A stretch of 64,000 nucleotides of DNA, from positions 77,316,574 through 77,380,573 of the forward strand of contig CM055899.1 of the NCBI GenBank assembly GCA_029582155.1, written 5' to 3'. Below are positions 1 through 64,000 of this stretch, piece after piece. The position numbers and the translations under genes were made by a program. Position 1 is the stretch's first letter; each line of letters starts with the position of its first letter. Source of the stretch: Panopea generosa. Taxonomy: Eukaryota > Mollusca > Bivalvia > Adapedonta > Hiatellidae. The notes below the pieces were generated by a model. The model was not told where the DNA came from and did not search any database. It saw only the letters and a list, made by a program, of their open reading frames with translations.

Positions 1-225
1 CACTTTCAATACATCAAAACTCCAGTTTTTAATGAAAATTTATGTTTTTCTACATTTATTACGATGTAATGCTGAGATACAATTAAATTTTTTCACCAGT
101 AAAAATTAACAATAGAGCAGTGGAACATGGTAATTTGAAAATGAGTTGTTTTTTTTCAAGGTCAGATAAGAGTGAACTGAGATTTGATGAATTATTGAGC
201 GATTTAATGTCTCAGAAGATATATT

Positions 226-1010
226 TGTTGTTTAAATATTTGGGATTGTTATTTTGTGGGTAAATATCTGGGAAGGAATATTTTGTGGTTAAATATCCAA
301 GAAGGTATATTTTGTGATTAAATATCCGGGAAGGTATATTTTGTGATTAAATATCCGAGAAGGTATATTTTGTGATTAAATATGTGGGTAGGTATACTCT
401 GTGGTTGACTATCCGGGAAGGTATATTTTGTAGTTAAATATCCAGGAAGATATATTTTGTGATTAAATATCGAGGATGGTAAATTCTGGGTTAAATATCT
501 AGGCAGGTATATTTTGTGGTTAAATATCTGGGAAGGTATATTTTGTGGTTAAATATCAGGGATTGTAAATTCTGAGCTAAATATCTGGGCAGGTATATTT
601 TGTGGTTAAATATCTGGATGGGTATATTTAGTGGTTAAATATCTGGGAAGGTATATTTTGTGGTTAAATATCAGGAACAGTATATTTTATGGTTAAATAT
701 TTAGGAAGGTATATTTTATGATTAAATATTGGGGAAGGTATATTTTGTGGTTAAATATCCAAGAAGGTATATTTTGTGGTTAAGAAGGTATATTTTTTGG
801 TTTAATATCTGGGAAGGTATATTTTGAGGTTAAATATTGGTGAAGTTATAATTTGTGGTTAAGAAGGTATATTTTGTGATTAAATATCCAAGAAGGTATA
901 TTTTGTGGTTAAGAAGGTATATTTTGTGGTTTAATATTTGGGAATGTATATTTTGTGGTTAAATATTGGGGAAGGTATATTGTGTGGTTAAATATCGGGG
1001 AAGGTATACA
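226..1010. repeat. 29-bp minisatellite, first block
   Basis: About 27 copies of a unit close to GGTTAAATATCTGGGAAGG plus TATATTTTGT. Units vary by single bases and a few are cut short. The array continues after an interruption at 1011-1356. The 225 bp before it are AT-rich with nothing recognised. Confidence 0.95.
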
Positions 1011-1356
1011 GTGGGTTTTTTTCACCATTTTTGGAAAATGACCAATACCCTTGGCATTGGGAATTTTAGCCAAGTTTTCATTAACAGTGGGAAAGTTTTT
1101 GCATTAAATTCATAAAAATCTTTTCACTTGCTACTCTGGCCATTTAATTAAAAAATCAATGTCATATTCAATTCAGAATGGGGAAATTTTGTTTATTCTA
1201 TCAAGGAATTATGGCAAGTTTCAATTTACCAGTTTTGAAGCTTTCACATGGGAATTTTTACCACTCATTCGGGAAAAAAGATGCTATTTGCTATTGGAAA
1301 CATGACCAAATAACGGCTATAAAAAGGCTATAAAAATGGCTGAAAAAAAACAACAT
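1011..1356. mobile_element. Dispersed element splitting the 29-bp array
   Basis: A non-tandem segment with parts such as CATTTTTGGAAAATGACC, TTTACCACTCATTCGGGAA and AATAACGGCTATAAAAA. Its second half matches 16200-16460, so it is a dispersed repeat. The same 29-bp array resumes directly after it. The class is unknown. Confidence 0.75.
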
Positions 1357-2130
1357 ACTCGTATATTTGGTTAAATATCTGGGAAAGAATATTATGTGGT
1401 TAAATATCTGGGAAGGTATATTTCATGGTAAAATATCTGGGAAGGTATATTTTGTGGTTAAATATCTTGGAAGGTATAGTTGGATAAATATCTGGGAAGG
1501 TATATTTTTATGGTTAAATATCTAGGAAGGTATATTTGGTTAAATATCTGGGAAAGTATATTTTGTGGTTAAATATCTGGTAAGGTATATTTAGTTAAAT
1601 ATCTGGGAAAGTATATTTTGTGGTTAAATATCTGGTAAGGTATATTTAGTTAAATATCTGGGAAAGTATATTTTGTGGTTAAATATCTGGTAAGGTATAT
1701 TTAGTTAAATATCTGGGAAAGTATATTTTGTGGTTAAATATCGGGGAAGGTATATTTTGTGGTTAAATATCGGGGAAGGTATATTTAATTAAATATCTGG
1801 GAAAGTATATTTTGTGGTTAAATATCTGGTAAGGTATATTTTGTGGTTAAATATTGAGGAAGAAATATTTCATGATTAAATATCGGGGAAGGTATATTTA
1901 GCGGTTAAATATCAGGAAAGGTACATTTTGTGGTTAAATATCGGGGAAGGTATGTTTTGTGGTTAAATATCTGGTAAGGTATATTTTGTGGTTAAATATT
2001 GAAGAAGACATATTTCATGGTTAAATATCAGGGAAGGTATATTTAGTGGTTAAATATCGGGGAAGGTATGTTTTGTGGTTAAATATCGGGGAAGGTATGT
2101 TTTGTGGTTAAATATCTGGGAAAACAAAAT
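1357..2130. repeat. 29-bp minisatellite, second block
   Basis: The same unit as at 226-1010, about 27 copies. Here a higher-order pattern appears: long and short units alternate four times near 1535-1720 (ATATTTTGTGGTTAAATA against ATATTTAGTTAAATA). Confidence 0.93.
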
Positions 2131-2329
2131 CTGATAATTAACTGTGACACATCAGCAGTTTTAATTTTTTTCAACCAGATAATTGCCTTTAAGAAACAAT
2201 TTTATGGACAAATGCAAATGATGTAATGTGGATACGAACTTACCTTCAAAACCTTGATTGTACTGGCATTCTTGTCAAACCTGCAAATAGAAAAATATTT
2301 CACATTACTGTGGCATTCGTACTTAAAAA

Positions 2330-3340
2330 TAAACCAAATCTAGAAAACCTCTATATCAACCTTGCTATGATAATAAACTCATCTCTGGAAATATCCATAT
2401 CACCTACACTTAAAAAACCCATCCAAAAAATCACCTATGACAATAAGCCCATCCAGAAAACCTCCATATCACCTACTATGAGAATAAACCCATCTAAAAA
2501 ACTTCCATATCACCTACTATAACAATAAACCCATCTAGAAAACCTCCAAATCACCTACTATGACAATAAACCCATCTAGAAGACCTCCATATCACCTACT
2601 ATGACAATAAACCCATCTAGAAAACCTCTGTATCACCTACTTGGACAATAATCTCATCTATAAAACCTCCAAATCACCTACTATGACAATAAACACATCT
2701 AGAAAACCTCTGTATCACCTACTAGGACAATAAACCCATCTAAAAAACCTCAATATCACCTACTATGACAATAAACCCATCTAGAAAACCTCCAAATCAC
2801 CTACTATGACAATAAACCCATCTAGAAAACCTCCATATCACCTACTATGACAATAAACCCATCTAGAAAACCTCCAAATCACCTACTATGACAATAAACC
2901 CATCTAGAAAACCTCTATATCACCTACCAGGACAATAAACCATCTAGAAAACCTCCATATCACCTACTATGACAATAAACCCATCCAGAAAACCTCCATA
3001 TCACCTACTAGGACAATAAACCCATCCAGAAAACCTTAATATAACCTATTATGAAATAAACCCATCTAGAAAACATCCATATCACCTACTATCATAATAA
3101 AACCATCTAAAACAAAAACTCCATTTCACCTACTATGACAATAAACCCATCTAAACAACATCTGTATCACCTACTATGACAATAAACCCATCTAGAAAAC
3201 ATCTGTATCACCTACTAGGACAATAAACCCATCTAGAAAACATCCATATCACCTACCAGGACAATAAACCCATCTAGTAAACCTCAATATAACCTACTAT
3301 GACAATAAACCCATCTAGAAAACCTCCATATTACCTAACA
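2330..3340. repeat. 41-bp minisatellite
   Basis: About 25 copies of a unit near CAATAAACCCATCTAGAAAA, CCTCCATATCACCTACTATGA. Early copies are more diverged. A 98-codon frame across its start is only the repeat. Confidence 0.95.
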
Positions 3341-3389
3341 ATGGTGTTCTTACTAAAAATCAAGAGGCCTAAGTTATATTCTAGTAGAC

Positions 3390-3815
3390 TTGATTTTTTT
3401 TAAAATTTTACAATTTAAACCCAATTTGGTTGCGGGCCGTCTTGATCCTTTATAGAAATGACCCCTTGGCCCACTCTTACTGGACAAAAAGGTATTTGCT
3501 ATGAATTATGTGTATGTTTTAACCAGAAATAATATGTTTTCCCTTACTTATCCAACATACTAGAAATGTGTCCATAAGACACGGAGGTTCCTGCTTCATT
3601 ATTTTACACAAAAAAAAGTTGAAAAGGGGCCATAACTCATGTAAATTTGACCAACTGCATTTTATAATTATACAGCTATACACCAAACATTAATTAAATG
3701 TACAAGACCTTTCAGAAGTTACTGATCCGAAACCAATGTTTTACCTCAGACACTCGCACAAACAAATGGATGGACAAAGTAACACTTAGTTTTAGCCTCT
3801 GAACAATTCAATCTT
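3390..3815. repeat. Dispersed repeats with the gggccataactc core
   Basis: The stretch holds GGGCCATAACTCATG and ATTATACAGCTATACACC, and ends with an ACAAATGGATGGACAAAG tract. Parts recur at 26720-26880 and at 57955-58900. It is an old dispersed repeat of unknown class. Confidence 0.6.
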
Positions 3816-4010
3816 CCTTAGGTCATAATAAATTAATTGCTAGGTTATCATCCCTGCCCACCCCCCCAAATTATTTTAGCCCCCCTGACCCTTTTTATCT
3901 TCAAAAAAAAAAATATATAATAAAAAATACCAAAAATTTAAAAAAAAAAAAAAAAAACCCCAACACCACACTCCCCATTTTTAATCTATCCAAATATAAT
4001 TTGCTATCAC
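3816..4010. repeat. Dispersed A-rich repeat, copy 1
   Basis: It begins AGGTCATAATAAATTAATT and continues ATCATCCCTGCCC, then a long A-rich tract and ACTCCCCATTTT. It is homologous to 8310-8530, which has the same order of blocks. Confidence 0.7.
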
Positions 4011-4030
4011 CTGAAAATGCTTTAAATCTC

Positions 4031-4260
4031 AAATTAGCCAGGCTTGCTTAGCTCTGTTGATAAAAGGTCTATAAGTCCAGGGGTTGTGAGTTGGCGAGTC
4101 TACATGATGATTTATTTAAGAGGTTGTGTCTCATTGTCATTTATCTCTCAACACTAATGATCCAAGTGGGAAAGTAATCAGTAACTTGCAGAGTATGATC
4201 ATTGCTGGTAAACTTTCCAAGGAAAGAGTAGTTAGGTTAACTAATCGGCTGTTGCCCCCA
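4031..4260 (+). mobile_element. tRNA-derived SINE, diverged copy
   Basis: This is the same family as the SINE at 12624-12918 but in plus orientation. The tRNA-like head has TTAGCTCTGTTGATAA (A box) and GGGGTTGTGAGTTGG (B-box side). The body has TGTGTCTCATTGTCATT, AAGTGGGAAAGTAATCAG and GTTAGGTTAACTAATCG. The 3' tail is lost in a C-rich run (4255-4277). Confidence 0.75.
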
Positions 4261-4299
4261 CCACCCCCACCACCCATGGCATAAAAATGATGCTAAATA

Positions 4300-5590
4300 T
4301 TCAAAACCAAAACCTCAATTCAATATCACTAAAAGCAATACACAACGGATAGTCAAACACTATATGCCCTCGCCTTAATTCTTTGAATAGTGGCGGTGTA
4401 ACAATTACAAAATACTTTCCTATAAATACCATACTTGGTGTATCATTTTTGAAAAAGACGAGCAACAGTATATTATGCCTAAACAAATAATATATAAAAC
4501 CTCTAGGAAGTTCCTGACAAGAAATCGATAAACAGAGTTTGTCATTTGCATTCTGTAATAACTTTAATTGTAGGCAAATTATACCGATTTGCATAAAACT
4601 CAAACTAAATATGTTTTCATTTGCAAAACAATTAAATACATAGCACTAAACTCAAATTCTATCAGCTGAACAGACTGTACGTGGATTGTTAGGAAGCACG
4701 GCAGTAAAGCATGCCGTCATTATGTTAATATTAGACATTCCATCACCATGTAATAATTGTAGCAACACAACAGTCGTCATGTATATACAGACCAAACCCC
4801 ACAGTAACAGAATAATTTTCTATAATATTTTAACATTGTATTTGATAATATCTTAATCAATAGAAAATCATGTTTGAACACTGTTGAGGAAATCTATATA
4901 CACAGTTAGCTGGTGGTCATTAAGTTTTTGGACCAAGAGGGACTTGAACCTACAACCACAGTGTTGACAGGCATAATTGTTTGCCGTGCTCATAACAATT
5001 TACTCAAAATTGCAGCTACTCAGACTTTTTTTATTGATTTTTTATGATTTCTGACCGTTTATTTTTTTAATGACCACCAGTAAATGCAAAATCAAAAACT
5101 GGCAAAAAAAGAAGTAAATACTACCCACATGAAAAATTCTGGGTTGGAGCCCAGCAAAGATAAAAATTTTAAAGATAGCCTAGGACATAGTATAATTTTT
5201 TTTTTAAATGATAGTTTTTGCGTAAACTCTCTTGTACTCTTCAAATATAATTTTTCTATTGAAGGGTGTTTAACACCATTTTCAACACATTTCAGGCATA
5301 TCCAGTTTTACTGGTGAAGGAAGGACTCAGAATGAATCTGAGTAGAAACATTGTCTTTTCATATTTTTAAAACAACAACATTACATTCCTTTTTTCCCCA
5401 AAGACCTTTCTTAAACTTGATAAATGCATTGAATATTTACAAATCCCGTAAGTTGGTGACATCAAGACAAGTCCCCATAGTGCCCCCAAATACCCGCAAT
5501 ATAACCTTATCTGAGCCTCTGACATTGTATATCAAAATTCTTTCTAAGCTGGTATACCAATCATCTTATAAGATACTGACTATCGTAGGC
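4300..5590. other. No gene seen; AT-rich unique sequence
   Basis: Short open frames on both strands (about 100 codons at most) have no recognisable protein and typical AT-rich composition. A fragment of a second SINE family (CCAGTTTTACTGGTGAAGG) lies near 5295-5345. Confidence 0.5.
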
Positions 5591-5594
5591 AGTG

Positions 5595-5652
5595 TTCACC
5601 AACCATTTTTAAGAATATTCTTAGACTTGGACTCAAGAATGGTTGGTGAATA
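5595..5652. repeat. Short inverted repeat (hairpin)
   Basis: TTCACCAACCATTTTTAAG is answered by CTCAAGAATGGTTGGTGAA, giving about 16-bp arms with a loop of roughly 25 bp. It is likely the remnant of a fold-back element. Confidence 0.6.
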
Positions 5653-6189
5653 CGGCGCTGGAAGAAGTACTAGTTCCTAACTTGCCATACTGTGAATGCA
5701 ATAATATTTTAAGTGAATAAAAAAATTCAGAAAAATAGAGCAATATTTTCTTTTTATTCAATAATGCTCTCAATTGTAGACCATCACAAAATACCAAATG
5801 AAATATACACAATAAAATTTTAATCTCAAAGTTGCAGATATTATGAAAGGAGTGTAATGACTGAAAAATATATATCAGATTTTCAAGTTTCCTAAAACTG
5901 CAAAATACACAACTCTCAAAATAACAACAATATGCCAATTTACATAAATTTACATAAAGTTTAACAACTACATTTTTTTCTTTGTAAACAATGTTAACTA
6001 ATTTGCCACAACTGTAGAACAACCAGAATGGCTCCCAATAAACTATTGTATCTTCCTCATGTGAAACACCCTTGTAAAACAACCTATATGAATTTACATA
6101 AAACCGCACAAAAAGTAGGACCAATTATCAGAAAACCAGTCCCAGTGCTTGAATTCTCCTACTCCGTACAAAATTTTCACCATTATTAA

Positions 6190-7000
6190 CATCAGAAGTG
6201 ACGACAAGTTTATTTGAAGCAAATCTCAATAGACGAGTCAATAAAGACGGGGGAATTCCTTTATTTACACAATACGATTATTTAAATCTAATTGATACAG
6301 TGGCGATGGCCGTTTTGTGTTTGAATGGTAAATTGTTTAGTATGAACGCTGGGAGTATCATCGCCCACTTGGGGCTTTATATCCAATAATATGCCACATG
6401 AAATTATAGGCAAGGCTGACATTAATGAAATTTTAATAATCATTTGCACGATACTGCCATTTCTTAAGATATTAACGGGGAATTTTGTGAATTTTGTTTT
6501 CTTAAGGTTGCGAGAGAAATAATGGGATCAATATCAAGAATTGAGATGGGACGTTTCCACGGCTTGAATTATTAGTGACTACCGTATGGCCGCATATTAT
6601 TTGCACTGGAAAGTGATTGTCTTTTCTTTACAGTCGGTTGGTGTGATGATTTAATTAAGCACATTGTCAATTTCTGTCTCCGATTATGATATCATGGTGG
6701 TCGCAGAATCGGGAACGACGCACGAAAGATTAAATAAAAAAAAACAATTACGAGTAAATCATTATGAGTATCGCGTGTTTTCCGATGTTTTTTACAATGT
6801 CAGGATTGGTAATCTTCTCAATAACTCCACTATCAGCACACATTGTTGTTTGATGATCCCCATACCTGTGATCAGCTGATTTGATATTCTGGCGATACTC
6901 GGAACTGGACCATAAACTCGCCGTGTCAACGTCACTCACATTGCACGAGAGAAAAATACAAGATTTATTCATCCGGTTTAGTACAGATAAGATAGAAATC
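6190..7000. promoter_or_regulatory. Candidate regulatory block (CpG-containing unique DNA)
   Basis: This block has many more CpG dinucleotides than its flanks and no repeats. It contains homeodomain-like TAATTGAT and TTTAATTAAG, a Sox-like CATTGTTG, an E-box in GATCAGCTGATTTG and TGATATC. The open frames here (63, 71 and 74 codons) overlap on opposite strands and resemble no known protein. The composition suggests a constrained non-coding element. This is inference from composition only. Confidence 0.35.
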
Positions 7001-8309
7001 TCTAACCACAGCTGACTGTTAAATAATGTTATAATTTTAACTCATTTATTTAACATTAATTGGAATTTGAGTTCTTGCTTGTGTGTGGTGTCAGTTTCCA
7101 CAGAGCTGTTGACATTGAAAAAACATATATGGTTTAGGATGCATGTTTCAGTCAAAGTGATTTTGGGTTTAATAAATACTTATTAAGTGATATATAATTT
7201 TATTGTCATCAGATATCAAGCGATCAATCCATTTAAGTGGTAAATGAAAATGTTTTATTTTTGAAAAGTGGTTAAGCAAACAGTAAATGGAATATTTACT
7301 GATATATATAAAATAGCATGTGATTAAATTTTTAGCCTTTTTTTCAATATAGGCATTTAACACATACTGTATTAATGCCCCCACCCCCCCACCAACACCA
7401 CCACCACCCCACCACCAATTTTGGTCTAAAAATTTAAATTAAAAAAATTTTGGAGGGTGACCACATCCTCTGAATCTTACCACTATACATGGGAGGGTAA
7501 TTATTTTTATAACTGTATATTCCTCCACGACGCACTATTTGCTGAGTTAAACGGAGCCCACTGAGTGAATTAAAACACATATACTAGGCCATCCTTAAAA
7601 CAAGAAGTTTTATATAAAACATACAAAGAAATATCTATCACTGAAAACAAATACAATACGTTTTTGAAAACTTGGAAATTGTTTCATGACATACTTACTT
7701 AGTTTTGTATATAGACACTTTTGATGTACGTGCATGTTTGAAAAAAGCTTCAAGCCAGAGAACCTTCTCCCTTACCCTGCACCCCCCCTTTTTTCAGTTA
7801 TCTCCCAGATACATTATTGTATAAAGGATAGTAATTACAATATAGCATTTACTAGGTTTTACTACCAGTTTAAACAGTGCATGAAAGCAGTGTGTGAATA
7901 TTGAATGAAAGTGAGAACATTAAACAATTTCATCAAACAATGTCAATGGACCATGAAATGTAGGTCACACTCAGCATCTGCAGTATATAATGTGATGCAG
8001 GGTGTAAGTTGTAACTATGATCCAAGTATGAGTGTCCTAGCATTTGTACTTGAGAAATAGTGTTAAAACGAAAACTTAACGTTAGAGCTAAATATAATTG
8101 TTTGACGCTGCTGTCGACGGAAAAGCAACACCTTTATCTCGCTTTCGCTCCTTCGTCGTGGCGAGACAAAAAACAGCAGTATGTGAAGAAGTCATCTATA
8201 AGAATAATTTATGAAAGGAAGTAAAAAAATAACAACCACATTGGTTGTACAAACAGATGATAAAAGGCCTTATGCACATTTGATAAAAATAACATTGTTC
8301 AAATTGGTT
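7001..8309. other. No gene seen
   Basis: AT-rich sequence with a C/A-rich run at 7378-7420. A small CpG-rich hairpin-like remnant lies at 8105-8180 (CTGCTGTCGACGG...GCGAGACAAAAAACAGCAG). No coding potential was recognised. Confidence 0.5.
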
Positions 8310-8530
8310 TGGGTTAATTAGGCCATAATTAATTAATTGCCAGATCATCATCCCTGCCCGCCCTCTAGTTTTCATGCCACACCGTACCCTTTTTATTTTC
8401 ATAAAAAAAAAAAGAATAAAAGAAGAAAAAAAAAAATTATATAAAAAATAAAAATAAAACATAAAATCCCCACCTCCCTCTGTCGCTTTTAAAAAAAAAA
8501 TCGGAACATAATCTAGCAATTAATTTATAA
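8310..8530. repeat. Dispersed A-rich repeat, copy 2
   Basis: It matches 3816-4010: GGCCATAATTAATTAATTG, ATCATCCCTGCCC, CCCTTTTTATTTTCA, a long A-rich run, then CCCCACCTCCC. A 107-codon minus-strand frame across it is the poly-T translated as Phe and is not a gene. Confidence 0.7.
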
Positions 8531-9370
8531 TGGCCGTATTGGAGTTATTTTATGGATAATAGAAAATGTGTAGTTTTACGATGTCAATTCATTTATAAAA
8601 TTATCATCATCCAATAGTGGCTGTAATGCAACTTTTTAGCATCTGTCAAAAAACTAGGTAGGTTCCATCTAAAAATAGGATGACACAGTTTCACAACAGC
8701 ATATTGGATTTATAGTAGCTACATCTAATTATGGGGAAGACCTTAGATTTAAATGTGACAAACTTTCTATAAGTCTGTTAACATAAATCATTACTATACA
8801 ATAATAGTTTACTGACATCATAGTATTACACAGTAAATAACATCCTAAAACTGCAGACACTATATCAGTCTGGGTAACTGTTGATTACAAAGTCACCCAC
8901 GGAGACATTACATTATGAGCAGGAAATCCGTTCTTTTGAGCATAATTAACAGTAGACCAAACGTGTCATTATTTCCACCTGAGTTGGCTTCCTGTGACAT
9001 CGAATTATGAGCCTCTCTTTCAGCCACCAAATTAAATATCTACCAGGTTATCAGATGTCAGGGAATGAAAGTTTAATTAGGAAGTTTAATTTTCTAAAAC
9101 ATATTGTGATATTCAGTATTACAATAGCAGATGAATATGAATCAGTCAGAAGTTCTGACAAAGTGTGAATCAAATATAATATGAAATCAAGACTTAATTT
9201 TTTTTTCACAAAAAAATATATATCATCAACCGGGTATCATATATATATAATTGATAATCAAGCATCTCATGGAAGCAGATCTAGTTCCTGATCCTGTCAA
9301 TTTTCTAATTAGCACATTTTTTTTATTTTTAAAAATAACTTTTGCATCAAAGACCAACCAACAGAGGCCC
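8531..9370. other. No gene seen; unique segment near 8870-9060
   Basis: Mostly AT-rich. The part at 8870-9060 is less AT-biased and repeat-free (GTCACCCACGGAGACATTAC, CCACCTGAGTTGGCTTCC). It could be conserved non-coding DNA. No exon borders flank a frame. Confidence 0.35.
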
Positions 9371-9373
9371 CAT

Positions 9374-9600
9374 TTCACTAATGTTCATTAATCAACTTCA
9401 CAGTGTTGAATTTGAATTGCAATAAAAATGAGAAAATTCATTTAGTGAATCACTTACATCATTTTACTGACTTTGGAAAGCATTGTAAATAGTCATCTTA
9501 TATAGAATTTGCAAAAAAATGTGCAAATGAAACATTCCTGGGCATATTCAATTTGTTTGCATGAAAGTCTTAAGATTTATGAAGGTCAGTAATATATATG
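9374..9600. mobile_element. Decayed relative of the MITE at 13944-14166
   Basis: GGCCCCATTTCACTAATG at the left, GTGCAAATGAAACATTCC inside and TTATGAAGGTCAGTAAT at the right match the element at 13944-14166 in order. The terminal repeats are eroded. Confidence 0.5.
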
Positions 9601-9834
9601 AATCTTCTTGTGGGCATGAAGTTAAATTAAACTGAATCTATAACAACATTAAACTGTAGATAAGAAAATCTCATCCAAAGACTTATGAATGGGGTTTTAT
9701 GGCATACCAATACAATAGGTTATTCGACGCCAACATGAAGTAAGATTCCATGTCTACATGATTGTACGAAAACAACAAATTAACATACATAATGAACCTA
9801 TAACCTTTATACCTGCAGAACTACAGAATTTCAG

Positions 9835-9960
9835 CAAATACTGGTTAACCTGTCAAAATGCCAGTAAACCGGGGGTTAAGTTAACTGATCGTCTATTAGC
9901 CATCAATGGTATAAAGGTTACGCAAAATATTCAATTAATCAATAAATTTTTGTTGGTGGA
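9835..9960 (+). mobile_element. SINE 3' fragment
   Basis: It contains TACTGGTTAACCTG, AGTTAACTGATCGTC, TAGCCATCAATGGTATAAA and the AATATTCAATTAATCAAT tail. This is the body and tail of the 12624-12918 SINE family in plus orientation, without the tRNA head. Confidence 0.7.
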
Positions 9961-10019
9961 ATTTAAGAAATCCTGGAATATTTCTTCCAGTTGGCATCCA
10001 TCATAAAACATTACTATAC

Positions 10020-11505
10020 TTATATTTAGAACATTGTAGAATTGACATGAAGGCTCATTCATCATGATCTGATTTTATAGCCAAGTTATCTGACATGCCA
10101 AGATAGCTCCAGCCCAAATACACACCATAACAATAATATAAAATACTGACGAGGTACCTTAACAAGGCCACTACGCAACTGATTCCAGTCACGCCCCTTA
10201 TAATGCTGTTGTAACAAATACATAACACTTCCTGGGCACACGTAACACCTCTCCCCAAGCTTGCTGGGTAAATAAGCAGGTAGGATTTAACCTTGTCCGA
10301 ACAATACGAAGCTCACTCTAATTGACATAAAACATGAATGTAAATGACCGTGACATGTTTAAGGGTAACATAATGCAGCTGTAGACATTATACTAAGTTT
10401 CCATTCTTGTTTACAACATCCCTAAAGAATGTGTGTATTTTTTTTTTTAATTATATGAGTGTGTTGGTGTATACTCAGTCGTCACATGTACAACCTTTTA
10501 TTATTTCTTTTAACTCCAAAGACAAAATGTGAATGCAATGAAGGCAGTCTACATTATATGAGCATGTTAAAGAACAATAGGAATACTCCATTTTGTTACA
10601 AAAGATGATGTGGTCATTCTTCAGTATTCACTTTTTTTTTTCTTTTCCAATTTTGGTGGTGGTGGCTGTGTGTGTGTGTTTGGGGTTGAGAGTGGGGGCT
10701 CCTAATTTAATGACATAATATTTTAATGTACAGGATAATCAATGAAAATTCATGTGTTTTTTTTTTCACTAAATTTTTTTTTTTTAATGAAAAAAGTTTG
10801 ATTTGTTTAAGATTATGATAAAAGAGAAATATTTGGTTGTTAGGGAAACAGCTAATAATTCATTTTTTTTCAATCAAGTAACTCTAAAGAAACTGTTATC
10901 CAAAAGTCATTCAAAATCACTTCCATTACACAAGGTCACCTACTTGACCACCAATTGTCTGACCACTCCCTCCCACATTTTTACCCAATTACGGAACTGT
11001 TAATTGAGTGTCATTATATGGTGACAATACGACAGGTATGAATGTCAACATTTTCTGGATGTTTGTTAAAACTCTACCATATCATTACACAGCTAGGAAC
11101 CAGCAGGGTAACGCTGATAGCTGGGCTCAGTTTTATTTAAATTAACGGTGATTCACCATTGTAAGAATGGAGGAATCCATCCCTGCCTCCGTATCAGAAA
11201 ATAAACACTTGCTTCTTTTTCTTCATTTATTTATATAATATAGACTAGTCAAACCTGTGTAAGTGGCCACCTCTATTAAGCAGTCACTTGTCTTAAGCAG
11301 CTACATTTGCTATATCCCATTTCTATACTTACAGAGCAAATTAACCTGTATTAAGCAACAACCTGTCTTCAAAGGCCACTTTTGCTCCTTCCCTTGACTA
11401 GCTTATTAAGACAGATTTGACCATTTACTATCAATTATTCAACAACTACCTTTTTTAGATATTCACTCTATTTGGTATATACTATTTTCAACACAAGACA
11501 GGTTA
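10020..11505. other. No gene seen; unique segment 10020-10390
   Basis: 10020-10390 is repeat-free and CpG-containing (CCAGTCACGCCCCTTATAAT, TCTAATTGACATAAAACATG) and may be conserved non-coding DNA. 10620-10690 is a T/TG-rich low-complexity run. The rest shows nothing. Confidence 0.35.
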
Positions 11506-11690
11506 TTTATTATATGGCATCCAGTTTTATAAGTGGAGAAAGAACTCAGAACTTATCTTGAGTTCAACCACCTTTGCCAGTTATGGGCAAACTTTCTTAA
11601 ATATTTATGGACTGAGCTGGGCTGGAAACACACGACCTCTGCAGCAAGAAATAAGTGATCCTGAGAAAGCAGCTTTGACCCTTTACAGCA
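11506..11690. mobile_element. Second SINE-like family, copy
   Basis: ATGGCATCCAGTTTTATAAG, then AGAACTCAGAACTTATCTTG, CACACGACCTCTGCAGCAAG and TGATCCTGAGAAAGCAGC. The same blocks occur at 31932-32175. Fragments occur near 5295, 14810-14905 and 17390-17490. Confidence 0.55.
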
Positions 11691-11839
11691 GATGACCCCA
11701 GAAGTATTTTGATTTCTTAATAAAGAATGATGTTTATTTAAAATCTATAAATTAGTGAAGAATGTAAAGCCACCTGACAATTTGACCAATAAATTATGCC
11801 CGCCATTACTTGACATCAGCTTTACCTTTCATAATCACC

Positions 11840-12080
11840 TCACAAACACAACTACCACCAATAGTATAAAAACGAACAAGTATCTTGGCTAAGGTGTTAG
11901 AAACTCAATGTCCCCCGCTGCTGGCACACGGCCCCAAGCCACAGGCAGGCTTGCTACACACGTCTGGGTGTTAAATCAATCGGTGTGTAACAATACGCCA
12001 CAGAAAGTAGTTCACACTTTACGTGTGTAGGAACACAACAATAGGTGTGAAAACACGAGCTGATTGTTGGATTATTTGCT
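11840..12080. promoter_or_regulatory. Candidate regulatory block with T-box-like sites
   Basis: A unique, GC-richer stretch with repeated GTGT/ACAC motifs: CACACGTCTGGGTGTTAA, CGGTGTGTAAC, TTCACACTTTACGTGTG and AGGTGTGAAAACACG. AGGTGTGA is the T-box half-site consensus. There is no tandem periodicity and no coding frame. The function is inference. Confidence 0.3.
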
Positions 12081-12623
12081 AACTCTGAATATCATTTTTT
12101 TGTACTGTCTGTTCAATTATTCGCTGATCAGCTTATTTTGTTTTGAGAACTCTGGCCTTCATTTTTTGTTGATATCTTTTACAATGCAATATATCAGACA
12201 ATCAAATTTGGCAGTCTGCATTCAGCTGTAAAAAGGTCAATAAGCTTCATTCTCCATCAAGTTAAATTTAGTAGATAACATATCAACTAAAACTTTAACA
12301 GTACTTTTCAGATTAATTTAAATGCACTCCAGATACATCTTATTTTTTTTTTACAAAATTCAAGAAAAAATTACATTAAAAATGTATTTTATTCTATTTT
12401 TTTCCACTAATAATTTCAATGCAGCTTAGATAAATAATAACACATATTCAAGCAAAATATTACTTTAAAATGCATTTTATTTCGAAATTGGCAGCGGGGG
12501 GACCCTGACACTGTTTGATACAATTTCTAAGCAATAACTGAAAACCAAAACACCAAACCCTTTGCCTCTCCCTAACCTTCCAACTCAACCAACTCAAATC
12601 AAACACCTATCCAAGAGTGAAGA

Positions 12624-12918
12624 TTGATTGATTGATTAATTGATTGAATATTTACCATCATTTTTATGCCATCAACGGCTAACAGACGATCAGTTAACCT
12701 AACCACTGTTTCCTGGGATTAACCAGTACTCGAGCACACCCCGTCTCCGCAAGTAACTGATAACTTTCCCACTTGTATCAGTGTTGAGAGACGAATGATA
12801 ATGAGACACAATGTCGTATATCAATCATCACGGAGACTGTTGCCGGGCGGGGGATTCGAACTCACGACCCCTGGATTGATAGTCAGACGCGTAACCGACT
12901 GAGCTAATCCGGCCCGGC
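12624..12918 (-). mobile_element. tRNA-derived SINE, full length with target duplication
   Basis: Read on the minus strand, it starts with a tRNA-like head: GATTAGCTCAGTCGGTTACG (A box), then GGGGTCGTGAGTTCGAATCC (B box). A body of about 220 bp follows and ends in TCAATCAATCAAT. The flanks CCAAGAGTGAAG (12611-12622) and CCAAGAGTGAAG (12919-12930) are an exact target-site duplication, so the insertion is fairly young. At least eight relatives lie in the window. Confidence 0.93.
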
Positions 12919-12931
12919 CCAAGAGTGAAGA

Positions 12932-13943
12932 AAAAAAAAAAGATTTGTAATATACATTCAGTACTGTATTTGCATTTTTATTAAGGTTGCATTATTTCTC
13001 AACTAACACCCTTCTTTTCACAATATAACAACTTCTTACCGATCATTCTAAACACAATACTAAACCCATTACCACACCTGTTAAACAAATTGGTGTTTAA
13101 CATCAAACAGAAACTGTGTAAAAAAGCTTAAATTCATTCTATGTTGAAGTGTGAATTGAAGTCACTGTCAAATCAACATTAACAAGGCAAATAAGTCTGT
13201 TTGTTGAAGAAACTCAACCCTGCAAGTACATTGCGAGTATTTGCCACATTTCTGTAATGTAATAAAACATTCTAACCGTATGAAAGACGGTTTATTTTAC
13301 ATGTTTTAATGGCAAAACTTAATCTAGAATTTGAATAATTGGAAAAGCTGTATTACTTTCCAAAATTTTCCCAAACTATAAAGCATTACTTCCAAAATCA
13401 TATATAATTAAATGGCTATTTAAAATCAAGAAGCGTCTGAGAGACCCACCAACTATTCCTTTTAACGAAATTAGATTTACTTTGTAATGTAATTAAAAGC
13501 ACTTGCAGTGCATTTAAAATGCTCAATAGATTTAATTTTAAGAAGATTTAAATAAGAATAGATAAATAAATCCTATCTTGTTGATTGTTTTCAACGCTAT
13601 CCCATCTTTCATTTGAAGCACTTGGTCCAGAAGTAGAGAACATGGCACCCATGATAATGGAAGGTTGTGGGTTGGATTCTTTGTGTGGTGTCTTTCAGTA
13701 AAACAATTTATCGGCATAATGCTTACAATAACTGGATCTACCCAGGAAGACATCAAGCGTGATTTGTCTAAGTTGTAAGAACTTGTTTCACAATCAATGC
13801 ACAAAAATAAATCATTTAAAATAAAAAACTCTTCCATAGTTAGTCAGGATTGTTCCATTATTATTTAGAATAAGTGTCAAGATGAAATAAATGATCAAGA
13901 GCCAAACAATGTAGATACTGATCAGAAAGAATTACTTGTCACC
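12932..13943. other. No gene seen
   Basis: AT-rich with no recognised exon. A fragment at 13590-13760 (TCTTTCATTTGAAGCACTTG, ATGGCACCCATGATAATGG, CCCAGGAAGACATCAAGCG) looks like an old dispersed repeat. The 99-codon minus-strand frame there is not convincing. Confidence 0.4.
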
Positions 13944-14166
13944 TGGGGCTTGTTTCACTAACGTTTGTAAGTTTACAAACTTCTTAGTGTAAAATTTCGT
14001 GAATTTCATTTATTGTGTCGCTTGCTCATTTTACTTTCTTTTGTAAGCCTCATAAAAGTGTTCTTTCTAAAATTTACAAAAATTTGTGCAAATGAAATGT
14101 TTCTAGATGTCACAATTTGTTCGTACAAAATTCTTATGACTTAAGGAGGTTAGTGAAACAGGCCCC
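13944..14166. mobile_element. MITE with terminal inverted repeats
   Basis: The left end GGGGCTTGTTTCACTAAC is answered by GTTAGTGAAACAGGCCCC at the right, 18 bp with one mismatch. The element is about 223 bp and non-coding. A decayed relative is at 9374-9600. Confidence 0.8.
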
Positions 14167-14207
14167 TGATCTGGGTCGTCTACATTTGTAATTGGTATAT
14201 TTGACAT

Positions 14208-14535
14208 TTACAGCAAGCTATGATAATACAGCGAGCTATGATAATACAGTGAGCTATGATAATACAGAAAGCTATGATAATACAGTGAGCTATGATAATA
14301 CATGATAATACAGCAAGCTATGATAATACATGATAATACAGCAAGATATGATAATACAGTGAGCTATGATAATACATGATAATACAGCAAGCTATGATAA
14401 TACATGATAATACAGCAAGCTATGATAATACAGCAAGCTATGATAATACAGCAAGCTATGATAATACATGATTATACAGCAAGCTATGATAATACAGTGA
14501 GCTATGATAATACATGATAATACAGCGAACTATAA
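14208..14535. repeat. 18-29 bp tandem repeat
   Basis: Units of AGCTATGATAATACAGCA, some with an extra ATGATAATAC, repeat about 16 times. Confidence 0.93.
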
Positions 14536-14970
14536 TACAGCAAGCAGTTTGTATAACCATCCAAGTTTTACTGACACACAGTCATAGTGAGAGTTGTAGT
14601 TGCTGCATGGTGTGTTTAGCATTGCTTTCAACGATATTTCAGTCATATCAGGGCAATGTCTACTTGATACAGTATTCTGAGAACTGCCATACTGAAGTGT
14701 CATGTCACAGACACATGGTATGGTACCTCATCCAGTCACATTATACTGACAACGGGTTGACCAGGCCTAGAACAATCCTTTTAATGCTGAGCACCAAGCA
14801 AGGAAGGTTCTAGTACCATTTTTTTCAAGTCTTTGGTGTGACCGGACAAGAGATTCGGTCCATGACCTTCTTTATGAGAGGCCAATGCTCTACCAATAGA
14901 CCATCACTGCAGTTCATAATGGGAGTTAGTCATATGATAATCAATGAACATTAATTGTACTGCTCTACAA

Positions 14971-15266
14971 TTGATTGACTGATTGAATATACAGCATAAT
15001 TTTTATGCCATCGAGGGTTAACATACGATCATTTAGTCTAACCATTGTTTCCTAGGATCCTTGAAGGTTAACCAGTATTCGAGCTCACCCCATCTCCACA
15101 AGTAACTGATAATTTTCCTACTTAAATCAGCCGGGGAGCAATAAATGATAATGAGATGCAATGTTGTTTATCAACCCCCAAGGAGATTGTGGCCACACAG
15201 GGATTTAAACTTATGTCCCCTGGATTGATAGTCAGATGCGCTAACGACTGAGCTAATCAGACCCGG
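14971..15266 (-). mobile_element. tRNA-derived SINE
   Basis: This is the same family as 12624-12918. The tail ATTGATTGACTGATTG is at the left and the tRNA head (GCGCTAACGACTGAGCTAAT on the plus strand) is at the right. The flanks ACTGCTCTACAA and ACTGCTATATAA look like a diverged target duplication, which makes it an older copy. Confidence 0.88.
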
Positions 15267-15754
15267 CACTGCTATATAAATGATTTATCTTATCATATTT
15301 ATGAATCTACATTATTATGATTAACATGTTATGTAATCAACAAAAATAAACATTATGTTTCATTATCAGAAAAACCTGCCTTCAACACAGAGGGCATGAA
15401 CCACAAATCATTAATTGATTAGTCTTTCATTCATTTGTTAACAGTCATTCATTCATTTATTTATTCATCCACATTGATCAATTCAATTGTTCATTTCAGT
15501 TGTTATCAAGTAATATTTCATTTTGTTACTGTATAAATGATATTAACTTTAATGTTATTCTAATTTAAGCATTATGTAATCTTTAAAAGAACACATTGCA
15601 ATGCAGAAATTGACCTTTACTCGTGTTCCTGCTCAATTATATCTTGATACTATGAAGTCTATTGGACACATAATCATATGCATACCAGAAATACCATGAG
15701 CGTATTTGTCCAAGCTGTAACAACTTGTTTCACAATCAAAGTAAAATAAATAAG
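15267..15754. other. No gene seen
   Basis: AT-rich unique sequence with short TTCATTCATT-type repeats near 15425-15475. Confidence 0.5.
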
Positions 15755-15990
15755 TTGCTGTGCTCCGACCCAGTCTTTTTTATGTTGGTAGGGAGGGAGG
15801 TGGCTAATGTTTTAGTTTCAAATAACATTTTTGAAGATAACATGAAAATTCAGGAAACTAAGACAAATGCCGCTTCTGTAAACAGAGATGAACCTCCGGT
15901 ACTTTCAAGCGAACATACAAAACTTGTATTTTTTGCAAAAAATGAAACGGCATATTTTTGTAAATTGCGCCACTCCATATCATAACTGTT
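15755..15990. mobile_element. Dispersed element, twin of 39466-39693
   Basis: TTGCTGTGCTCCGACCCAGT, then ATGTTGGTAGGGAGGGAGG and GGCTAATGTTTTAG match the element at 39466-39693. An 86-codon frame here follows the repeat and is not a known protein. Confidence 0.65.
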
Positions 15991-16199
15991 TCAACTGAGC
16001 CCAATATGGCATTGATTTAATATTCTGATTAAAAATGGCCAGTTCAAAAACTCAACTGACCTATCGTCTTAAAATATATTCTGAACAAGTTTGGTCACAA
16101 TCCAACTACAGTAATTGAAAGGCAAACAGTGGTTGTTTTTGTGTTTGTTTTTTTTCATTTACTCAAGGGCAATAAATTTTCAACAACTCTTCCCAGTTT

Positions 16200-16460
16200 T
16201 TATGCTCATCACTACTCTGACCACTTTGGTGTATATTGGATCAGAACTACAGATGCTAGTGTTGATAAAAACTGATCATTTAATGAAAGAAACCAATAGC
16301 ATACTCTATTCAGAATGAGGAAAACTTTGTTTATTTCATCAAGGAAATATGGTAAGTTTCACTACAACCATGAAGCTTTTAATTGGTAATTTTTACCACT
16401 CAATTGGGAAAAAAAGATACTGTTGGCCATTGTGAATATGACAGAATAACGGCTATATAA
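16200..16460. mobile_element. Dispersed element, twin of 1011-1356
   Basis: Blocks ACTACTCTGACCAC, ATTCAGAATGAGGAAAACTT, TTTATTTCATCAAGGAA, TTTACCACTCAATTGGGAA and AATAACGGCTATA occur in the same order as in 1125-1335. Confidence 0.7.
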
Positions 16461-17582
16461 TCACATATATAGCATAGATAGCATCCTCACTTTAAATATC
16501 CTAATTACACTGCCAAAATTAGCAACATAAATCTTTACAAGAAGTATAAACCATCCCACTTGTGCAAAAAGGTACCAAGTGCCTTCTTATTTCATATACA
16601 CTTTGTACTTTATTGCACAAATGAGACGAAATGGAGTTATGTTAAATTTTTCTACAATAAAACCAATTTTTATAATATTCTAATTGGTCCAGGAGGCCTA
16701 ATTACCATTCTCTCTTAACTTTAGATATTCTGACCACTTTTGCAACATATTTCCTGTGTGTACAATCCCTACTGAACCAAGCCTGACCCAGACAAACAGG
16801 TTCCAAGAGGTCATTATCTACCTATTGGCGGAAGGGTGTTAAAGACCGTAAAATCTGCATTGTCACTGATTGGTCAGTAAATAAATACTGTGGTCAGTGT
16901 CACCGACATAAATAATCTGACATTTATTGTGTGAAGTGGGTATAAGAGGACAACAAAACTAAAACCCTTCAACAGTGTAAATAATTATAACAACTGTCTT
17001 TACTATGATCTTGAAAATGATGAAAAAAAATACTGTTGTTTTTATGGAGTGCCTGCTATGAATCATTGTTAAGCCAATATATATATATATTTTTTTGAAA
17101 AGGGTTTATTGCCATTTTTAGCACTTTTCAGGTGATATATATGAGATTAAGTTTTATTGTGGAATCATTTTGTTCTTGTTTTGTTAAATAATGTCATGTT
17201 AGTATCTAAATATTTGTGTTGAAGTAAATGCAATTTTGATGAAATAGTGGCTGATAAGCCTTATTAGACTGGGTATTTCTATACATTTATTAGCATTTTT
17301 GATAATGTTGTTAATCTAACATATACCTGTCACTTTATTTAATAATCAATAATACAATAATGACAAATAATAATAATAAGAAGAACTACAGTCCATCAGC
17401 AAGTAACTGGCAATCTGTCACACATTCAGTTTTAGGACTGAACCTGGTTCATACCCATAATCTTGGCAGTCAACATACCGGTAATACTTTTTTTTTATAT
17501 TAGAAAAATGCCACCCACAACAAACAGTATTACACCAAAGAGATAAATTAGCTGAAAAATTAATGGACACTTCCATTTTTAA
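16461..17582. other. No gene seen
   Basis: AT-rich. It includes a fragment of the second SINE-like family at 17390-17490 (GCAAGTAACTGGCAATCTG, TTTTAGGACTGAACCTGG). A long TA run lies near 17080. No exon was recognised. Confidence 0.45.
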
Positions 17583-17809
17583 CCCTTTACTTCATATAGA
17601 CGCCTTTTGACACCTCTGATATAGACATCTTTGGACACATAATAGAAGGCTTTTGAATTATTGGGTGAATTATGTTTATATTAACTGACAGAGTGGAAAA
17701 CAGTGCAGGAAGTGTTCAGATCGTTACGAGCAATCTGAACTCTTCCTGCACTGTTTTCAAAGGCCTTCTGTGATTGGTGCGGGAAAACGCGTATCTATGG
17801 AGTAAAGGG
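17583..17809. mobile_element. piggyBac-like MITE with TTAA target sites
   Basis: TTAA (17579-17582) precedes CCCTTTACTTCATATAGACG, and the right end GTATCTATGGAGTAAAGGG is followed by TTAA (17810-17813). An inner palindrome, GTGCAGGAAGTGTTCAGAT against ATCTGAACTCTTCCTGCAC, gives it a fold-back structure. TTAA duplication with CCC...GGG termini is the piggyBac signature. It has no transposase. Confidence 0.85.
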
Positions 17810-17829
17810 TTAAACAAATAAATGGAAGC

Positions 17830-18300
17830 CTGAGAGTAGTTTCTTTATTGCTCTTTTTTTATTGTGATGCTATAATGTAAAATTATAATATACACAAAAG
17901 ACTGGTATGAACAAATAAATGGGTGTTACATCATACCAACATGTTAAGGTTACACAATGACAATAGGAAAAAAAAATCCAGACTCACTCTCCATGTACAA
18001 AAATAAATAACAGATAGAAAAACAGATATGCAGAATGAACATAGAACCTTGATATATGCAGAACTGCTAAGTTTTAACAAATTCTATATAATATTCAATC
18101 TGTCGCCTTGTACAATATGCACATGGTTTGTTCTATTCTTTACATCACTCATTTGGCACCCTGGAACTGCACAAGGAATGATAATTTAACATGACAATGC
18201 TCAAATGGTCATCACGACACCCATTTGGAGGATTCCTACCCCTCCACAGAGACTGACAGGGATTCTATATTCTTACCTAGAACCTCACATGTTACAGCGC
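17830..18300 (-). other. Possible 3' UTR with two AATAAA signals
   Basis: Read on the minus strand this unique stretch is T-rich and mostly non-coding. It ends with AATAAA at 17858-17863 and a second copy at 17844-17849. Above it, TTTTACCAG near 18301 could be an acceptor leading into a block with stops in all frames. It is the best candidate for the 3' end of the MORC2-like transcript, 6.3 kb past the last recognised exon. No coding sequence for the C-terminal coiled coil was seen in between. The call is inference. Confidence 0.3.
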
Positions 18301-18603
18301 TGGTAAAATTTAAATTATGTTTTCTATTACAAATTTATGTTTTTGGAAATTAAATTTAATACACAGCAGAAACTGTTGCTTAAGCATTTGCGTTTGTCCA
18401 TAAATTATTATTTTATAGCAAATTAGATGCTAATACATTAAATATATATTTTTGTTCAAGAAAATCCTGAAAAAAACTTGTGTATAAAGGGAAGTAATCT
18501 ACTTCCTCCCTAAACTTGATTTTTACTACCAAAGTTGCTTCCCTTCTAAATTTTGAATTAATTTTATTCTTCAAATTTTACCACACTGAATATGCAGAAT
18601 CAG

Positions 18604-21520
18604 TTTTTACTGCTGTATATGGAACCTTGTAAGTGCACAGTCAGATTAAACTGTTGTATATGGAACTTTGCAAGTGCACAATAAGATTAAACTGTTGTAT
18701 ATGGAACCTTGCAAGTGCACAATAAGATTAAACTGTTTTATGTGGAACCTTGCAAGTGCACAGATTAAACTGCTGTATATGTAACCTGGCAAGTGCACAA
18801 TAAGATTAAACTGTTGTATATGGAACCTGGCAAGTGCACAATAAGATTAAACTGTTGTATATGGAACCTTGCAAGTGCACAGTCAGATTAAACTGTTGTA
18901 TATGGAACTTTGTAAGTGCACAATAAGATTAAACTGTTGTATAAGGAACCTTGCAAGTGCACAATAAGATTAAACTGTTGTATATGGAACCTTGCAAGTG
19001 CACAGTTTAAACTGTTGTATATGGAACTTTGCAAGTGCACAGTTTAAACTGTTGTATATGGAACTTTGCAAGTGCACAGTTTAAACTGTTGTATATGGAA
19101 CTTTGCAAGTGCACAGTTTAAACTGTTGTATATGGAACTTTGCAAGTACACAGATTAAACTGTTGTATATGGAACTTTGCAAGTGTACAGATTAAATTGT
19201 TGTATATGGAACTTGGCAAGTGCACAATAAGATTAAACTGTTGTATATGGAACCTTGCAAGTGCACAATAAGATCAAACTGTTTTATGTGGAGCTTTGCA
19301 AGTGCACAGTTTAAACTGTTGTATATGGAACTTTGCAAGTGCACAGTTTAAACTGTTGTATATGGAACTTTGCAAGTGCACAGTTTAAAATGTTGTATAT
19401 GGAACTTTGCAAGTACACAGATTAAACTGTTGTATATGGAACTTTGCAAGTGTACAGATTAAATTGTTGTATATGGAACTTGGCAAGTGCACAATAAGAT
19501 TAAACTGTTGTATATGGAACCTTGCAAGTGCACAATAAGATCAAACTGTTTTATGTGGAGCTTTGCAAGTGCACAGATTAAACTGTTGTATATGTAACCT
19601 GGCAAGTGCACAATAAGATTAAACTGTTGTATGTGGAACCTTGCAAGTGCACAATAAGATTAAACTGTTGTATATGGAACCTTGCAAGTGCACAATAAGA
19701 TTAAACTGTTTTATGTGGAGACTTGCAAGTGCACAGATTAAACTGTTGTATATGTAACCTGGCAAGTGCACAATAAGATTAAACTGTTTTATGTGGAACC
19801 TTGCAAGTACACAGATTAAACTGTTGTATATGGAACCTTGCAAGTGCACAATAAGATTAAACTGTTGTATATAGAACCTGGCAAGTGCACAATAAGATTA
19901 AACTGTTGTATATAGAACCTGGCAAGTGCACAGATTAAACTGTTGTATATGGAACTTTGCAAGTGCACAATAAGATTAAACTGTTGTATATGGAACTTTG
20001 CAAGTGCACAGATTAAACTGTTGTATATGGAACCTTGAAAGTGCACAATAAGATTAAACTGTTGTATATGGAACCTTGCAAGTGCACAGTCAGATTAAAC
20101 TGTTGTATATGGAACTTTGCAAGTGCACAGATTAAACTGTTGCATAAGTGCACAATAAGATTAAACTGTTGTATATGGAACCTTGCAAGTGCACAATAAG
20201 ATTAAACTGTTGTATATGGAAGCCTGCAAGTGCACAATAAGATTAAACTGTTGTATATGGAAGCTTGCAAGTGCACAATAAGATTAAACTGTTTTATGTG
20301 GAACCTTGCAAGTGCAGTCAGATTTAACTGTTTTATGTGGAACCTTGCAAGAGCACAGTCAGGTTTAACTGTTGTATATGAAACCTTGCAAGAGCACAGT
20401 CAGGTTAAACTGTTGTATATGAAATCTTGCAAGAGCACAGTCAGGTTTAACTGTTGTATTTGAAACCTTGCAAGAGCAAAGTCAGGTTTAACTGTCGTAT
20501 ATGAAACCTTGCAAGAGCAAAGTCAGGTTTAACTGTTGTATATGAAATCTTGCAAAAGCACAGTCAGGTTTAACTGTTGTATTTGAAACCTTGCAGAAGC
20601 AAAGTCAGGTTTAAATGTATGGAACCTTGCTAGTACACAATCAGATTTAACCGTTGTATATGGAACCTTGCAAGTGCAGTCAGATTTTACTGTTGTATAT
20701 GAAACCTTGCAAGAGCACAGTCAGGTTAAACTGTTTTATATGAAACCTTGCAAGAGCAAAGTCAGGTTTAACTGTTGTATATGAAACCTTGCAAGAGCAA
20801 AGTCAGGTTTAACTGTTGTATATGAAACCTTGCAAGAGCACAGTCAGGTTAAACTGTTCTATATGAAACCTTGCAAGAGCACAGTCAGGTTAAACTGTTC
20901 TATATGAAACCTTGCAAGAGCAAAGTCAGGTTAAACTGCTCTATATGAAACCTTGCAAGAGCAAAGTCATGTTAAACTGTTCTATATGAAACCTTTCAAG
21001 AGCAAAGTCAGGTTTAACTGTTGTATATTATGAAACTTTGCAAAAGCACAGTCAGGTTTAACTGTTGTATATGAAACCTTGCAAGAGCAAAGTCAGGTTT
21101 AACTGTTGTATATGAAACCTTACAAGAGCAAAGTCAGGTTTAACTGTTGTATTTGAAACCTTGCAAGAGCAAAGTCAGGTTTAACTGTTCTATATCGACC
21201 TTGCATGTGTACAGTCAGGTTTAACTGTTGTATTTGAAACCTCGCAATAGCACAGTCAGGTTTAACTGTTCTATATGAAACCTTGCAAGAGCACAGTCAG
21301 GTTTAACTGTTCTATATGAAACCTTGCAAGAGCACAGTCAGGTTTAACTGTTGTATATATATGAAACCTTGCAAGAGCACAGTCAGGTTTAACTGTTGTA
21401 TACATATGAAACCTTGCAAGTGCAGTCAGATTTAAATGTATGGAACTTTGCTAGGACACAATCAGATTTAACTGTTGTATATGGAATCTTGCAAGAGCAC
21501 AGTCAGGTTTTACTGTTGTA
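18604..21520. repeat. 37-41 bp minisatellite, about 75 copies
   Basis: The unit is close to ATTAAACTGTTGTATATGG, AACCTTGCAAGTGCACAATAAG. The left two thirds use GTGCACA(ATAAG) units. From about 20330 rightward the units carry GAGCA(A/C)AGTCAGG and ATGAAACC. Frames of 76-77 codons on both strands are the repeat and not genes. Confidence 0.96.
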
Positions 21521-22289
21521 TATCGGCAACCATATCATATACTATCAGTAATTTAAACCATCTCCATAACACAGTAAAGAGACAAAGAACTTGATGTTGG
21601 TCATGTATTCAAAGTATCAGTCACCTGAAAACTATGGAAGTAATTCGCTCAATCAGAATTGTAATATGGTAAATACAGCAATTCTAAAAAGTGCGAGGAC
21701 ATTAACTTTACTTTGAATTAAGTGTGGTCACAATTAAAGTCACACATATCGCCACTTGATACTGAGCTTATAAAAATTATATTCTATCTACATGATGCAA
21801 TAATAAAATAAAACAGACCCTCATTTCTATTTTGGAAAGGGTCATAATTACACATTTTTACATAATTTGCACATTTTTCTATTTTTTGAAACAGTATCCT
21901 TGACCCAATTAATCTTAAAACAATCAAAACTTCTATTTTTAGTAACAGCTACCTTTAATTGTGACCCTATTTTCCTCAAAATAATTTGCACGCTTCCTTT
22001 TCATTTCCATAGGCGTTACAGTAATACACACAATTCATCTTAAAAGAAACTAAAGTTAATGAGTGGAAATTTATAAATTGATAATCATACAAGTGGAAAA
22101 AAACTGTTGTTTCTGATCTGAATGGGTCATCTGAAGAACTCATGTGAGCTTTTATACCAATATATATGACCAAGTTTGGTTACCATTTATAAAGCAAAAA
22201 CTACAGTTTTTCAATCAAACAATATCTCAAGGGCCATAACTCTGTCCCCTCTATAGAAAAGTTACATGTAAGTCATTAAAAAATATTGC
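21521..22289. other. No gene seen between two arrays
   Basis: AT-rich. A dispersed-repeat segment at 22150-22260 contains AAGTTTGGTTACCA and AAGGGCCATAACTCTG. I looked here for missing MORC2 C-terminal exons and found none. Confidence 0.45.
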
Positions 22290-24125
22290 AGCCCAATCCC
22301 AGAGTGATCACAAACACTACACCTTACAATACAATGTACCTCATAGGTTTGTGACTAGAGAAAAAGTTCAACCATTTAATAAATATTAAACCTACATCCC
22401 ACCATGATCACAGACACTACACCTTACAATACAATAGACAATGTACCTCATAGGTTTGTGACTTGAGAAAAGGTTCAACCATTTAATAAATATTAAACCT
22501 ACATCCCACCATGATCACAGACACTACACCTTACAATACAATAGACAATGTACCTCATAGGTTTGTGACTTGAGAAAAGGTTCAACCATTTCATAAATAT
22601 TAAACCTACATCCCACCATGATCACAGACACTACACCTTACAATAGACGATTTACCTCATAGCTTTGTGACTAGAGAAAAGGTTCAACCATTTAATAAAT
22701 ATTTAAGCTACATCCCACCATGATCACAGACACTACACCTTACAATACAATAGACAATGTACCTCATAGGTTTGTGACTTGAGAAAAGGTTCAACCATTT
22801 AATAAAAATTAAAGCTACATCCCACCATGATCAAAAACACTACACCTTACAATACAATAGACAATGTACCTCATAGGTTTGTGACTTGAGAAAAGGTTCA
22901 ACCATTTAATAAATATTAAACCTAATCCCACCATGATCATAGACACTACACCTTACAATACAATAGACAATGTACCTCATAGGTTTGTGACTAAAGAAAA
23001 GGTTCAACCATTTAATAAATATTTAAGCTACATCCCACCATGATCACAGACACTACACCTTACAATACAATAGACAATGTACCTCATAGGTTTGTGACTA
23101 AAGAAAAGGTTCAACCATTTAATAAATATTAAAGCTACATCCCACCATGATCACAGACACTACACCTTACAATACAATAGACAATGTACCTCATAGGTTT
23201 GTGACTAAAGAAAAGGTTCAACCATTTAATAAATATTTAAGCTACATCCCACCATGATCACAGACACTACACCTTACAATACAATAGACAATGTACCTCA
23301 TAGGTTTGTGACTAAAGAAAAGGTTCAACCATTTAATAAATATTAAAGCTACATCCCACCATGATCACAGACACTACACCTTACAATACAATAGACAATG
23401 TACCTCATAGGTTTGTGACTAAAGAAAAGGTTCAACCATTTAATAAATATTTAAGCTACATCCCACCATGATCACAGACACTACACCTTACAATACAATA
23501 GACAATGTACCTCATAGGTTTGTGACTAAAGAAAAGGTTCAACCATTTAATAAATATTTAAGCTACATCCCACCATGATCACAGACACTACACCTTACAA
23601 TACAATAGACAATGTACCTCATAGGTTTGTGACTAAAGAAAAGGTTCAACCATTTAATAAATATTAAAGCTACATCCCACCATGATCACAGACACTACAC
23701 CTTACAATACAATAGACAATGTACCTCATAGGTTTGTGACTAAAGAAAAGGTTCAACCATTTAATAAATATTTAAGCTACATCCCACCATGATCACAGAC
23801 ACTACACCTTACAATACAATAGACAATGTACCTCATAGGTTTGTGACTAAAGAAAAGGTTCAACCATTTAATAAATATTAAAGCTACATCCCACCATGAA
23901 CAAAAACACTACAACTTACAATACAATAGACAATGTACCTCATAGGTTTGTGACAAGAGAAAAGGTTCAACCATTTAATAAATATTAAAGCTACATCCCA
24001 CCATGATCACAGACACTACACCTTACAATACAATAGACAATGTACCTCATAGGTTTGTGACAAGAGAAAAGGTTCAACCATTTAATAAATATTAAAGCTA
24101 CATCCCACCATGATCACAGACACTA
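22290..24125. repeat. 108-bp tandem array with dimeric higher-order structure
   Basis: About 17 units contain CATCCCACCATGATCACAG, ACACTACACCTTACAATAC, AATGTACCTCATAGG and GAAAAGGTTCAACCATTTA. Neighbouring units differ by AATATTTAAGC against AATATTAAAGC. Between 23000 and 23890 the two types run A B A B A A B A B. The middle units are almost identical, so amplification is recent. Confidence 0.96.
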
Positions 24126-24615
24126 CACCTCACAGAACAATGTCCACAAAACACCCAATAATACTACACACAATTCATGTCAGAGGCTTGGTAAAACTTC
24201 ATTCTTTTCATTATTCTCCTACATATTTCTATCTGACTTCTTTCATTGTATCATGCAACTTATCGCAATATTACTACTTACACACCTTACTATTTTTCTT
24301 ATCTTAAGCTTTCATAATTTAAAAAAAGATACTTCAGAGAAGTTATTTAAGAAATTGTGGACAACGGAAAACCTTTTAAGGGAATAGCCAAGTTGAACCA
24401 TGTCGGCCATATTGACCGATATAAAGTGGGTCCCATGAAAAAAATCTTTCCTTTGATTTGATAAACATCTGTGCCAAATATAGTGCTTTTTGCATTTCCG
24501 AAATATTTTGTCATTTTTTGTTACAAATTGATTGGCCCATTAAATTTTGCTCTGATGAGCTAAAGAACATGGAAGCTTTAAATGGTCATGCAAAGGGAGA
24601 TAATAATTTTCTCAC
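24126..24615. other. No gene seen; dispersed-repeat fragment
   Basis: Minus-strand TATCGGTCAATATGGCCGAC and GGTTCAACTTGGCTATTCC (about 24375-24420) look like a dispersed repeat. No exon downstream of exon r was found here. Confidence 0.4.
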
Positions 24616-24748
24616 CATTTGTCGTATTTATCTCTCTTGTTATAATCGAACTTGACTTTCCATTTGCCTTCCTTTGTGTTGACCTTGACCACAGACCCTG
24701 TGTACCATTTCTTGTTTATGCTCGCCTCCACTTGCATCCCAATATCAC
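24616..24748 (-). CDS. MORC2: MORC2 exon r: chromo-like domain
   Basis: The exon reads [44 protein letters not shown]. This matches the human MORC2 chromo-like domain (VEVRVNREWYTGRV...WKVKFDY). It is 133 nt, acceptor TTACAG, donor GTGAGA, ending in phase 2 within the final Trp codon. At least one further exon must follow downstream, but none was recognised. Confidence 0.93.
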
Positions 24749-27700
24749 CTGTAATATACATACATACATTCATGTAATTTCACAATAATAAATTTAAATC
24801 ATTAGAAAGATATGTGTTACATTGCTTATCGATGTACCCCAATCAAATAGTACATACTTTACCAATCAGAAATCAAAAATTAGAATTTATTCATAGGACA
24901 AGGATGACAACTATACAGTAAATTTTAATAATCAAATGCCTCAAAGGCCTGAAGGAAGGCTCGCTGCTTGTGTTAATTCAAAAATGTAGGTTTCGGAAAT
25001 TGGAAAACTTAGTTAGATTTCTGATATGTTAAGTAAGAAGGCAATTCATTGGGATTTAGAAAAGAATGTGGTGTGTTTGATATTTTTTTTGTATATCTAT
25101 ATAAATAAACTCCTGCATACAATACAGAGTCCATATCAATACTTTTCCAACAGTACCTATCAAACGGTTTTAATACTGCATTTGCAAAAAATGCTGAACA
25201 ACATGGTACACACTGTCTTCCCTGTGAAAATTGACTGAATATTCGATGACCCTGGTGAAAATTGCCATTTACAGGGAATTTTGTAAACTGGTAACGTGGT
25301 GGTCCAGGAATCCTTTCCAAATCTCCACATAAAAGTTATCAACATGAACAACCTATATGAAAGCTTGACAAACAAACCTTCATAATCTGACGTTTGACTT
25401 TTTGATAGAGTATTGATCAAATGAGTCATCTGAACTCTCAACTTGTCCAACTCCTCAAGCAAGAATTTCAATGATTCAGTTCCAGATATATTATATTTTA
25501 ACTTCAACTCCAGATTTTGTTTTTCGATGAATCACCTTCAGTCATATATTTTGTGCTACAACTCCAGTCAATTTTAATATCTCCAGTTCAATAGTAATGA
25601 TTTATGGATAAAGATATCCATTCAGCACAAAATGTCCCTGATTGTCCGAGAATATACCACACATTATCCAGAACTCTTTGTCCAGATCAAAACAAACATG
25701 ACCTACTTACAGATTTACATGAATATCGACTTTAGTTATGTTTGACTGTCATAAAGCTTTTAATCAACAATATAAATTATCAATTAATTGCATTATAAAT
25801 GTTTTTGCGTGACCTAGATTTAATCAATCTAAAAAATACAACACAGACACAACCAACATAATGGTCGGATGACCTAATTAAAGGTTAAATATGTTTGGAT
25901 AAACTAATTAGCAGCAAAAATTGAGTAGCAATACAACAGTATATGATAAGGGTAAATATATATATGAAATTATGAATGTATATTTAAATCAATTACTTTG
26001 AGCGGTGGATCTGTACATCAACATCAAAACACTGCTTGCATAAGATGACAGATTGGCACATTTTTCTGTCAACGACAAAAATAGCCCTGAACCTAATTAC
26101 TTTATTTTACTATCAAAATCAAAAGGGACATTCAATAGTGAATGAAATTACACTTACAATCACTTTTTATGCTTCACATATCGTACATGTATCTTTGAAT
26201 TTTTATACAAAAAAAAATCCGCGATAAATAAAAAAACTTTGGATCTTTTGTTGTCCTCTTCTACGGCAAATGCGTTTTGAAACTTGTGAACTACTTTATT
26301 GGTTGGATGAATATGGCGATCCTGTCATATGTTACCTATATAACAGATTGCTAGGGCTACACGACAGCTAAGGAAGTCAGAGCTTCGCTTGCCTTCCAAA
26401 AAATGATTCTTGTAAAATTTGATTGATTGACTTATTGAATATTTTGCATCATTTTTATACCATCACGGGCTAACAGATGATCAGTTAACCTAACCACCCC
26501 TTTCTGGGATCCAGGAAAGTTAACCATTACTTGAGCACACCTCATCTCAACAAGTAAATGATAACTTTAACACTTGAATCAGCAGTGAGACGAATGAAAA
26601 TGAGATGCAATGTCGTATATCAACTGTCACAGAGTTTGTGGCCATGCTTGGACTCAAACTCAAGACACTGGATTAAAAGTCAAACACGCTAAAGACTGAT
26701 CTATTTGGGCCCGGTTGTAAAATTTGAACATAGAATTTAACCTGCATTGTGTAATTATACAGCTACACATCAAATTATATTAATTAACTTCACAGACACT
26801 TTCAAAAGTTATTCATCAGGAACTAACTAAATAAATGTATGCACAGACAGACAGACGGGCAGGGGTAACACTAAATGCCCCTTCACCATTCTTAAAAACA
26901 ACACAACACACGGATTTCAACGTACCGTGTGTTTCTACTTCTGATGCAGACATGTTGGCGTCACAGTCATCCACTTCCATGTCAAATCCTGTGTCTGCTG
27001 CCTCATCATCTGATTCCTGAATCACATAAACAAATGTTATGTTCCACTGAATGATATATGGACATAGTTGCATGAAAAATGTTACATTTGCTCAAATGTG
27101 TCATGGACACAGCATTGCAAAACAAATGTTACATTTGACTGACTTTGTCTAAACAGATACAAACATATAAACAAATGTTACATTTTGTCCAATGGCACCT
27201 TGAAACAGCTACTCAAATAAACAAATGTAACATTTGGTCCAATGGCACCTTGATACAGCTGCTCAAATAAACAAATGTTACATTTGATTCACATCGCCTG
27301 AATGATAACAGATACAACCAAATAAACAAATGTTACATTTGGTCCAATGACAACATGATACAGCTGCTCAAATAAACAAATGTAACATTTGACTAACTTT
27401 GCCTGAATGATAACAGATACAACCAGAAAAAACAAATGTAACATTTTGTCCAATGGCACCATGATAGCGCTGATCAGATAAACAAATGTTACATTTGACT
27501 GACTTGCCTGAATGATAACAGATACAATAAATAAACAAATGTTACATTTGGTCCAATGATATCTTGATACAGCTGAGATTCTGAATAATACCATGACAAA
27601 AACACAAACATTTATAACATATGACTGAACGTTACCTGGACAGTCACAAAAACTAATGCTAGTCACAAAAACTAATGCTACATTTAACTATTTTAGATTT

Positions 27701-30700
27701 TGATAAAGCCAAATAAACAAACTGATCATGCTGGGAATGATGATGATTATAATGAATGATCTACACAGCAGTTGATATAATCTTCCCAAGAGATTCAAAT
27801 CAAGCACTGCTGGATATTTATGTCTTGTAACACTTTTATTCAGTAAAAAAAAAAAAACTAATATCCTTTGTATGACAGTTTACATCTGATAGTATTATTG
27901 CCATAGATGTACCAAAAAAACTCCTCGACACCTAATCTCTGCTTTAAAGAATAATATCAGATTTCTCCAAATTTTAAAATAAGCTAAAAACAATTTTCCA
28001 AATATATCATGCTTATATATACTAACTGACTCCAAATTGCCAAATGGATATCTATTTAAATATGCCAAAATAATATACTGACAGATTTCCTAACTTGGGC
28101 TATGCACCTAAGTAAGACTTAAATAGATTTCCTAACTTGGGCTAAGCACCTAGGTTAGACTAAAACAGATTTCCTCACGTGGGCTATACACCTAGGTTAG
28201 ACTAAAATATATTTCCCGCTTAAAATTACAACATTATTGTGACACATGATTTTTTTTCAATTTGATCCATTATATAGGATTACACATAGTAAAATTGTTT
28301 TATCTTAGAAAGAGTCCTTATGACAATGTAAAGGCCATCAAGCAGTATTTAAGTGCCGTCTGATTTTAGAAAATGGGGATTTCCTTTCAAGTTTACCACT
28401 CCAATTCAAATGTCAAGTTTGTGCCATTTTTTGATGGATATGACATACATGTAACCATTTGGATTTTATTCATGGATGATAATGTGATTTTTTTTATCCA
28501 TTTTAAAAATAATACTAATTTTTAAAACATTTAAAGCGTTTTTCCCCAGATATGCACCCTTTAATTTGAGGCACTGAAATCCTTAATATTCACAATCATG
28601 TATAAAACTTTACCTCTTTCATAGGAGACTTGCTTCGCCTGCTTCGTGCTGATGATGTACCATTTACCTCTGTCTTCTGTGGCGGTGCCCTGGACGACCG
28701 ACCTCTTCTAGGCGTCGCTTCCTCGGAGTCCGACTCTGTGGACTCTGGTTTTGACGACTTGTTTCCCCGCGTTTTCTTTACAGGCGTTTCTTCTTCTGAC
28801 TCCTCTTCTTCATCCTGCGATGAAGCTGTGGGTGCCCTGCGCTTTCCTGATAATTTATTATTTTCTGCTGCCTTGGACTGAAAGTAGATGATAAACTCAT
28901 TAATAACACTAATAACACAATAATAGTTGGGAAATAATCTACAGTAATAAATGTCTGGCAACTGTTTCATGATTTTATATAAGCAACCAACATGTTTTCA
29001 ATATTTCATTCATAATAATAATTTAGCTCAATGTTGATGCTTTCATGAATGCTTCCTGGGTAGAACAAGGGACTGGTTTCACGAATCATCCAAATCTGAA
29101 AATATCTTCTCTTCAAAAATCTCAATTTATCTAAATGAAAATTTTGAACTCACAACTGTCATGTTAAATGACCACACAAGTTTAAACTTAGAGCAAGTTT
29201 TAATACATTGGTAAGGGATAACATGCAAAATTATCTACATAAATTAATGACTGATAGATTGAATATTTAGCGTCATTTTATGACATATTAAGATATGAAT
29301 TTTTGTGATAGTAAGATGGACTTGTTCAGTTGTTGTCTATAGTTTGTGGTGCAATAGTGTAATGGATACAGAATTGACATCTCGCGCCAGATGTCACCAA
29401 TGTTCAATCAAACTTTGGACTGATTGCCTTCCAAAAACAATTATTAGTTCTACTTCCAGGATTTTACAAAAGCTTTCTAAAAGTAAAATATATATTAAAA
29501 ATATTTGTTTCTAATTACCGATGTTATATATAATCTTTATTTCCTCCATATATGAAGAGATAATACATACATGTATTACAGAAACATGATAAATGGGAAT
29601 TATTTGAAAAGATTTATAAATACATGTAGTTACAATTTCAATACTGTCTAACAATCAATATTTACATTTCAACATGTAGATTTCACATATATATAAATAG
29701 TTAAGAACCATATGAAAAATGAAGCAGGTAATTATGGTTGTAAGATAGCTATTTACATTAATGACAACAACAACAACAACATATATGATAATAGTCATAC
29801 ATGTAGTTATATATTGTTAGAAATAAATAATGTCATTTTGTTTATTAAAATTCACATTGATAATACATACTAAGCACTCATATTAAGACAGCCTTAATCG
29901 AAACATTAAGACAACTAAGACGAGCTCACATGTTTTTTTGTTGTTAAAAATAAAGTGCTTTAAATGAGATTTTTTTACACACAAACACAGCAATCACCCA
30001 CAAACATTCAAGCATTCAAACACACACACACACGCACGCATTTGCTCGTTCGCACGCATACAAGAAGGCACGGCACACAGACAGACAGAAACACACACAT
30101 ATATATACAAACATCTATGCAATTATTATATAGATATATATCAAATAATGATTATGTTAATTACATTATCAGCGCGCTTGCAACAGTTTATGTTTACAGG
30201 ATTTCATGTTAACATTTGTCCGCTCTTCATGACTAGTGAACATTTGGTCAGGACAAGTAAGATTTAAGAAAATGACCTCAATATTTCTTTGATTTTAAGC
30301 ATTCAATTTAAAATATTGGAAAGGGAGGACGATTAGCTTTTTTATCAGAAATTTCAAGCCCTGCAGGTTCTTTCAAGAACTAATTAATATTCAACATGAA
30401 ATGATTTTTAAATAATGAACACTCTAGACCAGAGTAAGTCAGATGTCATAAAGCTGACCTCCATAAATATAAACAGACTAGCATAAAAAAAAGCCTCTCA
30501 TAGACAGCTTAGTACTGGATCTTGCTGAGAAACATAATATAGGCTTGAGCTTACATTGTAATCAAGGTTAAATAAAGTTATTATAAAAGATTAATTGAAT
30601 ACTGATTGATTGAATATTAAGCATTACTTTAATGCCATCTAGGGCTAACAGACAATGAGTTAACCTAACAACTCTTTCCTGGGATCCTGGAAGGTTAACC

Positions 30701-31109
30701 AGTACTGGAGCACACCCATCTTCGCAAGTAACTGATAACTTTCCCACTTGAATCAATGCTGTATATCAACCATCACAGAAACTGTTTTAAAACTTTTAAA
30801 TTTTAAACTCATTTGAAATTTAATACTTTATTCCGAAATTTACAGTGCTTTAATATGTGCAGCACAGAGTGGGTACAGTACTTAACGTTAAAATCTTCAA
30901 AATTCAAATTTCATCTTGAATATTAATTTTTTTTTTATTTTTTTATTCAGTTTGATGCGACTGGGATTTCTGTGCTGATTATGTTTTATGATCTTACCTT
31001 TTAAGCCGAGTCTTTAAATTGTTATGCAATACTATGTAAGCAAATTTTACTGTATGTACAGCACTTTTGAACGTATTTCTGATATGGTAAGAGTGCTATA
31101 TAAGTGTGG

Positions 31110-31165
<56 letters not shown>

Positions 31166-34100
31166 AATTACTAAAATCTTTTACAAGAAATATATTCATT
31201 TTTATGACAGCATAATTATGATTGATTCAACTTAGAAACAATGTCTAGAAAACAGTTCACCTTCTTTGCCGCCTCTGCTGCTTTTTTCTTTGCCTTCTCT
31301 TCCTGATCTTTTTTTCTTTGTTTCTCTTCCTGTTCTTTTTTCTTTGCTTTTTCCTTTTCTTCCTGTTCTTTCCTTCGCTGTCTTTCTTTTTCTTCTGCTT
31401 CTTTTCTTTTTCGCCTTTCCTCTGCATCTTTTTCTCGCTGTTTCCGCCTTGCTTCTTCCTCCTTCTTTCTTCTCTTTTCATCCATCTCTTTCTGCTTTTG
31501 TTTCTGTTTTTGTTCCTGTTCTCTTCGTTTTTTCCGCTCCTCTATTTCCTCTTTCCTTCTTCTTTCCTCTTCCTCTTCTTCTTCTTCCTCAATTCTTTTC
31601 CTTTCTTCTGCTTCTTTCTTTCTATCCATTTCTTGTAATTCCCTTGATGAAGTCACAACCCTGTTTTTCTGTATGAAACACAAATCAATACTATATCAAT
31701 AAAATTTTGATGTCTCAAATATATATATATATTTCGTCCTATTAGTGCAAAAATGTGTCAAATGTCTTATTATTTTACCTACATTTAGCACCTTTTTGCC
31801 CTAAAGGAAGGATTCGTTCTTTTAAAAGAGTATTGATGTGATAATGGAACAAGAGATGATAATTAATTTATTTTACTAAAGACATACCCAACATTGGTAA
31901 CATTGTTTTAGGTTTAATTCCACATTACAGTTTAAATGTGGCATCCAGTTTTATGAGATAGAGCTGAAATGAATACGTCAGACTCAGTAGAACTGCCATC
32001 CTCACGCAAGTAACTGGCAAATGTTCTCAAATAAAGTGGCTGGACCAAGAGCTTAGATGAGAGAGGTTAAGTATCCTGAGACACAATCACGAACAACCAC
32101 AAATAATAAACAAGACGCTGCAAGTGGGTGCACATGCTGGTCTTTTAAGTAGGTAAAGGTCAGCAATCTTGGTGATCAGTTTAAAAAATCAATACTATTA
32201 CTGGAAAACAAAATATATATAAAATAAAACAAATTCAAACCAAAACTAAACAAAGACCTTTAGCCTAAGGTTTTTGAGCCCAAAGTATTGAAACATAAGT
32301 CACTTAGCTACATACATTGTTTGTATAACATGATATAAATGTACCGTATTTATAAAGTTTAGTCATAAAAGTATTTTATTGAGAAATAGACGAGAAGCTG
32401 AGTCCAACATAACACTTTAACAGAACCATCCCTACATCAGAGTCAAGACAATAGCTCCATTAAATAGGTGAAGGTCAGTGATGTAAACATTTAACATGAA
32501 GATGAATAGTTTACAGAACCAAGACCTAGTGCTGAAAAAGTTTACAGAACCAAGACCTAGTGAAAAAGTTTACAGAACCAAGACTAGTGCTGAAATAGTT
32601 TACAGAACCAAGACCTAGTGCTGAAATAGTTTACAGAACCAAGACCTAGTGCTGAAATAGTTTACAGAACCAAGACCTAGTGCTGAAATAGTTTACAGAA
32701 CCAAGACCTAGTGCTGAAATAGTTTACAGAACCAAGATTGCTGAAAAACAAAATAGATTTTAAAAAAATTAATACTGAGCTAAACAAAAAACTTTAACTA
32801 AGGTTTTGGAGCCTATAATATGCGAACTTGGTTAATTAACTTTATAAATTGTTTGCATAACATGATATGAAGTGTAGTTACAATAAAATAAGCAGTTTGT
32901 TCTAAAACAGAGAAAAGGCTGAGCTAAACATATATCTTTAATTGGACACGGCTGACGTCAGCTCTTGACAATAGCTCTTCGCTTTCTCTCAAAAAGATGA
33001 GATTAAAAAATAAAGAAATGAGGCAACATACATGCATTTTTTCCAACATTTCTAACTTCTTCTTAATGTCTGCTTCAAGGTCTTTCTCCTTGTCTTCGTG
33101 TGATTTTGATTCTTTTTTGAGAACACCCTCTGGAAAATTCATTTTTTGCTCCGCAGCAGTACATCTGTAAATGTATTAATTCTGAACCTGAACCATATGT
33201 ATCAATGCTGCATGGTCTACATAAATATCTGAACCTGAACCATATGTATCAATGCTGCATGGTCTACATAAATATCTGAACCTGAACCATATGTATCAAT
33301 GCTGCATGGTCTACATAAATATCTGAACCTGAACCATATGTATCAATGCTGCATGATCTACATAAATATCTGAACCTGAACCATATGTATTAATGCTGCA
33401 TGGTCTACATAAATATCTGAACCTGAACCATATGTATCAATGCTGCATGATCTACATAAATATCTGAACCTGAACCATATGTATCAATGCTGCATGGTCT
33501 ACATAAATATCTGAACCTGAACCATATGTATCAAAGCTGCATGGTCTACATAAATATCTGAACCTGAACCTGAACCTTATGTATCAATGCTGCATGGTCT
33601 ACATAAATATCTAAACCTGAACCATATGTATCAATGCTGCATGGTCTACATAAATATCTGAACCTGAACCATATGTATCAATGCTGCATGATCTACATAA
33701 ATATCTGAACCTGAACCATATGTATCAATGCTGCATGGTCTACACAAATATCTGAATCTGAACCTTATGTATCAATGCTGCATGGTCTACATACATGTAA
33801 ATATCTGAACCTGAACCTTATGTATCAATTCTGCATGGTCTACATAAACATCTGAACCTGAACCATATGTATCAATGCTGCATGGTCTACACAAATATCT
33901 GAACCTGAACCATATGTATCAATGATGCATGGTCTACATAAATATCTGAACCTGAACCATATGTATCAATGCTGCATGATCTACATAAATATCTGAACCT
34001 GAACCATATGTATCAATGCTGCATGATCTACATAAATATCTGAACCTGAACCTTATGTATCAATGCTGCATGGTCTACATAAATATCTGAACCTGAACCA

Positions 34101-37100
34101 TATGTATCAAAGCTGCATGGTCTACATAAATATCTGAACCTGAACCATATGTATCAATGCTGCATGGTCTACATAAATATCTGAACCTGAACCATATGTA
34201 TCAATGCTGCATGGTCTACATAAATATCTGAACCTGAACCATATGTATCAAAGCTGCATGGTCTACATAAATATCTGAACCTGAACCATATGTATCAATG
34301 CTGCATGGTCTACATAAATATCTGAACCTGAACCACATGTATCAATGCTGCATGGTCTACATAAATATCTGAACCTGAACCATATGTATCAATGCTGCAT
34401 GATCTACATAAATATCTGAACCTGAACCATATGTATCAATGCTACATGGTCTAGTTTGGCAATTTCAATTTGACATGTATGTATGTATATATGCTTCTGT
34501 ATGCGTTTGATGTTTAATGTTTTGCATGCACCTGTATGATAAGTTTGTTTCTAGTTTATTCATATTTCTGAAAATAAAATATTGGTAAACACAAGACATC
34601 CATCACTTACATGTATTTAATACACATATTACTATATATAGTAACAAAAAAGGGCATGTTTTAAGCCGGTTATTGCCTTCACGCGCTGATTATCACTTAT
34701 CGGCCTGGGCCGAAAACTCATAATCATAATCGGCCCGGTGAATGCGGGGGCGTGAAACCAATGACCACGATAAACATCATCATTGTCTGTTTATTTTCAA
34801 TATGTCAGTATATTCTTTCACAGATAAAAAGTAAGTGTCTTCTTTAAAGAAAATCGCGAGTGTTTGTGTACATTATTTTATTATTTCCATTCTGTTTCTA
34901 ACGTAAACAAATCAAGAGAAGCAACTGCATAGCGACCTACATTTGAAACTGAAAAGTAAATAAAAATCTTAAAATACGACGTCAACGTCATAATGGCACA
35001 ATAGCTCAGTTGGTTAACTTGCACGTCATATTACATTTTATCAATCTGAACGTCGTGTGTTCAAGACGCTTCAATGACGGTTTCTTTTTGTTTTAAAATA
35101 AAATTGTTTATATATTTTTTTTTTCTTTCATTTTATACATGGTTAAAATATAAATAAAGTATGTGTACACATAATTTAGAAGCATGTGTAATAAAGAGTT
35201 TGATTAATGGACATCATGAGCATTGCCTTGTAGTGGTAAGTGAAAACGTAATTACTCCCTTTGAGTGTCGCAACAAAAGACTTTAATACACGACAGAGCC
35301 AGGCCGGGAGGTGATAATCGGCCCGAACTCATAATGGCCTTCGGGTTATTTTCCGGGCCGATTATCACCTCCCAGCCCGGCTCTGTCCTGTATTAACCTC
35401 TAAATCCTGGTTGAGGACAGCGATTATAATTGTCCAGTTTTATACCATATCCATCATTTGGAATAATAAAGCAAAACAAACACTTTTTTTTTTTAAAGAT
35501 ATTCATTCAACAAAGGCATTAATAAAATGCAAGAAATTAGTTGCCACTTTAAGTGCCACTGCAGAAATAAACATTGCAGAAATAAAACTCTCTGATTTTG
35601 AGGTAAAAATGCAGAAATTTATGGTCGCAGAAAAACAACCTTTCTACGGGAACAGATTTGGTTGTTACCATATATTTAGGTTTATAAGGTTTGACACAAA
35701 AATGCAACAGAAGCTCTGCAGAGTTTCACCATGTCCTATTTTCTCACCTTATAAAATGTCCTAGGGAAAGGATTTATTCTCTTTATCAAATGATGGGGTC
35801 AAACCTACTTACTTGCTGTGTTGTGTATCAGGGTTATTGTTACATATCCAGTCATCACTGAATTCCTTCCCAACATTCCCTGATGAAAACGGCAGTGATC
35901 GCCACTTAAGACAGGCATCTGGAATAACAATAACATTTACAAGAAAAAATTAACATCTATCTTAAAATATCATTAGGTGTTTAATGGAAACATGTCAAAT
36001 GTCTTCATAAGAATGAATTGGAGTTTCATGGGATACTTAACACATAAAAGGTTTTATAAAGATAACAGGAAGGAGTCCTGGCTTAAAGGTAGTACATCAG
36101 GAAAAATCACGTTACATTATGAATATCTTAAAAAAAATGAAATTATATTTTTATTGAATACAAAGGATCTTCTTATCATTAATAAATAAAATCCAAATGG
36201 TTTGGTATATAGAAACCACAAAAACATGCAACAAAAACAATAATTTAATCAGATTGGTTAAACGTGAAAAAAAGATCTCCATTCAAGAAACCATCTAAAG
36301 ACACATCAATGTCAGGACAACCAATCATAAACCATCTAAATATACATCAATGTCCAAACAACCAATCATAAACCATCTACAGATACATCAATGTCAAAAC
36401 AACCAATAAGATGCATCAATGTCAGAACAACCAATAAGATACATCAATGTCAGAACAACCAATCATAAACCATCTAAAGATACATCAATGTCAAAACAAC
36501 CAATCATAAACCATCTAAAGATACATCAATGTCAAAACAACCAATAAGATACATAACAGAAAAACCAACCATAAACCACCTACAGATACATCAATGTCAG
36601 AACAACCAACCATGAACCATTTAAAGATACATCAATGTCAGAATAACCAATCATAAACCATCTAAAGATACAACAATGTCAGAACGACCAATCATACACC
36701 ATCTAAAGATAATTCAATGTCAGAACGACCAATCATAAATCATCTTATGTTACATTAATGTCAGAACGACCAACCATAAACCATCTAAAGATACAACAAT
36801 GTCAGAACAACCAATCATACACCATCTAAAGATAATTCAATGTCAGAATGACCAATCATAAACCATCTAAAGATACATAAATGTCAGAACAACCAACCAT
36901 AAACCATCTTAAGATACATCAATGTCAGAACAACCAATCATAAACCATCTAAAGATACATCAATGTCAGAACAACCAACCATAAACCATCTAAAGATACA
37001 TCTATGTCAGAACGACCAACCATAAACCATCTAAAGATACACCAATGTCAGAACGACCAACCATAAACCATCTAAAGGTACATCAGTGTCAGAACCACCA

Positions 37101-38876
37101 ACCATAAACCATCTAAAGATACAACAATGTCAGAGGATACACCAATGTCAGAACAACAAATCATAAACCATCTTAAGATACAACAATGTCAGAATGACCA
37201 ATCATAAACCATCTAAATATACATCAATGTCAGAACAACCAATCATAAACCATCTTAAGATACATCAATGTCAGAATGACCAACCATAAACCATCTAAAG
37301 ATACATCAATGTCAGAACAACCAATAAGATGAATCAATGTCAGAACAACCAAAAAATACATCAATGTCAGAACAACCAATCATGAAACCATCTTAAAATA
37401 ATCACATCTACTTACCACACTGTAAAGTAACATTGATCTGCATGGCACGTTTCCTGATATATTTACTATCTTCAGAAGGGGCGTCTTTCCAACGCTGACT
37501 TATATAACCGAAATTCTCCCTTAAAACAAAATTCAACATTTTACACTTTATGAAATAACTTTTTTTATCTTCTATACATATAATTCATAACAGTAGTATG
37601 TTGATAGTAATTCATAAAGCAAGTGGGCGTTTTACCCTCACTATTCCAAATGTTAAAATGGCCACAAAATTCAAACCAGTAATGTAGGTAATATAACAAA
37701 TGGGCTCTCTGGACAGTCAGCCATGTTCCTTATCTGCAATTGTTTTATTTTTCTCTGACATACATATAGGATCCATTTTAGCCAAATGGTAGAAGTTGTC
37801 TTTTCAAGATCACTAATCCCTTACTGCCGAGGTCGTAGGTTCGAATCTAGCTAGGTCCAAAAACATCATGCGAGACATTTTGCCTTTTGCCAAATGAAAA
37901 TGGTTCTACTAAAAATTCATGTATATAGATTTGAGGTGGTCCTCCGTCAACAAGAGGGCCATGGGCTTTAAAGGTCACTTGATTATCCTTGATGACATAA
38001 AACTATTTTGAATCTACAACCCACCCTAAGACATTATATTAACCGTCATATCAGCAACAATAAATCACACCAAAAAACATTCACATAAGTCTATTCAGTC
38101 ATAAGAAATAACATTTTTTGTCATTTTCTCTTATATAGATTTAGTAAAGTAGGCCCCACCCTAAGGGCCATACTGTGAGACCCAGGAACATGCAGTTCAC
38201 AATTTTAATAAAAAACCCATATGCGTCCATATTCATGGTCACCGTTGTTTCCCAGTGCTTCCAAAAGTAAGAAGAAGATTTTCAAAGTTTACCTTGAATT
38301 TGACTATTTTGCCTCCCTCCCCCTCCCCCCCCCGCCCCCAAGGCCCCAGGGAGGGGGGGACCATGCAATTCACAATTTTGATTCACTCTAAAGCTGCATA
38401 CAACATTTAATTACAATTGAGCTTACGCTATTTGAGAAGAAGATGAAAATGTCAATTGTTTACTTGCGCACGACGGACGAAAGACAAAAGATGATCGCAA
38501 AAGTTCCCTTGAGACAAAGTCTCAGGTGACCTAATAAAAACTGGATGCCATAGATATAGATTATATCCTGCACTGAAAAAAGCAGTAAACCCAATTCAAT
38601 TACTAATTCATGTCTCGTGTTATCTTCAGCAGGAATATGATTAAAATTTTGACAAACCCTAGTTATCTGTAATGAATCTATGAAATAAGTAAGCACTTAC
38701 CAGAATTTTAAAACACCCTGTTGTGCTGAAATGAAAATACATGTAGATATAAAAGTGTTTATTAATTATTATTTTAGCAGATCATCATGTCCAATTAAGT
38801 AATATAATATATATTTTTTATAATTCATTTAAATATTATATATAAGGGGAGTTATTGCATGGTGTTTTTTTCAATT

Positions 38877-38910
<34 letters not shown>

Positions 38911-41900
38911 TTTAGCAAATTTTTATGCCATCGAGGGCTAAAAGACGATCAGTTAACCTAACCACTGTTTCCTGGGATTAACCAGTACTCGAGCACACCC
39001 CATATCCGCAAGTAACTGATAACTTTCCCACTTGAATTAGCGGTGGGAGACGAATGATAATGATACACAATGTCCTATATCAATCATCACGAAAACTGTT
39101 GCCGAGCGGCGATTCGAACTTAAGACCCCTGGATTGATAGTCAGACTTTTTAATTTGAAGAAAAAGCAATCATTTACACAATTATTTGAATTGTTTACAA
39201 ATATCTAAACTTTTTAAATCCATTAGAAATGACTATCTGTGTTTATCTTTATTAAAATTCTTTCAATACTTGGCAACTTTATTCCCATGTGATTTACCTA
39301 TATCTAAATCCTTTCAATAATGAACCATATATTCACACACTGACTTAACTTTACCAATATTAAAAAATATCACTTTTACATCCCTCCAATAAAGGCCAAG
39401 AAATTACTTACCTATATTTAAATCCTTCCAATATTGGACCATATGTTCCCACAAGACTAAGTCCATCCTTAAAAAAAAAATGTTTGCTGTGCTCCGACCC
39501 AGTATTTTCCATGTTGGTGGGTAGGTAGCTAATTTTTTTAATGCAAATTTTGATTTTGCAGTCATTTTAAAGAAAAATGTACAGAAATTATGAAAAAAAA
39601 TCAAATGCTTAGAAAGTCAATAAAAATGTTTGTGTAGCTGCAATTTTGAGTGAGTAGGTAGGCGCACGGTAAACAATATATTTTTTAAGGATGTTTTATA
39701 AGGATGGCCTTACCTATATTTAAATCCTTCCAATATTGGACCATGTGTTCCCCCATAGCTTTCATGAGATGCCTGTATTCTTTGGCATCAGCAAAATCTT
39801 GCTTATTATGGGTTGGTTCTAATACATAGTAGGGTACATTGACTATCCCCACCACACCGCTGCAGAAACTGAAAGTAAAAATGAAAAAAATATATATTTA
39901 TATATCAACATTCAAATTTTGGTACCAGTTGGCAAGTATATGTAGGCAGTATTTTAAGCCGAAATTAAGATAAAATGTTGGTGCTTCATCTGGAAAAATA
40001 GGCGGGCGGTACATCATAGAATCTGGGTTTTGTAATATACAAGTAATTTAGCAATACTCCCTGATACCAATCATGCACCAAAAAACAAAGAATATGAAGA
40101 CATAAACTAATTTCATAAATACAAATATAAAATACAACAAAATCATATATTTAAGAGAAAACAAAACAGAAAATAGAAAAACTGTATAAAATAGTTTATA
40201 ATATATGTTTTAAAGAAGAGGTCCAAGATGGACGTTTGTGCACTTTGCAAAGGAACACACATATATATTGGCAGAATCCTAGGTGTACTGCAGTCATAAG
40301 GACACAGGGTGACAACACGTATTGATGCATTCACTACAAGGTATGTCCCAAAAGTAATACGACGCATTTAGAAATATGCCTTTCAGTGTTGTTTCAATCC
40401 AAACAAAACTTGGCATGAATACTTTTCAATATTTAAACTATAAGCATGCAAAATTTCAATATCGTACACTACCATTTAACATTAATTTTGACAAGTCAAA
40501 ATGTATATGTAACAAAGTATGGGGGAGTTTGACGTTATTTGTGCGATGTCAAGTTGACATTCATATGAAAGTCATTCTTTTTTCGAACTATGAACCGCTG
40601 TGCAAAACACAATTTTTGTGTTACTGCACCCACTACAGGTACATGTTACGATACTATGATAACTCATAGATCCTAACCACAGAATGTACACTCAGGTACA
40701 TGGCCCGGAGGTATTGAAAGCACTTTTCACCAAGATCTGACTTGAATCCCAGAAAAGACACACAAGATTTCGGTCGACCAGATCACTGATGGTCAGTTAC
40801 TTTTTACTCATCATTGGAAACCCATTTGTACCACCAATAGATAAGACTCCAGGATATGCTTTTTGTTAAAGACTCCAATTATTTTACTATTCAAATTCAC
40901 ACTTCTTCTTTTGAAAATGCGCAAAATATTAAAATGTTTATTGACAACGTCGAATTTTTAAACAACATTAATTTTGCACATGATCTGAAACTATGTCCAC
41001 TGTTATTTCATAACATTTGGCAAGATATTGAGGAAGTTGTTTGCTTTCCAAGGAAATGTTGTTTTTTAAATGGCGTCTTATTTCAAAGTCCCCCGTATTT
41101 CTAAACTCGCGTTACTATGGTGACTTTTGATGATGACTGAAAGTTGATTTGATGTTTTATGACAATAGAAGATGTGTCAATCTATCTATTGATACCATTG
41201 GTTTACATGTGACGCCCTAAATACAAAAATGAAGGGTCATCCTATTACTTTTGGGACATACCTTGTATGTCACTTTTGATTTTAGGGTCACTTTATTATA
41301 ACTGTTATTGTTCAATGACATTTCGTCTCGATGTAATCGTCATTTTATTTTATTTAAATAAAATTATTATTTAACACTGTGTCCAATTTTCAGTGAAATG
41401 TGTCACTATTTGACAGAGGTATCAACAAAAAGTCAAGTAAGGGGTTATATATTAGAAAAGTTGTATAATATTGGTTTTAAATAATGCCACTGAAATTGTA
41501 TTTATCAATGCCAACAGTTTAAAACCTTTGCCTGAAACATGCCCAATTCCCTTAAAACAGTACTATGGCTAGGAGGCCATACACAGCTGCACAAGTCACA
41601 AACAGTACTATGGCTAGGAGGCCAAACACAGCTGCACAAGTCACAAACAGTACTATGGCCAAGAGGCCATTCACAGCTGCACAAGTAACAAACAGTACTA
41701 TGGCCAGGAGGCCATACACAGCTGCACAAGTAACAAACAGTACTATGGCCAGGAGGCCATAAACAGCTGCACTAGTACCAAACAGTATTATGGCCAAGAG
41801 GTCATACACAGCTGCAAAAGTAACAAACAGTACTATGGCCAGGAGGCCATACAAAGCTGCACAAATAACAAACAGTACTATGGCTAGGAGGCCATACAAA

Positions 41901-44900
41901 GCTGCACAAGTTACAAACAGAACTATGGCCAGGAGGCCATAAACAGCTGCACAAGTAACAAACAGTACTATGGCCAGGAGGCCATAAACAGCTGCACAAA
42001 ATACAAACAGTACTATGGCCAGGAGGCCATAAACAGCTGCACAAGTCACAAACAGTACTATGGCCACGAGGCCATAAACAGCTGCACAAATCACAAACAG
42101 TACTATGGCCAGGAGGCCATACACAGCTGCACAAGTCTCACACAGTACTATGGCCAGAAGGCCATACACAGCTGCACAAGTAACAAACAGTACTATGGCC
42201 AAGAGGCCATAAACAGCTGCACAAGTAACAAACAGTACTATGGCCAGAAGGCCATAAACAGCTGCACAAGTCACAAACAGTATCTTGGCCAGGAGGTCAT
42301 ATACAGCTGCACAAGTTACAAACAGTACTATAGCCAGGAGGCCATAAACATATGTACAAGTCAAAAACAGTACTATGGCCAGGAGGCCATAAACAGCTAT
42401 ACAAGTCACAAACAGTACTATGACAAAGAAGCCATAAACAGCTGCATAACTCACAAACAGAACTAATGCCAAGAGGCCATAAACAGCTGTACAAGTCACA
42501 AACAGTACTATGGCCAAGAGGCCATAAACAGTTGTACAAGTCACAAACAGAACTATGGCCAGGAGGCCATAAACAGCTGTACAAGTCACAAACAGTACTA
42601 TGGTCAGGAGGCCATAAACAGCTGTAAAAGTCATAAACAGAACTATGGCCAGGAGGCCATAAACAGCTGTACAAGTCACAAACAGTACTATGGCCAGAAG
42701 GCGAAAACAGCTGTTCAAGTCACAGACAGTACTATGGCCAGGAGGCCATAAACAGCTGTACAAGTCACAAACAGAACTAATGCCAGGAGGCCATTAACAG
42801 CTGCACAAGTCACAAACAGTACTATGGCCAGGAGGCCAAAAACAGCTGTACAAGTCACAAACAGTACTATGGCCAGGAGGTCATAAACAGCTGTACAAGT
42901 AATAAACAGTACTATGACCAGGAGGCCATTAACAGCTGTACAAGTCACAAACAGTACTATGGCCAGGAGGCCATAAACAGCTGCACAAGTCACAAACTGA
43001 ACTATGGCCAGGAGGCAATAAACAGCTGCGAAAGTCACAAACAGTACTATGGCCAGGAAGCCATAAACAGCTGCAAAGGTCACAAACAGTACTATGGCCA
43101 GGAGGCAATAAACAGCTGCACAAGTCACAAACAGAACTATGACCAGGAGGCCATAAACAGCTGTACAAGTCACAAACAGTACTATGGCAAGGAGGCCAAA
43201 AACAGCTGCACAAGTCACAAACAGTACTATAGCCAGGAGGCCATAAACAGCTGCACAAGTCACAAACAGAACTACATGTATGTCCAGGAGGCTATAAACA
43301 GCTGCACAAGTCCCAAACAGAACTATGGCCAGGAGGCCATTCACAGCCTGCAAGTCACAAACAGAATTATGGCCAGGAGGCCATAAACAGCTGCAAAAGT
43401 CACAAATTGTACTATGGCCCTATGGCCACGAGGTCATAATTAGCTGTACAAGTCACAAACAGAACAAATACCAGGAGGCCATTTACTGCTGTTAAAGTCA
43501 CAAACAGAAATATGGCCAGGAGGTTATTCACAGCAGTACAAGTCACAAACAGAACTATGGCCAGGAGGCCATAAACAGCTGTACAAGTCACAAACAGAAC
43601 TATGGCCAGGAGGCCATTCACAGCAGTACAAGTCACAAACAGAACTATGGCCAAGACGCCAAAACAGCTGCAAAAGTCACAAACTGTACTATGGCCAGGA
43701 GGCCATAAACAGCTGTACCAGTCACAAACAGAACTATGGCCAGGAGGCCATAAACAGCTGTACAAGTCACTAACAGTACTATGGCCAGGAGGCCATAAAC
43801 AGCTGTATAAGTCACAGACAGTACTATGGCCAGGAGACCATAAACAGCTGTACAAGTCCCAAACAGAACTAATGCCAGGACGCCATTAACAGCTGCATAA
43901 TTCACAAACAGTACTATGGCCAGGAGGCCATAAACAGCTGCACAAGTCACAAACAGAACTATGGCCAGGCCATACACAGCTGCACAAGTCACAAGCAGAA
44001 CTATGGCCAGGATGCCATTTACAGCTGTACAAGTCACAAACAGAACTATGGCCAGGAGGCCATATACTGCTGCAAAAGTCACAAACTGTACTATGGCCAG
44101 CAGGGCCATGAACAGCTGTACAAGTGACAAACAGAACTATGGCCAGGAGGCCATAAACAGCTGTACAAGTAACAAACAATACTATGGCCAGGAGGCCATA
44201 AACAGCTGTACAAGTCACAAACAGAACTATGGACAGGAGGCCATAAACAGCTGCACAAGTCACAAACTGTACTATGGCCAGGAGGCCATAAACATCTGTA
44301 CAAGTCACAAACAGTACTATGGCCAGGAGGCCATAAACAGCTCTACAAGTCACAAACAGTACTATGGCCAGGAGGCCATATACAGCTGCAAAAGTCACAA
44401 ACTGTACTATGGCCAGCAGGGCCATGAACAGCTGTACAAGTCACAAACAGGACTATGGCCAGGAGGCCATAAACAGCTGTACAAGTCACAAACAGAACTA
44501 TGGCCAGGAGGCCATAAACAGCTGTACAAGTCACAAACAGAACTATGGCCAGGAGGCCATAAACAGCTGTACAAGTCACAAACAGAACTATGGCCAGGAG
44601 GCCATAAACAGCTGTACAAGTAACAAACATTACTATGGCCATGAGGCCATAAACAGCTGCACAAGTCACAAACAGTACTATGGCCAGAAGGCCATAAACA
44701 ATTGTACCAGTCACAAACAGTACTATGGTCAGGAGGCCATTAACAGCTGCAAAAGCCACAAAAAAGGAAAATGGTGAGGAGGCCATAAACAGCTGCATAA
44801 AACACAAACAGAACTATGGCCAGGATGCCATAAACAGCTGTACAAGTCACAAACAGAACTATGGCCAGGAGGCCAAAAATAGCTGTACAAGTCACAGCAA

Positions 44901-47900
44901 AACTATGGCCAGGAGGCCATAAACAGCTGTACAAGTCACAAACAGTACTATGGCCAGAAGGCCATAAACAACTGTACAAGTCACAAATAGTACTATGATC
45001 AGGAGGCCATTAACAGCTGCAAAAGCCATAAAAAAGTACTATGGTGAGGAGGCCATAAACAGCTGCATAAGACACAAACAGAACTATGGCCAGGACACCA
45101 TAAACAGCTGTACAAGTCACAAACAGAACTATGGCCAGATGGCCATTAACAGCTGGATAAGTCACAAACAGTACTATGGCCAGGAGGCCATAAACAGCTG
45201 TACAAGTCACAAACAGAACTAATGCCAGGAGGCCATAAACAGCTGTACAAGTCGGAATACAGATCTATGGCCAGGAGGCAATAAACAGCTGTAAAATTCA
45301 CAAACAAAACTAATGCCAGGAGGCCATAAACAGCTGTACAAGTCACAAACAGATATATGGCCAGGAGGCCATAAACAGCTGTACAAGTCACAAACAGAAC
45401 TATGACCAGGAGGCCATAAACAGCTGCACAAGTCACAAACAGTACTATGGCCATGAGGCCATGAACAGCTGCACAAGTCACAGACAGTACTATGGCCAGG
45501 AGGCCATAAACAGCTGCACAAGTCACAGACAGTACTATGACCAGGAGGCCATAAACAGCTGTACAAGTCACAAACAGTACTATGGCCAGGAGGCCATAAA
45601 CAGCTTCAAAAGACACAAACAGAACTATGGCCAGGAGGCCATAAACAGGTATACAAGTCACAAACAGAATTATGGCCAGGAGGCCAAAAACAGCTGCACA
45701 AGTCACAAACAGTACTATGGCCAGGATTCCATAAACAGCTGCACAAGTTACAGACAGTACTATGGCCAGGAGGCAATAAACAGATGCACGAGTCACAGAC
45801 AGTACTATGGCCAGATGACCATAAACAGCTGTACCAGTCACAAACAGTACTATGGCCAGGAGGCCATAAACAGCTGTACAAGTCACAAACAGTACTATGG
45901 CCAGGAGGCCATAAACAGCTGCACAAGTCACAAACAGAACTATGGCCAGGAGGCCATATACAGCTGTACAAGTCACAAATTGTACTATGGCCAGGAGGCC
46001 ATAAACAGCTGCACTAATCGCAAACTATGGCCACAAACAGAACTATGGCCAGGAGGCCATAAACAGCTGCACAAGTCACAAACAGAACTATGGCCAAGAG
46101 GCCATAAACTGCTACACTAATCACAAACAGAACTATGGCCACAAACAGAACTATAGCCAGGAGGCCATAAACAGCTGTACAAGTCACAAACAGAACTATA
46201 GCCAGGAGGCCATAAACAGCTGCACAAGTCACAAACAGTACTATGGCCAGGAGGCCATAAACAGCTGCACAAGTCACAGACAGTACTATGGCCAGGAGGC
46301 CATAAACAGCTGCACAAGTCACAGAGAGTACTATGGCCAGGAGACCATAAACAGCTGTACAAGTCACAAACAGTACTATGACCAGGAGGCCATAAACAGC
46401 TGTACAAGTCACAAACAGTACTATGGCCAGGAGGCCATAAACAGCTACACAAGTCACAAACAGAACTATGGTCAGGAGGCAATAAACAGCTGCACAAGTC
46501 ACAAACAGTACTATGGCCAGGAGGCCATAAACAGCTGCACAGGTCACAAACAGTACTATGGCTAGGAGGCCATAAACAGCTGCACAAGTCACAAACAGTA
46601 CTATGGCCAGGAGGCCATAAACAGCTGCACAAGTCACAAACAGTACTATAGCCAGGAGGCCATAAACAGCTGCACAAGTCACAAACAGAACTATGGGAAG
46701 GAGGCCATAAACAGCTGTACAAGTTACAAACAGTACTATGGCCAGGAGACCATAAACAGCTGCATAAGCCACAAACAGAACTATGGCCAGGAGGCCATAA
46801 ACAGCTGTACAAGTCACAAACAGAACTATGGCCAGGAGGCCATAAACAGCTGCATAAATCACAATCAGAACTATGGCATAAAAAGAACTATGGCCAGGAG
46901 ACCATAAACAGCTGTACAAGTCACAAACAGAACTATGGCCAGGAGGCTATAAACAGCTGCACTTATCACAAACAGAACTATGGCCACAAAAAGAACTATG
47001 GCCAGGAGGCCATAAACAGCTGTACAAGTCACAAATAGAAACTCAAGCTCATTACGTATATTAACAGAGCGATGGACATTATCATATTCCATAAAGATGA
47101 TTTTTTTTTTAAATATCTGTACATGTATATTACATACAACGGGCCATTCTGGATTATGATAAAAGTTGAAAGGCATAATATCAGAGCTCTAGACCTTTTT
47201 TAAAAAATACTTTTCAATGTAAATTACGATGTGTAAAAATGCTTCATAGGTAGAACCAGTACTGAGATTTGTTTTTTGAGAGGTATCGTGTTGAGCTGAA
47301 GATTGAACTTGCCACCTCTGGTGTGTGCTTCCGACAATCTATCCGCTTCCAAATTCCCTCCCGCCCCACCCTCCTGGAAACTCTTTGAAAAAACAAGGTC
47401 TAGCATAAAGCAGAAAATAACAAAACAGAATGCACCAATATCTGTTAAAATAAATTAACTTCAAATGTTTTGAAATGTTTCAAGTTTCAGTATGTAACCT
47501 TTCTTACCTTTCATCTTCTGCTTGTCTATAGAAATTCAAAGTAAGAATTGTTTGTGTATTGTATATGTAGTGTTGCTTTCAATCAACTTGTAATCACACC
47601 ATGATCACGTTTACTACAGACAGTGCATAGGCTTAATTAACAACAAAAACTACATTAGGGTCTGGGTTCTGCCTTCCACTGCATGGGTTGAGGGTGTACA
47701 TGACACTCCCTTTTCTTTAGCAACAAAAAATGTTTCATTTAAATTCCATTTGTAATAAGTCAGCATTTAGGCAATCTTGTTTTCCAAACAATTATGGTGA
47801 AATTGATTATCAGAACAATTTTAGGTAGACCATATTGTCATAACATGTTGAGAAGACATGTTGTAGAATTTTAGGTAGACAATATTGTCAGAACACTGTT

Positions 47901-50900
47901 GAGTAGACATGTTGTAAAATTTTAGGAAGACCATATTGTCAGAATGTTTTAAGATTAACCAAATTGTCAGAACAATTTTAATCTAACCATGTTATCAGAA
48001 CAATGTAAGCTACACTGTGCTGTCAGAACAATGTAAGCTACACTGTGCTGTCAGAACAATGTACATGTAAGCTACACTGTGCTGTCAGAACAATGTAAGC
48101 TACACTGTGCTGTCAGAACAATGTAAGCTACACTGTGCTGTCAGAACAATGTAAGCTACACTGTGCTGTCAGAAATTTTTAGATAGTTATGAGAACAACG
48201 TTCAGTCTTAAATAAATCTGTGACTTACACTCCACCATCAACCTGAGGTCCGACCTTCTCGTACATCTTGATGAGATGACTGCAACTGTAATTAAATCTG
48301 TGACTTACACTCCACCACCAACCTGAGGTCCGACCTTTTGGTACATCTTGATGAGACGACTACAATTGTAAATAAATCTGTGACTTACACTTCACCATCA
48401 ACCTGAGGTCCGACCTTTTGGTACATCTTGATAAGATGACTACAATTGTAAATAAATCTGTGACTTACAGTCCACCATCGACCTGAGGTCCGACCTTTTG
48501 GTACATCTTGATGAGACGACTACAACTGTAATTAAATCTGTGACTTACACTCCACCATCAACCTGAGGTCCGACCTTTTGGTACATCTTGATGAGACGAC
48601 TACAATTGTAAATAAATCTGTGACTTACACTCCACCATCGACCTGAGGTCCGACCTTTTGGTACATCTTGATGAGACGACTACAATTGTAAATAAATCTG
48701 TGACTTACACTCCACCATTGACCTGAGGTCCGACCTTTTGGTACATCTTGATGAGACAACTACAATTGTAAATAAATCTGTGACTTACACTCCACCATCG
48801 ACCTAAGATCCAACCTTCTCGTACATCTTGATGAAACGACTACAATTGTAAATAAATCTGTGACTTAACACTCCACCATCGACCTGAGGTCCGACCTTCT
48901 CGTACATCTTGATGAAACTACAATTGTAAATAAATCTGTGACTTACACTCCACCATCGACCTGAGGACGACCTTCTCGTACATCTTGATGAAACAACTAC
49001 AATTGTAAATAAGTGTATGACTTACACTCCACCATCGACCTGAGGTCTGACCCTTCTCGTACATCTTGATTGAAATGACTACAATTGTAAATAAATCTGT
49101 GACTTACAGTCCACCATCGACCTGAGGTCCGACCTTTTCGTACATCTTGACTGAAATGACTACAATTGTAAATAAATCTGTGACTTACACTCCACCATCA
49201 ACCTGAGGTCCGACCTTCTCGTACATCTTGATGAGATGACTACAATTGTAAATAAATCTGTGACTTACACTCCACCATCGACCTGAGGTCCGACCCTTCT
49301 CGTACATCTTGATTGAAATGACTACAATTGTAAATAAATCTGTGACTTACACTCCACCATCGACCTGAGGTCCGAACTTTTCGTACATCTTGACTGAAAT
49401 GACTACAATTGTAAATAAATCTGTGACTTACACTCCACCATCGACCTGAGGTCTGACCTTCTCGTACATCTTGATTAGACAACTACAATCGTAAATAAAT
49501 CTGTGACTTACACTCCACCATCGACCTGAGGTCCGACCTTCTCGTACATCTTTATTAGACGACTACAATTGTAAACAAACACGCCATCGTGGGAGCGCTG
49601 GTCTATGTTGATACCAAATATAAGGTTTAACGTCTTTGGGTCCTTTAAAGCTCTGTGAGAGAATGGATGAATTCAACTATAAAATACCAGATTATGTTGT
49701 ATAAAGAAAGCTGAATAATATAGATGATTAGAATAATCATTGAATTACATGTACATGATATCATATATTTATTGATTTCCCAAACTAGTCCTATGAAAAA
49801 AATCAAAGTCTCATTAGAGGGTCCCAAAGGGTTCAAGCCCCTCTATCTGAACACACTTGAAATCCCTGCTCATAGGTATCATTTATACAAAAAACTGTAG
49901 GAACAAATATGGCTTGAAGTTCTTGAGAAAATGATTTTAAATTTCCATATATGTAAACTGATAAATCCCTGGTGTGGAGCCAGTTTGACTCTAGGGTAAT
50001 AGCTTGAAAACACCTGAGAGGGATATCGTTAGGTACATGCAAAATATCAAAGCTCCATCCTATCAGTTTTGGAGACGATTTTTTAAATTTAAAAAAAGCA
50101 AAAATAAACTGATAACGTCTGTGGCGGGGTCAAATTTGATCCCAGGACCATGATTTGTCAAACTTGATCCCAGGACCACAATTTGTCTGTGGCGGGGTCA
50201 AATTTGATCCCAGGACCATGATTTGTCAAACTTGATCCCAGGACCATGATTTGCCAAACTTGATCCCAGGACCATGATTTGAACAAACTTGAGAGAGTTA
50301 AACATAAGAATGCTTCACACCAAAATATCTGCCAAGCACTGGTTTTATTTAAAAGTCATTAGAAGCAAAAGTAAACGACAGAAAATAAACAAAACAGATG
50401 AAGAACAGATGGAGACCATGCAAGAGAGTCGACAAACAGAAATATGCAGGATGACACAAATGCCCCAACTCTGCATGTGGCTGCATATTTAGCAAAGCCA
50501 TTTAACTAAGGCCATTTTTAAACAAATATTTGTGTGCTTTAAATCAACAGTTACCATCACATATAATTACACTTGGGTCCTGTTATACTGCGGTCCGATA
50601 TAACGCGAAACTCATTATAACGTGGTTTTTCTTTGACTCCCAAATTTAAAATTGATATTTTCCAACCTGATTCCTCAAAAACTTGTGGTATAATAATTGT
50701 TTAATTGACAGAAAATCTCAACTAAAGCACTAAGTGTTTGCAAGCTCGTTACGTTTTTCCAAACTATGACCATGTATTTGTGCATCAGTTACACCTTCAT
50801 AATTCAGACTGAAATGATAACAAGTTCTTATTGTTATAAACAACATCACTTTTAATTGATTTATGCCAACAAACAATGGTCTGTCATATTCATCATAAAT

Positions 50901-53900
50901 CATCACTTGTTTGTTAACGTTACTTCAACCAGAAACAGTATTGCCAAATAATATAGAGCATTACAGCTTGGGATATCTATAACACGGTTCTGCGTATAAC
51001 TGGACTCGAGTGTACTACACTTACTTCTGTTTACGGGCGGCACTGTCTTTTTTTAATTGTGCTTCCCGCTTTAGCTCCGCTGAATATTGCTGTGCCTTCC
51101 TCAACTCTGCCTGCAGGTGAACAATATTCTTTTAAATATACAATGTTGATAATAGCATCAGACCTGCACATTTTAACAAGAGGTCCAAGAGAGCCTGAGG
51201 GCCCTCTTACTGGCTCATAGTGGCCATAGCACTTTCACCATATTTACCCTCTTTGGGGGGTCGTCTTGATAACTTATGGATAAATACCCATAGTGAACAA
51301 AAAGTTAATTGTTATGAAAAGGAATTACCATATCTCTGCAAGTCACTGATCTTTCCTGAGATCCCCTAGAAGGTTAACCAGTACCAGGAAAACCATATCT
51401 CTGCAAGTCACTGATCTTTCCTGGGATCCCCTAGAAGGTTAACCAGTACCAGACACACCATATCTCTGCAAGTCACTGATCGTTCCTGGGATCACCTGGA
51501 AGGTTAACCAGTACCAGACACACCATATCTCTGCAAGTCACTGATCTTTCCTGGGATCCCCTGGAAGGTTAACCAGTACCAGACACACCATATCTTTGCA
51601 AGTCACTGATCTTTCCTGGGATCCCCTAGAAGGTTAACCAGTACCAGACACACCATATCTCTGCAAGTCACTGATCTTTCCTGGGATCCCCCATAAGGTT
51701 AACCAGTACTAGACACACCATATCTCTGCAAGTCACTGATTACATATTCAGAGGTGGGAGACTCATAACAGAGTTCATAACCAATAGTGACAGAGGCTGC
51801 GACTGGGTGGGGACTCAAACCCCCTAGATAGACAGTCAGGCGCATTACTGAGCTAGCTTTGTGTTTACTGGCTTTTTTTTTATTTCAATGCAAATTTCAG
51901 ACACATTATGTTATATATGGCAGATCAACGTTTTATGCTAAAGTCTTTGATGAATATATACTGTGTATTCCGAGATGCCACACTTTCTGACAATACTGAA
52001 CAGATGATAATGTTGCCGTACTTACCATGTGTGCTTTGGATACATTCCCAGACTTATTTTCTAATGCTTTTGCTTTACTTTGTGCTTCTTTTGCTCTTAA
52101 TTCTGCAGATTTTGAATCTTCTAAAGATTTTTTTGCGTCACTTTCCGCTCTTGATTTAAAACGGTTCGAGGAATATTTGTAGAGTTTTGGTTTATATAAA
52201 CATGACGCCAATTTTCTAGTCCTAACTTTTTTCCCTTGAATATACACTCTCATTCTTGGGTCCATGTATAATATAGCTACATATGATCGGAAGGAACGCC
52301 GTTCTAACATTAATCTGAAATTTGATAAAAATATACTTTGTAATTATTCTACATCAAAATGGTTAATGTTTTAGATTAAATTCATGTAAAAGTTGAAACA
52401 AAAATTTAACATAACTTTTCAATGAAATATTGGATATTTCTGAGAATATCCTTAAAAAGCATGTGATAGCTGGTCCCAAATCAAGATATTTCAAAGATTA
52501 TCCTTGAAAAGCATGTGATAGCTGGTCCCAAATCAAGATATTTCAAGGATTATCCTTGAAAAGCATGTGATAGCTAGTCCCAAATCAAGATATTTCCAAG
52601 AATATCCTTGAAAAGCATGTGATAGCTGGTCCCAAATCAAGATATTTCCAAGAATATCCTTGAAAAGCATGTGCTAGCTGGTCCCAAATCAAGATATTTC
52701 AAGGATTATCCTTGAAAAGCATGTGATAGCTGGTCCCAAAGCAAGATATTTCCAAGAATATCCTTGAAAAGCATTTGATAGCTGGTCCCAAATCAAGATA
52801 TTTCCAAGAAAATCCTTGAAAAGCATATGATAGCTGGTCCCAAATCAAGATATTTCCAAGAATATCCTTGAAAAGCATGTGATAGCTGGTCCCAAATCAA
52901 GATATTTCCATGAAAATCCTTGAAAAGCATGTGTTAGTTGGTCACAAATCAAGATATTTCAAGAATTATCCTTGAAAAGCATGTGCTAGCTGGTCCCAAA
53001 TCAAGTTATTTCAAGGATTATCCTTGAAAAGCATGTGATAGCTGGTCACAAATCAAGATATTTCAAGAATATCCTTGAAAAGCATGTGATAGCTGGTCCC
53101 AAATCAAGATATTTCCATGAAAATCCTTGAAAAGCATATGATAGCTGGTCCTAAATCAAGATATTTCAAGGATTATCCTTGAAAAGCATGTGATAGCTGG
53201 TCCCAAATCAAGATATTTCCACGAATATCCTTGAAAAGCATGTGATAGCTGGTCCCAAATCAAGATATTTCCAAGAAAATCCTTGAAAAGCATGTGTTAG
53301 TTGGTCACAAATCAAGATATTTCAAGAATTATCCTTGAAAAGCATGTGTTAGCTGGTCACAAATCAAGATATTTCAAGAATTATCCTTGAAAAGCATGTG
53401 ATAGCTGGTACCAATATAGATATTTCAAGGATTATCCTTGAAAAGCATGTGATAGCTGGTTCTCATGAATTCAAAACATTATACATGTACGTGATGAAAT
53501 CAGAGATTGTTTTACTTTATAAATCAAGGTCTTACAACTTAAACAAATCACACTTGAAGTATGATATACACAAGTATACACAACAATGATATATACAAGT
53601 ATACACAACAATGATATACACAAGTATACACAACAATGATATACACAAGTATACAAAACAAATTCATTAATCATAATGACCGAAACAAAATCATGATATT
53701 GATGTTATTCATCCAATGTGATTTGGTTTTTGCCATTTTTAATGATACTTTGTAGTATTAAAATAAAACACTTTTGTTTTTATTTAAAAAAACAAACTTT
53801 GTGCTGAATTGTTTAAGATCAGTGATAATGTATTAACAATGTGTAATGAGTTTGGCCTTATTTATAAGTAATTTATCTGTAAAATATCATCAAATTATTT

Positions 53901-56900
53901 CAAAGAGAAATTATTTTATTGAATAGAAACTCAAACAAATACCTGGTTTCCTTTTTTATAAATAAGCAATTTACATTGAAAAACTATCAGGATATGAAAC
54001 TCAAAATATTGAGCAGACGCCATTTTTTCCATCTGTTTTTAGCAACAGTGACTCACCCATCATCTGAATCAAAGTCAGATTCTGGATTATTCAGCATGAT
54101 GTCGAGCGGGTTTGACAAAACATCCAATTCTGGATCTCCATTATCCAGTAGCTTCATATTGTACACTATCACCAGGGTCCCAGAATCTCCCTCAATACGA
54201 TCAAATTGTGCGAAGAAGTCCTCATCCGTCTTGAATGGAGAGTGTCGCAATATTACATCCATCTCCAGGGCATACTGTAGGAATATACAATATATAAAGT
54301 CAAACAGATTGCTTTTCTCTCAATGTAATATAGTATCAAGTTAATGTCCTGTCATAAAATTATCCTCTTAATGCTGTCCGAGCATTTAGCAGGGAAGCTA
54401 CAAATCTTTTTAAAGAAATAGATATGACACTGCACAATATTTAATCTGCAATCTTTTTCATGCAAAGCAGGTGCTCAACCAGTAGACCAGGAGTTCCATA
54501 ATGTGTATTTCTTTAAGATAATACTGTGAGCTAAATATTTGTTATTCAAAACAAAACAGCAAGCAATACAAATTATGCATCTTTACTTTATGTGTATCAT
54601 TTCACTTAATGTCAACAGTAAAGACATATATTTCTTATCAACTTTTTCAAAAAAATTCATTCCAACGTAATTAATATGAAAGATATCAAGCATACCCAGT
54701 TTGTTCCAATTCATTTCTGTTAAATTGTGTTGCAGGTTCTCATACTCTTCTTAAAATTTATTGTGGGTGACAGAACGGCTACCTGAGTCATTAACACATC
54801 TGGCTGCCTGCCAATCCAGGGAACGTGAAATAAAACCATGTCCGGCCACAGTCTCTTTGTTTATTTGAATATTTAGTGTCATTTCATGCATTTGAGTGCA
54901 AACAGACAATCATTTAACCTAACCACTATTTCCTGGGATCGTGGAAGGTCACACTCATCTCCACAAGTAATTAATAACTTTCCCACTTGACTCAGAAGTC
55001 GCAGACACATAACAATGAGACGCAATCTCACTTGTCAATCATCATTAAAACTGTGACCTGGTGGGGATTTGATCTCACAAACCCTGGATTTATAGTCAGA
55101 CACCCTACAGACTGAGCCAACCAGGCCGGCCCAAAGACTCTCAATGTTTGCCCATGAGCTTTCTTCTACTCCAGGAATTCTCACCTCTGGATGTGATGTG
55201 GGGAAACAGGCATTGGTATGCAGAGGTAAAGTGTGTCTAGTTATGGTTAACAGATCCCAAGAACAATTAGGTGAGCTGGTCGCTGTTATAAACTGAAACA
55301 CTGTTTAAAGAAGGCACATAAACCCATACGAGCATATCATCCTATAAGTAAGGACAGAATTAAATGTCTTATTTTTTCCTTCTTAAAAATAGCACTACCC
55401 AAAACATTTTATTGCTCTTTTCCATAAATTTCTATTATATTTTTGTTTTAGAATTTCACTTTGTTTCGGAAAATAAAAATGTACCTACATCTGAAATCCT
55501 TGCCCAGTAAATTGTAAAAATGGACAATAATATATGTTTTGACTTTTGGCCTGAAGCCAGTTTTTATTGGCAGTTATCTTACCTTTTCCTGTCCATGGTC
55601 GCTGTCATCCAGCGGCGTTTGCGTGCCAGCCTTGAACGCCGGCAAAGGCACTATCACCTGCAATACAGACAATAATTGATAGGAGTCATAGTTACTTATT
55701 AACACTCCTAATATAGTAAACTCAATCTTTTCTTTAATAAAATTAAAATGCACTGCATCAGACAATTTATTGTTGAGTTGAGACCCTTGTGGTCATATTT
55801 ACCTTTTTTCATAGTAGAATTAGAATATGTCCTTTATGTACTTTTCTCCCAGCAAGTATATATATTTTCTTCTACTAAAATTGTACTGCAATTTTTTCTG
55901 ACAGTTAACTGTTCTTTATTTTTATTATAAATTGGGTAAGAATATCACTCAGAATGCAAATATTTCAGATTGTGATGAAAATGTAAATGACCATAAACCC
56001 AATCCATTCCACTAGAACAGTGAAAATATATACTGTGAAATCATTAATTTTTGTTGGGTACTATTTTCCGTGGATTTTCGTGGGGAGCCAAGACAACGAA
56101 ATCAAATACCCACGAACTTAGTTTACTCTATGTAATGCTGTCAACATATAAATTACCTCTGTTTTCATATGCCTACGCGCATCACATTGTGGTAAATAAT
56201 CCATCCATTTTTTATATATTTTATTTTGTCATATTGCATCAATATTTACACTGATAATTTTGTAAACAGTTTAAGAAGTTTTTAATACTCATATCATCTT
56301 TAGTACTATGTTCATCCACTCATAGATGTGTGTTTGTAGCGAGATGTGTTTACCCTGCTGCATGTGTATTTCAATCAAATGCCAGAGGTGCTAAAAATAG
56401 ACCGTCACCTTGGAGCTAAATGCTATTGAGTTGAAACATTTTGAAACAATCTGACGTATAGACCTACAGTAAACTTTGTAAAAAAAAAGTGTAAAACATT
56501 GTAAAGGGATAGTGTTTTTATTTTATTCTATTGTTTCTCTTTATGATCAAATATGGTGATAAATTTTTAATGAATAAAACAAAGACGTAGCACATTGATT
56601 GACTTTTTATTATCACAGTCAAGTGATGTGGCACATACTATTGTTTTTGACAGCAGGCCTGCCTTCTGAAACCTTTTCTGGATTAGATCTCGTACTTCTC
56701 CTTTCTTCTCCTCTTGTTTGCATAACAATTATTTCAAAATCAATTGTATATTAGGGTACTAATTGGCATACATCAACTCTTTTTGGCACAGCGGGATGCA
56801 ATAACACGGAACGGTGTTTTACAGAAGAGGTTAATAACTGGAACACACTATGCGATGTCAAAAGTGTAAACTTATTTTATCTTTAATTTTTTTGTAAATT

Positions 56901-59900
56901 GGGTTTCAACGAATTTAAGTCCCCACAAATATGTCTTTGAAGTGGAAACCATGAAATTTAATACCCACAAAAATAAATGATTTCACAGTACTTAAATAAA
57001 AAATAATGGGAATTATGCTATTTCGAACATAGTTTGTACATGGCAGTCAGTTTTATTGTTGCAGATAGACTTCCACAAGTTACTTGCAAATTTTTCCACA
57101 TATTTTTTTTACCTCATCTATTTGTTCATCTTCATGAAATGTTCGTGAGAGAAACAAGCAGCTCTGGGTTCCATTCTTCTTCGTGAAAACTATGAGATCA
57201 TTACCAATTCTCATGGAGCCACTGGAAAAATACAAGTTGATGAAGTTAAGAAAACAACAACAAATAAATAATTAGAGAATAGAGCTGTTATATCAATTAT
57301 TAGATATTGAATTGGTTGAGTAGATAAATATTCATAACTATTAAAACTTTGTTTTGGGTCAATTACATCATTATTTTTTTCAGCGAATAAAAATGAACTA
57401 CAGAGCTTTTTTCAAGGAAATTGGGAAGAGTCCCAAACTTTCAAGAATGGGAAAAACAGTGCAATTAAACTAAAAGGGATGTCGGTATTTTTTAAACAGT
57501 TTTAGCAAACTGGAATATGTAACGTAACACTGTTAAGAGCATGTTCTACTCATTAATTATCATATATTACAATACCATTTCATATCCAGTGTGTTTGTAT
57601 CCCCTAATCATTTATATCAAAAAATCAATTGGGAAAATATACATATTTTAACTGGGAAGTAGCCAAGTTTCGACATCTGTTTTATAAGGCAAAAAGCCCT
57701 GAACTTCCTGTAAACCATTTTATTGTTTTGTAGTTATCAATAAACAATATGTGACTTCAACATTACACCAGTACCTTCTAATCTAATTCAAGTTATGAGA
57801 AACCTTCATCAGAAAAAGATAACAAGAGTTGTAAGATGATACCAAAGCTCGCCGATGGGATAAGACTCACCACCCATGCAAAGATTGAGATTGGAAGCTA
57901 ACATCAAAACTTAAATGCAACTTAACGCAAAAGTTTAACCTGGGTGTCTGCAGATGAAAAATTTAGTCCAAAAGGGCCATAACTTTGCCAAAATGCAACC
58001 CCTAGTTATGGTTCTTGTCTCTGTGTGTTTCATCAATGATGGTGAACACAGGTGAAGTTTCATTCATATCCAATGAGTGGTTGCATAGATATCTTACATG
58101 ATAAAAAACTTTAACCTGAAAAATTAAGTCCAAAAAGGGCCATAACTCTGCTTAAATACAATCCAGAGTTATGGTTCTTGTCTCTGTGTGTTCCATCAAT
58201 GATGGTGAACACACATGTGATGTTTCATTCATATCCAATGGGTGGTTGCATAGATATCTTACATGTACCTAGATATCTTAAACTTAAACGCAACTAAACG
58301 TAAAAATTTAACCTGGGTGTCCAGGTCCAAAAAGGGCCATAACTCTGCCAAAATTCAATCGAGTGTTATGGTTCTTGTCTCTGTGTGTTCAACCTGGTGT
58401 CATCACCGATGACGCCGGGGTCATGGCAATAGCTCTCCTTGGACATTCATCCCGGCGAGCTTAAAAGTCATGGAAACCTAAAGTTTCACATTTTTTACTA
58501 CTGTTCAAACAAAAGTTCCATATTGAAAATCATTGAAAAAATAAGAGTTGGAATTTCTGACATCACTGAACGCAAACCTGAACTGACGGGATATGTAAAA
58601 TTCGGTTTCAGTGCATCATAACTGATGGTTCAAGAGAAGAAGTGTGGAAAAGCTTCTTCGTTCTATCACCGAAAAGGGCCATAATTCTGTTGAAAACCAT
58701 CAAACAAAAAAGCAAAAGAAGAAAGTACTTATCGTTCCCAGTAAGTTTCTTTAAAATGGGAGTGTTGGTTCACGAGATGAAGCACAAACAAAACAGTTAA
58801 TGCCAAAAATTCAAAGGGCCGTAACTCAGCCAAATATCATTGAATTGATCTTTACGTTATTAAACAACAATGTGCAAAATGCAAAGGGCAATAATTCAGC
58901 AAAAAAATCATCAAACTGGAATGCAAATGAAATATATGCACAACTGGACCTCACAGTGATCAGTTCCAGCAAGTTTTTACTACATGCCTATACAGATTTC
59001 GGAGGAGTTTCCCGAACAAGAAATAGTGGGACAGATTAATCACCTGATGGAAAGCACAAAAACAGTATGTCTCTGAAGAGAGTGGAGACAGAAGTCCTAG
59101 TACTATCATACTTGTTTACTTCAATTGCTAGAAGTTTTTAACTGAGTTTACATGTAAACAGAAGTTAATGTATGAATACTTACGATTTGAGACCATTTCC
59201 ATACATGCCAATTAGGTGATCATCCAAGTTACGTTTGGACGATCTACCAAATGTAATAATGTCTGCAGTTTCACCTGAAATCATGATAATTATAATTTAT
59301 AAACAAATTGTTTTACAATTCTTTTACATTTATGTATTTAATACAAGTAACTTAGACTCTACACTATATATATGTTTTACAACATTATATGTTGGCAGGA
59401 ATAAATATTTCATGTAAACTCAGGGTCCCCTGTGACTGAGTGGTCTAAGGTACTGTCTCGATGTCACTGAACCGCTCCCCTGAATCCAAGTCAAGCAAAG
59501 TTAAAAATATATGTGTGATTCAGTTTGCCAGTTACTTTTGAAGGGACGGTTGTCAGGGCCCTCATTTCAATTTATGGAAAATTGAACCAGGGTCCTCTGA
59601 GGGGGGAATTTCCGCATCAATTTCACGGGAAAGGGAAATTCTTTCTTGTAAAATTCTGATGGTAACTATAACAAATGTTAAAAAAACGCTTTATGTCAGT
59701 ATATGCTTTAGTGCTTTAGACAGTACATCTATCATTGCACCTCCATTGTCACAACTGATGTATTAAGTTTAAAATAAAATAATAAAAATTAACTGTCTCA
59801 GTAGGAAATATTCAGCATAATTAAGTGGGTGTGGGGAAGAGAGAGTCTGACAGTGGATTGTAGATATAATCAACAAGCTTGTTAAATCTGGAAATCATCA

Positions 59901-62900
59901 ATATTACATTATGGTTGGAAAATTAAATAGTGCCCAGTGTTTTCTCCAGAGCGCATTTCTTCCGTTTTTGACGCAATTAAATCTCATTTGACGCAATCAA
60001 GTTTGTTCAGTGCGTCTACCATGACCCAACTTTAAAAATACAGAAATTCAAATTACGCATATTTGTTTCAGCAAGCTGGTTTAAGAGTTATTTTTACAAT
60101 GCTAACGGTTTTGACAGATCACTTGGTCTGATTCAGGGAAACCACCGGTCACAAGGGTTTACTAAGTGACATAAACGCTTCAAATGTTATTAACGTTATA
60201 TTGATGCAATCGTATAGACGATTATGATCACATACATAATTTTCTGCGAAGCAATATTGTAGACTGAAGACATCTGTGAAATCAAATGTATGCTGCAACA
60301 ATAGCACTGATATATACCCAGTATTAGGTTGTTTATATATAAAAATGAAATGTGGAAATCGTGAAACTTTTCATAAAAGTTGTTTATAATGTACGGCTGA
60401 AACTTTATCTCAAAAACTTTGTATTTTGTTTTCTATAAGGTATCGTAAAGCACATGCGCGACAATTTAATACCAATTTAAACATCAGCCAGTATCGGTAT
60501 TCCCGGCGCCGTTTATGTTTCTTTAACGAACGTTTAAAAGGTTCTGGAAAAAAGAAAATAAACTTTTAGAAAATTGTTTTCATTTTGAAAAATGATTATA
60601 TAATTTCAGAAATTTAATTATTTTTTGTTAAGCTACCATCAGAATGTTTTTATATTAAGGTAACATGACTCTAAAATGAGTCTATGAACAAGATTTGGGA
60701 AAGAAGAAAAAAACAACAACAAAGTTTTGTTTTCCAAAGAGTATAATGCTTAGAAATGCTAAACATGTAGCTCAGCTATATTATAAAATATTGAAATAAT
60801 TTTAGTGTTTTTCATTAAAAATAGTTAGGGCCATGGTGATCAAGCTGGGGCCATGACATCTGAAAAGTTCATGGCCCTGTGGCCATGATCATAAAACAAC
60901 TAGTTCTAGTTGTTGTAACTTGTTGCCAGAAGTGAAAAATTTGTTTGAAGATAAATTGTTTTGAAGTTGTTAACTTCAGTTGCAGCTTTGATTGAGAAAT
61001 TTGTGTAAAACAGGAAGTAAAACTGCTTTAGTCCATGATGTATTTTTTACATCCATTTATTCAAGTTGATTAAGTTTAAAACTAGTCAACTGATGACCCC
61101 CAGATTTTGAAAATGACCCCCGTATTTTTAGTCAGCGGGTCATCAATGACCCCCAAAAAATTGGAGCTGGAGAAAACACTGAGTGCCAGATCCATATATG
61201 ATAGAATTTGAAATTTAAACGCCTAATTCCTTCAGTTAGATATTTCCGTACTATTTCTATATTCAAGGACAGGACTTATAAGAGTATTATGTGGGTATTA
61301 TGTTGATATAAGTATATTCCAATCTGAGGTTTTAATGTTTTGATCAAAACAGAGGCTCTGCTGCCATTCGTTTACTCAAGACTCATCCTTGCTCTTGTAT
61401 ACAACTAAGTTTTTTTTACTAAACAAGTGTTTGTAACTATCGGCTTCTGTAGTGCATAAGCTTCATCTTGACTGTCGGTTAAAATTGTCTAGTAAACTGG
61501 CAGATAACTTTATTTGGTAGGTTAGAAGAGAAAACATATCTGAGATCTCCGCCCTTCTAGATACAATCAGGGTTAAAGTCAGAATTCTGATCACTTACTT
61601 GGTTCCATACCCTCTCCATCATCAAGGAAACACAGCATGTAACCCCCACGAAGAGAGGCATCAAATACTAAAATATAGAATTATGCATAAGTCAGTGCTC
61701 CAGATAAGCACTTTTACGGGGAATTTAAGCAATGAATCATTGCAATTTAAAGTAAGTGGTAAAATCAGCATTAAATACTGACAGTGGAAGTGTTGAAATT
61801 ATTATGTATGGGACTAGACGTCAGTTAGCAAAGATTAACATCTCAAGTGCAAATGTTGGTGGATGTGAAGTAAAGTGTGTTGATCATGTGAGAGATCTTG
61901 GAGTATATATGGAAAATAGTCTAAATTTTACCCTTCATATTAGAAAGAAATGTCAGAATTCACATGCTCAGCTTTGAAATCTGAAAAGTATTCGCTTACA
62001 CAAAAATCAACAGAAATCTTAGTGCATGGACTTATTCATTCACACATTGATTTCTGCAATGGACTTTTCACTAATATACCTGCATATCAGACTGAGACTT
62101 CAAAAAATTAAAAATCGTGCAGCCAGGGTTGTCACAGGTGCTCTGTATGACCAACCTAGTAGTGAAATTCTAAAGTCTCTCCACTGACTGCCTGTAAGGG
62201 AAAGAATCATGTAAAAAAAATACTGGTTCTTGTCTTTCAGATTGTGCAGGGAACAGCTCCAACTTATTTGAAAGATTTGTTCAATCATGTATAGGGAAAA
62301 TACAGATTAAGCTCATCTGATGAAATTAACTTTATAGTGCCAAGAACAAGAATGAAAATGGCAGACAGATCATTCACTGTAGTTGGCCCAAAGTGGTGGA
62401 ACAGACTTTCAAAAGATCTCAAATGTGTAACCAGTGAAAGTATATTGAGGTAAAAACTGAAAACTCATTTGTTTTATATATTTTATAACTAAATGATATG
62501 ACTGTGAAGTTTTTATGTGCATATTATTGTCGGACTGTATATAATTTTATGCAATCGTGTGAAGCCCAATAGAGTATTGTGCTTACGATACATTTTTGCG
62601 CTATACAAATGTATTTGTATTGGTTTACTTAAATAGCAATTTAATTATAAATAACAATGCTCCAGATAAGCTTTTCTTCAAATGAATATTTTACCCCTTA
62701 AATTAGTATGCAATGCTTATTTTCAAAATGTTAAGGGTAAAAATGAAAATTCTTATCAAATTGCCATTTAAAACAAACTAATCGACACTGAAATTGAGAA
62801 TAACCAATGATTATTTTACCCCTTAATTTAAATTTCAATGCATTATTTAGAAATTTCAATGCTTACATACCCCCAAATAATGCTTATCTAGAGCACCGAA

Positions 62901-63432
62901 ATAATGTTCATTTTTACCTAAATAACTTTCTTGAATAAAATACTCATTTCAAGAAAAGCTTATCTGAAGCACTGGTATAAGTTTATAATGTTTACAATAC
63001 ATGTATATGACGACAAAGATAATAAATTAATACAACCAAACAATACAGAATTCTTTAAAAAAATATTTTAAAAACCTGAGCTATATACTTCTAGATAGAT
63101 GAGAATTAGGTACTAGGTACTTCCATCATAAAAATTTACATTTAACAAATTGTGTTATATGTTGAATGGCTAATATTTAATCATCTGTGTAAATCTGACC
63201 AGTATCAAATGAAAAATTATGGTGACAGAATGCACACATCACCAAAAGAATGCAATTTTTATGACTCAAGAGTCATAACTCAGACATTAATCATCTCTCA
63301 AACCAATATAACCCAGCCCCACCCCCTCAATGTTGTTGGTGGGGAATACAAAAATATGACAGCTAAGGAAAATAAATAAACATTAATGTATACTTACATG
63401 TAAAAATACTGAGTTTTGTGGCATTGGCATCC
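24616..63432 (-). CDS. MORC2: MORC2-like GHKL ATPase gene, 18 internal exons, both ends missing
   Basis: The gene spans 18 exons (listed separately) totalling 2532 nt, or 844 codons, against about 1030 residues in human MORC2. Recognition rests on collinear family motifs: the ATPase LDDGEGM and YGNGLKS motifs, [82 protein letters not shown], the CW finger [10 protein letters not shown], and the chromo-like KWYTGSV..WKVKFDY. MORC2 proteins are nuclear ATP-dependent dimers that compact chromatin; in vertebrates they act with the HUSH complex on repeats. That role is family knowledge, not visible here. All 17 exon junctions keep the frame. The N-terminal 40 or so residues lie past 64000 and the C-terminal coiled coil was not located. 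MORC1 is the nearest alternative, but the long coiled-coil insertion and the chromo-like domain favour MORC2. Confidence 0.95.
25378..25545 (-). other. Possible coding block with coiled-coil-like reading frame
   Basis: Inside the intron between MORC2 exons q and r, the minus strand reads [44 protein letters not shown], followed by a possible but weak donor (G|GTTTGT). The text is amphipathic and looks like a real coiled coil rather than AT-rich noise. No good acceptor is visible. An ATG at 25545 opens [12 protein letters not shown] in a different frame that stops where the coiled-coil frame begins. It could be a decayed exon, a cassette exon or chance. I do not recognise the protein. Confidence 0.3.
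26421..26714 (-). mobile_element. tRNA-derived SINE
   Basis: Same family as 12624-12918, in an intron of the MORC2-like gene and in the same orientation as the gene. The flanks TTGTAAAATTTGA occur on both sides (about 26410 and 26715) as a target duplication. The head is mutated (CTGATCTATTTGGGCCCGG). Confidence 0.88.
26720..26880. repeat. Dispersed repeat, twin of part of 3640-3800
   Basis: ATTATACAGCTACACATCA, ATTAATTAACTTCACAGACA and ACAGACAGACAGACGGGC, followed by GGGGTAACACTAAATGCCCC, repeat the order seen at 3660-3800. It lies just beyond the donor of exon q. Confidence 0.6.
26926..27016 (-). CDS. MORC2: MORC2 exon q: acidic linker
   Basis: The exon reads [30 protein letters not shown]. 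It is 91 nt, phase 0 to 1, with acceptor ATTCAG and donor GTACGT. Its last base plus GT of the next exon gives Gly, which keeps the frame into the chromo-like domain. The intron upstream of it is a tandem array built on the acceptor-flanking sequence (27030-27600). Confidence 0.82.
27030..27600. repeat. Composite tandem repeat at the exon q acceptor
   Basis: Units carry AATAAACAAATGTTACATTTG and alternate between TCCAATGGCACCTTGATACA and TGCCTGAATGATAACAGATA. The intron next to the acceptor of exon q (CCTGAATCACATAAACAAATG on the plus strand) is related to the unit. The array therefore seems to have grown from the splice-acceptor flank. A 125-codon frame over it is an artefact. Confidence 0.88.
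27601..28613. other. Intron; short 48-bp tandem repeat at 28075-28215
   Basis: Three copies of a unit with GATTTCCTAACTTGGGCTA and CACCTAGGTTAGACTAAA lie at 28075-28215. The rest is AT-rich intron. Confidence 0.7.
28614..28877 (-). CDS. MORC2: MORC2 exon p: Ser/acidic and basic linker
   Basis: The exon reads [38 protein letters not shown], and ends [14 protein letters not shown]. It is 264 nt, phase 0 to 0, with acceptor TTTCAG and donor GTAAAG. Basic clusters ([21 protein letters not shown]) look like nuclear localisation signals and several SP/TP sites look like phosphorylation targets. It resembles the disordered linker of human MORC2 in composition only. Confidence 0.85.
29248..29520. 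mobile_element. SINE remnants
   Basis: A tail fragment of the main SINE (GACTGATAGATTGAATATTTAG, here 29248-29285) is followed by a separate tRNA-like stretch. That stretch has GCAATAGTGTAATGGATAC (A-box-like) and CAATGTTCAATCAAAC (B-box-like) near 29350-29415. Both are old fragments in the intron between exons o and p. Confidence 0.4.
29521..30600. other. Intron with (CA)n-rich tract at 29975-30110
   Basis: AT-rich intron. 29975-30110 is CA-rich with ACACACACACACACGCACGC and ACAGACAGACAG motifs. A short (CAA)n run lies at 29764-29780. Confidence 0.7.
30604..30785 (-). mobile_element. tRNA-derived SINE, head missing
   Basis: The tail ACTGATTGATTGAATATTAA, GGGCTAACAGACAATGAG and CAAGTAACTGATAACTTTC are present. 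The copy stops near ATCAACCATCACAGAAACTG, before the tRNA head. Confidence 0.85.
30840..31165 (+). mobile_element. LINE 3' end with (TAA)n tail
   Basis: The segment ends TATGGTAAGAGTGCTATATA, AGTGTGGTATAATAATAATA and a long TAA run (31110-31163). A 'GCTATATAAGTG' end followed by simple trinucleotide repeats is characteristic of CR1/L2-type LINE 3' ends. The LINE at 61746-62610 ends similarly (GCGCTATACAAATG). No reverse transcriptase is included. Confidence 0.6.
31261..31668 (-). CDS. MORC2: MORC2 exon o: long E/K/R-rich helix
   Basis: This 408-nt, 136-codon exon (phase 0 to 0) begins [18 protein letters not shown] and continues almost entirely in Glu, Lys, Arg and Gln, ending KKAAEAAKK. The acceptor is ATACAG and the donor GTGAACTG is weak. 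The alternating charge pattern predicts a single alpha helix or an extended coiled coil. Human MORC2 has a Pro-rich linker at this place. Membership in the gene rests on strand, phase and position, not on homology. The opposite strand is also open by composition; that is a shadow. Confidence 0.8.
31932..32175. mobile_element. Second SINE-like family, copy
   Basis: GTGGCATCCAGTTTTATGAG, CGCAAGTAACTGGCAAATG, GTATCCTGAGACACAATCAC and the end GTGGGTGCACATGCTGGTC match the blocks at 11506-11690. Confidence 0.6.
32495..32745. repeat. 31-bp minisatellite
   Basis: About eight copies of TTTACAGAACCAAGACCTAG plus TGCTGAAATAG. It lies in the intron between exons n and o. Confidence 0.95.
33032..33164 (-). 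CDS. MORC2: MORC2 exon n: last CW Cys and coiled coil 2
   Basis: The exon reads [45 protein letters not shown]. The first Cys completes the zinc site (human CEASEQKQKVPLG). A charged coiled coil follows, as in human. The 133 nt end in phase 0 at CAT before GTATGT. The intron upstream of the acceptor is a 47-bp array that runs to within about 15 bp of the AG. Confidence 0.92.
33180..34450. repeat. 47-bp minisatellite abutting the exon n acceptor
   Basis: About 27 copies of CTGAACCTGAACCATATGTA, TCAATGCTGCATGGTCTACA, TAAATAT. The copies are highly alike, so it is a recent expansion. The last 15-20 bp before the exon n acceptor are a partly related unit, so the branch-point region of this intron is array sequence. 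Confidence 0.96.
34660..35400. mobile_element. GC-ended fold-back element with tRNA-like insert
   Basis: The right end is a strong hairpin: GACAGAGCCAGGCCGGGAGG, TGATAATCGGCCC (35292-35324) pairs with GGGCCGATTATCACC, TCCCAGCCCGGCTCTGTC (35354-35386). The left end (34670-34760) also carries GGGCCG and ATAATCGGCCCGG palindromic blocks. The middle holds a tRNA-like stretch at 34995-35065 with AATAGCTCAGTTGGTTAA and CGTGTGTTCAAGACGC. It looks like a non-autonomous fold-back transposon. Class unknown. Confidence 0.65.
35401..35812. other. Intron; nothing recognised
   Basis: A 117-codon plus-strand frame crosses it without homology to anything I know. It is taken as chance. Confidence 0.5.
35813..35918 (-). 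CDS. MORC2: MORC2 exon m: core of the CW zinc finger
   Basis: The exon reads [35 protein letters not shown]. It supplies the second and third Cys ligands (ACLKWR, WICNNN) and both Trp residues of the CW fold. The length is 106 nt, phase 1 to 2, with good borders (TTCCAG, GTAAGTAG). Confidence 0.95.
36265..37395. repeat. 41-bp minisatellite abutting the exon l donor
   Basis: About 27 copies of CATCTAAAGATACATCAATG, TCAGAACAACCAATCATAAAC. Units vary more than in the 47-bp array. The array ends about 20 bp from the 5' splice site of exon l. Confidence 0.95.
37416..37519 (-). CDS. MORC2: MORC2 exon l: pre-CW segment and first zinc Cys
   Basis: The exon reads [35 protein letters not shown]. The last Cys is the first zinc ligand of the CW finger. 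Three residues before it is Thr, where most CW domains have the methyl-lysine-caging Trp. Human MORC2 has Thr there too. Acceptor TTTTAAG, donor GTAAGTAG. A 41-bp array begins about 20 bp past the donor. Confidence 0.94.
37770..37990 (+). mobile_element. Third tRNA-derived SINE family
   Basis: The head has TTTTAGCCAAATGGTAGAAG (A box) and GGTCGTAGGTTCGAATCTAG (B box), followed by a non-tRNA body with GCGAGACATTTTGCC and AGAGGGCCATGGGC. It is opposite to the gene and differs from the main SINE. Confidence 0.7.
37991..38700. other. Intron; C-rich run at 38310-38360
   Basis: Mostly AT-rich, with a C/G-rich low-complexity stretch (CCCTCCCCCTCCCCCCCCCG). Nothing else was recognised. Confidence 0.5.
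38701..38725 (-). CDS. MORC2: MORC2 microexon k (25 nt)
   Basis: The exon reads (A)QQGVLKF(W), matching AQRGIIKFW of human MORC2. It is only 25 nt, phase 1 to phase 2, with acceptor TTTCAG and donor GTAAGTG. Without it the protein would be out of frame, so it must be constitutive. Confidence 0.9.
38879..39146 (-). mobile_element. tRNA-derived SINE, head truncated
   Basis: (ATTG)n tail, then GCCATCGAGGGCTAAAAGAC, GGATTAACCAGTACTCGAGC and CGGCGATTCGAACTTAAGAC. It stops after GGATTGATAGTCAGAC, within the tRNA-like head. It is the same family as 12624-12918. Confidence 0.9.
39245..39455 (-). repeat. Degenerate tandem copies of the exon j 3' end and donor
   Basis: 39409-39453 repeats the last roughly 40 nt of exon j with its 5' splice site: TACCTATATTTAAATCCTTC, CAATATTGGACCAT, identical over more than 30 bp. 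It would still encode [12 protein letters not shown]. An older copy lies at 39297-39340 (ACCTATATCTAAATCCTTTC) and a still weaker one at 39245-39290. All lie downstream of the true donor. Confidence 0.85.
39466..39693. mobile_element. MITE-like element with CATCCTTAAAAAA ends
   Basis: It begins CATCCTTAAAAAAAAAATG and ends TATTTTTTAAGGATG, an inverted repeat of about 13 bp. The inside (TTGCTGTGCTCCGACCCAGT, GGTGGGTAGGTAGC) matches 15755-15990. It separates exon j from its duplicated 3' ends. Confidence 0.7.
39714..39868 (-). CDS. MORC2: MORC2 exon j: segment N-terminal to the CW finger
   Basis: The exon reads [51 protein letters not shown], nearly identical to human MORC2. The start after TTTCAG at 39869-39870 was preferred over a later AG because it keeps the family residues between GGV and GVVG. 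It is separated from exon i by a 9.6 kb intron holding the 45-bp and 80-bp arrays. Degenerate copies of its 3' end and donor lie just downstream (39245-39455). Confidence 0.96.
40337..41265. mobile_element. Tc1/mariner-like element, 929 bp, non-autonomous
   Basis: TA (40335-40336) precedes CAAGGTATGTCCCAAAAGTA, and the right end TTACTTTTGGGACATACCTTG is followed by TA (41266-41267). The terminal inverted repeats are about 25 bp and nearly exact. Open frames of 97 and 82 codons inside do not resemble a transposase to me. TA duplication and this type of terminus fit the Tc1/mariner superfamily. Confidence 0.85.
41550..47035. repeat. 45-bp minisatellite, about 120 copies (5.5 kb)
   Basis: The unit is CAGTACTATGGCCAGGAGG, CCATAAACAGCTGTACAAGT, CACAAA. 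Because 45 is a multiple of three, frames stay open for hundreds of codons on both strands (up to 403 codons, 15-residue repeats such as [15 protein letters not shown]). These are artefacts. Every unit holds the inverted repeat TGGCCAGGAGGCCA and an E-box CAGCTG. It lies in the 9.6 kb intron between exons i and j. Confidence 0.97.
47036..47989. other. Intron; nothing coding
   Basis: AT-rich. From about 47820 there are loose tandem units (TTTTAGGTAGACCATATTGTCA, GAACA) that grade into the 28-bp array at 47990. Confidence 0.6.
47990..48175. repeat. 28-bp minisatellite
   Basis: Six copies of GCTGTCAGAACAATGTAAG plus CTACACTGT, nearly identical. Confidence 0.93.
48208..49511 (-). repeat. 80-bp array made of MORC2 exon i 3' end plus 5' splice site
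   Basis: About 16 units continue directly from exon i. On the minus strand each has 51 nt encoding (S/V)[16 protein letters not shown], then GTAAGTCACAGATTTATT and TACAATTGTAG. The 29-nt spacer starts with GT and ends with AG. The 51-nt block has no stop and keeps phase 2, so any number of blocks joined this way would stay in frame. Unspliced read-through meets a stop immediately (GTG TAA). A few units have small indels. Confidence 0.95.
49512..49652 (-). CDS. MORC2: MORC2 exon i: S5 domain; source of an 80-bp tandem array
   Basis: The exon reads [48 protein letters not shown]. It matches the family ALKEPKELNFVFGVNIE...[16 protein letters not shown]. The 141 nt end in phase 2 with GT before the donor GTAAGTCAC. 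The last 51 nt, the donor and the next 23 nt recur about 16 more times at 48208-49511. This is the first donor of the series, and splicing from it to exon j restores GGV-FCSGVVG as in the family. Confidence 0.95.
49653..50569. other. Intron with a 27-bp tandem repeat at 50118-50285
   Basis: About six copies of CAAACTTGATCCCAGGACCA plus TGATTTG, two with TGTGGCGGGGTCAAATTTG. The rest is AT-rich intron without exons. Confidence 0.75.
50570..51012. mobile_element. Pogo/Tigger-like non-autonomous element
   Basis: TA precedes CACTTGGGTCCTGTTATAC, and the right end GTATAACTGGACTCGAGTG is followed by TA. The terminal repeats are about 24 bp and imperfect. The inner TATAACGCG and CATTATAACGTGG motifs recall Tigger/pogo termini. 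The 443 bp are non-coding. The right end lies 11 bp from the donor of exon h. A related left end is at 63798. Confidence 0.75.
51025..51110 (-). CDS. MORC2: MORC2 exon h: return arm of coiled coil 1
   Basis: The exon reads [28 protein letters not shown]. It aligns with the returning helix of human coiled coil 1 (LRREADVKKRIKEAKQ). The 86 nt join exon g in phase 0 and end in phase 2. An inverted-repeat element sits 11 bp past the donor, at 50570-51012. Confidence 0.88.
51185..51320. repeat. Dispersed repeat fragment
   Basis: AAGAGGTCCAAGAGAGCCTG, AGGGCCCTCTTACTGG and GGTCGTCTTGATAAC resemble the segment at 3430-3480 (GGGCCGTCTTGATCC, CCCACTCTTACTGG). Confidence 0.5.
51330..51860 (-). mobile_element. 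SINE with an internally amplified core
   Basis: The main SINE family's core (TTTCCTGGGATCCCCTAGAA, GGTTAACCAGTACCAGACAC, ACCATATCTCTGCAAGTC) is repeated about six times in tandem with a period near 65 bp at 51330-51740. The tRNA-like head follows at 51741-51855 (GTGGGGACTCAAACCCCC, GCATTACTGAGCTAGC). The tail side is not preserved. Confidence 0.88.
52026..52314 (-). CDS. MORC2: MORC2 exon g: S5 domain and outgoing arm of coiled coil 1
   Basis: The exon begins [56 protein letters not shown] charged helix [34 protein letters not shown] follows. The first part is the S5-fold segment. The helix is the outgoing arm of coiled coil 1, an insertion typical of MORC2. The Arg-rich ERRSFR stretch, where human neuropathy mutations occur, is conserved. 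Length 289 nt, phase 2 to 0. Confidence 0.97.
52430..53470. repeat. 52-bp minisatellite
   Basis: About 20 copies of CCTTGAAAAGCATGTGATAG, CTGGTCCCAAATCAAGATAT, TTCCAAGAATAT in the intron between exons f and g. Variants TTCAAGGATTAT and TTCCAAGAATAT are interspersed. Confidence 0.96.
53545..53660. repeat. 25-bp tandem repeat
   Basis: Four to five copies of ATGATATACACAAGTATACA plus CAACA. A 67-codon minus-strand frame ([10 protein letters not shown]) is the repeat. Confidence 0.9.
53661..54056. other. Intron; nothing recognised
   Basis: AT-rich, no repeat or exon seen up to the donor of exon f. Confidence 0.5.
54057..54274 (-). CDS. MORC2: MORC2 exon f: start of transducer/S5 region
   Basis: The exon reads [55 protein letters not shown] and then an acidic end (ESDFDSDD). 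GDSGTLVI and [12 protein letters not shown] are diagnostic MORC2 segments. The 218 nt end in phase 2 with a GTGAGT donor. Confidence 0.95.
54275..54857. other. Intron; nothing recognised
   Basis: AT-rich. 54440-54500 (GCAAAGCAGGTGCTCAACCA, GTAGACCAGGAG) may be the head of an old SINE. Confidence 0.4.
54858..55133 (-). mobile_element. tRNA-derived SINE, diverged
   Basis: TTTGAATATTTAGTGTCATTTC at the tail side, then AACCTAACCACTATTTCCTG, CAGACACATAACAATGAGAC and the head GACTGAGCCAACCAGGCCGG. It is the same family as 12624-12918, and an old copy. Confidence 0.85.
55583..55657 (-). CDS. MORC2: MORC2 exon e: end of ATPase domain
   Basis: This 75-nt phase 0 exon reads [17 protein letters not shown] and DSDHGQEK. 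It corresponds to the family VIVPLPTW segment. It is richer in CpG than its introns. Acceptor TTGCAG, donor GTAAGATAA. Confidence 0.93.
56033..56988. mobile_element. Inverted-repeat element, about 956 bp
   Basis: TA then CTGTGAAATCATTAATTTT at the left. At the right, AAAATAAATGATTTCACAG is followed by TA. Further matching blocks (GTGGGTA, TTCGTGG) extend the inverted repeat to roughly 50 bp with mismatches. No transposase frame was recognised. TA flanks suggest a Tc1/mariner-type relative, but the class is uncertain. Confidence 0.75.
57113..57221 (-). CDS. MORC2: MORC2 exon d: GHKL core strands
   Basis: The exon reads [36 protein letters not shown]. It follows exon c exactly as in the family (LKSG-SMRIG...FTKK...LSRTFHEEE). 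The length is 109 nt, ending in phase 0 at GAG before the donor GTAAAAA, which is weaker than the other donors of this gene. Confidence 0.95.
57222..57845. other. Intron; nothing recognised
   Basis: AT-rich sequence without repeats or exon-like frames. Confidence 0.5.
57846..58461. mobile_element. Dispersed element with three internal copies
   Basis: It is bounded by AAGCTCGCCGATGGGA at the left and ATCCCGGCGAGCTT at the right, a short inverted repeat. Inside, a block of about 170 bp (AAAAGGGCCATAACTCTGCC, GTTATGGTTCTTGTCTCTG, TGGTTGCATAGATATCTTAC) occurs three times at about 57950, 58125 and 58315. Confidence 0.65.
58462..59183. other. Intron with further gggccataactc fragments
   Basis: AAAAGGGCCATAATTCTG (58672), AAAGGGCCGTAACTCAGCC (58812) and AAAGGGCAATAATTCAGC (58882) mark old relatives of the neighbouring element. 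Short plus-strand frames here are not genes. Confidence 0.5.
59184..59274 (-). CDS. MORC2: MORC2 exon c: ATP lid and motif III
   Basis: The exon reads [16 protein letters not shown], then [15 protein letters not shown]. The FGRSSKR stretch is the ATP lid (FGKSAKR in human) and GMYGNG is the glycine-rich phosphate-binding motif. The 91 nt begin with GT completing Ser and end in phase 2. The donor is GTAAGT. Confidence 0.95.
59420..59500 (+). mobile_element. tRNA-like SINE head fragment
   Basis: GTGACTGAGTGGTCTAAGGT has the form of a Ser/Leu-type A box, and CCCTGAATCCAAG may be a decayed B box. The start and end are unclear. Confidence 0.35.
59935..61181. mobile_element. hAT-like non-autonomous element, 1.25 kb
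   Basis: The left end CAGTGTTTTCTCCAG is matched exactly by CTGGAGAAAACACTG at the right. AGTGCC occurs just outside both ends, a possible partial target duplication. CAGTG-type ends fit hAT elements. No transposase was recognised inside. Repeated GACCCCC blocks lie at 61094-61155. Confidence 0.65.
61182..61598. other. Intron; nothing recognised
   Basis: AT-rich sequence without exon or repeat features. Confidence 0.5.
61599..61667 (-). CDS. MORC2: MORC2 exon b: ATPase motif II (LDDGEGM)
   Basis: The exon reads [23 protein letters not shown]. It carries the GHKL DxGxG motif (DDGEG), where the Asp contacts the adenine of ATP. The 69 nt are bordered by TTTTAG and GTAAGTG. A dispersed inverted-repeat element starts only about 24 bp upstream of the acceptor. 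Confidence 0.93.
61692..61745. mobile_element. Left end of a small inverted-repeat element
   Basis: CAGTGCTCCAGATAAGCACT is the same terminus as at 62655 (ATGCTCCAGATAAGC). The element is cut off where the LINE fragment begins, so the LINE may have inserted into it. Confidence 0.5.
61746..62610 (+). mobile_element. CR1/L2-like LINE, 3' end of ORF2 and 3' UTR
   Basis: Plus-strand frames give [106 protein letters not shown]. These are the conserved C-terminal segments of CR1/L2/jockey-clade reverse transcriptases. The reading crosses several frames and stops, for example before the QTE segment and at 62287, so it is a 5'-truncated dead copy. It ends GCGCTATACAAATGTATTTG. Confidence 0.92.
62655..62975. 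mobile_element. Small inverted-repeat element (MITE)
   Basis: GCTCCAGATAAGCTTTTCTTC at the left is mirrored by GAAAAGCTTATCTGAAGCAC at the right. It contains repeated TTTACCCCTTAAATT blocks and has no coding capacity. It shares its end with 61692-61745. Confidence 0.75.
62976..63397. other. Intron; nothing recognised
   Basis: AT-rich sequence. A 75-codon plus-strand frame here has no recognisable content. Confidence 0.5.
63398..63432 (-). CDS. MORC2: MORC2 exon a: end of ATPase motif I helix
   Basis: This 35-nt exon reads [11 protein letters not shown], matching the family segment just after the Mg-binding Asn motif (DNAR-DADAT). The acceptor is ctcag at 63433-63434 and the donor is GTAAGT at 63397. 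The first base completes a codon started upstream and the last base starts a codon finished in the next exon (phase 1). The exon carrying DNAR lies outside the window. Confidence 0.8.
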
Positions 63433-63797
63433 CTGAGGGGAAAAAAAGAAGAAAATTACATGCATGTTATTTCAGCAACAATCATGGTTCAGTAAATTTC
63501 TGCACATTGAAGGCTGTGTTTGTTATAAAGCACCACTGTACATTGGAATTTTCTTGAACTTCCTGACAATATGGTGACGCTAGTTCAAACCGGCATTTGT
63601 CAGGTAGGGCAAAGCAAGTAGAAACCTGCTTTGTTTTTAACCTGTTTTATTACACTACATATTATATATCTTCTTTTATGCTTTTATTATATCCATTTTA
63701 ATCAACTGATGTGCATAAATTCTAGATCCCCAACTGGGTATCAGGAAGATAGATGGATAGATAGTATATTTTAAAGATATTTTTCAATTTTTGAAAT

Positions 63798-64000
63798 ATA
63801 CACTTGGGTCCAGATATAATGCAGTTTCTGGGAGCCAATTTATTTTTAACACTGGACCTTGAAATAGATGAAACGATTCAACCGCATTATAAACATTGCG
63901 GTTATGGCTGTGACATTTAGGATTAAAAGTGCTAAAACAAATGTCTGATTCAAATATTAATTTAATGTGTACACAGAAATTGGAAGGATGGGTTTACTCT
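63798..64000. mobile_element. Left part of a pogo/Tigger-like element
   Basis: TACACTTGGGTCCAGATATA and GCAGTTTCTGGGAGCC match the left end of the element at 50570-51012, and TCAACCGCATTATAAACATTG continues the theme. The right end, if present, is beyond the window. 63433-63797 shows nothing else. Confidence 0.5.

What the first reader, a model, noticed from the sequence alone, without database searches (positions are those of the whole stretch)
48208..49652. MORC2 exon tail plus 5' splice site amplified into about 17 in-frame, exon-like 80-bp units
Seen directly: after exon i the intron repeats the last 51 coding nt, the donor GTAAGTCAC and a 29-nt spacer ending TTGTAG, about 16 more times. 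Each 51-nt block lacks stops, is a multiple of three and is bounded by AG and GT in the right phase. A 17-residue module ([16 protein letters not shown]) could in principle be added in any number. A single 29-nt spacer is too short for a normal intron, but skipping whole units gives 109 nt or more. If a downstream donor is used without removing the spacers, translation stops at once (GTG TAA). The array is therefore either a cryptic generator of repeat-number protein variants, a row of competing donors that lowers output, or neutral satellite growth from an exon. I know of no described example in MORC2.
Basis: partly seen in the sequence, partly recalled or inferred. Interest (0 to 1): 0.85.

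Follow-up and report, generated by a model that had tools for sequence, protein, structure and literature searches.

The report
Exon-edge minisatellite ("mirage") in MORC2
The end of one MORC2 exon, together with its splice signal, has been copied 16 more times into the following intron of an animal gene; it looks like a neutral, still-changing minisatellite of a rarely described kind known from amphioxus, not a generator of protein repeats.

Summary
On the minus strand, 17 units of 78-82 bp (48213-49575) repeat the end of a MORC2 exon, its donor GTAAGT and a little intron. Three details of the finding are wrong. The exonic share is 64 nt, not 51; part of the "spacer ending TTGTAG" is coding sequence. 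Only 10 of 16 extra blocks are open and in frame (5 frameshifted, 1 with a stop). Substitutions look neutral (7 synonymous, 11 non-synonymous; P=0.22). Splicing from the first donor (49511) to the next exon (39869) gives the same MORC2 length as in human at this junction; any later donor meets an immediate stop.

A second MORC2 copy, probably the other haplotype, also has 17 units, differently arranged inside. An independent array of the same kind (97 bp, 9 units) sits at the donor of an SNF2-family exon on another chromosome; there the block is 64 nt in all 9 units, never a multiple of three.

This matches the "mirages" of amphioxus: minisatellites spanning exon-intron boundaries that reportedly do not disturb splicing. 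Best reading: a neutral mirage in a genome crowded with minisatellites. No RNA data were available, so splicing is inferred.

The parts
49512..49652 (-). MORC2 exon i (141 nt), true copy; its last 64 nt are in unit 1 of the array
   Evidence: phmmer to human MORC2 residues 358-404, E 2.6e-19; identical in the second copy
48213..49575 (-). 17 tandem units of 78-82 bp: 64 nt exon end + 16 nt intron start in unit 1
   Evidence: TRF 48209-49579 period 80
49506..49511 (-). authentic donor GTAAGT, predicted to be the one used
   Evidence: joins exon 39869 in frame with no change of length against human MORC2
49508..49510 (-). TAA stop read at once if any later donor is used; 77 nt or more upstream of any such junction
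48223..49431 (-). 16 extra donors, first bases at 49431, 49350, 49268, 49188, 49107, 49025, 48946, 48869 (GTTAAG), 48788, 48708, 48628, 48548, 48468, 48388, 48308, 48228
49572..49579 (-). TTTGTTTA in the exon, one member of the short imperfect repeat that bounds the founding 80 bp
48209..48216 (-). TTTATTTA at the intron end of the array, the other member of that short repeat
39715..39869 (-). MORC2 exon j, the next exon, acceptor TTTTTACTTTCAG
39407..39450 (-). copy of the last ~38 nt of exon j plus gtaag, a second, degenerate exon-edge duplication
   Evidence: 97.7% over 44 nt, E 1.6e-17
39294..39328 (-). second, more diverged copy of the same exon j edge
   Evidence: 88.6% over 35 nt, E 5.5e-5

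Best explanation
It is a minisatellite that grew from the 3' edge of a MORC2 exon, the structure called a 'mirage' in amphioxus. Step 1 (inferred from the ends): a slip or unequal exchange between TTTGTTTA in the exon and TTTATTTA 80 bp downstream in the intron doubled an 80-bp piece holding 64 nt of exon and the donor. Step 2 (shown): there are now 17 units that have drifted and been reshuffled in blocks, differently in the two copies of the gene. [quoted passage not shown] Step 4 (inferred from the reading frame): use of a later donor yields an mRNA with an immediate stop that would be destroyed, so the array is tolerated as nearly neutral.
For: Canonical splicing 49512 to 39869 gives GGV-FCSGVV against human GGMACGGVV, no length change (human sequence recalled). 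The true exon is identical in both gene copies while array units vary; 12 exon pieces compared differ at 4 of 1499 sites, all synonymous. Broken extra blocks: 6 of 16 in the window array, 2 of 16 in the other. Distinct substitutions in 26 in-frame units of both arrays: 7 synonymous, 11 non-synonymous, 28% synonymous expected, P=0.22. The 51-nt block is not more conserved than the 29-nt spacer. Turnover: units 7-10 of the second array are identical to units 12-15. An independent array of the same kind at an SNF2 exon, 97 bp, 9 units. Arrays of 150 bp or more cover 31% of the window and 23.7 of 59.5 kb in six further C6 samples. PMC9225289 (abstract, sections 6 and 7): near-equal donors with long flanking introns favour the upstream one. 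PMC3902484 and PMC3087553 (passages): mirages reportedly do not disturb splicing.
Against: No RNA was examined, so use of donor 49511 is unproven. The upstream preference in PMC9225289 is a bias (60% over all near-equal events), taken from human data, and does not rule out sizeable use of later donors. The donor hexamer is intact in 31 of 32 extra units over both arrays, which could mean selection on donors; about 2 distinct changes were expected there, so the excess is weak (my arithmetic). The TTGTAG site has 9 of 17 pyrimidines, within the 8-15 of eight MORC2 acceptors, so occasional cassette use is not excluded. In the second array 14 of 16 blocks are open and in frame.
Confidence: 0.83

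Rival explanations
1. A row of competing donors acts as a splicing brake: the more units, the more pre-mRNA is spliced at later donors, hits the GTG TAA stop and is destroyed, lowering MORC2.
For: 16 extra donors, 15 of 16 intact; every later donor gives a stop 77 nt or more before the junction, a geometry that would trigger decay. The published preference for the upstream of two near-equal donors is only 60% over all events (PMC9225289 section 6).
Against: Long flanking introns favour the upstream donor (PMC9225289 section 6) and shorter exons are preferred (section 7); amphioxus mirages reportedly give normal mRNA (PMC3902484 passage). No RNA structure stands out over exon i and two units (z +1.18). 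Nothing shows that unit number is kept by selection.
Confidence: 0.1
2. A reservoir of 51-nt cassette exons that adds 17-residue modules to MORC2 in variable number.
For: 10 of 16 blocks in the window and 14 of 16 in the second copy are open and in frame; acceptor-like TTGTAG with 9 of 17 pyrimidines; skipping one unit gives a 109-nt intron.
Against: 6 of 16 window blocks broken; no purifying signal; a 29-nt spacer is too short for an intron (general knowledge); insertion would fall inside the region between the exons matching the Morc6_S5 domain; the SNF2 array's block is 64 nt in 9 of 9 units and cannot keep frame, so 51 being a multiple of three looks like chance.
Confidence: 0.04
3. An assembly artefact: collapsed or expanded repeat.
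For: The assembly has a 500-N gap nearby (C6:77507720-77508219) and near-identical blocks about 0.72 Mb apart.
Against: Two separately placed copies both have 17 diverged units, with shared order at the exon end and private block duplications inside.
Confidence: 0.03

Closest known systems
Mirages of amphioxus: Adh3, globins BflGb6 and BflGb9, troponin C, PGBD5 (PMC3087553 and PMC3902484 read as passages; Canestro et al. 2002 seen only as a reference, not held)
Intron gain by tandem genomic duplication (Rogers 1989 as cited in PMC3087553; potato RdRp case PMC4974935, seen in a search listing only)
   Same: Tandem copying of an exon piece that carries splice signals.
   Different: No new intron: the old intron only gained sequence, and the protein length at the junction is unchanged.
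Internal tandem repeats at exon-intron boundaries in human segmental duplications (PMC2812944, passages)
   Same: Minisatellite expansion at exon-intron boundaries, variable between near-identical gene copies.
   Different: There the repeats can form novel introns or be kept within exons; here they lie downstream of the true donor and no transcript evidence exists.
Minisatellite birth from unique sequence between short direct repeats (Haber and Louis 1998, recalled, nothing seen)
   Same: Founding 80 bp bounded by TTTGTTTA / TTTATTTA.
   Different: Here the unique sequence happened to include an exon end.

Membership tests
Mirage (exon-intron boundary minisatellite) | Tandem unit spans an exon-intron boundary and carries the splice signal | tested here: met
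   64 nt exon + GTAAGT + 10 nt intron in unit 1; donor kept in 15 of 16 extra units
Mirage (exon-intron boundary minisatellite) | Authentic boundary intact at one end, extra copies inside the intron | tested here: met
   unit 1 is the true exon end; 16 copies follow
Mirage (exon-intron boundary minisatellite) | Concerted evolution within the cluster | tested here: met
   units 7-10 identical to 12-15 in the second array
Mirage (exon-intron boundary minisatellite) | Length instability between haplotypes or cells | tested here: inconclusive
   two gene copies, both 17 units but with different internal order; whether they are haplotypes is inferred
Mirage (exon-intron boundary minisatellite) | Regular splicing of the mRNA | not testable with these tools
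   no RNA data
Intron gain by tandem genomic duplication | A new intron splits formerly continuous coding sequence | tested here: not met
   exon i to j junction gives human-like MORC2 length
Coding VNTR adding protein modules | Units keep frame and lack stops | tested here: not met
   10 of 16 open and in frame in window array, 14 of 16 in the second
MORC2 gene | Protein similarity over collinear exons | tested here: met
   exon i E 2.6e-19 and exon h E 2.7e-28 to human MORC2 structures; twelve matches in collinear order, two of them weak on their own, E 0.27 and 1.4

The most novel reading that the evidence does not exclude
Exon-edge minisatellites are a recurrent product of this minisatellite-rich genome, and a row of 17 near-equal donors works as a natural splicing dial: individuals with more units spill more MORC2 transcript into premature-stop isoforms, so unit number tunes the level of a chromatin silencer.
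Probability: 0.07. Interest if true: 0.72.

Novelty: new member of a known kind. Interest (0 to 1): 0.36.

Why it matters
Under the name "mirage", my searches turned up such arrays only in amphioxus (listings, with two papers read as passages). Two independent ones here, in MORC2 and in an SNF2-family gene, suggest that a genome dense in minisatellites will make them, and that the feature is not special to amphioxus. The array is also a natural experiment on splice-site choice: 17 donors in a row, 16 of them with an intact hexamer, only the first of which gives a protein. Gene finders may be misled by such arrays.

Tried and rejected
Protein-module reading: rejected on frames, lack of a synonymous bias and the SNF2 comparison.

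Selection for conserved donors: the hexamer is intact in 31 of 32 extra units, but too few changes were expected to judge.

Arrays cluster at exon edges: 3 of 9 arrays in the MORC2 region lie within 25 bp of an exon, but random placement gives this with P=0.15; not claimed.

RNA structure over exon i and two further units: no more stable than shuffles (z +1.18, 87 of 100 shuffles fold at least as well). tRNA and Rfam scans of the window: nothing. Pfam on exon i alone: nothing. Mitochondrial COX1, to help name the species: no match.

Another Morc6_S5 match cluster on C5 has a ~155-bp array upstream of an exon match, not followed up.

Survey for further mirages: the listed rows of seven family searches (594 matches reported, the last list cut short, and in most searches only part of the candidates scored) were read by eye for same-strand neighbours within about 300 bp on the same profile range. 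One exon-edge array (SNF2, C8) and two whole-exon triplications (tyrosine phosphatase, C3) turned up. One looser pair about 490 bp apart (SNF2, C8:6498951-6499852) was fetched and shows no repeat. Short copies are missed, so this is a lower bound.

Full report
What is there. On the minus strand, twelve MORC2 exon matches run from 61653 down to 33166 in collinear order (human sequence recalled; two of the twelve are weak on their own, E 0.27 and 1.4; exons i and h confirmed against solved structures). Exon i is 49512-49652. Directly after its donor the intron repeats the last 64 nt of the exon, the donor and 10 further intron bases; with the true copy there are 17 units of 78-82 bp. The array ends at 48209 and the old intron goes on with AGACTG.

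In the true exon the same bases are coding (Y-N-C-S), so unit 1 holds 64 exon nt and 16 intron nt, and TTGTAG is a leftover of coding sequence. Of 16 extra blocks in the window 10 are open and in frame, one of these shortened to 48 nt with a broken donor; 5 are frameshifted and 1 has a stop. In the second copy of the array 14 of 16 are open and in frame.

Origin. The founding 80 bp is bounded by TTTGTTTA in the exon (49572-49579) and TTTATTTA in the intron (48209-48216). This is the pattern expected if a slip between short repeats started the array (inference; the general model is recalled). The same gene has a second, degenerate case: the edge of exon j is copied at 39450-39407 and 39328-39294.

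Second gene copy. The unit search scored matches at two places, the window and C6:78085214-78086556 (such searches give lower bounds). The second lies in a block collinear with the window region over the whole 110 kb fetched, with insertions and deletions; 22 of 36 aligned pieces are 94-99.5% identical, the other 14 (79-93%) largely fall in tandem arrays or dispersed repeats. Twelve exon pieces differ at 4 of 1499 sites, all synonymous. The two MORC2 arrays are 720 kb apart. A probe from 77.707 Mb has a near-identical twin at 76.993 Mb, 714 kb away; one from 78.304 Mb, itself a dispersed repeat, has no near-identical twin among the 44 matches listed; and a 500-N gap lies at 77.508 Mb, between the blocks. 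I infer two haplotypes placed side by side; a recent tandem duplication is the alternative. Both arrays have 17 units. Units 2 and 3 correspond best in order (distances 3 and 1; unit 6 of the window is as close to unit 3 of the other), the inner units are reshuffled, and units 7-10 of the second array equal units 12-15. So the array seems older than the split of the two copies and has kept turning over.

Selection. Distinct substitutions in 26 in-frame units of both arrays, the two true exon units included: 7 synonymous, 11 non-synonymous, 28% synonymous expected, P=0.22. Variation is higher in the 51-nt block (about 7% of cells) than in the 13 exon columns before it (2.9%) and the 16 intron columns (1.0%); by columns the difference is not significant (P=0.19). 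A coding role would predict the opposite. The donor is intact in 31 of 32 extra units.

Splicing. Donor 49511 to the acceptor before 39869 gives MORC2 without any change of length at the junction. Any later donor reads GTG TAA, with the stop 77-1280 nt before the junction, so such products should be unstable. Exon i lies between introns of about 1.4 and 9.6 kb. In human data, near-equal donors are used upstream in 60% of events, long flanking introns favour the upstream one, and shorter exons are preferred (PMC9225289, abstract and sections 6 and 7). That is a bias, so some use of later donors would be no surprise. The TTGTAG site is not clearly worse in pyrimidines than eight MORC2 acceptors (9 of 17 against 8-15), so rare cassette use cannot be excluded.

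An independent case. Among 57 SNF2 matches two neighbours share the same profile range. The DNA shows a 97-bp unit, 8 full copies and a partial one, at C8:20017723-20018569, spanning the end of the exon with GAILGDDMGLGKTVQ and the donor GTAAG. Its block between the acceptor-like TATAG and the donor is 64 nt in 9 of 9 units, not a multiple of three. That the MORC2 block is 51 nt is therefore best taken as chance. Reading on past the first donor soon meets a TAG in frame. Two tyrosine phosphatase loci on C3 show a different thing, a whole exon with both splice sites in about three tandem copies.

Base rate. Tandem arrays of 150 bp or more cover 31% of the window, and 23.7 of 59.5 kb in six other C6 samples, one of which has none. 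With so much array DNA some arrays will include an exon edge. Three of nine arrays in the MORC2 region lie within 25 bp of an exon; random placement gives this with P=0.15.

What is known. [quoted passage not shown] a later paper says Adh and TnC mirages do not generate aberrant mRNAs (PMC3902484, passage). Human genes in segmental duplications have variable repeats at exon-intron boundaries that can form new introns (PMC2812944, passages). The present array meets the structural features of a mirage. Searches for MORC2 with bivalve, and for tandem repeat with exon-intron boundaries, splice donor and bivalve, found no paper; the searches for mirages led only to amphioxus work among the papers I opened. 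The library holds only openly licensed papers.

Verdict. A real structure of a known but rarely reported kind, most likely neutral. Its value is as a further genome with mirages and as a natural test of splice-site choice.

Noticed in passing
C8:20017723-20018569 (L038): Independent exon-edge array, 97 bp x 9, at the donor of an SNF2-family exon; reading past the first donor soon meets a stop.
   Followed up: yes
L039 179-720 and L040 180-720 (C3): Whole-exon tandem triplication (197-199 bp units, 2.7-2.8 copies, splice sites included) in two tyrosine phosphatase loci; candidate alternative exons.
   Followed up: partly
C6:76.99-78.14 Mb, 500-N run at C6:77507720-77508219: Near-identical sequence about 0.72 Mb apart with a scaffold gap between; probably a retained haplotype.
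   Followed up: partly
36288-37404 and 33181-34453: Purely intronic minisatellites that begin 12 bp after a MORC2 exon and end 15 bp before another.
   Followed up: partly
12622-12888, 14970-15236, 26419-26685, 30589-30753, 38882-39146, 54857-55101: Six copies of a dispersed repeat of up to about 270 bp, seen in the comparison with the second block; could be a SINE-like element.
   Followed up: no
41555-47040: A 45-bp minisatellite of about 117 copies in the same intron, with higher G+C than its surroundings.
   Followed up: no
L013 259-1223 (C5): Array of about 155-bp units upstream of an exon match of another Morc6_S5 gene.
   Followed up: no
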